From the NCBI GenBank assembly GCA_018818925.1, contig JAHJQZ010000041.1, positions 1-64,000 of the forward strand: a DNA stretch of 64,000 bases, given 5' to 3'. Every line of letters begins with the position of its first letter. Positions within the stretch are counted from its first letter, which is position 1. The translations under genes and the position numbers were made by a program. A model generated the notes under the pieces. It was given only the letters and a program-made list of their open reading frames with translations, did not search any database and was not told the DNA's origin. The stretch comes from Alphaproteobacteria bacterium (GTDB lineage Bacteria > Pseudomonadota > Alphaproteobacteria > Rhizobiales > Devosiaceae). Below are positions 1-64,000 of the stretch, one piece after another.

Positions 1-725
1 GGGCCCTCGGCATGGGCATCGGGCAGCCAGGCGTGAAGAGGCGCCAGCCCGACCTTGGTGCCGTAGCCGAGCATCAGGAAGACGAAGGCGAGGTTCAAAA
101 GGGCGGGATCGAACTCGGCGGCCTTGCCGACGAGCAGGGTCCACACCATCGCGTCCTGGCCTTCCCCGATCAACGGTCTGGCGGCCAGATAAACAAGGAT
201 CGTGCCGAACAGGGCAAAACCGATGCCGACGCTGCCGAGCAGGAAATATTTCCACGCCGCCTCGAGCGCCTGATGGGTGCGGTAGATGCCCACCATCATC
301 ACCGTGGTCAGCGTCGCCAGCTCCACCGCCACCCACATCAAGCCGATATTGTTGGCGACAAAGGCCAGGTTCATACCGAACATCATGACCTGATACATCG
401 CGTGATAGAACCGGATGTTGTTGGCGGTGAGATGCCCGGTTTCGAGTTCGTGCGAAATGTAGCTGGCCGAAAACTGCGCCGCGGTGAACCCGACAAAGGT
501 GTTGAGCACGATGAAGACGATGTTGAGATCGTCAACGAACAAAAACTGTCCCGGCTCCGGCCGCTCCGTGACGAACAGGGACAACGCCGAAACAAAGGTC
601 AGAAGGCTCGCGAGTACATTGAGCCGCGCCGCGGCCCGGTAGCCGGGCAAGATCGCAAGGATGAGCGCCGATACGACGGGTATGGCGATGACGGCGAAAG
701 CGGCCGAAAACGGCAGGGCGATCAT
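1..725 (-). CDS. hyfF: Hydrogenase-4 subunit F-like proton-pumping protein (partial, runs off the left edge)
   Basis: This is the N-terminal 241 codons of an antiporter-like membrane subunit of the NuoL/M/N family; the C-terminus lies outside the window. The start ATG (723–725) overlaps the hyfE stop as ATGA. The translated part is strongly hydrophobic. It includes the family segment NNIGLMWVAVELATLT, with the conserved membrane Glu, and later GTKVGLAPLHAWLPDAHAEG, with the conserved Lys/His used in proton translocation. Its position after hyfB, hyfC and hyfE matches Hyf and Hyf-related complexes. Known family role: it couples ferredoxin-side redox chemistry to proton movement across the membrane. 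The catalytic subunits would lie further left and are not visible, so I cannot say whether the complex evolves H2. Confidence 0.88.
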   Translation of the reverse strand, partial: MIALPFSAAFAVIAIPVVSALILAILPGYRAAARLNVLASLLTFVSALSLFVTERPEPGQFLFVDDLNIVFIVLNTFVGFTAAQFSASYISHELETGHLTANNIRFYHAMYQVMMFGMNLAFVANNIGLMWVAVELATLTTVMMVGIYRTHQALEAAWKYFLLGSVGIGFALFGTILVYLAARPLIGEGQDAMVWTLLVGKAAEFDPALLNLAFVFLMLGYGTKVGLAPLHAWLPDAHAEG

Positions 726-1384
726 CCGCGCTCTCCCCGGTGTTCGTCGAGCGCCCCGACATCGACGGTGTCGAAGCGTTCGCGGATGCGGAAGAGGAAA
801 ACGCCGATGACGAAGAAGGCGACGACGATCGAGAAGGCGACGCTGATCTCGACGACCAGCGGCATGCCGCGCGCCCCGGTCGCGGCGAGGATCAGGCCGT
901 TTTCCATCGACATGAATCCGATGACTTGGCCGACCGCGTTGCGGCGCGCGACCATGAGCAAAAGACCGAGCAGCAGCACCGCCAGCGCGAAGGCGAGGTC
1001 TTCGCGCGCGAGCGCATCGGCGTCCGGGGTAACCTTGAGCACGACCACCATCGACAGTGCGACAAGCCCGATGCCGAGCAGCATGGTCGGTCCAACCCCG
1101 ACGACCGTCTCGATGTCGCGATGAATCCCCAGGCGGCGCACGATAGTATGCAGCGCCAGCGGAATGAACAGCATCTTGAAGCCGAGGGCGATCACCGCCG
1201 TGATGAACAGATGCGGCGCATCCTGCACATAGGCCTGCCAGGCAACCGAAAGCGTCAGCGCCAGCGCATGCAGGGCGTAGATGTTGATGAGCGCATAAAG
1301 ACGATCCTGATAGAGCATCATGAAGCTCACAAGGACCAGTCCCCCGGCAAACAGATGGGCGACATCGAAATAAAAGCCGCCCAT
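722..1384 (-). CDS. hyfE: Hydrogenase-4 component E-like membrane protein
   Basis: A 220-residue, very hydrophobic protein with about six predicted membrane segments, of the HyfE family (related to NuoK plus extra helices). The ATG (1382–1384) overlaps the hyfC stop, and its own TGA overlaps the hyfF start, so the four genes are translationally coupled. Recognisable family features are the GQVIGFMSMENGLILAATGA stretch with a membrane Glu, and a charged C-terminal tail. It should help build the membrane arm of a Hyf-type complex. HyfE-like subunits occur both in true group 4 hydrogenases and in hydrogenase-related complexes without H2 chemistry, so this gene alone does not decide between them. 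Confidence 0.88.
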   Translation of the reverse strand: MGGFYFDVAHLFAGGLVLVSFMMLYQDRLYALINIYALHALALTLSVAWQAYVQDAPHLFITAVIALGFKMLFIPLALHTIVRRLGIHRDIETVVGVGPTMLLGIGLVALSMVVVLKVTPDADALAREDLAFALAVLLLGLLLMVARRNAVGQVIGFMSMENGLILAATGARGMPLVVEISVAFSIVVAFFVIGVFLFRIRERFDTVDVGALDEHRGERG

Positions 1385-2340
1385 CACAAGCTCCTCGAAA
1401 CGAATAGCAGCAGCGTGCCCAAAAGGCCGAGCATCAGCGCCGCGCCGAGGAAATCGGGTACGCGGAACACCCGCATCTTGGCGACCATCGTCTCGAACAG
1501 ACCGAGCAGGAAGGCGCCGATCATGAACTTGCCGAAATAGGCGACGGCGCCGACGGCGTAAAGCAAAGGCCCGGCGCCAGGCGCGCCAATGCCCCAGGGC
1601 ACGAAGATGCACGCGATCAGCGAAACGTAGAGGATGAGTTTCAACGAGGCGGCCAGCTCGATCAGGGCCAGGTGCCGCCCGGAATATTCGAGCACCATGG
1701 CCTCGTGCACCATGGTCAGCTCGAGATGGGTTGCCGGATTGTCGACCGGAATGCGGGCATTCTCGGCGATCGCGACCATGATGAGGGCGACGAGCGCCAT
1801 TCCGAGCGAAACGCGCAAGCCCATTTCGGTCGAACTCATCATCGCGGCCACCGTCGACAATTGTGTCGAACCGGCAATGAGCGCCAGTGAGAAGACGGTC
1901 AGCATCATCGCCGGCTCCGCCAGCGAAGCGATCATCATTTCGCGGCTCGACCCGATGCCGCCGAAGCTGGTGCCGATATCCATGCCGGCCAAGGCGAGAA
2001 AGAATCGTCCGAAACCCAGAAGTGAAATGATGGCGATGAGGTCGGCGGTCCAGCTGAAAACGAGCCCGCCGGCGAAGGTCGGCACCAGAGCCGCCGCTAC
2101 CCAGGTCGAGGCGAAGATGAGATAGGGAGCGGCACGAAACAGCCATGAGGCGTTTTCCGCAAGCACCACCTCCTTGCGCATGAGGCGGAGGAGGTCGCGA
2201 TAGGGCTGGAACACCGAGGCGCCCCGCCTGAGGGTCAATCGCGCCTTCACCTTGCGCACGACGCCGGTCAACAGCGGCGCCAGCAACAGCACCAGCAGCA
2301 TCTGCGCGCCCTGAACGGCGAAATCGACGATCACTGCCAT
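1384..2340 (-). CDS. hyfC: Hydrogenase-4 component C-like (NuoH family) membrane anchor
   Basis: A 318-residue NuoH/HyfC-family protein that anchors the hydrogenase or quinone-module subunits to the membrane. Visible family signatures are the AENARIPVDNPATHLELTMV region, the VHEAMVLEYSGRHLA stretch rich in acidic residues, and about eight hydrophobic segments. Its start lies 10 bases inside the 3' end of hyfB and its stop overlaps the hyfE start, so it is the second gene of a coupled operon. In this family the polar loop residues form the link between the FeS module and the proton channels. The length is normal and no lesion is seen. Confidence 0.9.
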   Translation of the reverse strand: MAVIVDFAVQGAQMLLVLLLAPLLTGVVRKVKARLTLRRGASVFQPYRDLLRLMRKEVVLAENASWLFRAAPYLIFASTWVAAALVPTFAGGLVFSWTADLIAIISLLGFGRFFLALAGMDIGTSFGGIGSSREMMIASLAEPAMMLTVFSLALIAGSTQLSTVAAMMSSTEMGLRVSLGMALVALIMVAIAENARIPVDNPATHLELTMVHEAMVLEYSGRHLALIELAASLKLILYVSLIACIFVPWGIGAPGAGPLLYAVGAVAYFGKFMIGAFLLGLFETMVAKMRVFRVPDFLGAALMLGLLGTLLLFVSRSL

Positions 2341-4349
2341 ATCGCGAGCACCAGCAGCAAAAGCACGAGAGTCGAGAACACCAGCATCAGGAATTGGCGG
2401 ATGGTGAGGAACTGCAGCCGATTGAGCCTGTCGGCAAGGCCTAGTATGCCGGCGGAAACGGGCTTGTAGATTCCGTCCCAGACCGGATCGATGAGCGCGA
2501 CGTCAAGACGCGCCGGTCCGAGATCGCCTGGCGGCGGCATGACGACGTTTTCGCGCGCCCTGAAAACCAGCGAGCCGAACACCCGGCGGATCGGTTGGGC
2601 GAAGCTTGATGCGGAATATTGCGTGATCGGGCGCGGGTCGGGGGCGCCGCAATCCCAGGCCGGGCCCCGACGTGTCGCTCTTGAGGCGAAGCGATGAATG
2701 GCCAGGGCCGCGAGCCAGGCCGAAACCGCGATGAACAGGAAGACCAGCAGACCGTTATACGAGCTTCGGCTTTCGGCGATCGGCACGATCGACATCCAGG
2801 CGACGCCGGATTGGTGTGGCATCGACTGGCCCAGCATCAGCGATTTCACGACAGGGGCCAGCAGGTCGATGAACGGACCGGGAAGTATGCCGATGATGAG
2901 GCAGAAGGCGACCAGAGCATACATGGCGGCAAGCGAGAAACGATCGACTTCGCGCGCCTTGGTGGCGGCGTCGCTGCGCGGCCGACCGAGAAAGATGATG
3001 CCGAACGCCTTGACGAAGCAGGCCGCCGCAAGTGCCGCCGAAAGCGCCAGGAGCGCGCCGGTTGCCGGCACGAGGAATTTGAGGCCCCAGCTCGGCAATT
3101 GCGGGCTTAAAAGGATCGCCTGAAAGGTCAGCCATTCGGAAACGAAGCCGTTGAGCGGCGGCAGCGCCGAAATGGCCGCGCTGCCGACAAGGAATGCAAA
3201 GGCCGTGTGCGGCATGCGGTGGATCAGCCCGCCCATCTGCTCCATGTCGCGCTCGCCCGTCGCTGTCAGTATTGCGCCGGAACCGAAGAACAAAAGGCTC
3301 TTGAACACCGAGTGATTGACGGCGTGCAGCAATCCGGCGGTCAGGGCCAGTGCTCCGGCGCCCACCATGCCATAGGCCCTGAAGGCAAGCGCCAGGCCGA
3401 GGCCGATGAAGATGATCCCGACATTTTCGACCGTGTGATAGGCGAGCAGCCGCTTGATGTCGTGCTGCATCAGCGCGTAGAGCACGCCCATCACCGAGGT
3501 GATCCCGGCCAGGGCCAGGACGACGAGGCTCCACCACCAGGCCGGCGGGCCGAGCAGGTCGAAGACGATGCGGATGAAACCGTAGATCGCCACCTTGGTC
3601 ATCACCCCGCTCATCAGCGCCGAAACATGGCTTGGGGCGGCGGGATGGGCGAGCGGCAACCAGACATGCAAGGGCACCAGACCTGCCTTCGACCCGGCAC
3701 CGACAAGCGCCAGGATCAGCACGAGGCCGGCGATCCCCGGGCCCGGTGGCAGCGCGCGGATCGCATCGAACCCGTAGGCGCCGGCAGAACCGGCCAGAAG
3801 CCCGAATGCCAGCAACAGGCAGAAGGTCCCGAAACTCGCCATGACCAGATAGATCACGCCTGCCTTCCGGTTGGCTTCGGAGCGGTGATGCGCGACGACC
3901 AGCGCCCAGGAGGTCAGCGACATGAGTTCCCAGGACAAAAGGAAGGTGAAGGCGTCGTCGGCCAGCACGACGAGGTTCATGCCGGCGAGAAAGGCGGCAT
4001 AGAAGGGCAGGACCCGATGCGGCGCATCCTCGTGTCGGCCATAGCCGAGCGCGTAGAGACTGGCGATCGCGCCGCCGAAATCGACAATGAGCAGAAAAAG
4101 GCTCGATAGCGCGTCGAGCCGAAAATTGGCGCCGATCCAGGGAAGTCCGAGCGGCAGACTGGTCCGGGAGACTTCTCCCAGCGCCAGAAGATGAAACAGC
4201 AGCAGTACCACGGCCAGCGACGAGATGAAAAAACTCAGGCCGTAAACGAGCCGACCGACACTGGCGGAACGCGAAAAGACCACCGCGATCACCGCCGTGG
4301 CGAGCTGGGCCGCAACCAGCAAAAGCAAGACGGAGACGCTATTGGTCAC
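2331..4349 (-). CDS. hyfB: Hydrogenase-4 subunit B-like proton-pumping protein
   Basis: A 672-residue NuoL/HyfB-type antiporter subunit with roughly 14–16 hydrophobic segments. Conserved features include the membrane Glu in LLSWELMSLTSW, the Lys/His-containing GSKAGLVPLHVWLPLAHPA, and a second Lys in NHSVFKSLLFF. The C-terminal third (PAWDCGAP onward) is the typical HyfB extension. The start is GTG at 4347–4349, which overlaps the end of the upstream XRE gene by 11 bases. It opens the membrane module hyfB-C-E-F and should drive ion translocation coupled to a low-potential redox reaction. No formate dehydrogenase or large/small hydrogenase subunit is in view, so the electron donor is unknown. 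Confidence 0.9.
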   Translation of the reverse strand: MTNSVSVLLLLVAAQLATAVIAVVFSRSASVGRLVYGLSFFISSLAVVLLLFHLLALGEVSRTSLPLGLPWIGANFRLDALSSLFLLIVDFGGAIASLYALGYGRHEDAPHRVLPFYAAFLAGMNLVVLADDAFTFLLSWELMSLTSWALVVAHHRSEANRKAGVIYLVMASFGTFCLLLAFGLLAGSAGAYGFDAIRALPPGPGIAGLVLILALVGAGSKAGLVPLHVWLPLAHPAAPSHVSALMSGVMTKVAIYGFIRIVFDLLGPPAWWWSLVVLALAGITSVMGVLYALMQHDIKRLLAYHTVENVGIIFIGLGLALAFRAYGMVGAGALALTAGLLHAVNHSVFKSLLFFGSGAILTATGERDMEQMGGLIHRMPHTAFAFLVGSAAISALPPLNGFVSEWLTFQAILLSPQLPSWGLKFLVPATGALLALSAALAAACFVKAFGIIFLGRPRSDAATKAREVDRFSLAAMYALVAFCLIIGILPGPFIDLLAPVVKSLMLGQSMPHQSGVAWMSIVPIAESRSSYNGLLVFLFIAVSAWLAALAIHRFASRATRRGPAWDCGAPDPRPITQYSASSFAQPIRRVFGSLVFRARENVVMPPPGDLGPARLDVALIDPVWDGIYKPVSAGILGLADRLNRLQFLTIRQFLMLVFSTLVLLLLVLAIWQ

Positions 4350-4623
4350 CGGAGCCCTCTTCGCCAGGCGCCGCGCCGTCGATCATTCTGCCGGCATCCT
4401 GCTTCAATCGCACACCGCGCCCGCTGCCGGTGCTGGCCGCGCCTTCGCCGATCAGTTCGACGCCGGCAAGATCGAGCGCAGTAATCAGTTTCATCAGCGA
4501 ATCGACCTGGCCGCGGATCACCGTTTCGCTGGCTTCCATGCGCTGGATTGTCGGAAGCGACAAGCCGGCCAGTTCGGCAAGGCTTCTTTGATCCATGCCG
4601 AGCAGGGCACGCGCCGCGCGCAA
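4339..4623 (-). CDS. Small XRE-family helix-turn-helix regulator ahead of the hyf genes
   Basis: A protein of about 94 residues with a clear XRE/Cro helix-turn-helix: RAARALLGMDQRSLAELAGL, then SLPTIQRMEASE. It sits immediately upstream of hyfB, overlaps its start by 11 bases, and is probably its local regulator. The start is uncertain. The listed start is a TTG (4621–4623). The frame stays open to a TGA at 4660–4662, so CTG codons just upstream, about seven bases after a GAGG, are also possible. Related small regulators usually begin a few residues before the RAARALLG motif. An in-frame ATG further up is cut off by that TGA. A palindrome upstream (4716–4732) is a candidate operator. Confidence 0.75.
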   Translation of the reverse strand: MRAARALLGMDQRSLAELAGLSLPTIQRMEASETVIRGQVDSLMKLITALDLAGVELIGEGAASTGSGRGVRLKQDAGRMIDGAAPGEEGSGDQ

Positions 4624-4682
4624 TTGCAGAGCCGTCAGCAGGATAAAACCTCGGATGCATCATAAGGGAGAACTGATGGCCA

Positions 4683-4696
4683 TTGCTTAGTAACAA
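4683..4696 (-). promoter_or_regulatory. Weak FNR/FixK-like box upstream of the XRE–hyf operon
   Basis: Read on the minus strand the site is TTGTTACTAAGCAA. It fits the pattern TTG(A/C)-N6-(T/G)CAA with one mismatch, a T at position four. It lies about 60 bases upstream of the regulator coding region, where an oxygen-responsive activator could act. A single imperfect 14-mer can occur by chance. Confidence 0.3.
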
Positions 4697-4715
4697 ATGA
4701 ACCAAAGTCAATTTG

Positions 4716-4732
4716 TGATGTCTGGTACATCA
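4716..4732. promoter_or_regulatory. Palindrome TGATGT-N5-ACATCA, candidate operator
   Basis: A perfect 6-5-6 inverted repeat (TGATGT, CTGGT, ACATCA) lies in the 4.66–4.92 kb gap upstream of the XRE regulator. Short spaced palindromes of this kind are typical XRE-family operators, so autoregulation of the XRE–hyf operon is a reasonable guess. No gene is seen in the rest of this roughly 250-base gap. Confidence 0.35.
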
Positions 4733-4918
4733 TCAGGTCGCCAATTTGCCGCAGCGATCCGTGCCGCCCGATGCCATCTCCGGAGCATCAGGTTTGCGGT
4801 GGATGGCGTTGTCCGGACGGGTCATGGACGACTTGCTGATCGGATCATCTCCGGCTTCAGGCCGTCCGCGCCCGACGGGGCCGGATGTGCCCGGAAAGGG
4901 CAACCCGGCCGCTCGGTT

Positions 4919-7291
4919 CTATTCGCCATACGGCACCCAGATATTCTTGACCTGGGTGGCCTTGTAGAGGAACGACCGGCCGTAGCCGTCCTTGCCGAGC
5001 CAGTCGCGGCGGCCGCCCGGCTCGGTCCAGGTCTGCTTGAGATTGCCGATCGAGCTTTCCTCGACCCGCTTGATGCCGGCCTCGGACCCGAAATACCAGA
5101 GGCCGTCGACGCCGTCGTGATCGGCCAGGGTTTTGGCAAGGCTCTCGCGGTCGCCGGTGACGATGTTGACGACGCCGGCCGGAATGTCGGAGGTCTCGAG
5201 CACCTGGTAAAGGTCGGTCGCCGACAGCGGCCAGGTCTGCGAGGGAATGGCGACGACGCAATTGCCCATGGCCAGCGCCGGCAGCAGCAGCGAGACCAGG
5301 CCCAGCAGCGGATGGGCAGTCGGGCAGACGAGCCCCATGACGCCGAGCGCCTCGTACATGGCCAGCGTCACGAAGGACGATTGGGTCGAGTGCACCATGC
5401 CGTCGAACTTGTCGGCCTGGGCGGCATACCAGAAGGCGCGCCTTATGCTGGTCTCGACTTCCCTTGTCGCATTGGCGGCGGTGACACCGAAGCTTTGCAG
5501 CCTATCGGCGAACTCGTCGGATCGGGCCGCGAGATTCTCGGCGAGAAAGTAGAGGATCTGCGCCCGGTTGTGGCCGGTCGATCCGCCCCAGCCCCTGGCG
5601 TTGCTCGCGGCTTCGACGGCGTCACGGATGTCCTTGCGGTTGCCGTCTCCGGCCAGACCCACAAGCTTGCCGCTCTTGGGATGGATGACCGGATAGGCAT
5701 AATTGCCGTCCGGCCGTTTCTGCTTGCCGCCGATATAGAACTTGGCGGTGCGGTCGATACCGGCGAGCCTGCCGCCGACGCCCGGCTCGGGCCGGATCGG
5801 GGCGGGAATGTCGTCCTCGTTCTTCTGCGGACCCGGACCGGGCAGCTCGAGATAGGAGAGCATGCCCTCGCGCCCGCCTTCGCGCCCATAGCCGCTTTCG
5901 CGATAGCCGCCGAAACCGGCACCGGCGTCGAAGACGTTGGTCGAGTTGATCCAGACGACGCCGGCCTTGACCTGAGCGGCGGTGGCAAGCGCCAGATTGA
6001 TGTTTTCCGACCAGATCGAGGCGGCAAGCCCGTAGCGGGTGTTGTTGGCCAGAAGCACGGCGTCTTCCGGGGTGCGGAAGCTCGTCAGCGTCGCGACCGG
6101 GCCGAAGATTTCCTCGGTGGCAAGAATATTGGCTGGCTCGACGTTCATGGCGAGCGTCGGCGGATAGAAACACCCTTCCATGGCCGCGCCCTGATAGAGC
6201 TCGGCGCCCTGGGCGACGCCCTTGGCAACGAGCTCCTCGATGCTCCTTTTCTGGCTCGGATGGACGATGGCGCCGATATCGGTGCATTTGTCGAGCGGCG
6301 AGCCGCATTTGAGCGAGGCCATGCGCGCCTTGAGCAGGGCGGTGAAACGTTCCGCCACACCCTCGGCGACGAGAATGCGCGAGCCGGCGCAGCACACCTG
6401 GCCCTGGTTGAACCAGATGGCATCAACCACGCCCTCGACGGCCGCATCGAGATCGGCGTCGGCGAAAACGATGAAGGGCGACTTGCCCCCGAGTTCGAGC
6501 GTCAACTTCTTGCCCGAGCCGGCGGTGCGCTTGCGGATGTCCTGGCCGACGGGCGTCGAGCCGGTGAAGGCGATTTTGTTGACGTCGGGGTGGGCGACGA
6601 TCTGCTGCCCGGCCTGGTAATTGCCGGTGACGACGTTGACGACGCCTTCGGGCAGGCCGACCTCGTCGCAGATGCGCGTGAAGGCCAGGGCCGAAAGCGG
6701 CGTGAAGCTGGCCGGCTTGATGACGACGGTATTGCCGGCGGCGAGGGCCGGGGCGACCTTCCAGGCCATCATCAGCAGAGGGAAGTTCCACGGGATGACC
6801 TGGCCGCAGACCCCGAGCGGCTTGGCGCCGGGGAATTCGGTTTCCATCAGCTCGGCCCAGCCGGCATGATGGTAGAAATGCCGAGCGACGAGCGGCACGT
6901 CGATATCGCGCGCCTCGCGGATCGGCTTGCCATTGTCCATGGATTCGAGCACGGCGAGGAAGCGGGCGTGCTGCTGGATGTGGCGGGCGAGGGCGTACAT
7001 GTAGCGGGCGCGCTCGTGGCCCGGCAGGCTGGACCATTTGGGAAAGGCGGCCCGTGCCGCCGCGACCGCCGCGTCCACGTCCTCGGACGTGGCGCGCGAG
7101 ACCTTGGCGATGACCTTGCCCGTCGCCGGATTGGTGATCTCGGCAAGTTCCTCGGTCGGAGGCTGCATCTTGCCGTTGATGTAAAGGCCGAAACCCTGCT
7201 TGTGCGCGTCGAGCCAGGTCTCGACGATGTCGGCGCTTTCCGGCGCCGGACCGTAGTCCATGCTGTCGATCAGATTGGCGATTGAGCTCAT
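4919..7291 (-). CDS. Two-domain (ALDH16-like) aldehyde dehydrogenase
   Basis: A 790-residue protein with two aldehyde dehydrogenase domains. The first (about 35–490) is complete: PWNFPLLMMAWK cofactor region, Glu266 in LELGGKSP, and catalytic Cys300 in NQGQVCCAG. The second (about 510–790) keeps the Rossmann-like core (AMGNCVVAIPSQ, GVVNIVTGD) but has no GQxC catalytic cysteine and is shorter, as in the ALDH16 group. I chose the ATG at 7289–7291 because homology begins there. It lies 11 bases after deoC on the same strand. DeoC releases acetaldehyde from deoxyribose 5-phosphate, so acetaldehyde oxidation with NAD+ is the likely job. The substrate is inferred from context. Confidence 0.88.
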   Translation of the reverse strand: MSSIANLIDSMDYGPAPESADIVETWLDAHKQGFGLYINGKMQPPTEELAEITNPATGKVIAKVSRATSEDVDAAVAAARAAFPKWSSLPGHERARYMYALARHIQQHARFLAVLESMDNGKPIREARDIDVPLVARHFYHHAGWAELMETEFPGAKPLGVCGQVIPWNFPLLMMAWKVAPALAAGNTVVIKPASFTPLSALAFTRICDEVGLPEGVVNVVTGNYQAGQQIVAHPDVNKIAFTGSTPVGQDIRKRTAGSGKKLTLELGGKSPFIVFADADLDAAVEGVVDAIWFNQGQVCCAGSRILVAEGVAERFTALLKARMASLKCGSPLDKCTDIGAIVHPSQKRSIEELVAKGVAQGAELYQGAAMEGCFYPPTLAMNVEPANILATEEIFGPVATLTSFRTPEDAVLLANNTRYGLAASIWSENINLALATAAQVKAGVVWINSTNVFDAGAGFGGYRESGYGREGGREGMLSYLELPGPGPQKNEDDIPAPIRPEPGVGGRLAGIDRTAKFYIGGKQKRPDGNYAYPVIHPKSGKLVGLAGDGNRKDIRDAVEAASNARGWGGSTGHNRAQILYFLAENLAARSDEFADRLQSFGVTAANATREVETSIRRAFWYAAQADKFDGMVHSTQSSFVTLAMYEALGVMGLVCPTAHPLLGLVSLLLPALAMGNCVVAIPSQTWPLSATDLYQVLETSDIPAGVVNIVTGDRESLAKTLADHDGVDGLWYFGSEAGIKRVEESSIGNLKQTWTEPGGRRDWLGKDGYGRSFLYKATQVKNIWVPYGE

Positions 7292-7302
7292 GGCCTCGGC
7301 CC

Positions 7303-8307
7303 CTATGCGACGGAGTGGCGGTGGGCGGCGGAATAGCGCCCGGTGATGTGATGCTCGAGCTGGCGTTCGATGTCGCCGAGCATCGAGGAGGCGCCGAGCC
7401 GGAACCTGTCCGGCTTGAGCCACTCGTTGCCGAGCTCCTCCTTCATCAGGATCTGCCAGTTGAGCGCGTCCTTGGCGGATTTCATGCCGCCGGCCGGCTT
7501 AAACCCGACCTTGTAGCCCGTCGCCATGCGGTAGTCGCGGATGGCGCGGGTCATGACGAGGCTGACGGGCAGGGTGGCATTGACCGTTTCCTTGCCGGTC
7601 GAGGTCTTGATGAAATCGGCGCCCGCCTGCATGGCGATCATCGAGGCGGCGTAGACATTCCTCAGCGTCTGCAGGTCGCCGGTGCCGAGAATGACCTTGA
7701 TGTGGACCAGCCCGCAGGCCGCCCGCATCTGGGCGATCTCGTCGTAAAGCGCCTGCCAGTTGCGGTTGAGGACATGCTCGCGGGTGATGACAATGTCGAT
7801 CTCGCCGGCGCCTTCGCCGATGGCCCAACGAATTTCCTCGAGCCGCAAGTGCAGCGGCATCAGGCCGGCGGGAAAGCCGGTGGCGACCGAGGCGACCGGG
7901 ATGTCGGTGCCGCTGAGCGCCTTGACGGCATGGGGCACCATGGTCGGGTAAACGCAGACCGCGCCGGTCGTCAGCTTCATGTCGGCGATGCCGAGGCCTG
8001 CGACGAGTTCGGGCGAGAGCGGCTGGCGCGCCTTGGCGCAGAGGCGCCGGACGCGGCCCTCGGTATCGTCGCCCGAAAGGGTCGTCAGGTCCATGCAGCG
8101 GATGGCGTTGACCAGCCAGGCCGCCTGGTTCTCCTTCTTGACCGAACGTCGCGTGACGAGTGTGGCAGCGCGGCGCTGCGTGGCCGAACGGTTGACGGCG
8201 TGGGATTCGAACATTTCCGGCGTGAGGGCCATGCCCGGATTGCGCTGCTGATTGGAGAGCGTCGCCACTGCCGGCGGCTCCGCCTGCGAAGGGGCGTTAG
8301 CGTTCAT
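7303..8307 (-). CDS. deoC: Deoxyribose-phosphate aldolase
   Basis: A 334-residue class I aldolase that cleaves 2-deoxyribose 5-phosphate into glyceraldehyde 3-phosphate and acetaldehyde during deoxynucleoside catabolism. Key motifs are MKLTTGAVCVYP near the substrate pocket, the Schiff-base Lys in GADFIKTSTGKE, and the second active-site Lys in VGFKPAGGMKSAKDA. It belongs to the longer DeoC type (about 330 residues). The ATG at 8305–8307 is preceded by GAGGAGA seven bases away. The next gene downstream encodes an aldehyde dehydrogenase that could remove the acetaldehyde, so the two form a short degradation operon. Confidence 0.94.
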   Translation of the reverse strand: MNANAPSQAEPPAVATLSNQQRNPGMALTPEMFESHAVNRSATQRRAATLVTRRSVKKENQAAWLVNAIRCMDLTTLSGDDTEGRVRRLCAKARQPLSPELVAGLGIADMKLTTGAVCVYPTMVPHAVKALSGTDIPVASVATGFPAGLMPLHLRLEEIRWAIGEGAGEIDIVITREHVLNRNWQALYDEIAQMRAACGLVHIKVILGTGDLQTLRNVYAASMIAMQAGADFIKTSTGKETVNATLPVSLVMTRAIRDYRMATGYKVGFKPAGGMKSAKDALNWQILMKEELGNEWLKPDRFRLGASSMLGDIERQLEHHITGRYSAAHRHSVA

Positions 8308-8502
8308 GTGCGTTCTCCTCGGCGGACTCGGCCAAATCCGCAACCGCGCCGGGGCCACGGCAAGGGCCGGGCTGGCGGGCGGGTTGGCGTTGGCTTGACG
8401 TGTTCATCTCGACTACCAGTGTGTGGCATGCGTGGCCGGAACATATCCCCGAACGGGACGAATTGCCCACATGGTTTGCGGCGATACTCCCGGAAAGCGC
8501 GT

Positions 8503-8534
8503 CCGGGTCACGATCGTGCCCGATCGTGACCCGG
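8503..8534. repeat. Perfect 14-bp inverted repeat with 4-base loop
   Basis: CCGGGTCACGATCG and its exact complement flank TGCC. In RNA this would be a very stable hairpin. No run of T follows on either strand, so it does not look like a standard intrinsic terminator. It could be an operator, an mRNA-end stabiliser or a member of a dispersed palindrome family. Confidence 0.7.
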
Positions 8535-8596
8535 TATTGCAATGCCGGACGCACAGACCGGCAACGGTTTCGGTCCGCTGCCACCGGGGAGGGGTG

Positions 8597-8628
8597 CCTT
8601 GACCTCTTCCCGCAGGGAAAGGTCAAGG
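8597..8628. promoter_or_regulatory. Interrupted inverted repeat, likely 3' hairpin or MerR-type operator
   Basis: CCTTGACC, then TTCCC-gca-GGGAA, then GGTCAAGG, gives a nearly perfect symmetrical element 34 bases downstream of the serpin–VWA stop codon. Position suggests a transcript-end hairpin. The spacing and bases also resemble copper-type MerR operators, but no matching -10 hexamer or copper gene is present. Confidence 0.45.
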
Positions 8629-8661
8629 CGGTATCCGTTGCGCTGCCAAGGCAGCAAGCGC

Positions 8662-11499
8662 CTAATCGGCGGCGTCGAGGGCCTCGGCCAGGTCGATCAG
8701 CCGGATCAGTTCGGCGCGATAGCCGTTCGGATCGTCGCCGCGGGCGGTGTTGGCGAGGGCCTTGATCTCGGACCAGTCCCAGTGTGCCATGGCCGGGTTG
8801 TCCCTGAGCTTCTGGCCGAACGCCGCGACGGCGGCCGCGTACCGGCTCGATTCGCCGGCATCCGCGACCGAGACGACGGCATCGGCCGCCATGACCGGCA
8901 AGGTGATCAGCGCGCTCTCGTCGGCATCGCCGGGCTTGTAGCGCAACTTGACGAAGGCCGCCTCGCCGCTGAGATCGGCCTCTGTCGAACCGTTCTCTCC
9001 ATAGCGCAGCGGGTCGTTGAGCACGGCGGGCGAGCCGATTGGCGTGATTTCGTAGAGCGCCGTCACGGCATGGCCGGAGCCGATATCGCCGGCATCGACC
9101 GCGTCGTTGTTGAAATCCTCCTGGTTGAGGGCGCGCGTCTCGTAGCCGATCAGCCGGTACTCGGCGACAGCGGCCGGGTTGAACTCGACCTGGATCTTGA
9201 CGTCGCGGGCGATGGTCAGAAGCGAGGCGCCGACTTCCTCGGCCAGCACCTTTTTCGCTTCGGCGAAGCTGTCGATATAGGCGGCGGTGCCATTGCCGTT
9301 CTGGGCCAGCGCCTGCATCGTCGCATCATCGAGATTGCCCGAGCCGAAGCCGAGAATGCTGAGGAAGATGCCGTCGTCGCGCTTTTTGGCGATGAAGCGC
9401 TCGAGCGCGTCGGGATCGTCGATGCCGACATTGAAATCGCCGTCGGTGGCAAGAATCACCCGATTGGTGCCGGCCGCCGTCTCGGCCTGTGCCGCCAGCT
9501 GATAGGCGAGTTCGATGCCGGCCGCGCCGGCCGTCGAGCCGCCGGGCGTCAGATCGTTGAGCGCGGCGCGGATTTTCACCTTGTCGCTGGCCGGGGTCGG
9601 TTCGAGCACCACGCCGGCCGAGCCGGCATAGGTGACGATCGACACACTGTCCTCGTCGTTGAGCTGGCCGAGCAGCAGGCTGAACGATTTCTTGAGGAGC
9701 GGCAGCTTGTCCTGTTCGTCCATCGAGCCGGAGGTGTCGATCAGAAAGACGATATTGGCCGGCGGCCGGTGCTCCGCCGGGACCCGATAGCCCTGGATGC
9801 CGATATGCAGGAGCTGGGTTCCGTCGCGCCAGGGCGTCGGCATGAGACTCGCATGCACGGCAAAGGGCGTGTCGAGACTGTCGGGTCCGCGATAGCCGTA
9901 GTCGAAATAGTTGATCATCTCCTCGACGCGTACCGCGTCGGCCTGCGGCAGAGCCCCGCTCTCGAGCATGCGCCGCACATAGGAATAGGCGGCCGTATCG
10001 ACATCGACCGAAAAAGTCGAGACCGGCTGATCGGTGACCGACAGCACCCGTCCGTCCTCGAAGCTGGTGAATTCGTCTCCTTCGCCGGGCGCGTAGGCCG
10101 GGCTCGGCGCCATCATGCCGCCGCGCGGCATGTTTTTCATCGCCATGCGGCTCGGCGCGGCACCGACCATGGCTTCCATGGCGAGCGTCTCGAAAACGGG
10201 CGGGCTCGCGTCGAATTCCTCCGTTATCTGGGCGATGTCGGCGAGGTTGTCGGCGGGCAGGCTGTCGCGCGGATCGGAAACCCGCCCCATGAACAGCATG
10301 GCGCCCGAGGCGCGGTCGTGGATGGCGAAGACGAACGGTCGGTCGATCCGCAGCTCGGCGAGTTCTTGCGGCATGGCGGCCTTCAGGCCGAACTCGATGC
10401 CGGTTGCCGCCGCCGCTTCGGTGCCCGCTTCATCGACGGCGATGACCGCCTTGTGCTCGGCCTGGGTGATGTAGACGCGGTCCTCGGGCGCAGCGCTGCC
10501 GGTGACACCGCTGAAATCGGCGAGGTCCGGATCGAAGGGCAGGGACAGGCCCAAGGCCTTGAGGGCGTCAATCAGGCCGGTACCGTGGTCGAAGCCGAAT
10601 TTCGGCATGCTGAATTCGACCCGTTCCGGCTCGGCCTCGGCGAGCGCATCGACCATGGCCTGATAGGTCTCGGCCGACATGTCGAGCGGCACGGCGCCGT
10701 TTTCGCCCCAGGTCATTGGAGTAAACAGGATCATTTCGAGATTGCCGCCCAGATAGGGCAGGGCGACGGCGTCGAAGGTGTGGGCGCGCACGATCCTGAC
10801 CGATAGGGTCTGGTGCATGGTCGGCACGGTGACGGTTTCGGTCGGCGACAGGTGGAAGATGTCCGGCGTCGTGGCGCCGGCGGTGAACGGGTCGTCCCAG
10901 CCGGCTGAGAACTGCACGGCGTTCAGAAGGACCGCGACCGATAGCGGATCGAGAGCTTCGAGAATCGCCGGAATTTTGCCGTTGGTCTTGGCACTGACCC
11001 AGGCATTGATCTCCTCGATGGCGGAATTGGCGAACAGCTCGGCGCCGAAGGCGTCGGCGAGCATGGTCTTGTACGCCTCGCCGACGCGGTCGCCATTGCG
11101 CGTCAGGTGCAGGGCATTGGCGAGGGCGATCACGGCATCCTCGTTGGCGCCGCGGTTCACGACCAGTTCGGCGAGACGCCTGTTGACCGTGCCGATGGCT
11201 TCGGGCGACCAGTCGTAGCCCAGGACCCGCGCCATTTCGGCGGCGGTGTCGCCGCGCGCGCCGGCATAGGCCATGGCGAGCGCCGTGCCGATCGAATAGG
11301 GCGAGATGGCGATATTGCCATCGACCCCGAGGGCCATGTGTCCGAACAGCTCCATGCCGCCGGCGCTATAGACCCGGGCCAGGCGTTCGGTCGCGGCGTC
11401 CGCCAGGGCGGGCGCGACGGCGAAGGCGAGACTCCCGAGTGCCGTGCACAGCATCAGGGCGGGCCGCAGCGATTTGGTGAAAAGGCGATATGGCATCAT
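8662..11499 (-). CDS. Exported serpin–VWA (YfbK-like) fusion protein
   Basis: A 945-residue protein. Residues 1–33 form a signal peptide ending APALADA. Residues about 38–411 are a full-length serpin domain, with a reactive-loop hinge at 357–366 (EAGTEAAAAT) of the inhibitory type and the C-terminal RPFVFAIHD strand. By hinge counting P1 would be Lys373. After a Met/Pro-rich linker, residues about 470–945 match the YfbK-type von Willebrand A protein, with the metal site DTSGS at 588–592, GGSTAG and TDGDFN. The start ATG at 11497–11499 follows GGGAG. It is alone on its strand. The predicted location is periplasmic or extracellular. Inhibitory activity and any protease partner are inference. 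Confidence 0.87.
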   Translation of the reverse strand: MMPYRLFTKSLRPALMLCTALGSLAFAVAPALADAATERLARVYSAGGMELFGHMALGVDGNIAISPYSIGTALAMAYAGARGDTAAEMARVLGYDWSPEAIGTVNRRLAELVVNRGANEDAVIALANALHLTRNGDRVGEAYKTMLADAFGAELFANSAIEEINAWVSAKTNGKIPAILEALDPLSVAVLLNAVQFSAGWDDPFTAGATTPDIFHLSPTETVTVPTMHQTLSVRIVRAHTFDAVALPYLGGNLEMILFTPMTWGENGAVPLDMSAETYQAMVDALAEAEPERVEFSMPKFGFDHGTGLIDALKALGLSLPFDPDLADFSGVTGSAAPEDRVYITQAEHKAVIAVDEAGTEAAAATGIEFGLKAAMPQELAELRIDRPFVFAIHDRASGAMLFMGRVSDPRDSLPADNLADIAQITEEFDASPPVFETLAMEAMVGAAPSRMAMKNMPRGGMMAPSPAYAPGEGDEFTSFEDGRVLSVTDQPVSTFSVDVDTAAYSYVRRMLESGALPQADAVRVEEMINYFDYGYRGPDSLDTPFAVHASLMPTPWRDGTQLLHIGIQGYRVPAEHRPPANIVFLIDTSGSMDEQDKLPLLKKSFSLLLGQLNDEDSVSIVTYAGSAGVVLEPTPASDKVKIRAALNDLTPGGSTAGAAGIELAYQLAAQAETAAGTNRVILATDGDFNVGIDDPDALERFIAKKRDDGIFLSILGFGSGNLDDATMQALAQNGNGTAAYIDSFAEAKKVLAEEVGASLLTIARDVKIQVEFNPAAVAEYRLIGYETRALNQEDFNNDAVDAGDIGSGHAVTALYEITPIGSPAVLNDPLRYGENGSTEADLSGEAAFVKLRYKPGDADESALITLPVMAADAVVSVADAGESSRYAAAVAAFGQKLRDNPAMAHWDWSEIKALANTARGDDPNGYRAELIRLIDLAEALDAAD

Positions 11500-11720
11500 G
11501 ATTGGGCTCCCTTTTTGCCCCCAATCCGGCCGCGTGCCGGGGCGCCGCACGCGCGCCGGCTGGATCGACCAGAACGCCCTCTAGACCGGCAAACGGTCCG
11601 AAATATGGTTGCCGCCCGGCGTCATTGTGACCGAGCGCGGATCGCAGTGCGGCGACCGCCAACGCCGGGCGATCCGACGGCGCCCGCGCTGCGTACAAGA
11701 AGCAAAGAACGGAGAATGGC

Positions 11721-12488
11721 ATGACGGAACGCATCGTCTGGATAACTGGCGCCGGCAAGGGCATCGGTCGCGCCCTGGCGCTGGAACTGGCACGCGGGGG
11801 CGACAGGATCGCCGCCAGCGCCCGCACCGAAAAGGATCTCGATTCCCTCGTCGCCGAGGCAGCCGCCTTTGGCGGCGACGTCCGTGCCTTTCCGCTCGAC
11901 ATCGCCGACGACCGGGCTTGCGAAGCTAGTGTCGCCCGCATCGAAAAGGAAATGGGCGCCATCGGCCTCGCTGTGCTCAACGCCGGCACCCATGCCGAGA
12001 TCAGCAGCCTAGGCTTCGATCTCGAAACCTTCAGCCGAGTCGTCGGTACCAATCTGGTCGGCACGGCCAATTGCCTGGCCGCGCTGCTGCCGCGCCTTGT
12101 TTCGCGTGGCAGCGGCCATCTGGCGTTCGTGTCCTCTCTCGCCGCAAGGCCAGGCCTGCCGACGGCAGGTGCCTATGCCGCCTCCAAGGCGGGTCTGACG
12201 GCGCTGTGGGAAGCGATGACGCCGGAACTCGAAAGTGCTGGCATTGCTTCAACCCTGGTTGAGCCGGGTTTCGTTGACACGCCGCTGACGCGACTCAACA
12301 CCTTCGCCATGCCGTTCCTTATGGAACCGGAGCAGGCGGCGCGCATCATCGCCCGGGGGTTGGCGCGAAAGAAAACCAGGATCGCCTTTCCCTGGCAGAT
12401 GGCTGTCGCAATCGGTCTGCTGCGACTGCTACCGCACCGGCTGCTCTTTGCGATCACCCGCACCATGGTTCGCACGCCTCGGACCTGA
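11721..12488 (+). CDS. Short-chain dehydrogenase/reductase
   Basis: A 255-residue classical SDR with the nucleotide-binding motif TGAGKGIG near residue 9, the LNAG motif, a catalytic Ser in AFVSSLAA, and the YAASK catalytic Tyr/Lys pair. The ATG follows GGAGA. The C-terminus has a hydrophobic segment (WQMAVAIGLLRLLPHRLLF) as in lipid-linked SDRs. SDRs of this sort recur in RpoE/ChrR-type photooxidative stress loci beside DUF1365 and a COG2907 flavoprotein, as here. The substrate is unknown; a modified fatty acyl group is a plausible guess. Its 3' end overlaps the convergent DUF1365 gene by 60 bases. Confidence 0.85.
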   Translation: MTERIVWITGAGKGIGRALALELARGGDRIAASARTEKDLDSLVAEAAAFGGDVRAFPLDIADDRACEASVARIEKEMGAIGLAVLNAGTHAEISSLGFDLETFSRVVGTNLVGTANCLAALLPRLVSRGSGHLAFVSSLAARPGLPTAGAYAASKAGLTALWEAMTPELESAGIASTLVEPGFVDTPLTRLNTFAMPFLMEPEQAARIIARGLARKKTRIAFPWQMAVAIGLLRLLPHRLLFAITRTMVRTPRT

Positions 12489-13235
12489 TCCCGTGCCCAT
12501 GCCGTCCTTGGGTGGCGGCGGGGCGAGCGGAACGCCCTTCAGGAAGAGCTTCAGCGCCTCGAAATGGATGCCGGCCATGATTTTGAACGTCATGAGCGGA
12601 TGTGTGATCAGGGCCTTAAAGAGGCCGAGGTCGGTGAGATCCTGACGCCTTCCGGAAAAACTCGCCGTCAGCAGCCGCCCGTCCGCGTCGTCTTCGTTAA
12701 TCAGAACCTGCACCATCTCGCCGGGTGGGCGGATGACGAAGTTGTAGCGGCATTCCATCGGCATGAAGGGCGAGACGTGGAACCGCTTGTCGCAAGCATG
12801 GCGCACCCTCTCGGCGCCGCCCGCCGCCGGCAACACATAGGCATGGCGCCCGCCGAATGTGTTGCTGACCTCGTAAAGGATCGCAGCCAGGGCGCCGTCG
12901 CCGTCATGGCAGAAATAGACGGTCAGCGGGTTGAAGACGTAGCCGAACATGCGGGGATAGGCGAGCACGCGGACCGGACCCTCGGCGGCGATACCGTGAG
13001 CGCGCAATTGCCCCTCGACCCAGGCGCGCAGATCCTTGCCGTCGCCGTGGTCGCTTTCGCGAAACGACAGGATTCCGGGGCCATTGATGCCCAGGAACTT
13101 GAGACCGGATTTCAGAATGTCCAGTTCATCCAGATCGATCAGCAGCGAGAAGACGCGATAGCTAAACCGATGGCGGCGCGGCCTGAGGCGCTCATGGACA
13201 ACCAGGCCGGCATATAGACCCGAGCGCATGCTCAT
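12429..13235 (-). CDS. DUF1365 family protein
   Basis: A 268-residue DUF1365 protein of unknown biochemistry, recognised from RPRRHRFSYRVFSLLIDLDE near the N-terminus, YPRMFGYVFNPLTVYFC, YEVSNTFGGRHAYVLP, and the KRFHVSPFMPMECRYNF block. The family is almost always found beside a COG2907 flavoprotein and often a cyclopropane-fatty-acid-synthase homologue. Here its start overlaps the end of the flavoprotein gene by four bases, so the two are translationally coupled. The Pro-rich C-terminal tail lies over the SDR 3' end. A role in membrane-lipid modification under oxidative stress is inferred from context. Confidence 0.85.
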   Translation of the reverse strand: MSMRSGLYAGLVVHERLRPRRHRFSYRVFSLLIDLDELDILKSGLKFLGINGPGILSFRESDHGDGKDLRAWVEGQLRAHGIAAEGPVRVLAYPRMFGYVFNPLTVYFCHDGDGALAAILYEVSNTFGGRHAYVLPAAGGAERVRHACDKRFHVSPFMPMECRYNFVIRPPGEMVQVLINEDDADGRLLTASFSGRRQDLTDLGLFKALITHPLMTFKIMAGIHFEALKLFLKGVPLAPPPPKDGMGTGSGPRRANHGAGDRKEQPVR

Positions 13236-14587
13236 GCCGCCTCAATGGCAAGGCGCGGCTCGGGCGCCAGCCGTCCGGACTCGTTCTTTATCGTCCAGGG
13301 GCGCCTGACGCCGAATTTCTCGGCTACGGCGAGGCCCGATTGTAGCCCGTCCTCGTGGAAGCCGTAGCCGAAATAGGCACCGGCGAACCAGGTCGAGCGC
13401 TTGCCCTGGAGCCGCCAGAGCTCATGCTGCGCATCGAGTGCCGCTTGATCGAAAACCGGATGGGTGTAGTGGAATTCGCGCTTGATCGCGCTGTCGCGCG
13501 GTTCGCGCACCGGGTTGAGGGTCAGGAACAGGTTCTGGCGCCTGTCGAGGCTTTGCAGGGCGTTCATCCAGTAGGTGACGCAGAGGTCCGTGCCATTCGC
13601 GAGCGCGCCGGTGTCGAGATAGTTCCAGCAGGCCCAGGCCCGCCGCCGCTTGGGCATCAGCGCCTCGTCCTCGTGCAGCACGGCGCGGTTGTCGGTGTAG
13701 CGGAAAGCGCCGAGCAGGCGGCGTTCCTCGTCGCTGGCATCGCTCAGAAGTGCCAGCGTTACGTCGGCATGGGTGGCAAGAATGACGTCGTCGAAGAACT
13801 CGCGTCTGCCGTCCGCGTCGACGACCATGACGCCAGATGCCGTACGGGCGACGGAACGTACCGCCGTCCGGCGCCGGAACGGCCCGCGCATGTCCGTGGT
13901 CAATGCTTCGACATAGGTTCGGGAGCCGCCCCTGACCGTGCGCCAGTATGTTGGCGCACCGATCCTGAACAGGCGGTGGTTGGAAAAGAACCGGACGAAA
14001 GCCCGCATCGGGAACGAGCGGATGGTTTCGGCGGGGCACGACCAGATCGCCGCGCTCATCGGCAGGATGTGGCGGTCGATGAGGGCTTGCGAATAGCCCT
14101 CGCGGTCGAGAAACTCGCCGAGAGTAACGCCATCGAGCTTGGGGCTATCGATCAGACCCTCGGCCTGACGGTAGAATTTGACGATTTCCGCGATCATCCG
14201 CCAGTAGTCACGACTGAAAAGATTGCCCGGCTGGGCGAGAAGGCCGCCGAACGTGCTCGCATATTCGAAATCGCCGCCGCCGATGGACGCGGAAAAAGAC
14301 ATTTCGGCCGCGATCGAATTGACATCGAGATAGTCGAGCAACGCCTCGAAATTGGGGTAATTGCCGGAATTGAAGACGATGAAGCCGGTATCGACATCGA
14401 TCGGGCCGATGCCGGTCTCGACCGTGACGGTATTGGCATGGCCGCCCAAGCGCGCCTCGGCCTCGTAGAGGGTGACGTTGTGACGCCGGCTCGTCAGCCA
14501 GGCGGCGCTGAGCCCGGCGATGCCGGCGCCGATCACGGCGAGGTTCTTGGGCAGTTCGGGGGCCTCGCGGCCGAGTTCATGCAGCAC
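13232..14587 (-). CDS. COG2907-type FAD-dependent amine-oxidase-like protein
   Basis: About 451 residues with an N-terminal FAD site (AVIGAGIAGLSAAWL, then EAEARLGGHANTV) and conserved family blocks DVDTGFIVFNSGNYPN and MSAAIWSCPAETI. The start is uncertain. I prefer the GTG at 14585–14587, preceded by AAGGA, because family homology begins just after it. An in-frame ATG at 14713 would add 42 low-complexity residues. The gene is divergent from the sigma factor and coupled to DUF1365. The family is a known part of RpoE-type stress regulons and is suspected to act on fatty acyl chains. The reaction here is not established. Confidence 0.85.
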   Translation of the reverse strand: MLHELGREAPELPKNLAVIGAGIAGLSAAWLTSRRHNVTLYEAEARLGGHANTVTVETGIGPIDVDTGFIVFNSGNYPNFEALLDYLDVNSIAAEMSFSASIGGGDFEYASTFGGLLAQPGNLFSRDYWRMIAEIVKFYRQAEGLIDSPKLDGVTLGEFLDREGYSQALIDRHILPMSAAIWSCPAETIRSFPMRAFVRFFSNHRLFRIGAPTYWRTVRGGSRTYVEALTTDMRGPFRRRTAVRSVARTASGVMVVDADGRREFFDDVILATHADVTLALLSDASDEERRLLGAFRYTDNRAVLHEDEALMPKRRRAWACWNYLDTGALANGTDLCVTYWMNALQSLDRRQNLFLTLNPVREPRDSAIKREFHYTHPVFDQAALDAQHELWRLQGKRSTWFAGAYFGYGFHEDGLQSGLAVAEKFGVRRPWTIKNESGRLAPEPRLAIEAA

Positions 14588-14799
14588 GTTGCGGTGTCCT
14601 TGTGGCTTTCCAGTGTTTACGTGCGGCAGGCGGTTTCGGTTTGCCGGCGATAAAAAAAGACCGCAGCGCAAATCCGAACGGAGGGCTTGCCCGTATCCCT
14701 TGCATGCGCTCACATGCTCTCACGATTGATATGGACTGGCCGTCACGGGGACTGTTGTCCACATTGGCGAACAAACGCTCCGGAAGCGGCAAGCTGAAG

Positions 14800-15399
14800 A
14801 TGGGCACAAGACGCACGTCATTGCCGGCTGATACCGGGCTGCTCGACAAGAAGATGGCGGCCTGCCTGTCCGCGATCGCCGAAACGGCCGATCGCGAGGC
14901 TTTCCGCATCGTGTTCGATTTCTATGGGCCGCGGGTGAAGGGCTTCCTCATGCGCTCCGGCGGCAACGCCGCCCGCGCCGAGGAACTGACCCAGGAGACC
15001 ATGGCCATGGTCTGGCGCAAGGCGGGATTGTTCGATCCGCAAAAGGCCAGTGCCTCGACCTGGATTTTCACCATCGCCCGCAATTTGAGAATCGACGCCT
15101 TCAGGCGCGAGCGCCATCCGGAGATCGATCCCGACGATCCGGTGCTGCAAATGAGCACGCCGCCCGAACCGCACGACAAGCTTGCCGGGGAGCAGGACGC
15201 CGCACATCTCGTCAAGGCCATGGCCGAACTGAGCGACGCCGAACAGCGGCTTCTGGCCATGGCCTATTACGAGGACAAGTCGCAATCCAAAATCGCGGCC
15301 GAGCTTGGACTGCCGCTCGGGACCGTCAAGTCGCGCATGCGCCTGATCTTCATCAAATTGCGCGCGCGCCTTCAAACTGTCGTGAGAGATACGCCATGA
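14800..15399 (+). CDS. rpoE: ECF sigma factor, RpoE/ChrR type
   Basis: About 199 residues with region 2 (EAFRIVFDFYGPRVKGFLMR, AEELTQETMAMVWRKAGLFD, TWIFTIARNLRIDAFRRERH) and region 4 (LGLPLGTVKSRMRLIFIKLR). It is followed without a gap (ATGA overlap) by a ChrR-type zinc anti-sigma factor, the arrangement of the singlet-oxygen-responsive RpoE system of Rhodobacter. The ATG at 14800 is chosen as nearest to the start of homology; an in-frame ATG at 14731 would add 23 residues. Known family role: directing transcription of protective genes when singlet oxygen releases it from ChrR. I could not identify a convincing autoregulatory promoter upstream. Confidence 0.88.
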   Translation: MGTRRTSLPADTGLLDKKMAACLSAIAETADREAFRIVFDFYGPRVKGFLMRSGGNAARAEELTQETMAMVWRKAGLFDPQKASASTWIFTIARNLRIDAFRRERHPEIDPDDPVLQMSTPPEPHDKLAGEQDAAHLVKAMAELSDAEQRLLAMAYYEDKSQSKIAAELGLPLGTVKSRMRLIFIKLRARLQTVVRDTP

Positions 15400-16046
15400 C
15401 CGCCTCGCACCATGTCAGTGACGAATTGCTGTTGGCCTACGAAGCCGGCAGCCTCGCGGAAGGTTGGAGCCTGGCCGTTGCGACGCATCTGAGCTTTTGC
15501 CCGGACTGCCGCGCCCGCGCCCGCCAGGCGGCTGCCCTCGGCGGCGCCCTGCTGGCAACGCTCGATGCCGTGCCGCTCGCCGATCATGCCTTCGAAGCGG
15601 TCCTTGCCCGGATCGGCGCACCCGCGCCGGCGAGCAATGGTGCCGCTGTCCGGCCGGTCGCCAGCGCTGTACCGGCGCCCTTGCGCGACTATGTCGGCGC
15701 CGATCTCAACGCGGTCAGATGGAAGCGCATCGGCACCGCCGGATACCAGGCGCTCATCCCGACCGGCGATGGCCAGACCTCGGTGCGCCTGTTGCGCATT
15801 CCCGCCGGCCAGCCGGTGCCCGAGCACGGCCATCGCGGCCTCGAACTGACCGTGGTGCTGCGCGGCATGCTGGTCGATGGCCAAGAGCGCTTCGGCGTCG
15901 GCGAGATCGAGGAGGCCAACGACGAACTCGAACACCAGCCTTGCGCCGGCGCTGAAGAGGATTGCATCTGCCTCGCCGTCACCGATGCGCCTCTCAGGTT
16001 CAAGTCGCGCCTCGTCCGCCTCGTTCAGCCATTCCTCGGAATCTAG
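15396..16046 (+). CDS. chrR: ChrR-type zinc anti-sigma factor with cupin domain
   Basis: A 216-residue protein. The N-terminal zinc anti-sigma domain has His6, His31, Cys35 and Cys38 (ATHLSFCPDC). These are the same positions I recall as zinc ligands in Rhodobacter sphaeroides ChrR. The C-terminal cupin has His144, His146, Glu150 and His180 (PEHGHRGLE, ELEHQ), each three positions later than the recalled Rhodobacter ligands. All ligands are present, so it should hold the adjacent sigma factor inactive and sense singlet oxygen or related oxidants through the cupin. The start codon overlaps the sigma-factor stop. Confidence 0.92.
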   Translation: MTASHHVSDELLLAYEAGSLAEGWSLAVATHLSFCPDCRARARQAAALGGALLATLDAVPLADHAFEAVLARIGAPAPASNGAAVRPVASAVPAPLRDYVGADLNAVRWKRIGTAGYQALIPTGDGQTSVRLLRIPAGQPVPEHGHRGLELTVVLRGMLVDGQERFGVGEIEEANDELEHQPCAGAEEDCICLAVTDAPLRFKSRLVRLVQPFLGI

Positions 16047-16060
16047 TCAGGGTCTTGTCC

Positions 16061-16468
16061 ATGCTTGTCTTTGCGACCGCCTACGCCGCGACCGCCGTCT
16101 GTTTTTTCGCGTTCGATTTCGTCTGGCTGACCATGGCAACCGACAGGCTATACAAGCCGTTGCTGGGTCCGCTCCTCGCCGCCGAACCGTCGCTGCCGGT
16201 GGCTGGGCTCTTTTACGTCTTCTATGTCGTCGGGCTGGTGGTCTTCGCCGTGTTGCCCGCGGTCAGTTCAGGCTCGTGGCTCATGGCAATCGGCCTCGGC
16301 GCCCTTCTCGGGCTGGTCGCCTACGGCACCTATGACATCACCAATCTCGCGACCCTGCGCGACTGGCCGCTCACGGTGACGCTCATCGATCTCGCCTGGG
16401 GCACGTTCGTCAGCGCGGCGGCGGCACTTGCGGGTTACGCGGCATTGCGGGGCACGGGACTGGCCTAG
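16061..16468 (+). CDS. DUF2177 small integral membrane protein
   Basis: A 135-residue DUF2177 protein with four hydrophobic segments, starting MLVFATAYAATAVCFFAFD and carrying the family block GTYDITNLATLRDWPL. It lies 14 bases after chrR on the same strand. DUF2177 genes recur in RpoE-type stress loci, so co-expression with the sigma/anti-sigma pair is likely. The biochemical role is unknown. Its TAG stop is embedded in a CTAG that also forms the stop of the convergent FAH-family gene. Confidence 0.84.
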   Translation: MLVFATAYAATAVCFFAFDFVWLTMATDRLYKPLLGPLLAAEPSLPVAGLFYVFYVVGLVVFAVLPAVSSGSWLMAIGLGALLGLVAYGTYDITNLATLRDWPLTVTLIDLAWGTFVSAAAALAGYAALRGTGLA

Positions 16469-17316
16469 CCGGGCGTTTCGCCGGCGCGCGTGACGATGTT
16501 GCGCAGCACACCGATCCTTTCGATGTCGATTTCGACGACATCGCCCGTCTTCAGAAGCCTGTCCTGACCCTTGCCGGCCTCGGTGCGGGCCGGCGTGCCG
16601 GTCACGACGATGTCGCCCGGAGACAGCGGGGTGAAGCACGACAGATAGGCGATCAGCGCGGCGGTCGAAAACAGCATGCCGGCAGTGGTGTCGCTCTGGT
16701 GGACGACGCCGTTGACCCGCGCCTCGATCTTCAGGCGATTGGGATCGCCGACCTCGTCGGAGGTCACGAGCCATGGTCCGCAGGCACCGGTCATGGGGAA
16801 ATTCTTGCCGGCGGTGTACTGGTCCGAATGACGCTGCCAGTCGCGGGCGCTGGCATCGTTGTAGCAGCAATAGCCGGCGACGTGGTCGAGCGCCGTCTCG
16901 ACGGGAATGCGGTGTCCGGGCCTGGCGATGATCGCCGCCAACTCGCCTTCGAGTTCGAAATCCGAGGTTTCCGCCGGCATCAACAAGGGCGCATTGTGCC
17001 CGGTCTGGCTGTCGGCGAGGCGGATGAAGACCGGCGGATGCTCGGGGGTGCCGGCATCGTCGCCATGCGCGTGGTAGTTGCGCCCGGCACAAAGGATCTT
17101 GCCCGGATCGGGGATGACCGGGTCGAGCGCGAGCCCCGCGAGCGGCACCGGCCTGGCATGCGGATCAACCTCGAAGGCATGCAGCGCGCCGCCGGCAATC
17201 GCGGCGCGAAGGCTCGGATAGGCCGTGCCATAGGCGCGCGTCGGCAGGACGATGCCGTCGCCCTCGACCTTGCCGTAAAGGGGAAAGCCGCCGAGCGCGA
17301 AGGAGACGAAACGCAT
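16465..17316 (-). CDS. Fumarylacetoacetate-hydrolase-family protein
   Basis: A 283-residue FAH-fold enzyme. Metal and active-site features are the ILCAGRNYHAHGDD block, Glu residues in SDFELEGELAAII, the CCYNDASARDWQ segment and TGTPARTEAGK. The family hydrolyses, decarboxylates or dehydrates 2-keto acids. The neighbour on the same strand is a ketoglutarate-semialdehyde-type dehydrogenase, and 2-keto-3-deoxypentonate dehydratases of non-phosphorylative pentose or sugar-acid routes belong to this fold. Such a dehydratase role is a reasonable inference but unproved. The start ATG is at 17314–17316. Confidence 0.82.
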   Translation of the reverse strand: MRFVSFALGGFPLYGKVEGDGIVLPTRAYGTAYPSLRAAIAGGALHAFEVDPHARPVPLAGLALDPVIPDPGKILCAGRNYHAHGDDAGTPEHPPVFIRLADSQTGHNAPLLMPAETSDFELEGELAAIIARPGHRIPVETALDHVAGYCCYNDASARDWQRHSDQYTAGKNFPMTGACGPWLVTSDEVGDPNRLKIEARVNGVVHQSDTTAGMLFSTAALIAYLSCFTPLSPGDIVVTGTPARTEAGKGQDRLLKTGDVVEIDIERIGVLRNIVTRAGETPG

Positions 17317-17346
17317 GATATCCTCATCTGGTTGATCGGCGGGGCT

Positions 17347-17451
17347 AGGTCATGTCGCGTTTAGATCGACACAAAACGCATGACCTAAGTCTTTGAGTGG
17401 TCGCATGTTCGAACCGGAAAAGTGGTATCCACTTTTCCTGAACATGCTCTA
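17347..17451. repeat. Intergenic palindromic repeat, copy 1 of family A
   Basis: Two nested palindromes. The first is GGTCATG…CGTTT / AAACGCATGACC. The second is GCATGTTC…GGAAAAGTGG / CCACTTTTCC…GAACATGC. A close relative lies at 57463–57566. The right end (GCTCTAG) supplies the TAG stop codon of the downstream-strand aldehyde dehydrogenase gene. Elements like this are common in rhizobial intergenic regions. Confidence 0.85.
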
Positions 17452-18960
17452 GCGCAAGTCTTCGGGCAGCAGGGCATCCGGCATGTTCTGGTAGCTCACT
17501 GGCCTCAAAAACCGCCGAATCGACAGCGTGCCGACCGAAGTGGCGCCGAAATTGGTCGAAGCAGGGTAGGGACCGCCATGCACCATGGCGTCGCACACTT
17601 CGACCCCGGTCGGGTAGCCGTTGACCAGCACGCGCCCGGCCTTGCGCTCGAGAATGCGCATCAGGCGCTTCGCCAGCGCCGAATCGGCACCGTCCATGTG
17701 CAGCGTCGCGGTCAGCTGGCCTTCGAGGCTGTGGGCTACGGCCACCAACTCCTCGGCATCGGCGGCCAGAACCACGAGGCCGAGCGGGCCGAAGACCTCC
17801 TTGCCGAGAAGCTCGTTGCCGAGCCAGTCGGCGCCCAAAACGGCATAAAGATAGGGCGTGGCGTTCCTGAGGTCGCAGGTCGAAGTCAGAATCTCCCTCA
17901 CCCCTGCGCTGCCGGCGACGCGGTCGCGGCCGCCGCGATAGGCTTCGGCGATGCCGTCGGTCAGCATGGTCTGCGCCCCGACCGCGCCGAGCGCCGCGCT
18001 CGCCGCCGCAACGAAGGCATCCGCCGCCGCGCCGGCAACGAGCACCGAAATGCCCGGATTGGTGCAGAACTGGCCGGCACCGAGCGTCAGCGAACCGGTC
18101 CAGCCCCTGGCGATATCCTCGCCGCGTGCCCGGACGGCCTCAGGCAGGATGAACATCGGATTGACCGAACCAAGCTCGCCGAAAAACGGGATCGGCTCCG
18201 GTCGCGCCGCGCACAGGTTGAACAGTGCCCGCCCGCCGGCATGCGAGCCGGTGAAACCGACGGCCTTGATGCGCCGTTGCGTCACCAGTGCCTCGCCGAC
18301 GCTGCGATTGCCACCCTGGATCAGCGAGAAGGTGCCCGGGGGGACGCCGGATGTCTCCATCGCCGCCTTGATCGCCTCGGCGACGATCTCGCCGGTGCCG
18401 GGATGGGCCGAATGGCCCTTGACCACGACCGGGCAGCCAGCGGCCAGTGCCGCCGCCGTGTCGCCGCCGGCTGTCGAAAAGGCCAGCGGGAAATTGGAGG
18501 CGCCGAACACGGCCACCGGGCCGATGGGCCGCTGCACCATCCTGATATCGGGCCGCGGCGGCTGGCGGTCGGGCAGGGCCGCGTCGTGGCGCCGGTCGAG
18601 ATAGCCGCCGTTCTCGATATGGGAGGCGAACAGACGGAGCTGGCCGGTGGTGCGTCCGCGCTCCGAGATCAGCCGCGCCTCGGACAGGCCGGTTTCGGCG
18701 CTGCCGATCTCGGTGATGGCGTCGCCGCGCCGGTCGATCTCCTCGGCGATAGCGCGGAGGAAGGCGGCGCGCACCGCCCGCGTCGAATAGCCATAGGACC
18801 AGAAGGCAGTCTCGGCCGCCTCGGCGGCGTGGTCGACAAGCGCCGGCGTGCCGACCGAGAATCTGAAGCGCGGGCCGTTGGCCGGCGCGTGCTCGAAGGT
18901 TTCCTCCCCGGCGATCCACTCGCCAGCGATGAGGTGTCGGCCATGGGGGCGATAGGACAT
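17449..18960 (-). CDS. Aldehyde dehydrogenase, 2,5-dioxovalerate (ketoglutarate semialdehyde) type
   Basis: A 503-residue aldehyde dehydrogenase of the NADP+-dependent ketoglutarate-semialdehyde group. Features are the GASNFPLAFSTAGGDTAAAL cofactor region, Glu in FFGELGSVNP, and catalytic Cys in GAGQFCTNPG. The subgroup oxidises 2,5-dioxopentanoate to 2-oxoglutarate at the end of non-phosphorylative pentose, hydroxyproline or glucarate routes. Pairing with an FAH-fold enzyme on the same strand supports such a pathway. I start at the ATG 18958–18960 (MSYRPHGRHLIAGEW), where homology begins. The stop codon lies at the edge of a repeat element, so the C-terminus may have been set by repeat insertion. 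Confidence 0.86.
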   Translation of the reverse strand: MSYRPHGRHLIAGEWIAGEETFEHAPANGPRFRFSVGTPALVDHAAEAAETAFWSYGYSTRAVRAAFLRAIAEEIDRRGDAITEIGSAETGLSEARLISERGRTTGQLRLFASHIENGGYLDRRHDAALPDRQPPRPDIRMVQRPIGPVAVFGASNFPLAFSTAGGDTAAALAAGCPVVVKGHSAHPGTGEIVAEAIKAAMETSGVPPGTFSLIQGGNRSVGEALVTQRRIKAVGFTGSHAGGRALFNLCAARPEPIPFFGELGSVNPMFILPEAVRARGEDIARGWTGSLTLGAGQFCTNPGISVLVAGAAADAFVAAASAALGAVGAQTMLTDGIAEAYRGGRDRVAGSAGVREILTSTCDLRNATPYLYAVLGADWLGNELLGKEVFGPLGLVVLAADAEELVAVAHSLEGQLTATLHMDGADSALAKRLMRILERKAGRVLVNGYPTGVEVCDAMVHGGPYPASTNFGATSVGTLSIRRFLRPVSYQNMPDALLPEDLR

Positions 18961-19247
18961 GTTCGGCTTCCTCCTGGTTGCGGGCGGGCCGGCGCCGGCG
19001 GTTGCGTCTGCATGACGCATGAAACGGCGCGCCCGTTCGGTCGGCGATGATGGCAATGCGCGAAACTTGCCCGCTCTCGGCCTCAGGTCAAGCCCGAGTC
19101 GGGCCGGTGCGGTGGTTTTGTGCGGCAATGTCTCGCCAGCCGATCGGCGGCGATGCGGCGCAGCACTGGCTCCGCCGGTCCGCCGGCGCCTTTTGATTCC
19201 ATAGCGTCTGAGATTGGGCTAGAGATGCGAGAAACGTCGAGCCATCC

Positions 19248-20507
19248 ATGTCCAACGTCGTCACATTGCTTCTTGCGGCCGCCGCGCTCGTGGCCGGTCT
19301 CGTTTTTCCGCCGCTCTCGTCCTACACGGCGGTCTATGTGGTCATGGGCGCCATGCTCATCGCGGCGGTGCTGCTGCGCGCCCGCCTCCGCGACATCGCC
19401 CGTCACCCGGCCTATCTCGCCGTCGCCGCCGCCATCGTCCTTTTAAGCCTGACCCTGCCCTTTGTCTGGCAGGGGCCCGACGACCTGCTGGTCCTCGGAG
19501 CGATCGCCCCGTTGCCGCTCGGCATCGGGCTCGTGGCCTTGTTCGAGGCCGAGCCGCGTTTCGCCTCGCCGGTGCTGATCGGCGGGCTGAGCCTCATCGG
19601 TGCCTTCGGCGCCGTGCTGGCCGGGCTCAACGACATTTTTGTCTTCGGGCTGGATCGGGCCGGCAGCGGTAACAATCCCATCCATTACGCCGACCTCAGC
19701 GTGGCGCTCGGCCTGTTTGCCATGATCGGCGTGTTCGGCAGCAAGAGCCGCTGGCGGATGATCTTCCTTCTCGGTCCCCTGTTCGCCCTTTTGGCGGTTC
19801 TGCTGTCCGGCTCGCGCGGCGCGCTCCTCGCCTATTTCGCCACCATGGCGCCGCTGACCGGCCTGCTGGTGGTGTGGTTTCGGCGCGAATGGTTGCTGGG
19901 ACTTTCGATTCTGGCCGCCGGCCTGGTCTCTGTGCTGCTGGTCACGTCGATGGTTTTCATGCCCAGCCTGTCGAACCGCGCCGTCGATGCCTTCCGCGAT
20001 TTCGGCACGGCCGTTTTCGCCTTCGCCGAAAACACCGGCGAATCCGCCGCCCTTTCCGCCGAAATCGACGGGTCGACGGACGAGCGCCTGACGCTGCTGC
20101 GGGGGGCCGTCGCCGTCTTTGTCGAGCATCCGGTGTTCGGCGTCGGCGCCGGCCAGATGATCTCGGCAGCGCGCGAGCATTTCCCCGAGCGCCACAAGCA
20201 GCTGGGCAATCACCTGCATTCCGATATTGGCAATTTCGCCGCTTCCGCCGGGCTGTTCGGCCTTGCCGGCTATTTCGCGTTGCTGCTGGCGCCGTTCCTG
20301 CGTCCTTCGGGCAATTATGGCACCGACACGCGTCGCGTGCTGCTGCTCGGCGCCATGGCCCTGTCCGGCAGCTATTTCACCCTCGGGCTGACCAACGCCG
20401 TTCTGGGCGTGCTGCCGCAAACCGGGCTCCATGCGACCTTGCTCGCTTGTCTTGTCGGCATCGGGCGCGTCTGGCGCGCCGATTTCACCCCGACAGAGCC
20501 GCGATAG
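19248..20507 (+). CDS. O-antigen ligase / polymerase family membrane protein
   Basis: A 419-residue polytopic protein with about ten membrane segments and the Wzy_C/WaaL pattern: a large periplasmic loop before PVFGVGAGQMISAAREHFPE and HLHSDIGNFAASAGLFGLAG, where the conserved Arg/His residues sit. Family members transfer or polymerise undecaprenyl-linked O-polysaccharide at the periplasmic face. No other surface-polysaccharide gene is nearby, so the substrate cannot be inferred. The 3' end overlaps hypF, which is convergent, by 23 bases. Confidence 0.82.
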   Translation: MSNVVTLLLAAAALVAGLVFPPLSSYTAVYVVMGAMLIAAVLLRARLRDIARHPAYLAVAAAIVLLSLTLPFVWQGPDDLLVLGAIAPLPLGIGLVALFEAEPRFASPVLIGGLSLIGAFGAVLAGLNDIFVFGLDRAGSGNNPIHYADLSVALGLFAMIGVFGSKSRWRMIFLLGPLFALLAVLLSGSRGALLAYFATMAPLTGLLVVWFRREWLLGLSILAAGLVSVLLVTSMVFMPSLSNRAVDAFRDFGTAVFAFAENTGESAALSAEIDGSTDERLTLLRGAVAVFVEHPVFGVGAGQMISAAREHFPERHKQLGNHLHSDIGNFAASAGLFGLAGYFALLLAPFLRPSGNYGTDTRRVLLLGAMALSGSYFTLGLTNAVLGVLPQTGLHATLLACLVGIGRVWRADFTPTEPR

Positions 20508-22794
20508 CGGCCTGGCCGAGCGCCAGCCCGCCATCGTTTGCCGGCGCGTGGCGCTGCACCAGAACGGTCAGCCCCGCGGCGCTCAGCCTTGCGAACAAAA
20601 GGTCGAACAGCAGCCGGTTCTGCATCACGCCGCCCGACAATGCCGCCTTGCCGATGCCGGTCTCGCGGGCAATGGCCTGAACAAGCGTGGCGATGCCGTC
20701 GGCGAGGGCATGATGGAAGCGTGCCGCGATGAGGCCCGGCTCGGTGCCCCTTGCGAGATCGGCGAGCAGCGCCTGCCACAGCGGCGCCCAGGCGATGCGG
20801 TGCGGCTCGCCATGCACGAGCTCGACAGGATAGGCGTCGGTGCCCCGGGAAAAGGGCGTTGCCAATGCCTCGAGCGCCATGGCGGCCTGGCCCTCGAAAT
20901 CCTGCCTGTCGCGGCAGATGCCGAGGGCGGCGGCCGCGGCGTCGAACAGCCGGCCGGCCGAAGAGGACAGAGGCGCGTTCACGCCGCGCGCCATCGCCGT
21001 CGCGATGAGGTCGAGCGGCTTTTCGGCGAGGGCGGTGCCGAGCGGCATGCCGCTGACCCGACCGCGCCAGTCCGGGCCGAAGGCGGCATGAAGATGGGCG
21101 ACGAGATTGCGCCAGGGCTCGCGCTGCGCCCGGTCGCCACCCGGCTGCGGCACGGCGTCGAAATGGCCGGTCCGGGAAAAACCGGAATAGCCGCCGACAA
21201 GGATTTCTCCGCCCCAGATCGTGCCGTCGGTGCCAAGGCCCAGCCCGTCGAGCACAATGCCGATGGTTTCGTCCTCGCCGGGCGCGACGCCATTGTCGGC
21301 AAGGCACGAGGCGAGGTGGGCGTGGTGATGCTGCACCCTGACGATGCCGATGCCCAGTTCCTCGGCCAGCGCCTCGCCGGCACGCGTCGACAGATAGTCG
21401 GGGTGCAGGTCGACCGCGATCGCGTCCGGAGTGAACCGGTAGAGCGCCCGGTACAGGTCGAGCGACCTGCGATAATCGGCATAGGTCGCGGCGTTCTCAA
21501 GATCGCCCATGTGCTGGGAAAGCACCGCCTCGGCGCCACGCAGCAGGCAGAAGGCCGATTTCAGTCCGCCGCCCATGGCGAGCATGCGCGACCCCGATCC
21601 GAATTCCGCCGCCAGCCGCAGGCTCGCCGGTGCCAGCCCGCGCCCGCGCCTCAGCACCTGCACCGCCGGCGCATCCACCCGCATCACCGAATCGTCGAGC
21701 CGGTTGACGATGTCGCGGTCGTTCTGCAGGAAGAAATCGGCGATGCCGCCGAGCCGCGCCCGCGCCTCCGCGTTGTCGGTCGCTTGCGGCTCCTCGCTGA
21801 GATTGCCCGATGTGAGCACGATCGGACAATCGAGATCGGCCATCAGCAGGTGGTGCAACGGCGAGTAGGCCAGCATGAAGCCGACGCGGCGCTGGTCGGG
21901 CGCGACTCCCGGCGTCAGCGCCTTGCCGGCCATTTCCAGAAGCACGATGGGCGCGGCGGACGAGCGCAGCAGCGCCGCCTCGGTTTCGCTTGCCCTCGCA
22001 TAGCGGCGCACCTCGTCGACATCGCGCGCCATCAGCGCCAAGGGCTTGGACGGCCGATGCTTGCGACGCCTCAATTCGGCAACCGCCGCCGCGCTCGTCG
22101 CATCGCACGCGAGGTGGAAGCCGCCGATGCCCTTGATGGCGCCGATCTCGCCGGCCATGAGCCGGCGCGCCGCCTCGGCGATCGGGTCGGCGACATCGAT
22201 GTGAATGCCGGCGGCGTCCTCGATCCAGACCATCGGCCCGCAGACCGGGCAGGCATTGGGCTGGGCATGAAAGCGCCGGTCGGATGGGTCGGCATATTCG
22301 CTGCCGCAGGCCGGGCACATGGCGAAGGCACGCATCGAGGTCTTGGCCCTGTCGTAGGGAATGGCGGAAATGATCGACAGGCGCGGACCGCAATGGGTGC
22401 AATTGGTGAAGGCGTAGCCGAAGCGGCGGTTGGCGGGATCGAAAATCTCGTCGCGGCAGGCCGGGCAGGTCGCGGCATCGGGCACGATGCCGGTGTCGAT
22501 CTCGGTCTGGGCGCTGTCCACGATCTCGAACGCGGACGGGGCGGACCCGTCCATAGGCTGCGCGGTGATCTCGTCGACCCGCGACAACGGCGGCGCTTCG
22601 CCGGCGATGCGCCGCATGAAGGATTCAAGGGCGTTTTGTTCGCCCCAGACGGCGATCTCGACGCCTTCGCCATCGTTGAGCACATGGCCGGTGAGGCCGC
22701 ATTCATGCGCCAGCCGCCAGATGAACGGTCGGAAGCCGACTCCCTGCACGAGCCCGCGGACCCTGATCCTGCGGCTGTCACGCATCTCGGTCAT
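20485..22794 (-). CDS. hypF: Hydrogenase maturation carbamoyltransferase HypF
   Basis: A 769-residue HypF that makes the cyanide ligand precursor of the [NiFe] site from carbamoyl phosphate together with HypE. Domains in order: acylphosphatase (VRGLVQGVGFRPFIWRLA, 10–95), two zinc-finger CxxC pairs (CPACRDE…CTHCGP and CPACGSE…CPVCGP, about 110–185), a YrdC-like domain (IKGIGGFHLACDA), and a C-terminal Kae1-like domain with HHHAHLASC. The length is normal. It is last in the hox–hyp run but separated from hypE by 107 bases that hold a repeat element, so its expression may be partly separate. Confidence 0.95.
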   Translation of the reverse strand: MTEMRDSRRIRVRGLVQGVGFRPFIWRLAHECGLTGHVLNDGEGVEIAVWGEQNALESFMRRIAGEAPPLSRVDEITAQPMDGSAPSAFEIVDSAQTEIDTGIVPDAATCPACRDEIFDPANRRFGYAFTNCTHCGPRLSIISAIPYDRAKTSMRAFAMCPACGSEYADPSDRRFHAQPNACPVCGPMVWIEDAAGIHIDVADPIAEAARRLMAGEIGAIKGIGGFHLACDATSAAAVAELRRRKHRPSKPLALMARDVDEVRRYARASETEAALLRSSAAPIVLLEMAGKALTPGVAPDQRRVGFMLAYSPLHHLLMADLDCPIVLTSGNLSEEPQATDNAEARARLGGIADFFLQNDRDIVNRLDDSVMRVDAPAVQVLRRGRGLAPASLRLAAEFGSGSRMLAMGGGLKSAFCLLRGAEAVLSQHMGDLENAATYADYRRSLDLYRALYRFTPDAIAVDLHPDYLSTRAGEALAEELGIGIVRVQHHHAHLASCLADNGVAPGEDETIGIVLDGLGLGTDGTIWGGEILVGGYSGFSRTGHFDAVPQPGGDRAQREPWRNLVAHLHAAFGPDWRGRVSGMPLGTALAEKPLDLIATAMARGVNAPLSSSAGRLFDAAAAALGICRDRQDFEGQAAMALEALATPFSRGTDAYPVELVHGEPHRIAWAPLWQALLADLARGTEPGLIAARFHHALADGIATLVQAIARETGIGKAALSGGVMQNRLLFDLLFARLSAAGLTVLVQRHAPANDGGLALGQAAIAALSG

Positions 22795-22802
22795 GTGCGG
22801 AT

Positions 22803-22904
22803 ACTAGAGCATCGTGCGTAAAAGTGGGAACCGGTTTTGCGCGGAAACGATGCGACCACAAGGAGATGGAGCGACGCCATTCGATTTGAACGCGCGTCGC
22901 TCTA
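22803..22904. repeat. Intergenic palindromic repeat, family B, ending in the hypE stop codon
   Basis: Two palindromes in tandem: GCATCGT…ACGATGC around an AAAAGTGGGAACCGGTTTT core, then AGCGACGC…GCGTCGCT. The terminal CTAG provides the TAG stop of hypE. The element fills the hypE–hypF gap. Its core resembles the AAAAGTGG…CCACTTTT part of family A. Confidence 0.78.
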
Positions 22905-23930
22905 GCAGATGCGCGGCAATTGCTCGCCGGCAATCCAGTCGACGACGCGCGTGCCGCCGAAGCCCGTCCGCATCTGGATGAGATGCGCCGCGTCTTCGAT
23001 GACGGTGCCGATGCGCGCCGCATCCCTGCCGAGCGGATGCGCCCGCATGACGGCAAGAAGCGTCTCGGCGTCATGGTTTTCGCAGATGCAGATGAGCTTG
23101 CCCTCGTTGGCGACATAGAGCGCGTCGAGGCCGAGCAATTCGCAGGCGGCATGCACGTCGGGGCGGACCGGTATGGCGTCCTCGTCGAGCATCATGCCGA
23201 CATGGGAGGCACGGGCGATCTCGTTAAGCGTCGCCGCAAGACCGCCGCGCGTCGGGTCGCGCAAGGTCGTGACGCCCGGCACGGCGGCGAGCATGTCGGC
23301 GATCAGCCCGTTCAATGCGGCGCAGTCGCTGACGATCTCGGTCTCGAATTCGAGGCTTTCGCGCTTGCTGAGGATGGCGACGCCGTGATCGCCCATGGTG
23401 CCCGAAACGAGCACCGCCTGGCCGGGGCGGGCCTTGCTGCCCGACGTCTCGACGCCCTCGGGGACGACGCCGATTCCGGTCGTCGTTATGAAGACGCCGT
23501 CGCCTTTGCCCTTTTCCACGACCTTGGTGTCGCCGGTGACGATGGTCACGCCGGCCGCTTTCGCCGCTGACGCCATGGAGACGACAATCCGTTCGAGATC
23601 GGCCATGGGGAAGCCTTCCTCGAGGATGAAGCCGACGGCCACATAGAGCGGTCTGGCCCCCATCATGGCCACGTCGTTGACCGTGCCGTTGATCGAGAGC
23701 GCCCCGATATCGCCGCCGGGGAAGAACAGCGGCGAAATGACGTGGCCGTCGGTCGAAATGACGACGCGGCCGGGCGGGAGGGACATCAGAGCACCGTCAT
23801 TGCCCTGATCGAGGATCGGGTTGGAGAAATGCTTGTTGAACAGCGTCCTGATGAGCTCCGCCATGGCGCGGCCACCGCCTCCATGGGTCATGTCGACGCT
23901 GCCGCTCATCGGCATATCGTGGGCGCTCAT
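22902..23930 (-). CDS. hypE: Hydrogenase maturation protein HypE
   Basis: A 342-residue HypE that dehydrates the HypF-made thiocarboxamide on its own C-terminal cysteine to a thiocyanate, then donates CN to iron. The C-terminus reads EQLPRIC, the conserved acceptor Cys as the last residue. ATP-binding features include HGGGGRAM near the N-terminus, FFPGGDIGALSINGTVND and VTGDTKVVEKGKGDG. The start ATG (23928–23930) overlaps the hypD stop. The PRIC end falls exactly where the adjacent repeat supplies the stop codon, so the functional C-terminus is preserved. Confidence 0.96.
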   Translation of the reverse strand: MSAHDMPMSGSVDMTHGGGGRAMAELIRTLFNKHFSNPILDQGNDGALMSLPPGRVVISTDGHVISPLFFPGGDIGALSINGTVNDVAMMGARPLYVAVGFILEEGFPMADLERIVVSMASAAKAAGVTIVTGDTKVVEKGKGDGVFITTTGIGVVPEGVETSGSKARPGQAVLVSGTMGDHGVAILSKRESLEFETEIVSDCAALNGLIADMLAAVPGVTTLRDPTRGGLAATLNEIARASHVGMMLDEDAIPVRPDVHAACELLGLDALYVANEGKLICICENHDAETLLAVMRAHPLGRDAARIGTVIEDAAHLIQMRTGFGGTRVVDWIAGEQLPRIC

Positions 23931-25078
23931 GCGAGAATGGCTTCCTTGGCCCTGTCCGGATTGCGGAAGCGGCCATAGGTCCAGTAGGCGGCGCAGGCGC
24001 CTTCGGACGAGACCATGCAGGAACCCATCGGATTGTCCGGCGTGCACACCGTGCCGAAAAGCTTGCAGTCGGTCGGCTTCTTGACGCCGCGAAGGATCGC
24101 CGGGCACTCGCAGGACTTGGTTTCCCGCGATGTCTTGGCGCTGATCTCGAAGCGTTTCTCGGCGTCGAAGAAGGAATATTTGTCCCTGAGTCGCAGGGCG
24201 CTGTCGGCGACCGAACCCAGGCCGCGCCATTCGAAGCTCGGGCGCAGTTCCAGCACCTCGGCGACCAGCGCCTGGGCCTTGAGATTGCCGTCGCGGGTAA
24301 CGACGCGGGTATATTCGTTCTCGACCTCGAAACGCTGCTCCTTGATCTGGCGGATCAGCATGAGCACGGACTGCATGACATCGAGCGGTTCGAAACCGCA
24401 GATGACGACGGGCTTCCTGTAATGCGCGGCGGCGGCTTCGTAGGGCTTCGAGCCGATGACGGCGCTGACATGGGAAGGGCCGAGGAAACCGTCGATGCGC
24501 GCCGGTCCGCCGGGGGCGAAATCCTCGCTGTCGAGGATATGGCCGATGGCGGCGGGGGTGAGGACGTGATTGCAGAAGACCGAGAAGTTCTTGAGGCCTT
24601 CCTTTTGCGCCTGCAGGACGGCGACGGCGGTCGGCGGCGTTGTCGTCTCGAAGCCGATGGCGAAAAAGACGACCTGCCTTTGCGGATTGTCGCGGGCGAT
24701 CTTCAAGGCATCCATGGTCGAATAGACCATGCGGATGTCGGCGCCTTCGGCCTTGGCCTTGATGAGCGAGCGCCTGTTGGTGCCCGGCACGCGCATCATG
24801 TCGCCATAAGAGCAAAGGATCGCCCCGTGCCGCTCGGCGAGCTCGACGGCGTCATCGAGGCGCCTGACCGGCAGGACGCAGACCGGGCAGCCCGGCCCGT
24901 GGACGAAATGGACGTTGGCCGGCATCAGGTCCTGGACGCCGTAGCGGAAGATGGCGTGCGTGTGGCCGCCGCAGAACTCCATGAAATGGTAGGAGTTTTC
25001 GCCCGCGGCTTGCCTGGCGATCTCGGCGGCGAGTTTTTCGGCGACGGAACGGTCGCGGAACTCGTCGACATACTTCAT
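23927..25078 (-). CDS. hypD: Hydrogenase maturation scaffold HypD
   Basis: A 383-residue FeS scaffold that, with HypC, assembles the Fe(CN)2CO unit of [NiFe] hydrogenase. Signatures present are MEFCGGHTHAIFRYG, HGPGCPVCVLP with its CxxC, IGFETTTPPTA, and four C-terminal cysteines for the [4Fe-4S] cluster (CECPAILRG, CKLFGTVC, GSCMVSSEGAC). The ATG at 25076–25078 overlaps the hypC stop by four bases, and its own stop overlaps hypE, giving tight coupling. Nothing is missing by eye. Confidence 0.96.
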   Translation of the reverse strand: MKYVDEFRDRSVAEKLAAEIARQAAGENSYHFMEFCGGHTHAIFRYGVQDLMPANVHFVHGPGCPVCVLPVRRLDDAVELAERHGAILCSYGDMMRVPGTNRRSLIKAKAEGADIRMVYSTMDALKIARDNPQRQVVFFAIGFETTTPPTAVAVLQAQKEGLKNFSVFCNHVLTPAAIGHILDSEDFAPGGPARIDGFLGPSHVSAVIGSKPYEAAAAHYRKPVVICGFEPLDVMQSVLMLIRQIKEQRFEVENEYTRVVTRDGNLKAQALVAEVLELRPSFEWRGLGSVADSALRLRDKYSFFDAEKRFEISAKTSRETKSCECPAILRGVKKPTDCKLFGTVCTPDNPMGSCMVSSEGACAAYWTYGRFRNPDRAKEAILA

Positions 25079-25332
25079 TGAGAGGCCTCGCTGATTTCCG
25101 CCAGTTCTTCGGCCAGCAGGCCGCCTTCGCGCATCAGGTCGAGGGTGCGTTGCGCTTCGTCCTCGGACAGCCGGTTGAGGGCGTAGCCGACATGAACGAG
25201 GACGTAGTCGCCGATTTCGACCTCGTCGAGCAGGGCGGTCGAGATCTTTTTCCTGATGCCTTCGAGCGACACCATGGCGGTCGCGTCGCTCGTATCGAGC
25301 GAGACGACTTTGGCGGGAATGGCGAGACACAT
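25075..25332 (-). CDS. hypC: Hydrogenase maturation chaperone HypC
   Basis: An 85-residue HypC/HupF-family chaperone beginning MCLAIPAK. Cys2 is the residue that binds HypD and the large-subunit precursor. It carries the Fe(CN)2CO group to HoxH. Length and the single N-terminal Cys fit the family. It lies 11 bases after hypB and overlaps hypD by four. Only one hypC copy is seen in the window, so it may also serve any other [NiFe] enzyme in the cell. Confidence 0.94.
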   Translation of the reverse strand: MCLAIPAKVVSLDTSDATAMVSLEGIRKKISTALLDEVEIGDYVLVHVGYALNRLSEDEAQRTLDLMREGGLLAEELAEISEASQ

Positions 25333-25343
25333 CGGGCTTGCTC

Positions 25344-26165
25344 CTATTCCGCCGCCGAGGTGAGCGTATGGCCGGCCATGGCCATGGCGCGGGCGCCCAT
25401 CAGCCAGGCGATCCAGGTGTCGAGGCCTTCGCCTGTACGCGCCGAAACCGGCAGCACCTTGATGCCCGGCCTGACGCGTCGCGCATTGGCACTGGCCTTG
25501 TCCATGTCGAAATCGACATAGGGCAAAAGGTCGGTCTTGTTGATGAGAACGAGATCGGACGCAGCAAAAATATCCGGGTATTTCAAGGGTTTGTCATCGC
25601 CTTCGGTAACCGAGAGGATGACGACCTTATGCGCTTCGCCAAGGTCGAACCCGGCCGGGCAGACGAGATTGCCGACATTCTCGATGAAGACGATCGAGCC
25701 CTCGGCCGGTTCGAGATGCTCGAGCGCGTGCCCGACCATATGGGCGTCGAGGTGACAGCCCTTGCCGGTGTTGATCTGGATGGCCGCGGCGCCGGTTTCG
25801 CGGATGCGCTCGGCGTCGTTGGTCGTCTGCTGGTCGCCCTCGACGACATAGGGCACCAGCTTGCCGGCCAGCAATTCGATGGTCTTGACCAGAAGGGCGG
25901 TCTTGCCCGAGCCGGGGCTCGAAACGAGGTTGAGCGCTAGGATGCCGCGCGCGCCGAGCATGGCGCGGTTTTCGGCGGCGAGGGCGTCGTTCTTGGCCAG
26001 AAGGTCGCGCTCGACCGCGAGCACCCGGCTTTCCGGCTCGTGGTCGTGGTGATGATCGTGATCATGGTGGTGATCATGATCGTGATGATGGTGGCCATGG
26101 GCGTGATCGTGGCCGTGGCCCTCGATCGTGACCTCGCCCTTGCCGCATCCGCATGTGGCGCACAT
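25344..26165 (-). CDS. hypB: Nickel-insertion GTPase HypB with a His-rich nickel store
   Basis: A 273-residue GTPase that delivers nickel to the hydrogenase large subunit with HypA. The N-terminus is MCATCGCG, the high-affinity CxxCxC nickel site. Residues 17–42 hold 17 His among 26 residues, a nickel-storage region as in rhizobial HypB. The G domain has SSPGSGKT, the metal-site region [27 protein letters not shown] and the NKTD specificity motif. It starts one base into the hypA stop (TAATG). Confidence 0.96.
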
Positions 26166-26506
26166 TATGCGACCTCCAGTTCCTTGATACGCATGCTATC
26201 GCCGCCGCTGATCTGCAATTCCGTGCCACCACATTTAGGGCAGGGATCGAGCCGGTCGTTGATCTGGACCAATTCAAAACAGGAAAGACAGCGGGCTTCG
26301 GCCGGCGGCGTGACGATATCGAGCTTTGCGCCTTCCGCCAAGGTGCCCCGCATCACAACGTCGAAACCGAACCTCAGAGCTTCCGGTTCGACCGTAGACA
26401 GCGGCCCGATCTCGAGCGTGATGCGCTTGACCTTTGTGAACTTCGCCGTCTCGGCCTCGGACTTGAGAATGTCGAGCAGGCTTTCGCACAAGCTCATCTC
26501 ATGCAT
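26165..26506 (-). CDS. hypA: Nickel metallochaperone HypA
   Basis: A 113-residue Hyp[11 protein letters not shown] supplies the N-terminal nickel ligands (Met1, His2, Glu3). The zinc site is formed by CLSC and CPKC pairs ([17 protein letters not shown]). It passes nickel to HypB and the large subunit. I chose the ATG at 26504–26506 because the free MHE terminus is required; it overlaps the protease gene by eight bases. No sign of damage. Confidence 0.95.
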
Positions 26507-26954
26507 TGGCCGCCGGCTCCCGGCTGGCATACCAGTCGACGAAGAAGGTCTCGGCCGCCTCGAGATGGGCTTCGGCTTCGGCGCTTAGCCCTTCCTTGAC
26601 CTCGCCATAGTCCCAGCCGGAAATGCCGAGCACATAGGCGGGCGGTTCACGCCCGTAAAGCGTCTTGGCAAGGGTCATCACCGCCTGCGGCGACAGTTCG
26701 TGGCTGCCCATGCCGACGGCGCCCTCCGCCTTGACCTCGGTGAACGAGAAAGAACCGGCGGCGCCGATCTCGGCGTCGGCGAAGATGACGAGATCGGCCT
26801 CGGCCACCATCGGCGCGTGATCGACGGTCAACTGGTAGTCGATGTCGATCGCAAGCCCTTTCGGTGCCAGCTTCTCGATGCGTTCGGCGAAAACCGGACC
26901 AAGGCCGTCGTCACCGCGGCCCTGGTTGCCGAATCCGATGAGGAGTGCGGCCAT
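26499..26954 (-). CDS. hoxW: Hydrogenase maturation endopeptidase for HoxH
   Basis: A 151-residue protease of the HyaD/HoxW family that clips the C-terminal extension from the nickel-loaded large subunit. It starts ALLIGFGNQGRGDDGLGP, with the first acidic metal ligand, and continues with the YQLTVDHAPMVAEADLVIFADA block and the conserved His of SHELSP. It lies four bases after hoxH, the presumed substrate, whose 27-residue tail follows DPCLSCATH. The hoxW name is by position and family. Confidence 0.9.
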   Translation of the reverse strand: MAALLIGFGNQGRGDDGLGPVFAERIEKLAPKGLAIDIDYQLTVDHAPMVAEADLVIFADAEIGAAGSFSFTEVKAEGAVGMGSHELSPQAVMTLAKTLYGREPPAYVLGISGWDYGEVKEGLSAEAEAHLEAAETFFVDWYASREPAANA

Positions 26955-26958
26955 GCGT

Positions 26959-28401
26959 TCAGGCCGCGCCCGTTCTGCGCGAGTCGATCACCTTGCCCTC
27001 GGCGTCCTGGATCTCGACCTCGAGCGGCATCTGCCCGAGCGCGTGCGTCGCGCAGGAAAGGCACGGGTCGTAGGCCCTGATCGCCACTTCGATATGGTTG
27101 AGCATGCCTTCGGTGATCTGGGCCTGCCCGTCGAGATACTTGATCGCCACGTCCTTGACGGCGCGGTTCATGCCCTCGTTGTTGTGCGTGGTCGACACGA
27201 TGAGGTTGCAATAGGTGACCTGGTCGTGCTCGTCCACCTCGTAGTGGTGGATGAGGTTGCCGCGCGGCGCTTCGATGACGCCGATGCCGACCTGGCGCCG
27301 GTCGCCCTTGGCCACGAGGTCCGTGCCCTGCAGATCGGGATCCTCCAGCAATTGCTTGATCATCTCGACGCAGTGCAGAACCTCGATCATGCGGGCCCAG
27401 TGATTGCCGAGCGAGGAAGTGTTCGGCTTGCCGTCGGTCACGGCCCGAAGCTCGTTGAGCGCGGCATTGGCGAGCGGGGTGTCGATGAAATCGACATTGT
27501 TGAGGCGCGCCAGCGGGCCGACGCGATACCAGCCGGTCTCCGGGGTCATTTCCTTGTAATAGGGGAACTTCATGTAGGACCAGGACCTCACGTCCTCGAT
27601 CACGTAGTTGAAGTAGTCCTTGTTCGGGATCTGGTCGAGAAGGATATTGCCGTCCGCGCCCTTCATGCGGAAATTGCCGTTGTAGAGGTCGAGGGCGCCG
27701 TCCTCGCGCACGATCGACATGTAGTTCGACGGGAAGTTGGCGAAGGAATTGACGAGGTCGATATGCTCGATCGTGTAGTCCTTGGCCAGCTTGACCGCGT
27801 CCTGAACCCACTCGGTCATCGTGTCGATGTCCTTGAGGAACTCGTCGCGCTTGGCGATGGGCAGGTTGCGGTTGATGCCGCCCGGAATGGCGCCGGTGCC
27901 GTGAACCTTCTTGCCGGCGGTCGCGGCGATGATCTCCTGGCCGTATTTGCGCATCATGACGGCGCGCCTGCCGAGCTCGGGATTCTCCTTGAGGATCTCG
28001 AAGACATTGCGCTTGGCGGCGGGCGCGTCGAAGCCGAACAACAGGTCCGGCGCGGCGAGGTGGAAGAAGTGCAGCACATGGGACTGCATCACCTGGCCAT
28101 AATGCATCAGGCGACGCATCTTCTCGGCGGTCGGCGGCAGTACGTCGACGCCCATCACCATGTCCATGGCCTTGGCGGCGGCGAGATGGTGGCTCACCGG
28201 GCAGATGCCGCAAAGACGCTGGACAATGACCGGCACCTCCCACAGGAGGCGGCCGCGGATGAAGCGCTCGAAGCCGCGGAACTCGACGATATGGAGCCGC
28301 GCTTCCTCGACCTGGTTGTCGGCGTTCATGTGGACGGTGACCTTGCCGTGTCCTTCGACACGCGTCACCGGTGCAATTTCGATCAGCCTGGGTTCGGCCA
28401 T
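26959..28401 (-). CDS. hoxH: NAD-reducing [NiFe] hydrogenase large subunit
   Basis: A 480-residue catalytic subunit of a group 3d bidirectional hydrogenase. The four nickel-ligand cysteines are in RLCGICPVSHH (Cys64, Cys67) and DPCLSCATH (Cys447, Cys450). The 27 residues after His453 are the maturation peptide. Other family blocks are EIAPVTRVEGHGKV and IEAPRGNLIHHYEVDEHDQV. With HoxY it splits or forms H2 and exchanges electrons with the HoxFU diaphorase and NAD(H) in the cytoplasm. The gene order hoxFUYHW followed by hypA-F is that of a self-contained locus. Confidence 0.96.
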   Translation of the reverse strand: MAEPRLIEIAPVTRVEGHGKVTVHMNADNQVEEARLHIVEFRGFERFIRGRLLWEVPVIVQRLCGICPVSHHLAAAKAMDMVMGVDVLPPTAEKMRRLMHYGQVMQSHVLHFFHLAAPDLLFGFDAPAAKRNVFEILKENPELGRRAVMMRKYGQEIIAATAGKKVHGTGAIPGGINRNLPIAKRDEFLKDIDTMTEWVQDAVKLAKDYTIEHIDLVNSFANFPSNYMSIVREDGALDLYNGNFRMKGADGNILLDQIPNKDYFNYVIEDVRSWSYMKFPYYKEMTPETGWYRVGPLARLNNVDFIDTPLANAALNELRAVTDGKPNTSSLGNHWARMIEVLHCVEMIKQLLEDPDLQGTDLVAKGDRRQVGIGVIEAPRGNLIHHYEVDEHDQVTYCNLIVSTTHNNEGMNRAVKDVAIKYLDGQAQITEGMLNHIEVAIRAYDPCLSCATHALGQMPLEVEIQDAEGKVIDSRRTGAA

Positions 28402-28410
28402 TTCTCTATC

Positions 28411-28980
28411 CTAGTCGAACTTGATCAGTTCGCGTTCGAAGCCGCGGAACTTGCCTGCAAGAAGGCTCGCAAGCGTTGAGTAGATGACGTCGCCGGTTGG
28501 GGCGCAGCCGGGGATATTATAGTCGATCTTGACCACTTCGGAGAGCGGATAGACCTTGTCGAGCACCAGCGGCAGCGCCGGATCATTGGGGATCTGGTGC
28601 GTCGTGTTCCGGATGAACCGGCCGCTGATATAGGCTTCCTCGAGGCATTCGAGCAGCGGATTTTCGGAATGCATCACCGCGTTGCGCATGGCCGGCAGGC
28701 CGCCCATGATGGCGCATTGGCCAAGGGCGATGAGCACGTCGCAATTGCGGCGGAAGTCCTGCAGAACGTGGACGTTCTCCTCGTTGCAGCAGCCACCCTC
28801 GATGATGCCGATATCGCAGCGCTTGGTGAACTTCTTGATATCGTTGACCGGCGACCGGTCGAACTCGACCAGACCCATCAGCCCGATCAGGCGCTCGTCG
28901 ATGTCGAGGATCGCCATGTGGCAGCCGAAGCAGCCCGCCAGTGACGCGGTTGCGATCCGCGCTTTTCTCAGTTCAGGCAT
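28411..28980 (-). CDS. hoxY: NAD-reducing [NiFe] hydrogenase small subunit
   Basis: A 189-residue small subunit with one proximal [4Fe-4S] site: GCFGCHMAI, EGGCCNEEN, GQCAIMGG and IPGCAPTGD supply the ligands. The length matches group 3d small subunits, which lack the medial and distal clusters of uptake enzymes. It transfers electrons from the HoxH nickel site to HoxU. Its start overlaps the hoxU end by eight bases, and hoxH begins nine bases after it. Confidence 0.95.
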   Translation of the reverse strand: MPELRKARIATASLAGCFGCHMAILDIDERLIGLMGLVEFDRSPVNDIKKFTKRCDIGIIEGGCCNEENVHVLQDFRRNCDVLIALGQCAIMGGLPAMRNAVMHSENPLLECLEEAYISGRFIRNTTHQIPNDPALPLVLDKVYPLSEVVKIDYNIPGCAPTGDVIYSTLASLLAGKFRGFERELIKFD

Positions 28981-29719
28981 TGGCCTTCTCCTCGATTTCG
29001 TGGCCGATCAGGCCCTTGTCGAATTCACGCTCGCCGATCGGGATCCTGAAGCCCTCGCGCTTGCGAATGATGCAGCCGACCGGGCAGACCTCGGCCGAAA
29101 TGGCGTGATCGGTGACCGCCGCGTCGGTATGGGCGAGGTCCATGCCGTTGACCGCGACGCGCCGCTTGATGCCGCGGCCGACATAGCCGAACAGGCCCTT
29201 GCCGTCGACATCCATCGAGGCGCGGATGCAGCGCCCGCAGGAAATGCAGCGATTGGTATCGAGGGCGATGTCGGGATGGGAGGCGTCGAGATCGCGGTTC
29301 GGTTCCAGATAGGGGAACTTGGTCGGGTTCGTCATGTCGAGCCGGTAGGCCATGGCCTGCAGCTCGCAATTGCCGGACGCCTCGCACATCGGGCAGAGGT
29401 GATTGCCTTCGTGGAACAGCATCTCGACCAGATCGCGCCGGAGCTTGGTCAGGTACGGCGTTTCCGATTCGACATTGGTGCCGGGGTTGGCCGGCTGGGT
29501 GCAGGCCGAGACGGAACGTCCGCCCACCTTGACGGTGCAGACCCGGCACGAACCCTGATGCCTGAGGCCTTCGTGGTCGCAAAGGCGCGGGATGTAGATG
29601 CCGGCGTCGTCCGCCGCTTCCATGATGGTCTGGCCGGGCTGTGCCCTGATCTCGACACCGTCGATGGTGAAGGTGAAGGTCGTGTCGCGCCGTGTGCCGG
29701 TGTCGCTGATCGCACTCAT
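28973..29719 (-). CDS. hoxU: NAD-reducing hydrogenase diaphorase subunit HoxU
   Basis: A 248-residue NuoG-N-terminal-like FeS protein. Plant-type [2Fe-2S] ligands are in RLCDHEGLRHQGSCRVC plus a later Cys (SACTQP). The His-ligated cluster is in HEGNHLCPMCEASGNCELQ, followed by Cys groups NRCISCGRCIRA and EVCPVGC. It wires HoxF to HoxY. The start ATG overlaps the hoxF stop by four bases. This is the usual HoxU length, and all expected cysteines are visible. Confidence 0.94.
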   Translation of the reverse strand: MSAISDTGTRRDTTFTFTIDGVEIRAQPGQTIMEAADDAGIYIPRLCDHEGLRHQGSCRVCTVKVGGRSVSACTQPANPGTNVESETPYLTKLRRDLVEMLFHEGNHLCPMCEASGNCELQAMAYRLDMTNPTKFPYLEPNRDLDASHPDIALDTNRCISCGRCIRASMDVDGKGLFGYVGRGIKRRVAVNGMDLAHTDAAVTDHAISAEVCPVGCIIRKREGFRIPIGEREFDKGLIGHEIEEKANA

Positions 29720-31584
29720 TGGCTGAAGTCCTTGTCAAAGATGTAGGAGCGGCGCTTGGCGATCTTGCGCGCTCCATCGATCGCCGCCTGGATGTCGAAC
29801 GTGTCCCTGATGCCGTCCTTGGTCGGCTTGGTCATGGTCGAATAGATCAGCGGGAAGCTCTTGAGGGTGGTCAGCACCGGGTTCGGCGAGGTGATGCCGA
29901 GACCGCAGCGGCTCGTTTCGATGATGGTCGAGCTGAGGTCCCTCAGGTATTCGATGTCTTCCGGGTTGGCCAGGCCCTTGCGGAACTTGGCGATGGCCTT
30001 CTGCAAGAAGACGTTGCCGACCCGGCACGGCGTGCAGTAGCCGCAGCTCTCGTGCACGAAGAACGACATGTAGTATTCGACGATCTCGAGAATGTTGCGC
30101 GAGCCGTTGAAGATGATGATGGCGCCGCCCGTGGCGAGGTCGTCGAAGGTCAGCTTCCGGCTGAAGCTGTCGCGGCCGATCATGGTGCCGGACGGGCCGC
30201 CGACCTGTACCGCCGCCGCGTCTTCGCCGCCAACGATGCTCAGCAGTTCCCAGATCGAATGGCCGTAGGGCAATTCGTAGATGCCGGGGTTGAGGCAGTC
30301 GCCCGAAACCGAGAACAGCTTGGTGCCGTGGCTGCCTTCCTTGCCCATGTCGAAGAACCACTTGGCGCCTTTGTCGAGAATGCGGGCGGCGTGGCAGAAG
30401 GTCTCGACATTGTTGACCACGGTCGGATAGCCGAGATAGCCGCGCTGCACCGGGAAAGGCGGACGGGTCTTGGGTTCGCCTGGCAGGCCCTCGCAGGACG
30501 AAATCAGCGCGCCTTCCTCGCCGCAGACATAGGCGCCAGCGCCAAGCTGGATGCGGATGTCGAAATGGAAGTTCCTGACGCCCATGATCTCGGTGCCGAG
30601 CAGTCCGGCGGCGCGGCGCTCGTCGAGCACTTCCTCGAGAAGGGGCCTCAGATATTCGTATTCGCCACGAAGGTAGATGATGCCTTCCCTGGCGCCGACG
30701 GCGCGGGCGGCAACGGTCATGCCCTCGATGAGAAGGTGGGGACGTTCGGTCAGAAGCACGCGGTCCTTGAACGTGCCCGGCTCGCCTTCGTCGGCATTGC
30801 AGATCACGAAACGGCGTTCCGCCTCGCCGCCGGCGGCGAAGCGCCACTTGCGGCCGGTGACGAAACCGGCACCGCCGCAACCCCTGAGGCCGCTTTCCTC
30901 CATGGTGGTGATGATCTGCGTCGGAGTGATCGACACGGCCTTGGTCAGGCCGGCATTCTGCGGCACCGGCCCGAGCAGGACCTCGCCGGCATGGCGGATA
31001 TTGGAGTTGACCATGCGGTTCGCCCGCTCATGCGCCGAGGACGGCGAAAAGCCCGGCACGGCGATCTTTTCCGGCGTCTCGCCGGCCCTCAGGGCATTGG
31101 CGACGTCGCGCGCCTTCTCGCGGGTGAGCTTGGTGATGACCACGTCGTTGATCATCGCCGCCGGCGCCTGGTCGCTCATGCCGATGCATGGCGTGAATTC
31201 CAGCGAGAACGCGCCATCCCGGGAGGTCTGGCCCATCTTGATCCCGAGCGCCCGCTCGAACTCCGCGACCACCGCATCGAGACCGTGGAACCGGTCGATG
31301 ATGTCGTCGCACAGCCGGATGGTGACCCGGCCCTTCGGCTTGAGCGAAAAGAACGAATAGAAACTGGCGACGCCCTCGACCTGGATGCGCGATAGATCGG
31401 TCGCCTCGGCGATGGCTTCCATCGTCTCGGGCGCGATCCAGCGATAGCGATTCTGGACGGTGTGCAGGATGTCCATCATCCTGTGGCGGTCATTGCCGTA
31501 TTCGGCGCAGATTTCAAGAATTTCCGCTTTGGGAGGCGGGGCGGCTTCTACGGTTTCAGGGGCTTGTGAGGTTTGGACATCCAT
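29716..31584 (-). CDS. hoxF: NAD-reducing hydrogenase diaphorase HoxF with fused HoxE-like domain
   Basis: A 622-residue NADH-handling flavoprotein. Residues about 25–170 are a NuoE/HoxE-like domain. The rest is NuoF-like, with the NADH/FMN region (GLRGCGGAGFVTGRKW, CNADEGEPGTFKDR, GAGAYVCGEEGALI) and the [4Fe-4S] ligands ESCGYCTPCRVG plus SRCGLG. The NuoE part keeps only two of the four usual [2Fe-2S] cysteines (RLCDDIID and FTPCIGMSDQ), so that cluster is probably absent, as also reported for Ralstonia HoxF. The ATG at 31582–31584 follows GAGAGAAG. It is the first gene of the hox–hyp run. Confidence 0.93.
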   Translation of the reverse strand: MDVQTSQAPETVEAAPPPKAEILEICAEYGNDRHRMMDILHTVQNRYRWIAPETMEAIAEATDLSRIQVEGVASFYSFFSLKPKGRVTIRLCDDIIDRFHGLDAVVAEFERALGIKMGQTSRDGAFSLEFTPCIGMSDQAPAAMINDVVITKLTREKARDVANALRAGETPEKIAVPGFSPSSAHERANRMVNSNIRHAGEVLLGPVPQNAGLTKAVSITPTQIITTMEESGLRGCGGAGFVTGRKWRFAAGGEAERRFVICNADEGEPGTFKDRVLLTERPHLLIEGMTVAARAVGAREGIIYLRGEYEYLRPLLEEVLDERRAAGLLGTEIMGVRNFHFDIRIQLGAGAYVCGEEGALISSCEGLPGEPKTRPPFPVQRGYLGYPTVVNNVETFCHAARILDKGAKWFFDMGKEGSHGTKLFSVSGDCLNPGIYELPYGHSIWELLSIVGGEDAAAVQVGGPSGTMIGRDSFSRKLTFDDLATGGAIIIFNGSRNILEIVEYYMSFFVHESCGYCTPCRVGNVFLQKAIAKFRKGLANPEDIEYLRDLSSTIIETSRCGLGITSPNPVLTTLKSFPLIYSTMTKPTKDGIRDTFDIQAAIDGARKIAKRRSYIFDKDFSQ

Positions 31585-32189
31585 ATCTTCTCTCCAACTC
31601 CGCCAGTCTAAAGCGGATGGGCCGGCTCCGGATTTATAGCCCCAGTGTGTGGGGTCATGGGCGCGGTTTGCAACCGCAAACTGATGGTCGGATTCTGGCA
31701 TGCGGGGCATGCGGGGCGGGCGAAAGGGAACAGGCCATTCGCGATCGGCGCCATTGCCCTTGTAGCTGTTGTTTTTATTGGCAAAATCCTCGATTCTGGC
31801 GGTGCCGACCTTGCAGCGGCGAACCTAACGGGCAAGCGTGGCGTCGACAATAGGCCAAGAGCGCGCAGCACATGCTTAACGCACTGAAAAAGATATGAAA
31901 ATTCGAATGTACTTATGCATTCGACTAGGCCCGTGCCGCCCGCCAATGCCGTGCCGGACAAGGCGTTTTCGCGGCCGGCGCAACCTGCCGGCGCCGCCGC
32001 GCCGGCCTTTTGCCGACCGGGATGCGGGCATGGCGCGCGACGCCGTGTCACGCACCTTGCCGGCACGGCCCGAATGCCTTGCGCAAACGCGCCGTCCCGC
32101 CCGCGGCACAACACCCAAGCGGCGCCGCCGAAGGACGTCGCCGCAATGGCTCTTGGTGTCGCTCGGATGGTCCTAATCGCGCTCGGTTC
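31585..32189. other. 605-base gap: hox promoter region and hydA 3' side
   Basis: No gene is supported here; open frames lack any family signature or good start. The stretch around 31740–31925 is lower in GC than its surroundings and is the likely hox promoter region. It holds an inverted repeat GTTTGC-AACC-GCAAAC (31666–31681) and TCGAATG…CATTCGA (31903–31924). I found no clear FNR, sigma-54 or riboswitch pattern. Confidence 0.5.
31903..31924. promoter_or_regulatory. Inverted repeat TCGAATG-N8-CATTCGA upstream of hox
   Basis: A perfect seven-base inverted repeat separated by eight bases, about 320 bases upstream of hoxF. The 10-mer ATTCGAATGT at its left edge recurs at 36249–36258 in the [FeFe] hydrogenase promoter region, which makes it a candidate shared operator. 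Confidence 0.35.
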
Positions 32190-34046
32190 CTAGTAGATCA
32201 TCGTGCTCATCTTGACGTCGTCCCACACTTCCTTGACCGAGCGCTGCATGGCGCGCCGGCGGTCGGTGTAGTGGGTATGCAGCAGCTTATGGGCCTTTTC
32301 CGAGTTCGGGGCTTCGAGAAAGTCCCGGTAAAGCGTCTTGACCTGCTCGTTTTCGTGCGAGCGTCGAACCGTTTTCTGGCGGTCGACATTGTAGATGGTC
32401 TCGCGCCGCGCCATGGCGTGCGGCAGATAGGCCTTCTTGGACCTGAGCGAACCGCCGCCATCGACGCAGCCGCCGGGACAGGCCATGACCTCTATGAAAT
32501 CGTAATCGGCCTCGCCGGCCAGGACCGCTTCCACGAGCTTGCGCGTGTCGCCGAGCCCGTGGACCATCGCCACCTTGACCTCGCCGAACGGTCCGCCGAG
32601 ATCGACCCGGGCTTCGCGAATGCCCTCGAAGCCGCGCAGCTGGGTCAGCTCGATCTCATCCAGTTCCTTGCCGTTGACCACCGAATAGATAGTCCTGACC
32701 GCCGCTTCCATGACGCCGCCGGTCGTGCCGAAAATGGCGCCGGCACCGGAGAACTCGCTCATGTACGGGTTGTCGAAGTCGGACGGCTCGAGATCGGGCA
32801 GGTGGATGCCCTCGCGCCTCAGAAGCCGGGCGAACTCGCGCGTCGTCAGCACCACGTCCGTCTCCGGCATGCCATCGATCTGCAATTGCGGGCGCACCGC
32901 TTCGTCCTTCTTGGCCGTGCATGGCATGATCGAGATGACGCGGATCTTGTCCGCCGGCACGCCGATCTTTTCGGGCAGGTAGGTCTTGGCGAGGGTCGAC
33001 AGCACCTGCTGCGGCGACTTGGTCGAACTCAGCATCGGCAGGATGTCGGGGTAGTGGATTTCGGCGAAATTGATCCAGCCCGGGCAGCAGGACGTGAAAG
33101 TCGGCTTTTTTCCGCCCTTCAAGCGTTCCAGAAGCTCGATGCCTTCCTCCATGATGACGACATCGGCGGCGAAATTGGTATCGAGCACGATGTCGACGCC
33201 GATCTTGCGGCAGGCCGCGACGACCAGACCCTGGACGTTGGTGCCCGGCGCCATGCCGAATTCCTCGCCGAAGGCGACGCGCACCGCCGGGGCGAACTGC
33301 ACCACGGTGGTGATTTCGGGATCGTAGATGAAGTCGAGCGCCTTGTCGGTCTCGTCGCGCTCGCCGAGCGCCCCGGTCGGACAGACGAGCACGCACTGTC
33401 CGCAGCTGACGCACAGCGAATTGGCCTGGACGCCGCCGCCGCGCAATTCGACCAGCCGGTCGACGCCGGTTTCGGACATCATCAGTGCATCGACGCCCTG
33501 GAAATAGCGGCACACCGCGACGCAGCGCTGGCACCGGACGCAACGGGTCATGTCGCGGATGATGGCGGGGGAGGAATCGTCGATCGGGCGCGCCTCGGTG
33601 CGGGCGCGGTCGAAGAAACGGTTCTCCCTCAAGCCGACGAACTGGGCGAGGTCCTGCAATTCGCAATCGCCGTGGCGGATGCAGGTGGCGCAGTCCTGCA
33701 GATGGTCGGCCATCAACAGCTCGACCTGGAGCTTTTGCATCTCGCGCACCTGGCGGGTGCGGGTGTCGACCGCCATGCCTTGGCGCACCGGCGTGTTGCA
33801 GGAGGTGACGACCTGGTGCGACTTGCCCGGCTCGGCGATGTCGACGACGCAGACCCGGCAGGTGCCCGGCGTGTGGTCGATGTCGTCGAGTTCGCAAAGG
33901 GTCGGGATGTAGAGGTCGTGCCGGCGGGCGCAGCTCAGGATGGTTTCATTGTGGAAGCCCTTGCAGGCCTTGCCGTTGATCGAAAGCGAAATCGTCGCTT
34001 CGGCCGGATTGCGCGCGTAGAAATCGGCTGTCTCGGTGCTGCACAT
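32190..34046 (-). CDS. hydA: [FeFe] hydrogenase catalytic subunit
   Basis: A 618-residue, CpI-like [FeFe] hydrogenase. N-terminal: [2Fe-2S] cysteines (LCELDD, GTCRVC, TSCNTP), a His-ligated cluster (DHLQDCATCIRHGDCELQ) and two [4Fe-4S] sites (CVRCQRCVAVC, CVSCGQCVLVCP). The H-cluster motifs are all intact: TSCCP with Cys320 (proton relay) and Cys321, MPCTAKKDE with Cys376, and EVMACPGGC with Cys523 and Cys527. It should reversibly reduce protons to H2. The start is three bases after the NuoF–GltD fusion gene, its likely electron partner. No hydE, hydF or hydG maturase gene is in the window, so they must lie elsewhere if the enzyme is active. Confidence 0.94.
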   Translation of the reverse strand: MCSTETADFYARNPAEATISLSINGKACKGFHNETILSCARRHDLYIPTLCELDDIDHTPGTCRVCVVDIAEPGKSHQVVTSCNTPVRQGMAVDTRTRQVREMQKLQVELLMADHLQDCATCIRHGDCELQDLAQFVGLRENRFFDRARTEARPIDDSSPAIIRDMTRCVRCQRCVAVCRYFQGVDALMMSETGVDRLVELRGGGVQANSLCVSCGQCVLVCPTGALGERDETDKALDFIYDPEITTVVQFAPAVRVAFGEEFGMAPGTNVQGLVVAACRKIGVDIVLDTNFAADVVIMEEGIELLERLKGGKKPTFTSCCPGWINFAEIHYPDILPMLSSTKSPQQVLSTLAKTYLPEKIGVPADKIRVISIMPCTAKKDEAVRPQLQIDGMPETDVVLTTREFARLLRREGIHLPDLEPSDFDNPYMSEFSGAGAIFGTTGGVMEAAVRTIYSVVNGKELDEIELTQLRGFEGIREARVDLGGPFGEVKVAMVHGLGDTRKLVEAVLAGEADYDFIEVMACPGGCVDGGGSLRSKKAYLPHAMARRETIYNVDRQKTVRRSHENEQVKTLYRDFLEAPNSEKAHKLLHTHYTDRRRAMQRSVKEVWDDVKMSTMIY

Positions 34047-34049
34047 GGC

Positions 34050-36047
34050 TCAGGCCGCTCCTTCGGGAATGGAATGCTCGGTCACGACGGAGTAGATGCG
34101 GTAGCAGCGCATGCAGCGCTGGGCCTCGGCATAGGCCTGGCGGTCGGAAATGGTCTGCTCCACCTCCTCGAACATGTGTTTTCTCAACTCGGGATCGAGT
34201 TCCGGGTTGTGCACGCGGTACATGTTCCTGACCGGCGTCTCGACCACGTCGTCGGCAACGAAACCATTGTCCTTGATAAGCTGGCGCATGCGCGAGCGCT
34301 TGAAGAAGCGCGACGAGCCGAGCTGGATCCAGTCGTTGATGTTGCGCGCCGCCTTGAGGCCGGCGGCCATGGCATAGATCAGCGTCGACGGGCCGGTGAC
34401 GCAGTCGCCGCCGGCTAAGACGCCGGGCCGCGAGGTCGCCAGCGCCCAGTCGGTCTGAACCGTGCGCCAGCGGTTGAGCTCGACGCCGTCCTTGCTGATC
34501 AGTTCGGCATTCTCGACCTGCTGGCCGATGGCGGCGATGATCGTGTCGCACGCCATGGTGAATTCGGAGCCGGGAACGGGCCTGACCTTGCGGCGGCCGG
34601 TTTCGTCCGGTTCGGTCTGTTCCATTCTCACCATCTCGACGCCGAGCACCTTGCCGTTCTCGACGATGATGCGGGTCGGATTGGTGAGGGTATGAAAATG
34701 GATGCCTTCGTGATCGGCCGCGACCAGCTCCTCGTGGTCGGCCGGCATGTCGTCGCGGGTGCGCCGGTAGACGACATGGACGTTGTCGGCCCCGAGGCGA
34801 ATAGCGGAGCGCACGCAGTCCATCGCCACGTTGCCGCCGCCGACGACCACGACCTCGCCCTTCATTTCGAGCGGCTTGATGCCGTCGACATGATCGTGGA
34901 CTTTCAGAAGAAAATCGATGCCGGAGTAGTAGCCCTGGCGCGCCTTGTCCTCGTTCTCGACGCCCATCTGGGTGCCCTGCTGGCAACCAAGGGCGAGGTA
35001 GACCGCCTTGTAGCCCTGGGCGAACAGATCATCCACGGAAAAGTCGCGCCCGAGCGCCTGCCCGAACAGGAACTTGCCGCCCAGCTCGACGATGATGTCG
35101 GTCTCGAGCGCCAGCGTGTCCTTGGGCAGGCGGTAGCTCGGAATGCCGATCTGGGCCATGCCACCGGCCTGGTCGGTCTTTTCGAAGACATCGACGTGAT
35201 AGCCGTGCAGCAAGAGGTGATAGGCGGCGGACAGGCCGGCCGGGCCGGCACCGACCACCGCGACCTTCATGCCGTCCGCAAGGGGTCGCGTGATCATGTC
35301 GCGGGTGAACTTGAGGGCGTTGGGCCCCTTCTGCTGGTCGGCGACGTAGCGCTTCAAGATCTTGATGCCCACGGCCTCGTCGACGAACTTGCGCCGACAG
35401 GCCAGTTCGCAATAGCGCACGCAGACGCGTCCGCACGTCGCCGCCATCGGGTATTTCTGCAAGAGCACGCCGAGCGAGTTCTCCGGCTTGCCGTCGCGGA
35501 TATAGTCGATATAGCGCGGCACGTTGACCTTGGACGGACAGGCCTCGATGCATGGCGCCGTCATGTAGGCCATGCCGTGCTGGGCCTTGATCGGCCGGTG
35601 GCCGGCGATCTCGGTCTCGATGCGGTCGCGGAAATTATGGATGACGTCCAAAAGAGCGACCGAGCAGGTCTGTCCGAGGCCGCAGAGCGAAGTTGTCTTC
35701 ATCTGCTGGCCGAGCAGTTCGATGTCGTCGAAATCGAGCGGCGAATCGAGGCCGCGCCGCATCTTGTCGAGCGCGTCGCGCACCAGAACCGTGCCCATGC
35801 GGCACGGGGTGCAGGCGCCGCAGGACTGTTCGGCCGCCTTGTCCATGTAGTGGAAGAGCGCGTCGATCAGGCTGATCTTGTCGTCGAAGACGAAGAATCC
35901 GCGGTCGCCGAAAAAGGCGCGAATGGGATTGCCGTCGTCGAACTCGTCGAATTTCTTGAGGCCGGTGAGCGGCGAAGTGGCGGGGACAACGCCTTTTTGC
36001 GTGTCGTGAACCACGCCGTCCCAAACGCCGAAAGCGACCTGTGCCAT
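34050..36047 (-). CDS. NuoF C-terminal segment fused to GltD-type NAD(P)-linked flavoprotein
   Basis: A 665-residue fusion. Residues 40–140 match the FeS end of NuoF (SCGACTPCR with Cys76, Cys79, Cys82, plus Cys122 in SLCGLG), but the NADH/FMN part of NuoF is absent. Residues about 160–665 are a GltD/NfnB-like oxidoreductase: N-terminal FeS cysteines (PCIEACPSK, CGRVCVRYCELAC), FAD site VVGAGPAGLSAA and NAD(P) site VVGGGNVAMD. It precedes hydA by three bases and probably carries electrons between NAD(P)H and the hydrogenase. This matches the glutamate-synthase-linked (A2-like) [FeFe] type. The ATG at 36045–36047 follows GAGG. The direction and any electron bifurcation are unknown. Confidence 0.9.
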   Translation of the reverse strand: MAQVAFGVWDGVVHDTQKGVVPATSPLTGLKKFDEFDDGNPIRAFFGDRGFFVFDDKISLIDALFHYMDKAAEQSCGACTPCRMGTVLVRDALDKMRRGLDSPLDFDDIELLGQQMKTTSLCGLGQTCSVALLDVIHNFRDRIETEIAGHRPIKAQHGMAYMTAPCIEACPSKVNVPRYIDYIRDGKPENSLGVLLQKYPMAATCGRVCVRYCELACRRKFVDEAVGIKILKRYVADQQKGPNALKFTRDMITRPLADGMKVAVVGAGPAGLSAAYHLLLHGYHVDVFEKTDQAGGMAQIGIPSYRLPKDTLALETDIIVELGGKFLFGQALGRDFSVDDLFAQGYKAVYLALGCQQGTQMGVENEDKARQGYYSGIDFLLKVHDHVDGIKPLEMKGEVVVVGGGNVAMDCVRSAIRLGADNVHVVYRRTRDDMPADHEELVAADHEGIHFHTLTNPTRIIVENGKVLGVEMVRMEQTEPDETGRRKVRPVPGSEFTMACDTIIAAIGQQVENAELISKDGVELNRWRTVQTDWALATSRPGVLAGGDCVTGPSTLIYAMAAGLKAARNINDWIQLGSSRFFKRSRMRQLIKDNGFVADDVVETPVRNMYRVHNPELDPELRKHMFEEVEQTISDRQAYAEAQRCMRCYRIYSVVTEHSIPEGAA

Positions 36048-36198
36048 GTTGACCTCGATCTGCTGACAAGAGCCAGTTGAGCCGAGGTCCTCCCCCTCCG
36101 ACCCGTTCCATCGCCCTCCTCCGAGGCGGAGCGGACCAGAGTTCTCGCGCGGCTCACGTTGATGGCTTCCCGCTTAGCCGAAGCCGGCCGCAGACTCC

Positions 36199-36212
36199 TT
36201 GCGCTGGATCAA
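36199..36212. promoter_or_regulatory. FixK/FNR-type box, hydA side
   Basis: TTGCGCTGGATCAA fits TTG(A/C)-N6-(T/G)CAA exactly. Its complement, TTGATCCAGCGCAA, is a form I recall for rhizobial FixK2 boxes. It lies about 150 bases upstream of the NuoF–GltD gene and would suit low-oxygen activation of the [FeFe] hydrogenase operon. Confidence 0.68.
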
Positions 36213-36299
36213 AGGGACAGGAGGTATGTCCTTGAGTTATATACGACTATTCGAATGTTTCAAGGTTCTGGATTGCGGCCACGGATGCCGCGTCCTTTC

Positions 36300-36313
36300 T
36301 TGCGCTGGATCAA
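36300..36313. promoter_or_regulatory. FixK/FNR-type box, ABC importer side
   Basis: A second exact copy of TTGCGCTGGATCAA, about 130 bases upstream of the substrate-binding protein gene. Two identical 14-mers in one gap make chance less likely and suggest that the importer is co-regulated with the hydrogenase. Confidence 0.68.
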
Positions 36314-36443
36314 GGACACGGCGCTGCGCCGGACATATTGGACCAATTCTGTCGGGTTTGGCTTTGCCGGTCCCGGCAGTCCCGCCGGGCGCGCGCGGCG
36401 GGAGGGGAGGAAATTGGTGCTATGAACAACAGGAGTCCTCCCG

Positions 36444-37454
36444 ATGAGTTCCTCTTCAAGTCTTGTGATCAGCCGGCGTGAGGTTCTTGCCGGTTTCGGC
36501 GCCGTTTGTGCCGCCGGTTTCCTGCCGTCATTGGGCGCAAAGGCCGCGCCGCTTGCCGAGCCGCTGACCATCTGGGGCATTCCGGCCTCGCCCTCGGCAG
36601 TCTTTTCCCGCGCCGTCGCCTCGGGCGCTCTCGACACGGTGGCGCCGGGCGCCAGTTTCGACATCTGGAAATCGACCGACCAGATGCGCGCCGGCGTCGC
36701 CACCGGCGATTTCCAGCTTTTCGCCAGTTCGACCTATGCCGCCGCCAATTTCTACAATCGCGGCGCCGGCACCCGCATGGTCAATGTCGTGACCTGGGGC
36801 GTGCTCTACATCATGGCGCGCGACGAAAGCATCACCTCGATCGCCGACCTTGCCGGCAAGCGCATCCTCAATTCCAACAAGAACGAGGCGCCCGACCTGA
36901 TCTTCAGGCTGGTCCTCAAATGGGCCGGCCTCGACCCGGACAAGGACGTGTCGATCGACTATGTCGGCTCGCCCAATGAGGCAGTGCCGCTGTTCCTTTC
37001 CGGTCGCGGCGATGTCGCCGTCATGCACGAGCCGGCGGCGACGGCGGCGCTGATCGCGGCGAAACAGCAGGGCCTGTCGCTGTTCCGCGTTCTCGACGTG
37101 ACCGAGCTTTATGGCCAATATACCGGCCGCGGCCCGAAAATCCCGCAGGTCGGGCTGGCGGTCAGCGAGGACTTTCTTGATGCGCATGACGACGTCGTCC
37201 GTGCCGTTCACGAAGCCTGCGTCGAGGCCGGACAATGGGTTCTGGCCAATGCCGAAGCGGCGGGGGCCCTCGCCGCCAAGACCCTGCCATTGCCGGCGCC
37301 GGTCATTGCCCAGTCGCTGCCCTTTGTTCATCTCGATGTCCGGACCGCGAAGGACTCGCGGGCCGACATCGAAGCCTATTTCGATCACCTGATCGGTCTC
37401 GATCCGGGTATTGTCGGCGGCAAGCTGCCGGATTCGGGCTTCTACTGGGGCTAG
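36444..37454 (+). CDS. ABC importer substrate-binding protein, NitT/TauT type
   Basis: A 336-residue exported binding protein with a twin-arginine-type leader (ISRREVLAGFGAVCAAGFLP) and a cut site near SLGAKAAPLA. The body follows the NitT/TauT fold: WGIPASPSAVF at the start of the mature chain, GDFQLFASSTYAAANFY, and LFLSGRGDVAVMHEP. The family binds small organic or sulfonated compounds, nitrate or vitamin precursors; the ligand cannot be read from sequence. An AGGAG lies eight bases before the ATG. It is followed by permease and ATPase genes and shares a promoter gap with the hydrogenase operon. A thiamine-precursor role would suit the nearby thiamine-dependent PFOR but is a guess. Confidence 0.85.
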   Translation: MSSSSSLVISRREVLAGFGAVCAAGFLPSLGAKAAPLAEPLTIWGIPASPSAVFSRAVASGALDTVAPGASFDIWKSTDQMRAGVATGDFQLFASSTYAAANFYNRGAGTRMVNVVTWGVLYIMARDESITSIADLAGKRILNSNKNEAPDLIFRLVLKWAGLDPDKDVSIDYVGSPNEAVPLFLSGRGDVAVMHEPAATAALIAAKQQGLSLFRVLDVTELYGQYTGRGPKIPQVGLAVSEDFLDAHDDVVRAVHEACVEAGQWVLANAEAAGALAAKTLPLPAPVIAQSLPFVHLDVRTAKDSRADIEAYFDHLIGLDPGIVGGKLPDSGFYWG

Positions 37455-37487
37455 AGGCAGCCGATTACAGCCGGTTTACACGGCAAC

Positions 37488-37591
37488 CGTCATTGCGAGC
37501 GCCGTCAGGCGCGCGGCAATCCAGAGGGCAATCGACGCCAACGCATGCAGCCTTCTGGATTGCCGCGCCGCTTCGCGCCTCGCAATGACGG
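37488..37591. repeat. Intergenic palindromic repeat, family C
   Basis: Ends are CCGTCATTGCGAG and its exact complement CTCGCAATGACGG, with an inner pair GCGCGGCAATCCAGA / TCTGGATTGCCGCGC. The whole unit can fold into one long hairpin. It is a type well known in rhizobial genomes. It sits between the binding-protein and permease genes of the ABC importer and might trim downstream expression. Confidence 0.85.
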
Positions 37592-37609
37592 GGAACGAAT
37601 GGCGATGAA

Positions 37610-38404
37610 ATGAGCAAAGACAAGCGCTGGCAGGCAGAAGGCAAAACGGCGAGCTGGCTTTATGGCCTTGCTGGCCTCGCTTTCTTGCTTATCGGCTGGG
37701 AATGGGGGCACCGCGCCTATGGAGCGCTGGTGCTTCCCGGCCTTGCCGAAACCCTGGCGACCTTGTGGGCCATGTTGGTTGGCGGCCGGATCGTGCCGGC
37801 GCTGATCGAGACCGCCGGCAACGCCGCCATGGGCTGGTGCGTGGGCATTCTCGCCGGCACCGTTCTCGGGACTTTGGCGGGCCTTCGCACTGAAATCCGC
37901 CTGACCCTGCAGCCGGTCTCGATGATCCTGCTCGGCATTCCGGCCATCGCCTGGATCGTTTTGGCGCTGTTGTGGTTCGGCGGCCGCTGGGCTGTCGTCT
38001 TCACCGTGGCCGTCGCCACCGCGCCGATCGTCTTTGCCGCCGCCACCGAGGGCGCCCGCAGCCTCGACGGCGATCTCGCCCGCATGGCCCGCGCCTTCCG
38101 TGCTCCCTTTGGCGCCATGGCGCGCGATGTCTACGGTCCGCACATGTTCTCCCATCTGTTTCCGGCCGTGGCGACGACTCTCGCCATGTCGTGGAAGGTC
38201 TCCGTCATGGCCGAGCTATTGAGCGGCGCCGGCGGCATCGGCGACGGAATCGCCACGGCCAGGGCCCAGGTCGACACTGCCGCGACCATGGCCTGGGTGC
38301 TGGTCGTGGTCGTCATGCTCGTGGTTTTCGATCATCTGCTGCTAAGACCGTTGCAGCGGAGCATGCAGCTCTGGCGCGGCGCAGACGGGGAGGAGCGGCC
38401 ATGA
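37610..38404 (+). CDS. ABC importer permease, NitT/TauT type
   Basis: A 264-residue inner-membrane permease with about six hydrophobic segments and the cytoplasmic loop that docks the ATPase (AATEGARSLDGDLARMARAF, the EAA-type motif). It is one of three genes of an importer, with the ATPase start overlapping its stop by four bases. The Shine–Dalgarno before the ATG is weak, and a long repeat hairpin separates it from the binding-protein gene, so expression may be lower than that of the first gene. Substrate unknown. Confidence 0.87.
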   Translation: MSKDKRWQAEGKTASWLYGLAGLAFLLIGWEWGHRAYGALVLPGLAETLATLWAMLVGGRIVPALIETAGNAAMGWCVGILAGTVLGTLAGLRTEIRLTLQPVSMILLGIPAIAWIVLALLWFGGRWAVVFTVAVATAPIVFAAATEGARSLDGDLARMARAFRAPFGAMARDVYGPHMFSHLFPAVATTLAMSWKVSVMAELLSGAGGIGDGIATARAQVDTAATMAWVLVVVVMLVVFDHLLLRPLQRSMQLWRGADGEERP

Positions 38405-39117
38405 CATTGCCCGCGCTCGCCTTCGAGGGCGTCGGCTTCGCCTATAACGGCAAATTCGTGCTCGATGGCGTCGACTTCGCCGTGCCGGCCGGCGAGGTCA
38501 CGGCGCTGATGGGTCCGTCCGGCTGCGGCAAGTCGACCCTGGTGGCGCTCGCCGCCGGCCTGTTGCAGCCCCGTTCGGGACAGGTGCGTCGCTCCCACCG
38601 CCGCGCCGCCGTGATGTTCCAGGACCCGCTGCTGCTGCCTTGGCGGACGGCGCGCGACAATGTCGGCTTCGCCCTCAAGGCCGAAAGGCTCGACCGCGCC
38701 GAACGCCTCGGCCGCGCCGGCAGCATGCTGACCCAGGTCGGTCTTGGTGCCGAAGATGCCGGCAAATATCCGCGCCAGTTGTCCGGCGGCATGCGCCAGC
38801 GCGTCGCGCTGGCCCGCGCCCTCGTGGTCGATCCGGACCTCCTGTTGCTCGACGAGCCGTTCAACGGCCTCGACACCGCGCTTGCCGACCGCATGCTGGC
38901 GCTGGTGCGCGATCTGGTCGAGCGGCGGGGCGTCACGGCGCTGGTCATCACCCACGATCCGCGCCAGGCGGCGCGTTTTGCCGAGACGGTCCATATCCTG
39001 TCGCCGGCTCCGGCGCAGGTTGTGGCATCCAGGCCGCTGGCCGCCGGTGGCGATGTGGTGCGCGACGCCGAGGCGATTCTCGCCGATCTCGCGAGACTGG
39101 ACGCGGCGAGGGAGTAG
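38401..39117 (+). CDS. ABC importer ATP-binding protein
   Basis: A 238-residue ATPase with Walker A (GPSGCGKST), Q-loop (AVMFQDPLLLPWRT), ABC signature (LSGGMRQRVALARAL), Walker B (LLLLDEPFNGLD) and His-switch (VITHDP). The LLPW after the Q-loop is typical of NitT/TauT-type importers. It energises the importer encoded by the two preceding genes. The start overlaps the permease stop. There is no regulatory C-terminal domain. Confidence 0.9.
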   Translation: MTLPALAFEGVGFAYNGKFVLDGVDFAVPAGEVTALMGPSGCGKSTLVALAAGLLQPRSGQVRRSHRRAAVMFQDPLLLPWRTARDNVGFALKAERLDRAERLGRAGSMLTQVGLGAEDAGKYPRQLSGGMRQRVALARALVVDPDLLLLDEPFNGLDTALADRMLALVRDLVERRGVTALVITHDPRQAARFAETVHILSPAPAQVVASRPLAAGGDVVRDAEAILADLARLDAARE

Positions 39118-39134
39118 ATCGAGACGCCAGCGCG

Positions 39135-39258
39135 GCCCCCTCCACCATGCTGCGCATGGTCCTCCTCCCCCATGAATGGGGCAGGATATGGGGCACCGGC
39201 GCTCTTCCTCCCCTGCGCAGCGGGGCGAGGGGGACCGCCCGAAGGGCGGTGGAGGGGG
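39135..39258. repeat. Intergenic palindromic repeat, family D
   Basis: A GC-rich unit with perfect 12-base terminal inverted repeats, GCCCCCTCCACC and GGTGGAGGGGGC, plus inner C- and G-rich arms. It lies in the convergent gap between the ABC ATPase gene and the DHOD-like gene, just beside the intrinsic terminator. Confidence 0.75.
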
Positions 39259-39272
39259 CGCGGCGTACCCGA

Positions 39273-39301
39273 CAAAAAAAGGCCGGCATCGCGATGCCGG
39301 C
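39273..39301 (-). terminator. Intrinsic terminator of the PFOR operon
   Basis: On the minus strand a perfect 22-base palindrome (GGCCGGCATCG/CGATGCCGGCC) is followed by seven T. It lies about 25 bases after the stop of the DHOD-like gene, the last gene of the minus-strand operon. This is a textbook Rho-independent terminator. Confidence 0.92.
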
Positions 39302-39326
39302 CTTCGTGTTCGCTTGTCGCCCGTTG

Positions 39327-40319
39327 TCAGGCGCCGAAGCCCTGCAACACCTTGATGTAGTTGGCGCGCTCATAGGCTTCCGGGTTCTCGACCTTGGCAT
39401 GGCTCAGTTTGCCGCGGATGTCGTCCGGCGATTTGAGATTGCGGGCGGAAATCCACTCGCTGAGCCCGTCGTGCAGTACGCGCATGTGCTGCGGACCGTG
39501 GCGCAAGAGAGCCGAGGCCGTCATGACCACGTCGGCGCCGGCGAGCAGGTATTTCACCACGTCGTCGGGCGTCTCGACGCCGGTCGTGGCGGCGAGCGAA
39601 GCAGCAATGCGTCCGTACAAAACGCCGATCCACAGAAGCGGCAGGCGCATTTCGGACGATCGCGACAGATCGAGGCTGGTTTCGACCGAAAGGTTCACCG
39701 GGTCGATGTCCGGTTCGTAGAAGCGGTTGAACAGAACCAGACCCTTGGCCCCGGCTTCGACCAGCTGACCGGCCATGTGTCCGGTCGAGGAGAAATAGGG
39801 GCCGATCTTGACCGAGACCGGGATTTTCACCGCCGAGGACACGGCGGCAACCACATCGGTATAGCGCTTTTCGACCTCGCGTCCGTCGAGCGCAATGTCG
39901 GAGGGCACGAAGAAGATGTTGAGCTCGATCGCCTGGGCACCGGCCGACTCGGTGTCGCGGGCATATTCGATCCAGCCGCTGGTGCTGACGCCGTTGAGGC
40001 TGGCGATGATCGGCACGTCCACGGCCTTGGCCGCGTTTTCGATCAGCCGCTTGTAGTCGGAGCTGTCGAAGGCATATTCGGCCTCGGACGGGAAATAGCT
40101 CAGCGCCTCCCCGAAGCTTTCCGCACCGGATCCGATCAGCGCGTCGATCATTTCCTGTTCGCGCGTGATCTGTTCCTCAAAGATCGAGGGGAGAACCACG
40201 GCGGCGGCGCCGTGGTCCCTCAATTGCTTGATGCTGTCGAGCTTGCGGCCCAGCGGAGAGGGGCTGGCGACCAGCGGGCTTTCGAGCGTGAGGCCGAGAT
40301 ATTTGGTTTTGAGATCCAT
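39327..40319 (-). CDS. Dihydroorotate-dehydrogenase-like protein
   Basis: A 330-residue FMN-barrel protein of the DHOD-like group often encoded next to pyruvate:ferredoxin oxidoreductase. Visible blocks are LGLTLESPLVASPSPLG, ASLNGVSTSGWIEYAR, IELNIFFVP, PVSVKIGPYFS, and the phosphate-binding C-terminal LLAGADVVMTASALLRHGP. The usual catalytic Ser/Cys loop of pyrimidine-pathway DHODs is not obvious, so de novo pyrimidine synthesis is not the safe assumption. It is the last gene of the gltD-like/nifJ operon and may be a ferredoxin-linked flavoprotein. The true reaction is unknown. Confidence 0.86.
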   Translation of the reverse strand: MDLKTKYLGLTLESPLVASPSPLGRKLDSIKQLRDHGAAAVVLPSIFEEQITREQEMIDALIGSGAESFGEALSYFPSEAEYAFDSSDYKRLIENAAKAVDVPIIASLNGVSTSGWIEYARDTESAGAQAIELNIFFVPSDIALDGREVEKRYTDVVAAVSSAVKIPVSVKIGPYFSSTGHMAGQLVEAGAKGLVLFNRFYEPDIDPVNLSVETSLDLSRSSEMRLPLLWIGVLYGRIAASLAATTGVETPDDVVKYLLAGADVVMTASALLRHGPQHMRVLHDGLSEWISARNLKSPDDIRGKLSHAKVENPEAYERANYIKVLQGFGA

Positions 40320-40331
40320 TTTGGCCTCCCT

Positions 40332-43934
<3,603 letters not shown>

Positions 43935-43935
43935 T

Positions 43936-45567
43936 TCAAACGGTCTCCGGGATCATGTCTATGGCGTGGCAGGGGCACTGCTCGTAGCAGGTCTGGCAGC
44001 CGGTGCATTTTGCGTAGTCGATGGCGTATTTGCGGCCGGGGCCGAGCTTGGTGATGGCTTCTTCCGGGCAGGCGGCATAGCAGTTGTCGCACTCGTAGCA
44101 GTCGCCGCACGAATAGCAGCGCTGCGCCTCGTACTGCGCTTCGAGCTCGGAAAGGCCGGCGATGATCTCGGTGAAGCCGGCGACGCGCTTGGCCAGTTCG
44201 AGTTCGCCCTGGTGGCGCGGGTCGGCGTCCGAATAGACCGGCAGATGCAGCATGTCGAAGCTGACGATCTCGGCCTTGTCCGGCGCCGTATAGGTCGTGC
44301 CGTTGAGCCAGGCGTCGATGGCGCGGGCGGCCTTCTTGCCGTGTCCGGTGGCGATGGTCACCGACTGGTCGCCGGGGGTCATGTCGCCGCCGGCGAACAC
44401 GCCTTGGGCGCCGGTCATCATGTTCTTGTCGACCTCGACCGTGCCGTTCCACGAGAAGTTGAGGCCGGCAATGCCCTTCAAGAAGCCGCTATCGGTTTCC
44501 TGGCCGAGGGCAAGGACGACGGAATCGGCCGAGAGCGTGTCGAACTCGCCCGTCGGCTGCGGCTTGCCGTGCGCGTCGATGACCATGCGTTCGACGGTCA
44601 GCTCGGTGCCCTGGATTTCCTTGATCGTGGTCAGCCACTTGATCTTGATGCCTTCCTCGATGGCCTCGTCGGCCTCGAAGGAATGCGCCGGCATGTGCTC
44701 GCGGTCGCGACGGTAAACGATCACCGTCTCGGTGGCGCCGAGGCGCTTGGCGGTGCGGGCTGCGTCCATGGCGGTATTGCCACCGCCATAAACGATAACC
44801 CGCCGTCCAAGGAGCGGCGGGTTTCCGGAACTGGTGTCGTGAAGCACGCTGACGGCGTCGAGTACTTTCGCCGCGTCGCGTGCCGGAATGTCGACATGTT
44901 TGCCGACGCCGGCGCCGATGGCGACGAAGACGGCGTCGAACTTGCCGGCCGCCTTTTCGGCGTTGAGATCGGTCACCTTGTGATTGAGCACGATCTTGAC
45001 GCCCATGTCCTCGATGCGCTTGACCTCACGAGCCAGCTCCTCGCGCGGCATGCGATAGGCCGGGATGCCGAAATGGATCATGCCGCCGGCGACCGGGCCG
45101 GCCTCGTGGATCTCGACCTGATGGCCGAGCCGCGCCAGATGGTAGGCGGCGGACAGGCCGGACGGGCCGGCACCGACGATGAGCACCTTCTTGCCGCTCG
45201 GCTGCTTGATCGGCTTGAACTGCCAGCCGCTGGCCAGCGCCATGTCGCCGAGAAAGCGTTCAACGGCGTGGATGGTGACCGCGGTATCGACGTCCTTGCG
45301 GTTGCAGTTCGATTCGCAGGGGTGGTAGCAGACGCGCCCATGCACGGCCGGCATGGGGTTCTCAGCCGTGAGCGTTTCCCAGGCTTCGCGGAATCGACCC
45401 GCCTGCGCGTAGGACAACCATCCTCGAATGTTCTCGCCGGCCGGACAGGCATTGCTGCAGGGGGGCGTGAGTTCGACATAGATCGGCCGCTGGTGTCTGA
45501 CCGGCCCGGTTCCGTGGGTCACGGTGAGATCGACGGCCGGGGTGAAATCCCGAAGTCTCGTGCTCAT
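43936..45567 (-). CDS. GltD-type NAD(P)H:ferredoxin oxidoreductase with C-terminal ferredoxin domain
   Basis: A 543-residue flavoprotein. N-terminal FeS cysteines (PPCSNACPAGENI, GRVCYHPCESNCNR), FAD site IVGAGPSGLSAAYH, NAD(P) site VYGGGNTAMDAA, then a C-terminal ferredoxin-like segment (CYSCGDCYECDNCYAACP, CTGCQTCYEQCPCHA). It lies directly before nifJ, so it probably passes electrons between NAD(P)H and the PFOR ferredoxin pool. It differs from the hydA partner, which has a NuoF-type FeS N-terminus instead of this C-terminal ferredoxin. I take the ATG at 45565–45567, where homology starts; its ribosome site is only moderate. Confidence 0.87.
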   Translation of the reverse strand: MSTRLRDFTPAVDLTVTHGTGPVRHQRPIYVELTPPCSNACPAGENIRGWLSYAQAGRFREAWETLTAENPMPAVHGRVCYHPCESNCNRKDVDTAVTIHAVERFLGDMALASGWQFKPIKQPSGKKVLIVGAGPSGLSAAYHLARLGHQVEIHEAGPVAGGMIHFGIPAYRMPREELAREVKRIEDMGVKIVLNHKVTDLNAEKAAGKFDAVFVAIGAGVGKHVDIPARDAAKVLDAVSVLHDTSSGNPPLLGRRVIVYGGGNTAMDAARTAKRLGATETVIVYRRDREHMPAHSFEADEAIEEGIKIKWLTTIKEIQGTELTVERMVIDAHGKPQPTGEFDTLSADSVVLALGQETDSGFLKGIAGLNFSWNGTVEVDKNMMTGAQGVFAGGDMTPGDQSVTIATGHGKKAARAIDAWLNGTTYTAPDKAEIVSFDMLHLPVYSDADPRHQGELELAKRVAGFTEIIAGLSELEAQYEAQRCYSCGDCYECDNCYAACPEEAITKLGPGRKYAIDYAKCTGCQTCYEQCPCHAIDMIPETV

Positions 45568-45631
45568 TGGCTTTTTGGCCTTCTCTTCCCAAGTTTGCCG
45601 GGTTTGTCTCCAAACCGGCGGGTTGCCGCCA

Positions 45632-45647
45632 TGATCTGAGTCATGAC
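45632..45647. promoter_or_regulatory. CRP/FNR-superfamily-like palindrome upstream of the PFOR operon
   Basis: CATGA-N6-TCATG is a perfect 5-6-5 palindrome, centred about 73 bases before the gltD-like start. The spacing is that of CRP/FNR-family sites, although the outer bases differ from the TTGAT consensus. Confidence 0.42.
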
Positions 45648-45723
45648 TTGCGCGCAAAGCGCATATCCTGTGCAGTCTTCTCCACTTTTTGTCTGTTCGC
45701 CACGATAAGTTGAAAGGCAACCG

Positions 45724-45740
45724 TTTAGAGTCGCTCTAAA
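45724..45740. promoter_or_regulatory. Irr-type iron-control box upstream of the PFOR operon
   Basis: TTTAGAG-TCG-CTCTAAA, a perfect 7-3-7 palindrome, closely resembles the rhizobial Irr box (TTTAGAA…TTCTAAA as I recall it) with one symmetrical change. It lies 157 bases before the gltD-like start. Iron-dependent control would fit an operon encoding several FeS clusters. Confidence 0.5.
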
Positions 45741-46013
45741 AAGCGAAGAAGCGCTGTAAATGTCGGCCGATCGAATATGCAGACGTCCGGCCACGAGGAT
45801 TGCCTGAACAGGTTCCGGGGGGCGGGCCTGGCTCAGGGCTGTGATGACGAAGGTTCCGCAATTCCTCCTTGCAGGCCCGTCCGGTTCTTGGCGCCGAAGG
45901 GAGATCGGCGACCCTCAGCGAGTCCGCAAGTCAATCTGCGCGCGTCGCCTGCCGCTGGCAATAAGACGGAAGGGCGCACCCTTGTTGAACGATTTATAGA
46001 AAAACGTTATTTG

Positions 46014-47642
46014 TCAGAGAATCCGGCGGTCCTCGATCACGTCCGGCAGGTCGTTGGCGTAGAGCACGACGTCCTTGTCGCCGAGCGCATGGGCCGCGAG
46101 CGCCTTGCGCGCCTCGGCCAGCGTCCTGTGGCGCGTCACTTCGGCGCGCCCGGCCGATTCGGCCGCCTCGGCAAAGCTTTCGATGCGCTCGGCATTGACC
46201 ACGAGGACAAGGTCCGACATGGCGCCGGCATGGGCGCCGAGGTCGCGATGCACGGCGTCGTGGCTCATGCCGAGCTCGACGATGCCCGGCGTCACGATCG
46301 CGGCCCGTCCACCGCGCTGGTCGGCCAGGGTCCTTGCGACGGCGATGGCCTCGCGCATGCCGGCTTCATTGGCGTTGTAGGCATCGTCGAGAACGAGCGG
46401 ACCTCTGGCGCTTTCCCGCTTTTCGAGGCGGTGCGGCACCTGGTCGAGTTCGGCCAGGGCGGCCGGCACGACGGGCAGCACCTCCGGAGCCACCGCCCGG
46501 ATCGCGGCGAGGCACAGGCAGAGGTTGAGGGCGTTGTAGCCGCCCAGAAGCGGCGAGACGAGGCGCATGACCTGTCCGTCCATGGCGATGTCAAGCACCC
46601 GGCCCTGCGGGGTCAAAGCGTTGGCGACAAGCCGCACATCCGCCGATTCGCCCTCGCCGCAGACGACGAACCTGTCGGGGTGTTTCGCTTTCAGGCCGGC
46701 AAAGGGTTCGAGCGCCGCGACCGCCTCGGTAACGATGACGAGCCTGCCATGGTCGCAGACGAATTCGGCGAGCTCCGCCTTGGCCCTGGCCGTGTCCTCG
46801 ATCGTGCCGAAGCGCTCGAGATGGGCCTCGCCGACGGCCGTGACGATGCCGATCTCGGGCCGGACGAATTCAGCCAGCCGCTGGATCGAGCCGCGCCGAT
46901 AGGCGCCCATTTCGGCGATGAAATACTTGTGGGCCGGCTGCAGGCGCTGGCGGATATGGCGGGTCAGGCCAAGCACGGTATTGACCGAACCGCGCGAGAA
47001 AAACACCGGACCATCGAGCGCCAGCAAAGACCCGAGAATGTGCTTGACGGATGTCTTGCCGAACGAGCCGGTGACGCCGATGCGGACGCCCGTGAATCCG
47101 GCGAGCTTTTGCGATGCCTCCGCGATATAGGCGCGATTTCGCCTTTCTTCCGATGGCTTCCTCATGGCGTTCGCCGCCACCAGCGCGAGTGGCAGGGCCT
47201 GGATGGAGACGACGCCCAGAAGGAATTGGGCTGACGCCGATGTCGTCACCACGGCGGCCAGTGCCAGCACGGTGAAAATCCAGACCGCAGCGAGTGCCAG
47301 CGACAGGCCGAAGAGTCGCTCGGCCCGTCCGGTCATGACGAGTGGCTTTTTGAAATGGTAACGGGCCTCGCGTTCCGCAATCACCGGAAGCGCGAGCGCC
47401 AGCAGCACCAGGAGTGCCTCGCCATCGAGGTCAGCCAGCGTGAGGACAAAACCGAGCGAGAGCAGCGAACTGGCGACGACGTCGAACAGGTGGATGATCC
47501 GCCAAGCGGCGAAAAACCGCCGGGTATCATATTCTTCCTGCTGGAAATAAACGAGCAGGGTTTTGAGCCGCACGTACCCGAAATAGGCGAGCGCGCCCCA
47601 GAACACTGCCAAAGACAGCAAAGAGATGACGATTGTTGTCAT
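46014..47642 (-). CDS. Membrane-anchored Mur-ligase-like amide ligase
   Basis: A 542-residue protein. Residues 1–160 hold about five membrane segments in place of the UDP-sugar-binding N-domain of MurF. Residues about 180–540 are a Mur ligase core: P-loop GVTGSFGKTS (189–198), EMGAYRRGSI, TAVGEAHLERFG, NALNLC-type loop and LDDAYNANEAGMREAI. Such enzymes form amide bonds using ATP. With membrane anchoring instead of nucleotide-sugar binding, ordinary peptidoglycan synthesis is unlikely; poly-gamma-glutamate synthetases are a known precedent for membrane Mur-like ligases. The start overlaps the hydrolase stop (ATGA). The substrate is unknown. Confidence 0.82.
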   Translation of the reverse strand: MTTIVISLLSLAVFWGALAYFGYVRLKTLLVYFQQEEYDTRRFFAAWRIIHLFDVVASSLLSLGFVLTLADLDGEALLVLLALALPVIAEREARYHFKKPLVMTGRAERLFGLSLALAAVWIFTVLALAAVVTTSASAQFLLGVVSIQALPLALVAANAMRKPSEERRNRAYIAEASQKLAGFTGVRIGVTGSFGKTSVKHILGSLLALDGPVFFSRGSVNTVLGLTRHIRQRLQPAHKYFIAEMGAYRRGSIQRLAEFVRPEIGIVTAVGEAHLERFGTIEDTARAKAELAEFVCDHGRLVIVTEAVAALEPFAGLKAKHPDRFVVCGEGESADVRLVANALTPQGRVLDIAMDGQVMRLVSPLLGGYNALNLCLCLAAIRAVAPEVLPVVPAALAELDQVPHRLEKRESARGPLVLDDAYNANEAGMREAIAVARTLADQRGGRAAIVTPGIVELGMSHDAVHRDLGAHAGAMSDLVLVVNAERIESFAEAAESAGRAEVTRHRTLAEARKALAAHALGDKDVVLYANDLPDVIEDRRIL

Positions 47643-48388
47643 GACGCGCGCTCCGCCAGCAGGGCCTTCGCCCGCAAGGCGATGACATGGTGGCCGCGAT
47701 TGAGAATGGAGAAATGGTCGTATTCGGGAAAGATCGTCAGCCGCGCACCTGGGATGAGCGCGGCCATGCGCTGGCCGATCTCGACCGGGGTTTCGCCGTC
47801 CTTGGCGCCATAGAGCAGTTCGGTGCGCACGGTGATGTCGGGGAGGTCGGGGCTTTGATCCTCGGCGATGGTTGCAAGGAAAATGTCCCTGAGGCCGAGC
47901 CTCTTGCTTTCGACGTAATCCGGGCTGCCGAAACGCTTCTCGAGCGCGTCGCGCCGGGCTTCGTCGGCGCCGGCCAGCCATTTCAGCACGCGGAACTGGC
48001 GGCGGCGCAGATCGTTGCGCACCCGCTCGAAATAGACGCGCTGGCGCGGCATGCCGGCCCCCGCGACGACGATGAGGCCGCCGAGCAGGTCGGGATGGTG
48101 GCGGGCCAGCCTCAGCCCGATGCGACCACCGAAGGAATGGCCGACCCAGATCACGCGCCCGATGCCCTGTTCGGCGAGGAAACTGGCGATGTAGTCGGCA
48201 TATTGCCGTGTGTCCCAGGCCACGTCGGGGCGCGGCGTCTGGCCGAAGCCGGGCAGGTCGACGAGCATGGAACGGGCGGTGGCGCCAAGACTCTCCGCCG
48301 CCGGAATGAAATCGTGATGCGAGCGTCCCCAGCCATGCGCGAACACGACGGATGGCCGGTCCCCCTCTCCGATCTCGATGAAATGCAT
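47639..48388 (-). CDS. Alpha/beta hydrolase
   Basis: A 249-residue alpha/beta-fold hydrolase with the oxyanion region VFAHGWGRSHHDF, nucleophile elbow VGHSFGGR, an acidic residue in YGAKDGETPVE, and His in EYDHFSILNRG. It overlaps the Mur-ligase-like gene by four bases, so the two products likely act in one pathway, for example releasing or transferring an acyl or peptidyl group. I chose the ATG at 48386–48388, preceded by GAGGG; a GTG ten codons upstream is possible. Substrate unknown. Confidence 0.82.
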   Translation of the reverse strand: MHFIEIGEGDRPSVVFAHGWGRSHHDFIPAAESLGATARSMLVDLPGFGQTPRPDVAWDTRQYADYIASFLAEQGIGRVIWVGHSFGGRIGLRLARHHPDLLGGLIVVAGAGMPRQRVYFERVRNDLRRRQFRVLKWLAGADEARRDALEKRFGSPDYVESKRLGLRDIFLATIAEDQSPDLPDITVRTELLYGAKDGETPVEIGQRMAALIPGARLTIFPEYDHFSILNRGHHVIALRAKALLAERAS

Positions 48389-48589
48389 AAGGCCCTCGAC
48401 TCGCTTTGCCGTCGCCACGATCCTAGCCGAAAACCCGACCGGACAGAGGCGTCGCCGGCGACAGGCCCGACGGGTTCGTGCTATGGCGGCCCGGCCGAAC
48501 CGGCTTTATCATGTGATGCCCGGTCAGGCCATATCGGTGCCACAGGCTCGTGCCAGACCGAGGTGGCGAAAAAGGGGTTAAGTCGCGTC

Positions 48590-49735
48590 ATGCCGAGAAA
48601 AATCGCCGTCCTGTTCGGCGGCAGCTCGCCCGAGCACGATGTCAGCGTCGTCACCGCCCAGCAGGTGATGGACGCCGTCGACCCGGCCGACTACGACATC
48701 GTGCCGGTCTATGCCGATTTCGAGAACCGCTTCCTTGTCGGTCCGCGCCTGCGCGACGTCTCGACCTATCGCCCCAAGCCATCCGGCACTGCCGAGATCG
48801 GCTTCGGCTGGGGCGAGCGTGGCGCCGAGATCCGGCCGGTTTCCGGCGCGCCGATCCCGATCGATTGCGCCATGCCGGTCTTTCACGGCCTTTATGGCGA
48901 AGACGGGCGCGTACATGGGCTTCTCGAATGGCTCGGCATCCCGGTGACCGGGTTTTCGGCCACCCATTCGGCCCTGGCCATGCGCAAGGATCTGACCAAG
49001 ACCATCGCCGCCGATGTCGGGGTGCCGGTCTTGCCGCACGTCACCGCCGACCGCAACAAGTTGCGGAATGCCAAGGCCTTCGTCGCCGAGGTGCGCGAAC
49101 GGAATATCGGCTTTCCCGCCATCGTCAAGCCGGTCAATCTCGGTTCGAGCATCGGCGTCGGCATCGCCCATGACGAGGACGAACTGGTCCAGCTCTGCGC
49201 CGGCGTCCTGACCAAGGACAGCCTCGTCATGGTCGAGCCGCGCGTGCCGCACCTGGTCGAGTACAATGTCGCGTTGCGGAACGACGCCGGCACCATCCGC
49301 CTCTCGGCCATCGAACGCCCCAAGCCCTCGACCGAACTCCTCGATTTCAAGGAAAAATACCTGTCGGGTGGTGGCGGCGCCAAGGGCAGTTCGCTGCCCT
49401 CGCAGGGCATGCTGTCGCTGACCCGCGACATCAATCCCGAACTGGACGAGGCCCGCCGCGAAGCGGTCACGCGCAATGCCGTCAAGGTGTTCAGGGCCTT
49501 CGGCAGTCGCGGCGCCCCGCGTCTCGATTTCCTGTGCAACAACGAAACCGGCGAGATCTGGTTCAACGAGATCAACCCGATTCCCGGCTCCTACGGCTAT
49601 TTCCTGTGGGAGCGGGCGGAAAGGCCGCTGCTGTTTCCCGAACTGGTCGCCCATCTCGTCGAGGAGGCCCTCGCCACGAGCCTCAAGCCGTTCGACGATC
49701 CGGTGCCCCAGGGCGCCTGGCTGCTGCCGAGATAG
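48590..49735 (+). CDS. D-alanine–D-alanine-ligase-like ATP-grasp enzyme
   Basis: A 381-residue ATP-grasp ligase of the Ddl family. It has GGSSPEHDVS with the first-substrate Glu, HGLYGEDGRVHGLLEW, the KPVNLGSSIGVGIA ATP-loop, and NEINPIPGS. In typical Ddl enzymes the last motif reads NTxPG, so this copy has Pro-Ile-Pro, which hints at a different second substrate. It is divergent from the Mur-ligase-like/hydrolase pair across a 201-base gap, not in a cell-division cluster. It may make a dipeptide used by the membrane ligase; canonical D-Ala-D-Ala synthesis cannot be excluded. Confidence 0.82.
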   Translation: MPRKIAVLFGGSSPEHDVSVVTAQQVMDAVDPADYDIVPVYADFENRFLVGPRLRDVSTYRPKPSGTAEIGFGWGERGAEIRPVSGAPIPIDCAMPVFHGLYGEDGRVHGLLEWLGIPVTGFSATHSALAMRKDLTKTIAADVGVPVLPHVTADRNKLRNAKAFVAEVRERNIGFPAIVKPVNLGSSIGVGIAHDEDELVQLCAGVLTKDSLVMVEPRVPHLVEYNVALRNDAGTIRLSAIERPKPSTELLDFKEKYLSGGGGAKGSSLPSQGMLSLTRDINPELDEARREAVTRNAVKVFRAFGSRGAPRLDFLCNNETGEIWFNEINPIPGSYGYFLWERAERPLLFPELVAHLVEEALATSLKPFDDPVPQGAWLLPR

Positions 49736-49761
49736 ACGGGCACAAGGTGAAGCCCGGACCG

Positions 49762-50202
49762 ATGAAATCCATGTTCGCCGCCGCGCTCGCGTTCGCCGCT
49801 CTGGCCGCGCCCGGTGCCGCCGACGAGGCGGCCGAGCTCGGCGCCAAGGTGTTCAGGAAGAACTGCTTCGCCTGCCACAAGGTCGGCGAGGGCGCCAGGC
49901 ACCTGGTCGGGCCGGTGCTCAATGACCTGATCGGCCGCAGCGCCGGATCGGTCGGCGATTTTGCGCGCTATTCCCGGCCGATGAAGGCGGCCGGCGAAAG
50001 CGGGCTCGTGTGGACCGAAGAGGCCCTGCGCGACTACCTGCCGGCGCCGCGCGACTATGTGACGGGTACGACCATGACCTTTGTCGGGCTGAAAAAGCCC
50101 GAGGAGATCGACGCTCTCATCGCCTATCTGAAGCAGTTCTCGCCCGATGTCGAACCGGCAGCGACACCGGAAGAACGCGGCATCGGTATCAGTACATATT
50201 AA
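49762..50202 (+). CDS. Class I soluble cytochrome c
   Basis: A 146-residue periplasmic cytochrome c. The leader is MKSMFAAALAFAALAAPGAA, the haem site is CFACH in RKNCFACHKVGEG, and the axial Met is in GTTMTFVGLKKP. Overall length and order fit the c2/c550 type of electron shuttle. An alternative GTG start 15 bases upstream (49747) exists. It follows the Ddl-like gene by 26 bases, but a functional link is doubtful. A hairpin lies downstream. Confidence 0.9.
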   Translation: MKSMFAAALAFAALAAPGAADEAAELGAKVFRKNCFACHKVGEGARHLVGPVLNDLIGRSAGSVGDFARYSRPMKAAGESGLVWTEEALRDYLPAPRDYVTGTTMTFVGLKKPEEIDALIAYLKQFSPDVEPAATPEERGIGISTY

Positions 50203-50212
50203 TAGAGACAAA

Positions 50213-50251
50213 GGGCGGCCGAGAACCGTTCCAGTATGGTCCCGGCCGCCC
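50213..50251. terminator. Hairpin between cytochrome c and ribN genes, probable terminator
   Basis: A nine-base perfect stem, GGGCGGCCG / CGGCCGCCC, sits in the convergent gap. On the minus strand it is followed by TTTGTCTCTATT, so it probably ends ribN transcription. On the plus strand there is no T tract. Confidence 0.55.
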
Positions 50252-50262
50252 GGTCGGCGTCG

Positions 50263-51243
50263 TCAGCCTTCGCGGCGGGCGATATAGATCGAAGCGCCGA
50301 CGATCAGCGCCGCGCCCGGCCAGAACCACAGCCCCGGCACCTGCGACAGCAGCACCCAGCCGATCAGGAGGTTGAACGGCAGTTTCAGGTCGTCGAACGG
50401 CTGCAGATAGGTGGCGTCGGCCCGCTTGTAGGCGCTCCACAACAGATATTGGGCGCCGGCGGTCACAAGGCCGAGCGCGATGAGCCAGACGGTCGCCGGA
50501 CCCATGGGGAAGCCGAAATCCCAGCCGCTCGTCAGGCTCGCCGGCAGGGTGCCGGCCGGCAGGACGACGGCCAGTCCGACCAGCGCCAGCCCGATCAGGG
50601 CATGGTTGACGCTGATCAGCAGCAAGAGATAGAGCGTCAGCGATTCCGGCTCTTCCTCGCGCGACAGGTATTTGCCGATCACCGTCGTCGTGCTCCACAG
50701 CGCCGCCGCCAGCACCGGCAGCAGCGAAGCCAAGGAAAAGCTCTCCGCCCCGGCGCCGATGATCAGTGCGGCGCCGACAAAGGCGACGAGCGAGGCGCCG
50801 ATGCGGGCTGCGGTCAGCTTCTCGCCGAGGAACAGCACCGAGCCGGCGATGACGAAGAACGGCCCGGTCATCAACAGGCCGACCATCTGCCAGACCGGAA
50901 CGCCCGAGGCGAAACCGAAGGCGAAGACCTGGGCGCCGAGCGCCGAGACCAGCGCCCGCACCTCATGCAGAACCGGATGGCGGGTCCTGAGCTTGTTGAG
51001 CCCGATCCGCAAGATCAGCGGCAATGCGAAGATGGTGGCGATCAGGTATTGCCAGAAAACCGCCGAGGCCGAGGTGATATTGGCGCCGGAGAGCAGCGGG
51101 TTCCATGGATTGGTCAGCACGTCGTAAAGGAAGTTGACCAGGGCGAACACGGCCTGGGCGCCGACCATCATCAATGTTCCGGCCAGAACGATGCCGCCCG
51201 GCGTGCCGAGGGAGGGGGAGGGGGAGGAGGCAGTCTGGTTCAT
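50263..51243 (-). CDS. ribN: RibN-type riboflavin importer (EamA/DMT family)
   Basis: A 326-residue EamA-type transporter with about ten membrane segments in two repeats (GPFFVIAGSVLFLGEKLTA in the first; LQPFDDLKLPFNLLIGWVLL in the second). On sequence alone it would be a drug/metabolite transporter of unknown cargo. The upstream leader contains a clear FMN riboswitch, and RibN flavin importers of alphaproteobacteria are EamA proteins under this control, so riboflavin uptake is the best call. The start ATG (51241–51243) has an AGGA six bases away that is buried in a hairpin, which explains how the riboswitch could shut off translation. Confidence 0.88.
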   Translation of the reverse strand: MNQTASSPSPSLGTPGGIVLAGTLMMVGAQAVFALVNFLYDVLTNPWNPLLSGANITSASAVFWQYLIATIFALPLILRIGLNKLRTRHPVLHEVRALVSALGAQVFAFGFASGVPVWQMVGLLMTGPFFVIAGSVLFLGEKLTAARIGASLVAFVGAALIIGAGAESFSLASLLPVLAAALWSTTTVIGKYLSREEEPESLTLYLLLLISVNHALIGLALVGLAVVLPAGTLPASLTSGWDFGFPMGPATVWLIALGLVTAGAQYLLWSAYKRADATYLQPFDDLKLPFNLLIGWVLLSQVPGLWFWPGAALIVGASIYIARREG

Positions 51244-51247
51244 GATC

Positions 51248-51287
51248 GATCCTTTCTCAACCAGCTTGCCTCAGGGTTGAAAGGATC
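51248..51287 (-). promoter_or_regulatory. Shine–Dalgarno-sequestering hairpin (riboswitch expression platform)
   Basis: In the ribN mRNA, GATCCTTTC plus AACC pairs with GGTT plus GAAAGGATC, with a two-base bulge. The 3' arm contains the AAAGGA ribosome site of ribN. It lies 48 bases downstream of the FMN aptamer, so flavin binding probably favours this closed form and blocks translation. Confidence 0.75.
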
Positions 51288-51335
51288 GCGCAATGGTGCC
51301 CGAGGCCCGATACGGGCCGGAACCTTTGTCAATCC

Positions 51336-51488
51336 GTTCTCTTTCATCCGGACTATGACCGTCGGCTTCGGACTTGGACCGAATCTGCTGACCCGCTCGG
51401 CCAATGGCGTCGCGGCGCTCGCGGGCTCGAGCGGGCCTTGCGGCCCGGCTCCTACCGCCGGTGGGGAGTTTCGCCCCGCCCTGAGAAC
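51336..51488 (-). ncRNA. FMN riboswitch (RFN element) controlling ribN
   Basis: The minus strand carries the conserved RFN blocks in order: the P1 strand GAGAAC is not far from CAGGGCGGGGCGAAACTCCC, followed by CACCGGCGGTA, AGCCCGCGAGCGCC, GGGTCAGCAGATTCGG, AAGCCGACGGTCATAGTC and CGGATGAAAGAGAAC. P1 closes as GAGAAC with GTTCTC. These match the FMN aptamer core almost base for base. It should sense intracellular FMN and repress the importer when flavin is plentiful. Confidence 0.95.
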
Positions 51489-51712
51489 AGTGCGCTTCCG
51501 GAACCGGACCCTTGGCGGGTCGCGTCGCCGGAAAGGCGCGTTATGTCATGTGACGGCCCGGATCGAAACCGCGCCGCCACGGGTGCCGATAGTGGAAAAC
51601 GCGCGAAAAGGCAAGGTTTTCGCGGTCATGCGGTCATGCTGCGACATTGGCACCCGCAATTGTGACAGTTTCCAAAACGCTGCGTTAACGAAATTCGATT
51701 AGCGTCACAGAA
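51489..51712. other. Gap between FMN riboswitch and DUF2336 gene
   Basis: The roughly 220 bases hold the divergent promoters of ribN and the DUF2336 gene. I see no gene and no clear operator. Confidence 0.4.
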
Positions 51713-52888
51713 ATGACGACTTATGCCGGAGTGGAGTCAGTGGGTACGCCGACAACCGAGACCGTGCCGACACTCGAGGAATTGCAGGCCTGGGCGCGCG
51801 ATCCGTCGCGCCGGAAATGGCGCAACCTCATCTCCGTGCTGACCGACCTTTTCATCGAGAGCATCGAGGCCGATACGGGCGCGCATGGCGACGCCTATGC
51901 CGAAGTGATCTGTCGCATGCTCGACGATGTGGCGACCGAAGTGCGCAAGGAATTATCCGAGCGCGTGGCGCCGATGGAGCGCTTCCCCGGCCGCGTCGTG
52001 CGCCGCCTCGCCAATGACGAGGCGCCGGACGTCGCCACGCCGATGCTGGAGCATTCGCCGGTTCTGACCGAAAGCGACCTCATCGGCGTTATCGAGATGA
52101 TGTTGCCCGCCCATACGCGGGCGATTTCGCGGCGCAAGGAGCTCAACGAGAAGCTGACCGATGCCCTGATCAGGCGGGGCGACGTCGAGGCCGTGCGCAC
52201 CATGACGGCCAATCCCGGCGCCAAGTTCTCGCCCAAGACCTACCGGATCGTTGCCGAACGCGCCAAGTCAGATGTCGATTTGCAGGAATCGCTGATTTCG
52301 CGCGACGACCTCACGCATGTCATTTCGCTGCAGATCACGCCCTTTTTGTCCGAGGAACTGAAAGCGCGCCTGCGCGCCCTCGACGCGCCGCCCGAAGGCG
52401 GGAGCCTTCTCGACTCGCTGACCGAGATCGCCAGCGAGAGCGAACGCAAGTCCAAGGCCCGTCGCGAACGCGCTGCCGTCTATTCGACCATCGAACAGGT
52501 GCTGAGCGGCGCGGCCAATGCCAGCGAGGAAACCATCAAGCTTGCCGAGATCGGCGACTTCAATACGGTCGTCCATTTCCTTGCCGGCATCGCCCAATTG
52601 CCCGACCAGACGATTTCGGCGTCGATGAACAATTCCAACGGCACCCCGCTCGCCGTGACGCTGCGCGGGCTCGGCCTCACGAGGGAGGCTGCGGCCGCCA
52701 TCGGCAAGGTCCGCCAGCATCATTTGAACCTGACTGCCCGGCAAACGGCGATCTGGCTCGAGGGCTATAACGGAATCAACGCCCGCGAAGCCGAGCGCTC
52801 GCTGGTGATGCTCAGGGCCAAGGAAGGCGAACCTACCCAGGAGCCGGCCGGCAAACCGTCGCCGGCCCGTTCGGCGCGGCGGCGCTGA
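51713..52888 (+). CDS. DUF2336 family protein
   Basis: A 391-residue alphaproteobacterial DUF2336 protein, largely alpha-helical with HEAT-like repeats. Repeated helical units include ELSERVAPMERFPGRVVRRL, LNEKLTDALIRRGDVEAVRT and SDVDLQESLISRDDL. There is no signal peptide or membrane segment, so it should be cytoplasmic. The function of the family is not established. It stands alone, with a probable terminator 32 bases after the stop. The Pro/Arg-rich C-terminal tail is probably disordered. Confidence 0.85.
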   Translation: MTTYAGVESVGTPTTETVPTLEELQAWARDPSRRKWRNLISVLTDLFIESIEADTGAHGDAYAEVICRMLDDVATEVRKELSERVAPMERFPGRVVRRLANDEAPDVATPMLEHSPVLTESDLIGVIEMMLPAHTRAISRRKELNEKLTDALIRRGDVEAVRTMTANPGAKFSPKTYRIVAERAKSDVDLQESLISRDDLTHVISLQITPFLSEELKARLRALDAPPEGGSLLDSLTEIASESERKSKARRERAAVYSTIEQVLSGAANASEETIKLAEIGDFNTVVHFLAGIAQLPDQTISASMNNSNGTPLAVTLRGLGLTREAAAAIGKVRQHHLNLTARQTAIWLEGYNGINAREAERSLVMLRAKEGEPTQEPAGKPSPARSARRR

Positions 52889-53327
52889 CCACCTCTCCGA
52901 TTTCAGCGATCGCACATCGCCTGCCGCCGCTCACGGCGCGCGGCAGCGCATTTTTTCGATCGAGGCATGGCAAGGCATCAGCGGCGCCGCGCCGCATTGG
53001 CGCCTGCCGGACCCCCTCGGGTCGCGGCGGGTGGCGGCCTTCCGGGAGCCTTGTCGCCGGTAACCCTTGATTTACCGAAGTTAAGACTTGGTTTCAGCGT
53101 GTGTGCTGAATTTGCAACATTCAGCAACAAGCAGGTCGGCCGAAGCCCGAATCCAGCTTCATTCGGTTGCGCGGCAATGCGCGTTGGATAGAGTGGCCTA
53201 TGCGAATCCATGCATGGGATCGTTTGTCGGTCGCGGCGCGACTTTAAAGACACGACGCACAAGTGTGTTTGCGCTTCGACCAACCGCCGGTTCGCCGGCA
53301 CCAAGATTGACTTTGGAGGTCAAGAAT
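52889..53327. other. 439-base gap: DUF2336 terminator and long porin leader
   Basis: It holds the terminator hairpin at 52921–52956 and, further on, the promoter and 5' leader of the highly expressed porin. No small gene is supported. A GGAGG ribosome site precedes the porin ATG. Confidence 0.55.
52921..52956 (+). terminator. Intrinsic terminator after the DUF2336 gene
   Basis: The stem CTGCCGC…GCGGCAG, with an inner CGC/GCG pair, is followed four bases later by six T. It lies 32 bases after the DUF2336 stop codon. Confidence 0.7.
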
Positions 53328-54716
53328 ATGAAACTGAAGAGCCTTCTTCTGGGTTCTGTGGCGGCGGTTGGTCTTTCCACCACTGCTTTCGCGGCCGACC
53401 TGTCGACCGTCGTGTCCTCGTTCGATGTCTGCGAAGACCTCGGCATTTCGGGCACCCTGCAAATTGCTTCGACCGATGACTGCCTGCAGATCTCCGGCGA
53501 AGTGAAGTACGAGTTCATTTGGGGCGACTTCGCTGGTTCGGCGAACATCACCGACCCGGTCAGCTTCAATAACGCCCGCCGCACGATCGACGACAACAAC
53601 GATTCTGGTGTTGCCGCCGAGAATATGGATTGGCAGAATGATCTCGACTGGTGGCTGATGTTTGTCGGCTCCGCCTCGTCCGAGTTCGGCACCGCCAAGG
53701 CGGTGATCAAGCTCTCCGATTGGGGCGATGAGCGCGACATCGTCAACGAGCAGCCCGCTCTGGCCAAGGACGAGCTCATCAACACCGTCCAGCTCGACGA
53801 AGCCTATGTCTCCGTCGGCGACGGCACCACCCTGGTTGCCGGTAAGCGCGACACGTCCGTCCTGAAGGACGGCGACGACACGCCGTTCGGCTTCATCGGC
53901 CTGTTCAATTCCGATGCGGTTGACTCGGGCGTCGGCGTTCTCGATGGCGTTCTCGACATCAAGACCAAGGGCCGTGTCATCCAGCTGTACCACGCTGTCG
54001 GCGATTCTGGCGTCACCCTGTCGGGCGGCCTCGAAGCTCTCGACGACGTTACCGTGATTGCGGGCACCTATGCCGCTGCCGGTACCGCCATTGGTACCAT
54101 CGCCTACGCTGCTCCGGATGGCGCGCTCAATGGCTACATGAGCTTCGCCGCCGGTGGCTTCCTTGACGGCACGATCGAAGACTGGCTGGCTCGCGGTGCG
54201 GCCACTGCCACCTTCGATAACTTCAAGGTCCGTGGCGCGTTCGCCTACGGTTCCGACGACAACGGCGCGACGACTGCCTGGAACGGCCTCGTGACGGCTG
54301 AAGGCACCTTCGACATCTTCACTCTCGCCGCCGCGGCTGAATTTGCCGATCGTAGCGACGTTGCGAATGATCCGATGTGGGGCGCCAGCCTGACCGGTTC
54401 GGCCGCTGTGACCGACCAGGTGACCATCCAGGCCGGTTTCCGTTACCTCAACCCGACCACTGCTGCCGACGACGAAACCTGGCAGGCTGCGTTGAAGTTG
54501 ATCGCCAAGTTGACCGACACCCTGACGGCAACCGGCGAAGTCGGCTACTACGCTGTTGGTACCGCTATCCCGGCGACCAATGCCGACGGCACCTTCTACG
54601 GCAAGGCCGAATTGGCCTGGAAGCCCGGTGGGCAGTTCGAAACGTCCATCGCTGGCGAGATGAACTCCCTCGGCGCCTACAAGACCACGTTCAAGGCTTC
54701 GAAGAAGTTCGATTAA
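53328..54716 (+). CDS. Outer-membrane porin (alphaproteobacterial Porin_2 type)
   Basis: A 462-residue porin. The signal peptide is MKLKSLLLGSVAAVGLSTTA, cut near FAAD. Mature sequence shows alternating beta strands and the family start CEDLGISGTLQIASTDDCLQ with a likely disulfide loop, and it ends in an aromatic Phe (KTTFKASKKFD). GGAGG lies eight bases from the ATG at 53328–53330. Codon choice is unlike its neighbours, with many GCT, GTT and GGT codons, as expected for a very abundant protein. A strong terminator follows. It should form a general diffusion channel. Confidence 0.93.
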   Translation: MKLKSLLLGSVAAVGLSTTAFAADLSTVVSSFDVCEDLGISGTLQIASTDDCLQISGEVKYEFIWGDFAGSANITDPVSFNNARRTIDDNNDSGVAAENMDWQNDLDWWLMFVGSASSEFGTAKAVIKLSDWGDERDIVNEQPALAKDELINTVQLDEAYVSVGDGTTLVAGKRDTSVLKDGDDTPFGFIGLFNSDAVDSGVGVLDGVLDIKTKGRVIQLYHAVGDSGVTLSGGLEALDDVTVIAGTYAAAGTAIGTIAYAAPDGALNGYMSFAAGGFLDGTIEDWLARGAATATFDNFKVRGAFAYGSDDNGATTAWNGLVTAEGTFDIFTLAAAAEFADRSDVANDPMWGASLTGSAAVTDQVTIQAGFRYLNPTTAADDETWQAALKLIAKLTDTLTATGEVGYYAVGTAIPATNADGTFYGKAELAWKPGGQFETSIAGEMNSLGAYKTTFKASKKFD

Positions 54717-54742
54717 TCCTCTCGGATTACTCAAGCTCAGGG

Positions 54743-54773
54743 AAAGGCCCGGCTCAGCCGGGCCTTTCTTTTT
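54743..54773 (+). terminator. Intrinsic terminator of the porin gene
   Basis: AAAGGCCCGGCT / AGCCGGGCCTTT with a one-base loop centre, then CTTTTT. It lies 26 bases after the porin stop. It is a strong Rho-independent terminator. Confidence 0.93.
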
Positions 54774-54933
54774 GCGCCGCTGTCCGAAGCGCGTGAACAA
54801 ACGCGCGAGGCATCTGGGAATCGGCGGGGCAATGGGCAAAACTGATCTATCGATCCGCCGCATGCGGCACCGGCCTGACGCCGGCAACCGGCGCGGCGCG
54901 GCGGCAGGCAATGCGGAATTCGAGAGGCTGTTC

Positions 54934-57450
54934 GTGAGCGGAAAATGGGCGTTGGACCGCAAGGCGGTCCTGTTCGTCGTTGCGGTGTCGACCGTGGTCT
55001 ATGCGGCGCCAGCCGCCGCGACCGGCAATCCGGTCGCCGGGCCGGCCGGATCATTTGCGGCAAGTCTCGCCGATGGAACAGGCCCGCGGCTCGATATCGC
55101 CCAGATCGGTGTGATCGAGGCGGTGCCCTATCGCTGGAGTGCCGAGAAATCGGCGGACGGCGCCATAATCATTTCCGGCTTTGCCCCGAGCGCCGAAGTG
55201 CGGTCGCGCCTGTTGGCGATTGCCGGCAAACGCGCCCTCGACGCCAGTTCGATCGCGCTCGGCGCGCCCGAGGGCTTTGCCGAAGACACCTGGCGCGCCA
55301 TGGCGATCCTTTTGGCCCTCGATGACGGCAGGGTTGAACTGGCTGGAACCGAATGGCGTCTCACCGGCACGACGCGGAGCACCATCGCCGCCCGCCATGT
55401 CGCCCGGCTGATGGTCGATGCCGGAATCGAAGACAAAGGCTGGACGATCGATCTGAGCCTGCCCGAAGCCGAAGCGGCAGTGCCGGAGATTGTGGACTCG
55501 CCGGCACAAACGGCAGCATCGGTTGAAATCGTCACCGAAGCAGAACCGGCGCCCTTGGTATCCGAGGCCAGCGAGGCCGAAGTCGCGCCCGTTTCGCCGA
55601 TAGCCATGCCTTTCGGTTTTGCTGTGCGCAAGCTCGAGGCAGGCTGGCTTGTCGGCGGCAATGCCCCCATCGCCGCCTTCCAGACCTATCTGGAGCATCA
55701 CTTCCACGTCGAGACCAAGGGCGAACTGGTCGTGGCGCCGGCGCCCGAAGGATTTGCCGCTATGGCGCTCAAGGGCCTGGAAGCGCTCGACGAATTGCAG
55801 TCCGGACGCCTGCTGTTCGATAACGGACGCTGGACGATCGCCGGCCTCATCGCGGACGCGGATCGGGCCGAAGCCCTGCGCGTCGCCCTGGCCGAAGCCG
55901 GCATCGCCGCCGCGATCGATGCTGTGCCCGTCGCCGCAAGTGTTGCGGAACCGCCGCCGCCGCCTCCGCTGGCGCCGCTGCCATTGGCCGATCCGTATCT
56001 CTGGTCGGCGATGCGCGCGGACGACGGCGCCGTCACATTCGCAGGTTTCGTGCCGGCCGAGTCGCTTTACCGCTATCTCGACGTGCGTGCCGGTGATGGC
56101 GGCAGCAACCGGACGGCGCTCGCCTCCGGAGCGCCGGACGGGTTTGCCGGCGATGTCCTTTCAGCGCTCACCGCGCTCGAAGCGCTGGCGCAAGGCGAGG
56201 CTCGCTTCGATGGCGCCGCTTGGTCACTGAGCGGCAAGGCGGCGGATGCGCCGGCCGAGGCGCGGGCGCTTGCCGGTCTCGGGGTGCGCGCCGATGCCTG
56301 GCGCCTGGCCATCGCGCTTCCCGAGCCGCCGCCGCCTTTGGCCGATCCTTATCTGTGGTCGGTAACGCGCGCCGAAAACGGCGCCTTGGCCTTCGACGGC
56401 TTCGTACCGGTCGAGGCGCTGCAGCTTTATCTTGACGTGCGCGCCGGAGCCGGCGGCAGCAACCGGACCTCTCTCGCCACCGGGGCACCGGACGGGTTCG
56501 CCCGCGATGTCGTCGCGGCACTCGCTGCGCTCGATTCATTGACGCAAGGCGAGGCCCGCTTCGACGGTGCCGCGTGGTCGCTGAGCGGCCAGGCGGCGGA
56601 CGAGCCGGCCAGGGCCCACGCGCTTGCCGGTCTCGACACGCAAGCCGATGCCTGGTCGGTGGCGATCGACGTGCCACCGCCGCCGCTCCCTCCGGTCGAG
56701 CGGGGCGCGCCGGATTACGTTTTCTCCGCCGAAAAGCGCGCGGATGGCGGCATCGTCCTGTCGGGCAATGTGCCGGCCGAGGCGACGCGCGCCTTCCTCG
56801 CCCTGTTTGCCGGGTCCGGGCCGGCGGCGGCGCTTGCCGTGCGCGACGGCGCGCCTCAGGACTTCGTCGACGATGTCGTTGCCGGCCTGCGCGCCCTTGC
56901 CCGCATGGACACGGGCCGGCTCGATTATGCCGATTTCGCCTGGCGCTTTGCCGGCAAGTCCGCCGCGGCGCCGGTGCGCGACGCCGTCGGAGCCGAACTT
57001 GCCGCCCTGTCGGGACCGCCGGACTGGTCAATCGACATCACCGGCCCGACGCCGCTCGAAGTCTGCGCCGTCGAGACCGCCGCTTTCGATGCGCGCAACG
57101 CCATCCTGTTCGATGCCGGCAGCGCCCGCATCACCCGCGATTCGCTGCCGGCGCTCGACGAGATCGCCCTGGTTCTCAAGACCTGCCCCGAAACCAATGT
57201 CATCGTCGAGGGCCATACCGATTCCGACGGCGATGATGAGTCGAACCTCATCCTGTCCGTGGCCCGTGCCGAGGCCGTGGTCGATCGGCTGGTCGAGCTC
57301 GGCATTGGCGAGCGGAGGCTTTACGCGATAGGCTATGGCGAAAGTGTGCCGGTCGTCGCCAATGAGACGCAGGACGGCAAGCGCCGCAACCGGCGTATTG
57401 TCCTGTCGGTATCGGAGGGGACGGAAGTTCTCGGCCAGCTCGACCGGTAG
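54934..57450 (+). CDS. OmpA-family protein with five tandem BON-like modules
   Basis: About 838 residues. An N-terminal signal or anchor (KAVLFVVAVSTVVYAAPAAA) is followed by five BON-like modules at roughly 66–175, 226–330, 355–462, 473–580 and 595–703, each with the pattern Y-x-W/F-S…G-F/N-x-P…GAP-x-x-F…W-x-L/F-x-G. They are separated by Pro-rich linkers. Residues 719–830 are an OmpA C-terminal domain with the peptidoglycan-binding GHTDSDGDDESN…VARAEAV motif. The best start is the GTG at 54934, after GAGAGG; an ATG at 54832 is possible. Modules 3 and 4 are recent duplicates, 354 bases apart. It should tether the envelope to peptidoglycan; the module ligand is unknown. Confidence 0.87.
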   Translation: MSGKWALDRKAVLFVVAVSTVVYAAPAAATGNPVAGPAGSFAASLADGTGPRLDIAQIGVIEAVPYRWSAEKSADGAIIISGFAPSAEVRSRLLAIAGKRALDASSIALGAPEGFAEDTWRAMAILLALDDGRVELAGTEWRLTGTTRSTIAARHVARLMVDAGIEDKGWTIDLSLPEAEAAVPEIVDSPAQTAASVEIVTEAEPAPLVSEASEAEVAPVSPIAMPFGFAVRKLEAGWLVGGNAPIAAFQTYLEHHFHVETKGELVVAPAPEGFAAMALKGLEALDELQSGRLLFDNGRWTIAGLIADADRAEALRVALAEAGIAAAIDAVPVAASVAEPPPPPPLAPLPLADPYLWSAMRADDGAVTFAGFVPAESLYRYLDVRAGDGGSNRTALASGAPDGFAGDVLSALTALEALAQGEARFDGAAWSLSGKAADAPAEARALAGLGVRADAWRLAIALPEPPPPLADPYLWSVTRAENGALAFDGFVPVEALQLYLDVRAGAGGSNRTSLATGAPDGFARDVVAALAALDSLTQGEARFDGAAWSLSGQAADEPARAHALAGLDTQADAWSVAIDVPPPPLPPVERGAPDYVFSAEKRADGGIVLSGNVPAEATRAFLALFAGSGPAAALAVRDGAPQDFVDDVVAGLRALARMDTGRLDYADFAWRFAGKSAAAPVRDAVGAELAALSGPPDWSIDITGPTPLEVCAVETAAFDARNAILFDAGSARITRDSLPALDEIALVLKTCPETNVIVEGHTDSDGDDESNLILSVARAEAVVDRLVELGIGERRLYAIGYGESVPVVANETQDGKRRNRRIVLSVSEGTEVLGQLDR

Positions 57451-57462
57451 AATCGGCGGTAA

Positions 57463-57566
57463 GGTCATGTCACGTTTCAATGGAATCAAAACGCATGACC
57501 TAAGCCATTGAGTGGTCGCATGTTCGAACCGGAAAAGTGGTCTCCGCTTTTCGAGGAACATGCTCC
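57463..57566. repeat. Intergenic palindromic repeat, copy 2 of family A
   Basis: It has the same two-palindrome layout as the copy at 17347–17451, with long identical blocks such as AAAACGCATGACCTAAG and GAGTGGTCGCATGTTCGAAC. It lies between the OmpA-family gene and a 35-residue membrane peptide, ending 16 bases before the peptide's start codon. Confidence 0.86.
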
Positions 57567-57582
57567 AGCAAGGGAGGAACGC

Positions 57583-57690
57583 GTGGACATCCTGATCGAA
57601 CTGAGCCTGCGGTTATGGCCTTTTCTGCTGTTGTCGCTGCTCATCGGCGGTGCGGCGGGCTGGTATGCTGCGGCACGCGCCCGTGATTGA
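57583..57690 (+). CDS. Tiny single-span membrane protein
   Basis: A 35-residue peptide, beginning with GTG at 57583: a short acidic start, a hydrophobic helix (LSLRLWPFLLLSLLIGGAAG) and a basic end YAAARARD. The ribosome site AGGGAGGAAC is excellent, six bases before the GTG. It is followed 40 bases later by a membrane helix-hairpin-helix protein on the same strand. It may be a small accessory subunit or regulator. I do not recognise a named family. Confidence 0.6.
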   Translation: MDILIELSLRLWPFLLLSLLIGGAAGWYAAARARD

Positions 57691-57730
57691 ACCGACACAT
57701 ACAGCATGATCGCAAAAACGGAGGGCAGAA

Positions 57731-58237
57731 ATGTCCGGCGAATCCTATATCGTTGAAACCGCCCTGTTGCTTCTTGCGGCGCTGGCGCTTGGCGGCGCCA
57801 TCGGCTTCTGGGCCAGGCGCTGGTTCGCGCCGCGCGCCGTCGACGACGGTCAGCCGGCGGCAAGGGCCGAAGCCCAGTCAGCCCCGATGGCGGCCAGCGC
57901 GGAAGCCGAGGCCGTCGTCGTGCCCGAACCGCCTGCCAGCGCGCCGGCCGAGCAAGCGGCACCCGATGCCGTGGCGGACGGGAACGGGCCCGAGCTATTG
58001 TCGGCCGCCCGCGACGGCGGCGGCGACGATCTCAAGAAAATAAAGGGCGTCGGCCCCAAGATCGAAGCGACTTTGCACGCGCTCGGCGTCTTCCACTTCG
58101 ACCAGATCGCGAGCTGGGACGCGGAGGCCGTCGCCTGGGTCGACGAGCGTCTGTCCTTCCGTGGGCGCATCGAACGCGAAAACTGGGTCGCTCAGGCCAA
58201 GGCGCTCATAGCCGGGTCCGGATCCTCAGGCGCCTGA
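57731..58237 (+). CDS. Membrane-anchored helix-hairpin-helix protein
   Basis: A 168-residue protein with one N-terminal membrane segment (ALLLLAALALGGAIGFWARR), an Ala/Pro/Glu-rich linker (about 40–95), and a C-terminal helix-hairpin-helix domain (LKKIKGVGPKIEATLHALGV, then FHFDQIASWDAEAVAWVDE). That domain is the one often seen as a C-terminal extension of complex I subunit E and in small alphaproteobacterial membrane proteins; its role is unknown. It is co-directional with the 35-residue peptide and the OmpA-family gene. Its 3' end overlaps the convergent EEP gene by 12 bases. Confidence 0.82.
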   Translation: MSGESYIVETALLLLAALALGGAIGFWARRWFAPRAVDDGQPAARAEAQSAPMAASAEAEAVVVPEPPASAPAEQAAPDAVADGNGPELLSAARDGGGDDLKKIKGVGPKIEATLHALGVFHFDQIASWDAEAVAWVDERLSFRGRIERENWVAQAKALIAGSGSSGA

Positions 58238-59299
58238 TGCCGGCACGGCTTCGGCCGAAACGGCAAAATCGACGATCACCGGCAAATGGTCGCTGCCGCT
58301 TGCCGGGCCGGTCCTGACATCGGTGACGATTGCCCCATCGCGGCTCATGACGTGATCGAGCGGCAGGATGGCCGGTACCGCCCGCCAGGTGTCGAAATGC
58401 CAGAGCAGGGGGAAGGTCGGCAGGTTGCGCGTCTCGCGCACCATTCTGCTGTCGCGGGCAAGCCGCCGCAGCGCATAGGACCATGGTGTCGCGTTGAGAT
58501 CGCCGGCCAGAAGCAGCGGTCCGGACAGGGTTTGAAGGCCGGCGGCGAGATGCGCGAACTCGCCGCGCTGCCGTGCCGTCATGCCGTCGAGGCGCTCCAA
58601 AAAACCGCCGGGCGCGCCGTCGAGCAGCGGGCTGATCTGCACCGGCCAGTCGAGCTGGGTGGCGACGATGGTGAAACTCTGGCCGGTGTCGGCGCCGAAT
58701 CGGGCGACGAGGAAGCCGGTGCGCCGGTCGGCGTCCCAGCTGCACGGCTCGCCGCCAAGCGATTCGAACGGCATGCGCGCATAGACGGCCAGGTTGGCGC
58801 GCTTGCCGCCGGCGCAGATGGCGAAATGCGGATGCGTCTCGATCAAGAGTGGGTGCAGCGTCCCGCGCTGTTCGGGAAAATATTCGTTGAGCGCGACGAT
58901 GTCGGCGTTTTCGGCGCGGATCATCTCGGCGACGCCGTGCATGTCTTCGTTCAGGCCGAACAGGTTGAAGCTCACCAGGCGATAGGCGGGCGCGTCGGGC
59001 GGCGCATCGGGCCGATCGAGAAAGCCGGACATGACTTCCGGCATGACGATGATCCCCGAGCTGAGAAAGCCCGTGGCGCTCAAGGCCAGCATCAGGGCGC
59101 GGCTGCGCTGGTTGCGGAACGCCGCCCCGGTCAGTAAGAGGCACAGGAGCGTGCCGAAAAACCACAGCGGCTGCAAATGGTTGAGCGCATCGAGCAGCGG
59201 CGAGACGAAGCCGAACAAGGCGAAGACGGCGCCAAAGCCGAGCGACGCAGCGGCGACGAAAAACGCAAATCGGAACAATCCGACGAAAACCGACGTCAT
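58226..59299 (-). CDS. Membrane-anchored endonuclease/exonuclease/phosphatase-family protein
   Basis: A 357-residue protein. Residues 1–95 have three membrane segments. The rest is an EEP-fold domain with VSFNLFGLNED, the metal Glu in ALNEYFPEQRG, LLAGDLNATPWS with Asp/Asn, and the terminal SDHLPVIVDF His. The fold includes nucleases and lipid phosphatases; the anchor suggests the active site faces the periplasm, where a phosphodiesterase or lipid-phosphate role is possible. The substrate is not known. The start is 21 bases before... the bpt stop lies just upstream on the same strand, so the two may be co-transcribed. Confidence 0.82.
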   Translation of the reverse strand: MTSVFVGLFRFAFFVAAASLGFGAVFALFGFVSPLLDALNHLQPLWFFGTLLCLLLTGAAFRNQRSRALMLALSATGFLSSGIIVMPEVMSGFLDRPDAPPDAPAYRLVSFNLFGLNEDMHGVAEMIRAENADIVALNEYFPEQRGTLHPLLIETHPHFAICAGGKRANLAVYARMPFESLGGEPCSWDADRRTGFLVARFGADTGQSFTIVATQLDWPVQISPLLDGAPGGFLERLDGMTARQRGEFAHLAAGLQTLSGPLLLAGDLNATPWSYALRRLARDSRMVRETRNLPTFPLLWHFDTWRAVPAILPLDHVMSRDGAIVTDVRTGPASGSDHLPVIVDFAVSAEAVPASGA

Positions 59300-59319
59300 A
59301 TGGCGCGCTTACTCCACAC

Positions 59320-60060
59320 TCAGCCCGCTTCTGGATCGAGCGGGCGCCAGCCGGACGGGCCGGACTGCACCTCGAGCGGACCGAAGCGTGCCTTGTAGGC
59401 CATTTTGGGCGAATTCTTGACCCAGTAGCCGAGATAGACATAGCCGAGCTCAGCCGCCGCCGCCCGGGCAATGTGTTCAAGGATCATGTAATTGCCGAGG
59501 CCCCTTTCGGCATGGCGGGGATCGAAGAAGCTATAGACCATGGACAGACCGTTGGGCAGCCGATCGGTCAGGGCGACGCCGGCAAGCGGCCGGTCGACGC
59601 CGTCCTCGATCCGGTATTCGACGATCATGGTGTCGACCGGCGTGTCCTCCACCATGAATTCGTAGTCGACAAAGCTCATCTGCGTCATGCCGCCGCCGGC
59701 ATGGCGCGCCCTGAGATAGCGCTGGAACAGGTCGTATTGCTCGGCGGTGACCTGCGGCGGTCCGGCGATCGCCGTGATGTCGCGATTGGCGGCGCCAATG
59801 CGCCTCAAACTTTTGCCCGGAGAGAATTTGCCGACGACGATCCTGACCGACCGGCACGCCTCGCAGCCGTCGCAGGCCGGGCGATAGACCAGGTTCTGGC
59901 TGCGGCGGAAGCCGTGATCGGACAACAGCGCATGCATCATATGCGCCCGCCTGCCGCTCAGATGGGTGAACAGCTTGCGTTCCCGGTGCCCGTCAAGATA
60001 GGGGCACTCGCTCTCCGTGGTCAGAAAGAACTGCGCCGAATCCGGCGTCTGCCGGGTCAT
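59320..60060 (-). CDS. bpt: Aspartate/glutamate leucyltransferase (Bpt)
   Basis: A 246-residue aminoacyl-tRNA–protein transferase that adds Leu to N-terminal Asp or Glu, marking proteins for ClpS/ClpAP degradation. N-terminal cysteines (ESECPYLDG, YRPACDGCEACRS) and the C-terminal GNAT-like blocks (GLSMVYSFFDP, LGNYMILEHIARAA, YLGYWVKNSPKMAYKARF) are typical. I chose the ATG at 60058–60060, where homology begins. Neighbouring RDD and hemB genes on the same strand are a common rhizobial arrangement. Confidence 0.93.
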   Translation of the reverse strand: MTRQTPDSAQFFLTTESECPYLDGHRERKLFTHLSGRRAHMMHALLSDHGFRRSQNLVYRPACDGCEACRSVRIVVGKFSPGKSLRRIGAANRDITAIAGPPQVTAEQYDLFQRYLRARHAGGGMTQMSFVDYEFMVEDTPVDTMIVEYRIEDGVDRPLAGVALTDRLPNGLSMVYSFFDPRHAERGLGNYMILEHIARAAAAELGYVYLGYWVKNSPKMAYKARFGPLEVQSGPSGWRPLDPEAG

Positions 60061-60228
60061 GCGACGCGCTGCCCTTGCGCCTGGAAGGCCGGCTGCTGCC
60101 CGCTTGCCGGCCTTTTGCCCGCGCAGCATGGCAGCGCAAGCCTGAAGCGGCCGCAACGGGTCATGCTGGGATCAATCCTGTCGGGCATTTCACACTCCCT
60201 GGCGCAAATGCCACCCGCCGAAACGAGC

Positions 60229-62046
60229 CTAAACACCATAATACCAAGGTGCAACAAGACAAAAGACAATCCAGACCAGTAGAACCAGCGGCGAGCCGAC
60301 GAGGACGAAATCGCGGAAGCGGTAATGACCGGCGCCCATGACCAGCAGATTCGTCTGGTAACCGATGGGCGTGGCAAACGAGGCATTGGCCCCCAGGATC
60401 ACCGAAACGACGAAGGGCAGGGGGTCGATGCCGAGCTGCGCCGCCGTGGCAATGGCGACGGGCGTGAACAAAACCGCCGTCGCGTTGTTTGACAGGACAT
60501 TGGTCAGAACGGCTACGACCAGGAACAGCCCCGCCATGTAGACCGCCGGCGATTGGCCCGAGAGCAGGGAAACCGCCAGCCCGGCCACGGCATCGGCGCC
60601 GCCAGTGGCCTCCATGGCCGTCGCCATGGCGATCGAGGCCCCGACCAGCATGATGACGCGCCGGTCGAGGGCGCGGCCGGCTTGCCTGACGTTGAGGCAG
60701 CCGGAAACGATCATGGCGAAGGCGCCGGCGATGGCCGCGGCGACGATGGGCACCAGCCCGCTGGCGATGGCGATGATGGTCGCGGCAAAGATCGTCCAGG
60801 CGCGCGCGGTGCGTCCCGTCGGCTTGACCTCGTCGGCGCTCCATTCGAGCACGACGAGATCCTGAAGTCCGCGCATGCGCTCGAGCGCCTTCGGTCGTCC
60901 GGCGATCAACAGCACGTCGCCGGCCTCGAGGCGTAATTCGGAGAGCAATTGCCGCGGCATGCGGCTGCGTCGCTCGACCCCGAGGATGAGCACGCCGTGC
61001 TGGGCCATGAAGCCCGCCTGGTCGATGCCGTTATTGATCAGGCGCGACCCCGGCGGCACCAGGGATTCGCACAAGATGAGATTGGCATCGTCGTCATCGT
61101 CGTCCATACCGGACACGGCTCCGGTATGGACGTCGAGCATGTGCCAGGTGCGGATGGCTTCGGTCAGCGTGTCGCGCGTCGCCGCGATGATCAGCGTGTC
61201 GCCGGGCTTCAGGGTGATATCGTCGAACGGCGGCAGGAAATCGATGCGCCCGCGCTTGACCGCGCGCACCGTCATGTTGGTGAGCTTGGGGAACATGCCG
61301 GCGACGGTATGGTCGCCGACGAGCGGATGCTCCGGCCCGAGATGGATTTCGGTGATGAACTGGGTCGAGCGCCGCGTGCCGGACTGGGTCTCGGCCGTGT
61401 GGGGCAGAAGCCGCGGCACGACGAAAAAGGCGTAGAGCCCGCCTGCCAAAGCCATTGCGAGGCCTGGAACCGCAAAGGACAGCAAGGTCACGCTGTGCAC
61501 CCCGGCCTTCTGGGCAATCCCCGCGGCGAGCAGGTTGGTCGACGAGCCGAGCACGGTCGTCATGCCGCCCAGAATGGTCACATAGCTCAGGGGCATCATG
61601 TAGTGCGAGGCCGAAAGGTTCCGCCGCGTCAGCACCGCGGCGAGCACCGGCATGAACACCACGACGACCGGGGTGTTGTTGACCACCGAGGAAATCGCTG
61701 CCGCGATGAACAGCGCCAGCGCGACGACCCGTGTCGGGTGCTTCGGCCACAGGTTCGACAAGGCTTCGGTCAGCCGCGCCAGGGATTCGGTCTGGATCAG
61801 TCCCTGGCCGACGATGAGGAGCGACAGAATGGTCACAAGCGCCGGGTTGGAAAAGCCGAGCAGCAGGTCTTCGGGGGTGAAGTCGACGCCGGGCGCGAAG
61901 GCGGCAACAGCCATCAGCAGCACGATGGCTCCGAGGGAGACGATCTCGATGCTGGCCCATTCCATGGCATAAAAGACGAGCGCCGCGGCGATCACGGCAA
62001 AGGTCATCCACATCGGAAGCTGGGTCAGTATCAGGCTGGAATCCAT
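60229..62046 (-). CDS. SLC13-type permease with two TrkA-C (RCK_C) domains
   Basis: A 605-residue transporter of the DASS/ArsB-type superfamily. Membrane halves at about 1–205 and 405–605 each contain a hairpin signature (SSVVNNTPVVVVFMPVL; NVLSNNATAVLFTPVAIATA). Between them are two TrkA-C regulatory domains (FITEIHLGPEHPLVG and SLVPPGSRLINNGI). An acidic loop, GMDDDDDDAN, lies between these. Family cargo is sulfate, tricarboxylate or other anions; I cannot assign one. The ATG at 62044–62046 is the first that fits. The gene stands within an otherwise housekeeping run. Confidence 0.85.
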   Translation of the reverse strand: MDSSLILTQLPMWMTFAVIAAALVFYAMEWASIEIVSLGAIVLLMAVAAFAPGVDFTPEDLLLGFSNPALVTILSLLIVGQGLIQTESLARLTEALSNLWPKHPTRVVALALFIAAAISSVVNNTPVVVVFMPVLAAVLTRRNLSASHYMMPLSYVTILGGMTTVLGSSTNLLAAGIAQKAGVHSVTLLSFAVPGLAMALAGGLYAFFVVPRLLPHTAETQSGTRRSTQFITEIHLGPEHPLVGDHTVAGMFPKLTNMTVRAVKRGRIDFLPPFDDITLKPGDTLIIAATRDTLTEAIRTWHMLDVHTGAVSGMDDDDDDANLILCESLVPPGSRLINNGIDQAGFMAQHGVLILGVERRSRMPRQLLSELRLEAGDVLLIAGRPKALERMRGLQDLVVLEWSADEVKPTGRTARAWTIFAATIIAIASGLVPIVAAAIAGAFAMIVSGCLNVRQAGRALDRRVIMLVGASIAMATAMEATGGADAVAGLAVSLLSGQSPAVYMAGLFLVVAVLTNVLSNNATAVLFTPVAIATAAQLGIDPLPFVVSVILGANASFATPIGYQTNLLVMGAGHYRFRDFVLVGSPLVLLVWIVFCLVAPWYYGV

Positions 62047-62178
62047 TGCGCCGGGATCTTGCGGAGAGGGCAATGTAGAACCAAGCGCATTCTGCGTTGT
62101 CCTGCAAGGTATTCCCGCCAACGCTCACCGAGCGTTTGACCCGACTGCCGGTGGCGCGTGGCGTGAAGTCGTGAGAAA

Positions 62179-62664
62179 TCAGGCCGCGAGATAGTGATTC
62201 CAATGCCGTTCCATCGGCGAACGGCGGACCATCAGCGTACCGAGCACCAGATCGTGCAGCAATTGGCGGCGCGGGGTGAACAGCGCCACGAGCAGGAGAA
62301 GCGGCGCCAGCACCCAGCAGGTCACCCAGAAGATCAGCGGATGCGCGAAGGCCCGCCAACCGTCGAGCGGCACGTCGCGCGTCGGGGTCAGGATCAGGTC
62401 CATCATCTGCATGCCGACGGTAGCGCGCCGGTACGAGCCGAGCGTTGCCCCGTAGTAGGAGACGACGGCGAGCAGCAGGATCACCGGCATGGCGAGGAAA
62501 CCGAGGCCAAGGGTAAAGACGCCGACGATGACACCGACCAGCGAGGCGGCGGCAATCACCAGCGACAGGATGAGAAAATCGATGCAAAAGGCGATGACGC
62601 GGCGCGTCAGCACGCCTTCGAACAGTTCGGGTGCGGTTTCGGGATCGGGAAGCAGGCTGGTCAT
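62179..62664 (-). CDS. RDD-family membrane protein
   Basis: A 161-residue membrane protein of the RDD family. The first helix follows TRRVIAFCIDFLILSLVI, with the Arg and Asp that name the family, and the C-terminus has RQLLHDLVLGTLMVRR with the second conserved Asp. About three to four membrane segments. The biochemical role of this short type is unclear; ion transport has been proposed for some relatives. It lies between the permease gene and hemB on the same strand. Confidence 0.88.
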   Translation of the reverse strand: MTSLLPDPETAPELFEGVLTRRVIAFCIDFLILSLVIAAASLVGVIVGVFTLGLGFLAMPVILLLAVVSYYGATLGSYRRATVGMQMMDLILTPTRDVPLDGWRAFAHPLIFWVTCWVLAPLLLLVALFTPRRQLLHDLVLGTLMVRRSPMERHWNHYLAA

Positions 62665-62848
62665 TGTCGGGCCTTTCGATACGTGCGCGCGACGGGCGGC
62701 CTTGCCGCAGGGCGGCGCCGGTCCCGGATCGCAAACACTCACGCGTGAACTCTTGCCGGTTGCCGCGCCATTTGTGTCGGGGGAGCGCGGCGCTCCGGTC
62801 GAAGCATCAAATGGGCACGGCTTGCCGGTCCGACAAGAGTGCCTGCCT

Positions 62849-63862
62849 TCATTTTGCCAAAGTTCGTGCCGCGTCGAGCGCGAAATAGGTGAGAATTGTG
62901 TCGCACCCCGCGCGCTTGAAGGCCCAGAGGCTTTCCATCATCGCGGCATTGCGGTCGAAGGCGCCCGCCGCGGCGGCAAAGCTGATCATGGCGTATTCGC
63001 CCGACACCTGGTAGGCGGCGACCGGTACGTTGAAATTGTCCTTCACGCGCCGGATGATGTCGAGATAGATGAGGCCGGGCTTGACCATGACCATGTCGGC
63101 GCCTTCCTCCAGATCCTGGGCGACCTCGCGCATGGCCTCGTCGGAATTGGCGAAATCGAGCTGGTAGGTCCGCTTGTCGCCGACGAGTCGCTTGCCCGAT
63201 CCCACCGCCTCACGGAACGGCCCATAGTAGCAGGAGGCGTATTTGGCGGCATAGGACATGAGGATGGTCGCTTCGAACCCTTCCGCGTCGAGCGCCCGGC
63301 GCAGGGCGCCGATGCGGCCGTCCATCATGTCCGAGGGCGCGATGATGTCGGCGCCGGCCCGGGCCTGGACCAGGGCCGACCTGACCATGAGCGCGACGGT
63401 CTCGTCGTTGAGGATGTCGCCGTTCGCGACCAGCCCGTCCTGGCCATTGGCCGAATATTCGTCGAGCGCGGTATCGGCGATCAGCCCGATCCCGGGCACG
63501 GCCTCTTTGATGGCCGAAAGGGCGCGGCACATGAGATTGTCCGGATTGGCGGCCTCCTCGGCGCCGGTCGAGCGCAGATGGTCCGGCGTGTTGGGAAAAA
63601 GCGCCAGGGCCGGAATGCCGGCATCCACCGCCTGGCGCGCCGCCTCGACGGCAAGGTCGACGCTGAGGCGTTCGACGCCGGGCATGGTCCTGATCGGCGT
63701 GCGCTCGTTTTCGCCCTCGATCAAAAAGAGTGGCCAGATCAGGTCGGCCGGCGTGAGCACCGTCTCGCGCACCATGTCGCGGCTCCAGCTCGCCTGGCGC
63801 AGCCGCCTCAGGCGCCTGCCGCCGAGAAAACTCATGTCGAAACGAGGCCAATCCGCCGGCAT
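62849..63862 (-). CDS. hemB: Delta-aminolevulinic acid dehydratase (porphobilinogen synthase)
   Basis: A 337-residue HemB that condenses two 5-aminolevulinate molecules to porphobilinogen in haem, bacteriochlorophyll and corrinoid synthesis. Schiff-base lysines are in MSYAAKYAS and MVMVKPG. The metal loop reads DTALDEYSANGQDG, with Asp instead of the Cys triad, so it is the Mg-type, not the Zn-type. The start ATG is at 63860–63862. The following RDD and bpt genes on the same strand repeat a common rhizobial order. About 140 bases of upstream sequence reach the window edge and show no clear box. Confidence 0.95.
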   Translation of the reverse strand: MPADWPRFDMSFLGGRRLRRLRQASWSRDMVRETVLTPADLIWPLFLIEGENERTPIRTMPGVERLSVDLAVEAARQAVDAGIPALALFPNTPDHLRSTGAEEAANPDNLMCRALSAIKEAVPGIGLIADTALDEYSANGQDGLVANGDILNDETVALMVRSALVQARAGADIIAPSDMMDGRIGALRRALDAEGFEATILMSYAAKYASCYYGPFREAVGSGKRLVGDKRTYQLDFANSDEAMREVAQDLEEGADMVMVKPGLIYLDIIRRVKDNFNVPVAAYQVSGEYAMISFAAAAGAFDRNAAMMESLWAFKRAGCDTILTYFALDAARTLAK

Positions 63863-64000
63863 GGAACGCTCCTGTTGCCTGAAGTGCCGGGCGCAGTCCT
63901 AGCAGGCCGGCGCGGCAAGGCAAAGATGCCGCGAACCGCGCCGCGCAAGGCCTTGCCGTTGCATCCCGGGCGCGCTAACCCTCGACAGGGAGCATGACAA

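Follow-up and report, generated by a model that had tools for sequence, protein, structure and literature searches.

Organization of the HydA locus

The window, which is the whole 64,000-nt stretch of DNA analyzed here, carries a gene for a group A [FeFe] hydrogenase (hydA). Upstream of it on the same minus strand, only three bases away, lies a gene for a flavoprotein in which a C-terminal NuoF part is fused to a GltD-type protein, and beyond a divergent promoter region are the three genes of an ABC importer (Table 1). HoxEF, at 29716-31710, is part of a [NiFe] cluster and not of the HydA module.

Table 1. Features of the HydA locus, in coordinates of the window
Feature	Position	Strand	Basis or location
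HydA, group A [FeFe] hydrogenase, M3-type, 618 aa	32190..34046	-	Pfam/NCBIfam; H-cluster residues aligned to CpI
HydA SSU domain	32259-32414	-	
HydA H-domain	32454-33308	-	
HydA [2Fe-2S] domain	33756-33998	-	
NuoF-C-terminal/GltD fusion flavoprotein, 665 aa	34050..36047	-	Pfam/NCBIfam; nearest solved chains
Fusion, FAD/NAD(P) domain PF07992 (GGGNVAMD and YRR motifs)	34359..35270	-	Pfam
Fusion, GltD/DPD-type two-[4Fe-4S] domain PF14691	35328..35567	-	Pfam
Fusion, NuoF-type (N3) [4Fe-4S] domain PF10589	35613..35858	-	Pfam
FNR/FixK-type box TTGATCCAGCGCAA	36199..36212	-	Divergent promoter region
Second, identical FNR/FixK-type box	36300..36313	-	Divergent promoter region
SsuA/NMT1-like substrate-binding protein of 336 aa with a twin-arginine-like leader	36444..37454	+	Pfam; fold model
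ABC importer permease	37610..38404	+	PF00528
ABC importer ATPase	38401..39117	+	PF00005

In addition to the domains in Table 1, the domain profiles place a NuoG-type His-Cys [4Fe-4S] domain and a 2x[4Fe-4S] domain in HydA, and the Pfam matches comprise PF02906, PF02256, PF13510 and PF10588 together with ferredoxin domains. The protein scored 510 bits against TIGR02512 (cut-off 406) and 724 bits against NF040763 (A6), the latter below its cut-off of 765, and its nearest solved chain was 8a6t HydA1. Alignment to CpI showed that the H-cluster ligands (four cysteines) and the proton-path residues are complete, with Cys320 corresponding to the proton-relay Cys299 of CpI, which confirms the full set of H-cluster motifs described by an earlier, sequence-only reading of this DNA. 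The [2Fe]-pocket and proton-path residues, in CpI numbering C299, K358, Q325, S323, M353, M497, C503, E279, S319, E282 and R286, are all invariant in 18 HydAs, compared with 307 of the 620 columns of the family alignment. We infer that HydA contains an H-cluster.

The fusion protein matches the NuoF profile only at positions 307-410 of 410, and the NADH/FMN domain PF01512 was not found in it by Pfam. Its N3-type cluster ligands (C76, C79, C82 and C122) are invariant in 18 homologues; it also matches PRK12771 at 422 bits, as well as gltA profiles, and its nearest solved chains are NfnA 9n5u, 9bov and 8oh5. The AlphaFold model was poor (mean pLDDT 51) and was set aside. The same earlier reading had described a partner that lacks the NADH/FMN part of NuoF but keeps its [4Fe-4S] site joined to a GltD-type FAD/NAD(P) protein, and the domain matches agree; it was also right to liken the locus to the glutamate-synthase-linked [FeFe] class. 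Judging by its GltD/NfnL-type motifs, the FAD/NAD(P) domain would probably prefer NADP(H). Electron flow from NAD(P)H to HydA would be the natural reading. The ferredoxin bifurcation that the sequence-only reading thought possible is neither favoured nor contradicted: no NuoF FMN domain, NuoE or NfnS partner was present among the conserved neighbours of the hydrogenase module in 17 loci, yet the module does contain a GltD/NfnL-type FAD.

The divergent promoter region contains two exact FNR/FixK-type boxes, whereas 0.04 would be expected in the window. Across loci, nine FNR/FixK-type dyads were found upstream of the fusion gene, compared with about one expected, while a search of the upstream sequence for NifA and sigma-54 sites found none.

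Conservation and apparent transfer of the module

Beyond the source genome, 17 sequenced genomes carry the HydA-fusion pair in the same order (68-83% identity), so that its association is not due to chance; the carriers include cultivable Rhodovulum, Rhodobium, Tropicimonas and Cohaesibacter. In the HydA tree, Oryzibacter is sister to the other 17 HydAs (SH-aLRT 96). The tree does not follow genera, which points to transfer of the module among genomes lacking hydEFG, and the five genes (HydA, the fusion and the three importer genes) seem to travel together.

The importer, which the sequence-only reading did not mention, adjoins the pair in 17 of 17 loci of the clade lacking maturases, in three gene arrangements, and no other neighbour of the pair and importer was conserved across these loci. 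It was not found in Oryzibacter, which has HydEFG. The gain of the importer and the loss of the maturases nevertheless amount to essentially one evolutionary transition, so that the correlation between them rests on n = 1.

Among known structures, 3hn0, PqqT and SsuA most resemble the fold model of the binding protein, with PqqT as the best Foldseek match. Family profiles did not identify a ligand, as the SsuA, SaoP and TAXI matches were all sub-threshold: the binding protein scored 50.7 bits against the SsuA profile TIGR01728 (curated cut-off 163.5), and the best NCBIfam match of the permease was SaoP, at 64.5 bits (cut-off 295). With a SaoA match of 132 bits (cut-off 360), both Sao matches fall below the NCBIfam cut-offs, and the importer was not assigned to the Sao organometal importers. 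The importers nearest to it, at about 40% identity, have links to NnrS and denitrification rather than to hydrogenases, while a related importer in Vescimonas sits after a gene for a TM1266-type [FeFe]-hydrogenase regulator. In the literature covered, which leaves out most subscription journals, we found no description of a link between a hydrogenase and an importer.

Absence of HydE, HydF and HydG

The maturases HydE, HydF and HydG are regarded as essential for an active [FeFe] hydrogenase. Profile searches found no true member of these families in the source genome, a 177-contig bin that is 96% complete with 4.6% contamination, or in 14 other HydA-bearing carriers, in which the pair is 75-83% identical. 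Weak HydE/HydG-like matches in three Cohaesibacter genomes were rejected: the one pair examined (G068, L105) adjoins a CofD-like F420 biosynthesis gene and was read as FO-synthase genes, and the matches in the other two genomes are paired in the same way. HydF matches elsewhere covered only the generic GTPase domain and were likewise rejected.

It is very unlikely that HydA is an ordinary group A2 hydrogenase whose normal HydEFG were missed through assembly gaps or divergence. A bin of 177 contigs may miss genes, and contig C24 could be misbinned, but the same absence recurs in the 14 other carriers, which are independent and mostly isolate assemblies, and the same search recovered the divergent HydE, HydF and HydG of the sister branch, Oryzibacter, all above cut-off at 304 to 538 bits. 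Still harder to credit is that HydA is a relic or a structural apo-protein without catalysis, for which the missing maturases are the only argument, since dN/dS is about 0.2 for HydA, as it is for the fusion protein, indicating purifying selection, and an invariant pocket and the apparent repeated horizontal transfer of an intact module also count against it. The sequence-only reading had proposed a working hydrogenase complex and had named beforehand the absence of hydEFG from the genome as grounds for giving it up; these genes are indeed absent, and its interpretation is partly supported. As 14 carriers lack hydEFG and the H-cluster pocket is nevertheless invariant, we read this not as a dead enzyme but as a case of unexplained maturation or function.

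A proposed hydrogenase with a [2Fe] centre from another source

The explanation that we favour, tentatively and at somewhat less than an even chance, is that the enzyme is a hydrogenase working at low oxygen and coupled to NAD(P)H, that it obtains its [2Fe] centre by a route other than HydEFG, and that the importer is the leading candidate for delivering a precursor or ligand. The five genes would then form one low-oxygen module, in which HydA and the fusion protein probably form a complex. NAD(P)H would reduce the FAD in the GltD-type half of the fusion, from which electrons would pass to its two [4Fe-4S] clusters, then to the NuoF-type [4Fe-4S] cluster, and from there through the NuoG-like clusters of HydA to the H-cluster. 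Because the clade lacks HydEFG, the [2Fe] unit of this H-cluster would not be built by them; the co-inherited importer of SsuABC/PqqT fold may supply a precursor or ligand of the unit, or the whole unit. Such a cargo is speculative, whereas the genes and their domains, the intact pocket, the missing HydEFG, the lasting link to the importer and the promoter boxes of anaerobic type are observed.

The strong linkage to an uptake system and the lack of HydEFG in the carriers would also suit a repurposed HydA, which would contain only iron-sulfur clusters or another cofactor. Together with the NAD(P)H-handling fusion it would reduce an imported substrate and no longer act as a hydrogenase. We consider this main rival rather unlikely, since the [2Fe]-specific and proton-transfer residues should drift without an H-cluster, whereas they are invariant in the clade, and no change in the substrate site is evident.

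The importer, moreover, is not a general replacement for the maturases. Other Alphaproteobacteria, too, have a HydA but no HydG, and no HydA-linked importer was found in those from the gut, some of whose HydAs have altered pocket sites; a universal role of this kind was therefore rejected. This recurrence fits an active hydrogenase matured by a non-HydEFG pathway encoded elsewhere, in which case the importer would meet some other need, for instance the uptake of sulfur or iron complexes under low oxygen. Also in its favour are the intact HydA pocket and the Hyp machinery of the source genome (HypA, B, D, E and F in the window), which makes Fe(CN)2CO for its [NiFe] hydrogenases. However, this explanation is unlikely, as it leaves the strict co-inheritance of the importer unaccounted for and, since the module has apparently been passed from genome to genome, every recipient would need such a pathway.

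The most daring form of the importer-supplied [2Fe] centre, which we regard as decidedly improbable, is that HydA scavenges its active site: the importer would take up what other microbes release, either the [2Fe] unit or an iron-carbonyl/cyanide precursor, and HydA could thus mature in the absence of HydEFG. There is a parallel in the many bacteria that import PQQ they cannot make, although we are not aware of any case in nature where a [2Fe] unit is imported.

What makes this compact module significant is the combination of a perfect H-cluster pocket, no hydEFG and the same importer always alongside. Either a second route to the H-cluster exists, which would matter for the use of hydrogenases in hosts without maturases, or the fold of a hydrogenase now serves a new reaction in which the substrate is imported. 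The question raised is how, and for what, a HydA without the known maturases becomes active.

Comparison with known systems

HydA is a putative member of HydDB group A2, which is listed as 'glutamate synthase-linked (putative)' with its role undetermined (PMC5037454) and was named in 2025 as still in need of characterisation (PMC12578642). The classifier rule for A2 is a GltA/GltD gene downstream of hydA and no NuoF domain (PMC5037454). Our locus shares with this group a HydA adjoining a GltD-type flavoprotein, but here the partner lies upstream of hydA and holds a C-terminal NuoF 4Fe-4S domain, HydEFG are lacking and the module includes an ABC importer. With the HydABC-type NADH-dependent or bifurcating enzymes (A3, or A6 in NCBIfam) it shares the HydA sequence type, whereas it has a GltD-type FAD protein instead of an FMN-bearing HydB and a HydC/NuoE. 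The Nfn and Sporomusa-type Nfn (Stn) transhydrogenases have the same GltD/NfnL-type FAD module and two 4Fe-4S clusters; the fusion differs from them in the NuoF-type 4Fe-4S joined on, its hydrogenase partner and the lack of NfnS or a full NuoF subunit.

The binding protein has the same fold as PqqT, which binds the cofactor PQQ (PMC12124388), and SsuA, with about 20% identity, a likeness of fold alone. A parallel in gene order is on plasmid 6 of Collinsella aerofaciens (NZ_OY725717.1), where a NuoF-C/GltD fusion, HydA, a substrate-binding protein and a permease-ATPase follow one another as they do here, although Collinsella belongs to another phylum and its binding protein falls in a different lineage within the importer family. 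Finally, HydA has been reported in genomes without HydEFG in Rhodospirillum rubrum and Entamoeba (PMC4967309); no linked importer or NuoF/GltD partner has been described for these, whereas here a whole clade lacks the maturases and keeps the pocket intact.

The HydA/fusion pair and its surroundings

The genes for the [FeFe] hydrogenase HydA and its partner, a NuoF-C-terminal/GltD flavoprotein (the fusion), were confirmed to be adjacent on the minus strand, where the sequence-only reading had placed them. That reading also described the fusion as lacking the NADH/FMN part of NuoF, and this was borne out, since the NuoF profile matched positions 307-410 of 410 and no more. The NuoF-type [4Fe-4S] domain carries C76, C79, C82 and C122. 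The closest solved proteins were NfnA and the Stn/FDH-linked chains for the GltD half, and NfnB and HydB for the N-terminal part. By likeness to GltD and NfnL, the YRR motif and GGGNVAMD suggest that the fusion would use NADP(H).

Two more hydrogenase systems lie at 2331-31710, the Hox-type [NiFe] system also including HoxU, HoxY, HoxH and HypABDEF. The pyruvate:ferredoxin oxidoreductase gene is flanked by the PRK07565 and PRK12771 genes, and this stretch (39327-45720) is possibly a pyruvate-to-NAD(P) electron route.

Redox and transport genes of the window, with domain order or profile match
Feature	Position	Description
HyfB	2331-4349	group 4 (Hyf/hydrogenase-4-like) membrane subunit
HoxE-HoxF	29716-31710	fused in a single protein; bidirectional Hox-type [NiFe] enzyme
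HydA	32190-34046 (-)	M3 layout (Pfam): [2Fe-2S]; NuoG-type His-Cys [4Fe-4S]; two [4Fe-4S]; H-domain; small-subunit domain
Fusion	34050-36047 (-)	N to C: ~60 residues; NuoF C-terminal [4Fe-4S] domain; GltD/DPD two-cluster domain; FAD/NAD(P) domain
Importer	36444-39117 (+)	substrate-binding protein, permease, ATPase, SsuA/NMT1 type; strand opposite fusion gene; gap 396-397 bases
Dihydroorotate-dehydrogenase-like protein	39327-40319	PRK07565
Pyruvate:ferredoxin oxidoreductase	40332-43934	
Second GltD-type NAD(P)-binding protein	43936-45720	PRK12771; 4Fe-4S tail

Absence of maturases

A working complex, as the sequence-only reading conceived it, depended on hydE, hydF and hydG, and the search found all three absent from this genome (3.18 Mb, 96% complete): HydG and HydE profiles had no match, and the HydF profile hit generic GTPase domains only. 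HydA activity via the known maturation route is thus contradicted by the genome's content. The fusion and HydA co-occur in Tropicimonas, Rhodobium, Aliiruegeria, Rhodovulum, Cohaesibacter, Rhodobacter sp. Har01 and Oryzibacter, and the maturase search covered 16 genomes with such a locus. Maturase absence from this one genome, taken alone, could be an assembly gap; that maturases are present but missed seems highly unlikely with 14 HydA-bearing genomes among the 16 lacking HydE, HydF and HydG. A bin (L046) has a broken fusion and neither HydA nor maturases, and weak Cohaesibacter matches adjoined a CofD-like gene in the case examined and were rejected. The maturases were found in Oryzibacter alone (HydE 304 bits, HydF 538, HydG 521), in a single gene cluster that also encodes an aspartase/fumarase-family lyase. 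The lyase gene lies between hydF and hydG (Oryzibacter locus L098, 8147-9568), a position in line with the reported involvement of ammonia-lyases in synthesis of the dithiomethylamine ligand (PMC11736057).

Among 385 evenly sampled genomes of Alphaproteobacteria, 24 had HydA, and HydG scored above the cut-off in 11 of 23 HydA genomes (this genome left aside), indicating that HydG-less HydA recurs in Alphaproteobacteria. Seven genomes with HydA and no HydG match (G114, G166, G277, G447, G248, G165, G259) have an estimated completeness of 96-100% and are mostly small (1.1-1.6 Mb); G344, a congener of G248, has HydG.

Conservation of the active site

When 18 HydAs of the clade were aligned to CpI, all 18 kept the [4Fe-4S]H ligands (C300, C355, C499, C503), the surroundings of the [2Fe] unit (A230, P231, S323, P324, Q325, M353, K358, F417, G418, M497) and the proton path (C299, E279, S319, E282, R286). 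Only 307 of 620 alignment columns are invariant, so about half vary, and dN/dS is ~0.2; a relic HydA is barely credible beside these values. The intact pocket argues for, without proving, an H-cluster in this clade. Some HydG-less HydAs of other Alphaproteobacteria have substitutions at Q325, M353 or G418, and a sensor-like HydA from Oryzibacter has lost many of these residues. Q325H also occurs in one genome with HydG fragments, and by itself is therefore no marker of maturase loss. With the clade's pocket unaltered, repurposing of its HydA appears somewhat unlikely.

A second HydA of ~700 residues occurs in a Tropicimonas genome (locus L095, 1499-3604) and in G259 (locus L094, 9382-11454). 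The two form their own pair in the tree (100% support), have an intact pocket but for F493 to A, and lack a partner gene; their genomes lack HydG.

Importer linkage, transfer and regulation

Importer genes adjoin the HydA/fusion pair in 17 of 17 maturase-less-clade loci (16 fetched plus the window), all with the binding protein and permease, and all except L044 with a clear ATPase. The arrangement is tandem downstream, tandem upstream (L036) or divergent (the window, L031, L037, L038, L042), and no further conserved neighbour gene was found around the pair in the clade loci compared. Oryzibacter, which branches first in the HydA tree (SH-aLRT 96), has no importer at the locus or genome-wide (E 1e-10). 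The tree mixes genera, with Cohaesibacter and Tropicimonas each in separate places (some such branches weakly supported), and a full-length fusion was found in 0 of 60 relatives of this genome, so the module probably moved between genomes lacking hydEFG. Nothing hints more strongly than this ability to spread without hydEFG that HydA, the fusion and the importer are together enough to confer some benefit. We tentatively favour an active hydrogenase, linked to NAD(P)H, that would obtain its [2Fe] from a source other than HydEFG, the importer taking part.

The divergent promoter region (396 bases) contains TTGATCCAGCGCAA twice without a mismatch, at a spacing of 101 bases, and no other site in the 64 kb matches it at one mismatch or fewer (expectation 0.04). 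In Rhodovulum adriaticum and R. strictum (loci L035, L039) the sequence recurs on the opposite strand upstream of the fusion, and upstream regions across loci hold 9 dyads of this type against ~1 expected. FNR/FixK-type regulators bind such sites, which makes low-oxygen expression of the module likely.

Importer ligand

The importer scored far under the cut-offs of the SsuA, SaoP and SaoA families. The AlphaFold model of its binding protein (mean pLDDT 85) was nearest to 3hn0, PqqT and SsuA in structure comparison. PqqT binds the redox cofactor PQQ, which many bacteria acquire from the environment (PMC12124388); by analogy it would be a precedent for cofactor import, not evidence on the importer's ligand. 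The importer's nearest relatives, at ~40% identity (loci L108, L109, L113, L115, L121), lie in operons with NnrS and TonB-dependent receptors, and these operons adjoin genes for denitrification (nos) or haem uptake (HutW/HutX). Likely cleft positions differ between the HydA-linked proteins and these relatives (for example SNKNEAPD versus PFKNDMPD, and HEP versus SEP), and the ligand may differ for this reason.

Comparison with known systems

In Collinsella aerofaciens (Actinomycetota), the gene for a protein with the NuoF-C/GltD architecture is followed in turn by those for HydA, the binding protein and a permease-ATPase. Partner, HydA and importer are thus shared with the window, whereas the Collinsella permease and ATPase are fused and its binding protein belongs to another lineage of the family, so the link between this importer family and A2-type hydrogenases has at least two origins or is very old. 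A related importer lies downstream of a TM1266-type [FeFe]-hydrogenase regulator gene in Vescimonas; no hydrogenase gene was found near the importer in Subdoligranulum or Acetoanaerobium. A tie between the importer and loss of the maturases may not hold in all lineages. Maturation by some route other than HydEFG, with an unrelated importer, is unlikely beside the constant linkage within the clade.

Maturase-less HydA has been noted in Entamoeba and in Rhodospirillum rubrum, in the latter with the conclusion that it is inactive or otherwise employed (PMC4967309). We found no description of a mobile, importer-linked HydA clade with an unaltered pocket in the literature searched. The likeness to the glutamate-synthase-linked [FeFe] class first noticed from sequence holds, and an A2-like assignment is reasonable. 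A gut study of 2025 still counts A2 among the groups needing characterisation (PMC12578642), and HydDB, which lists its role as undetermined, suggests a possible coupling of H2 oxidation with the reduction of NAD (PMC5037454).
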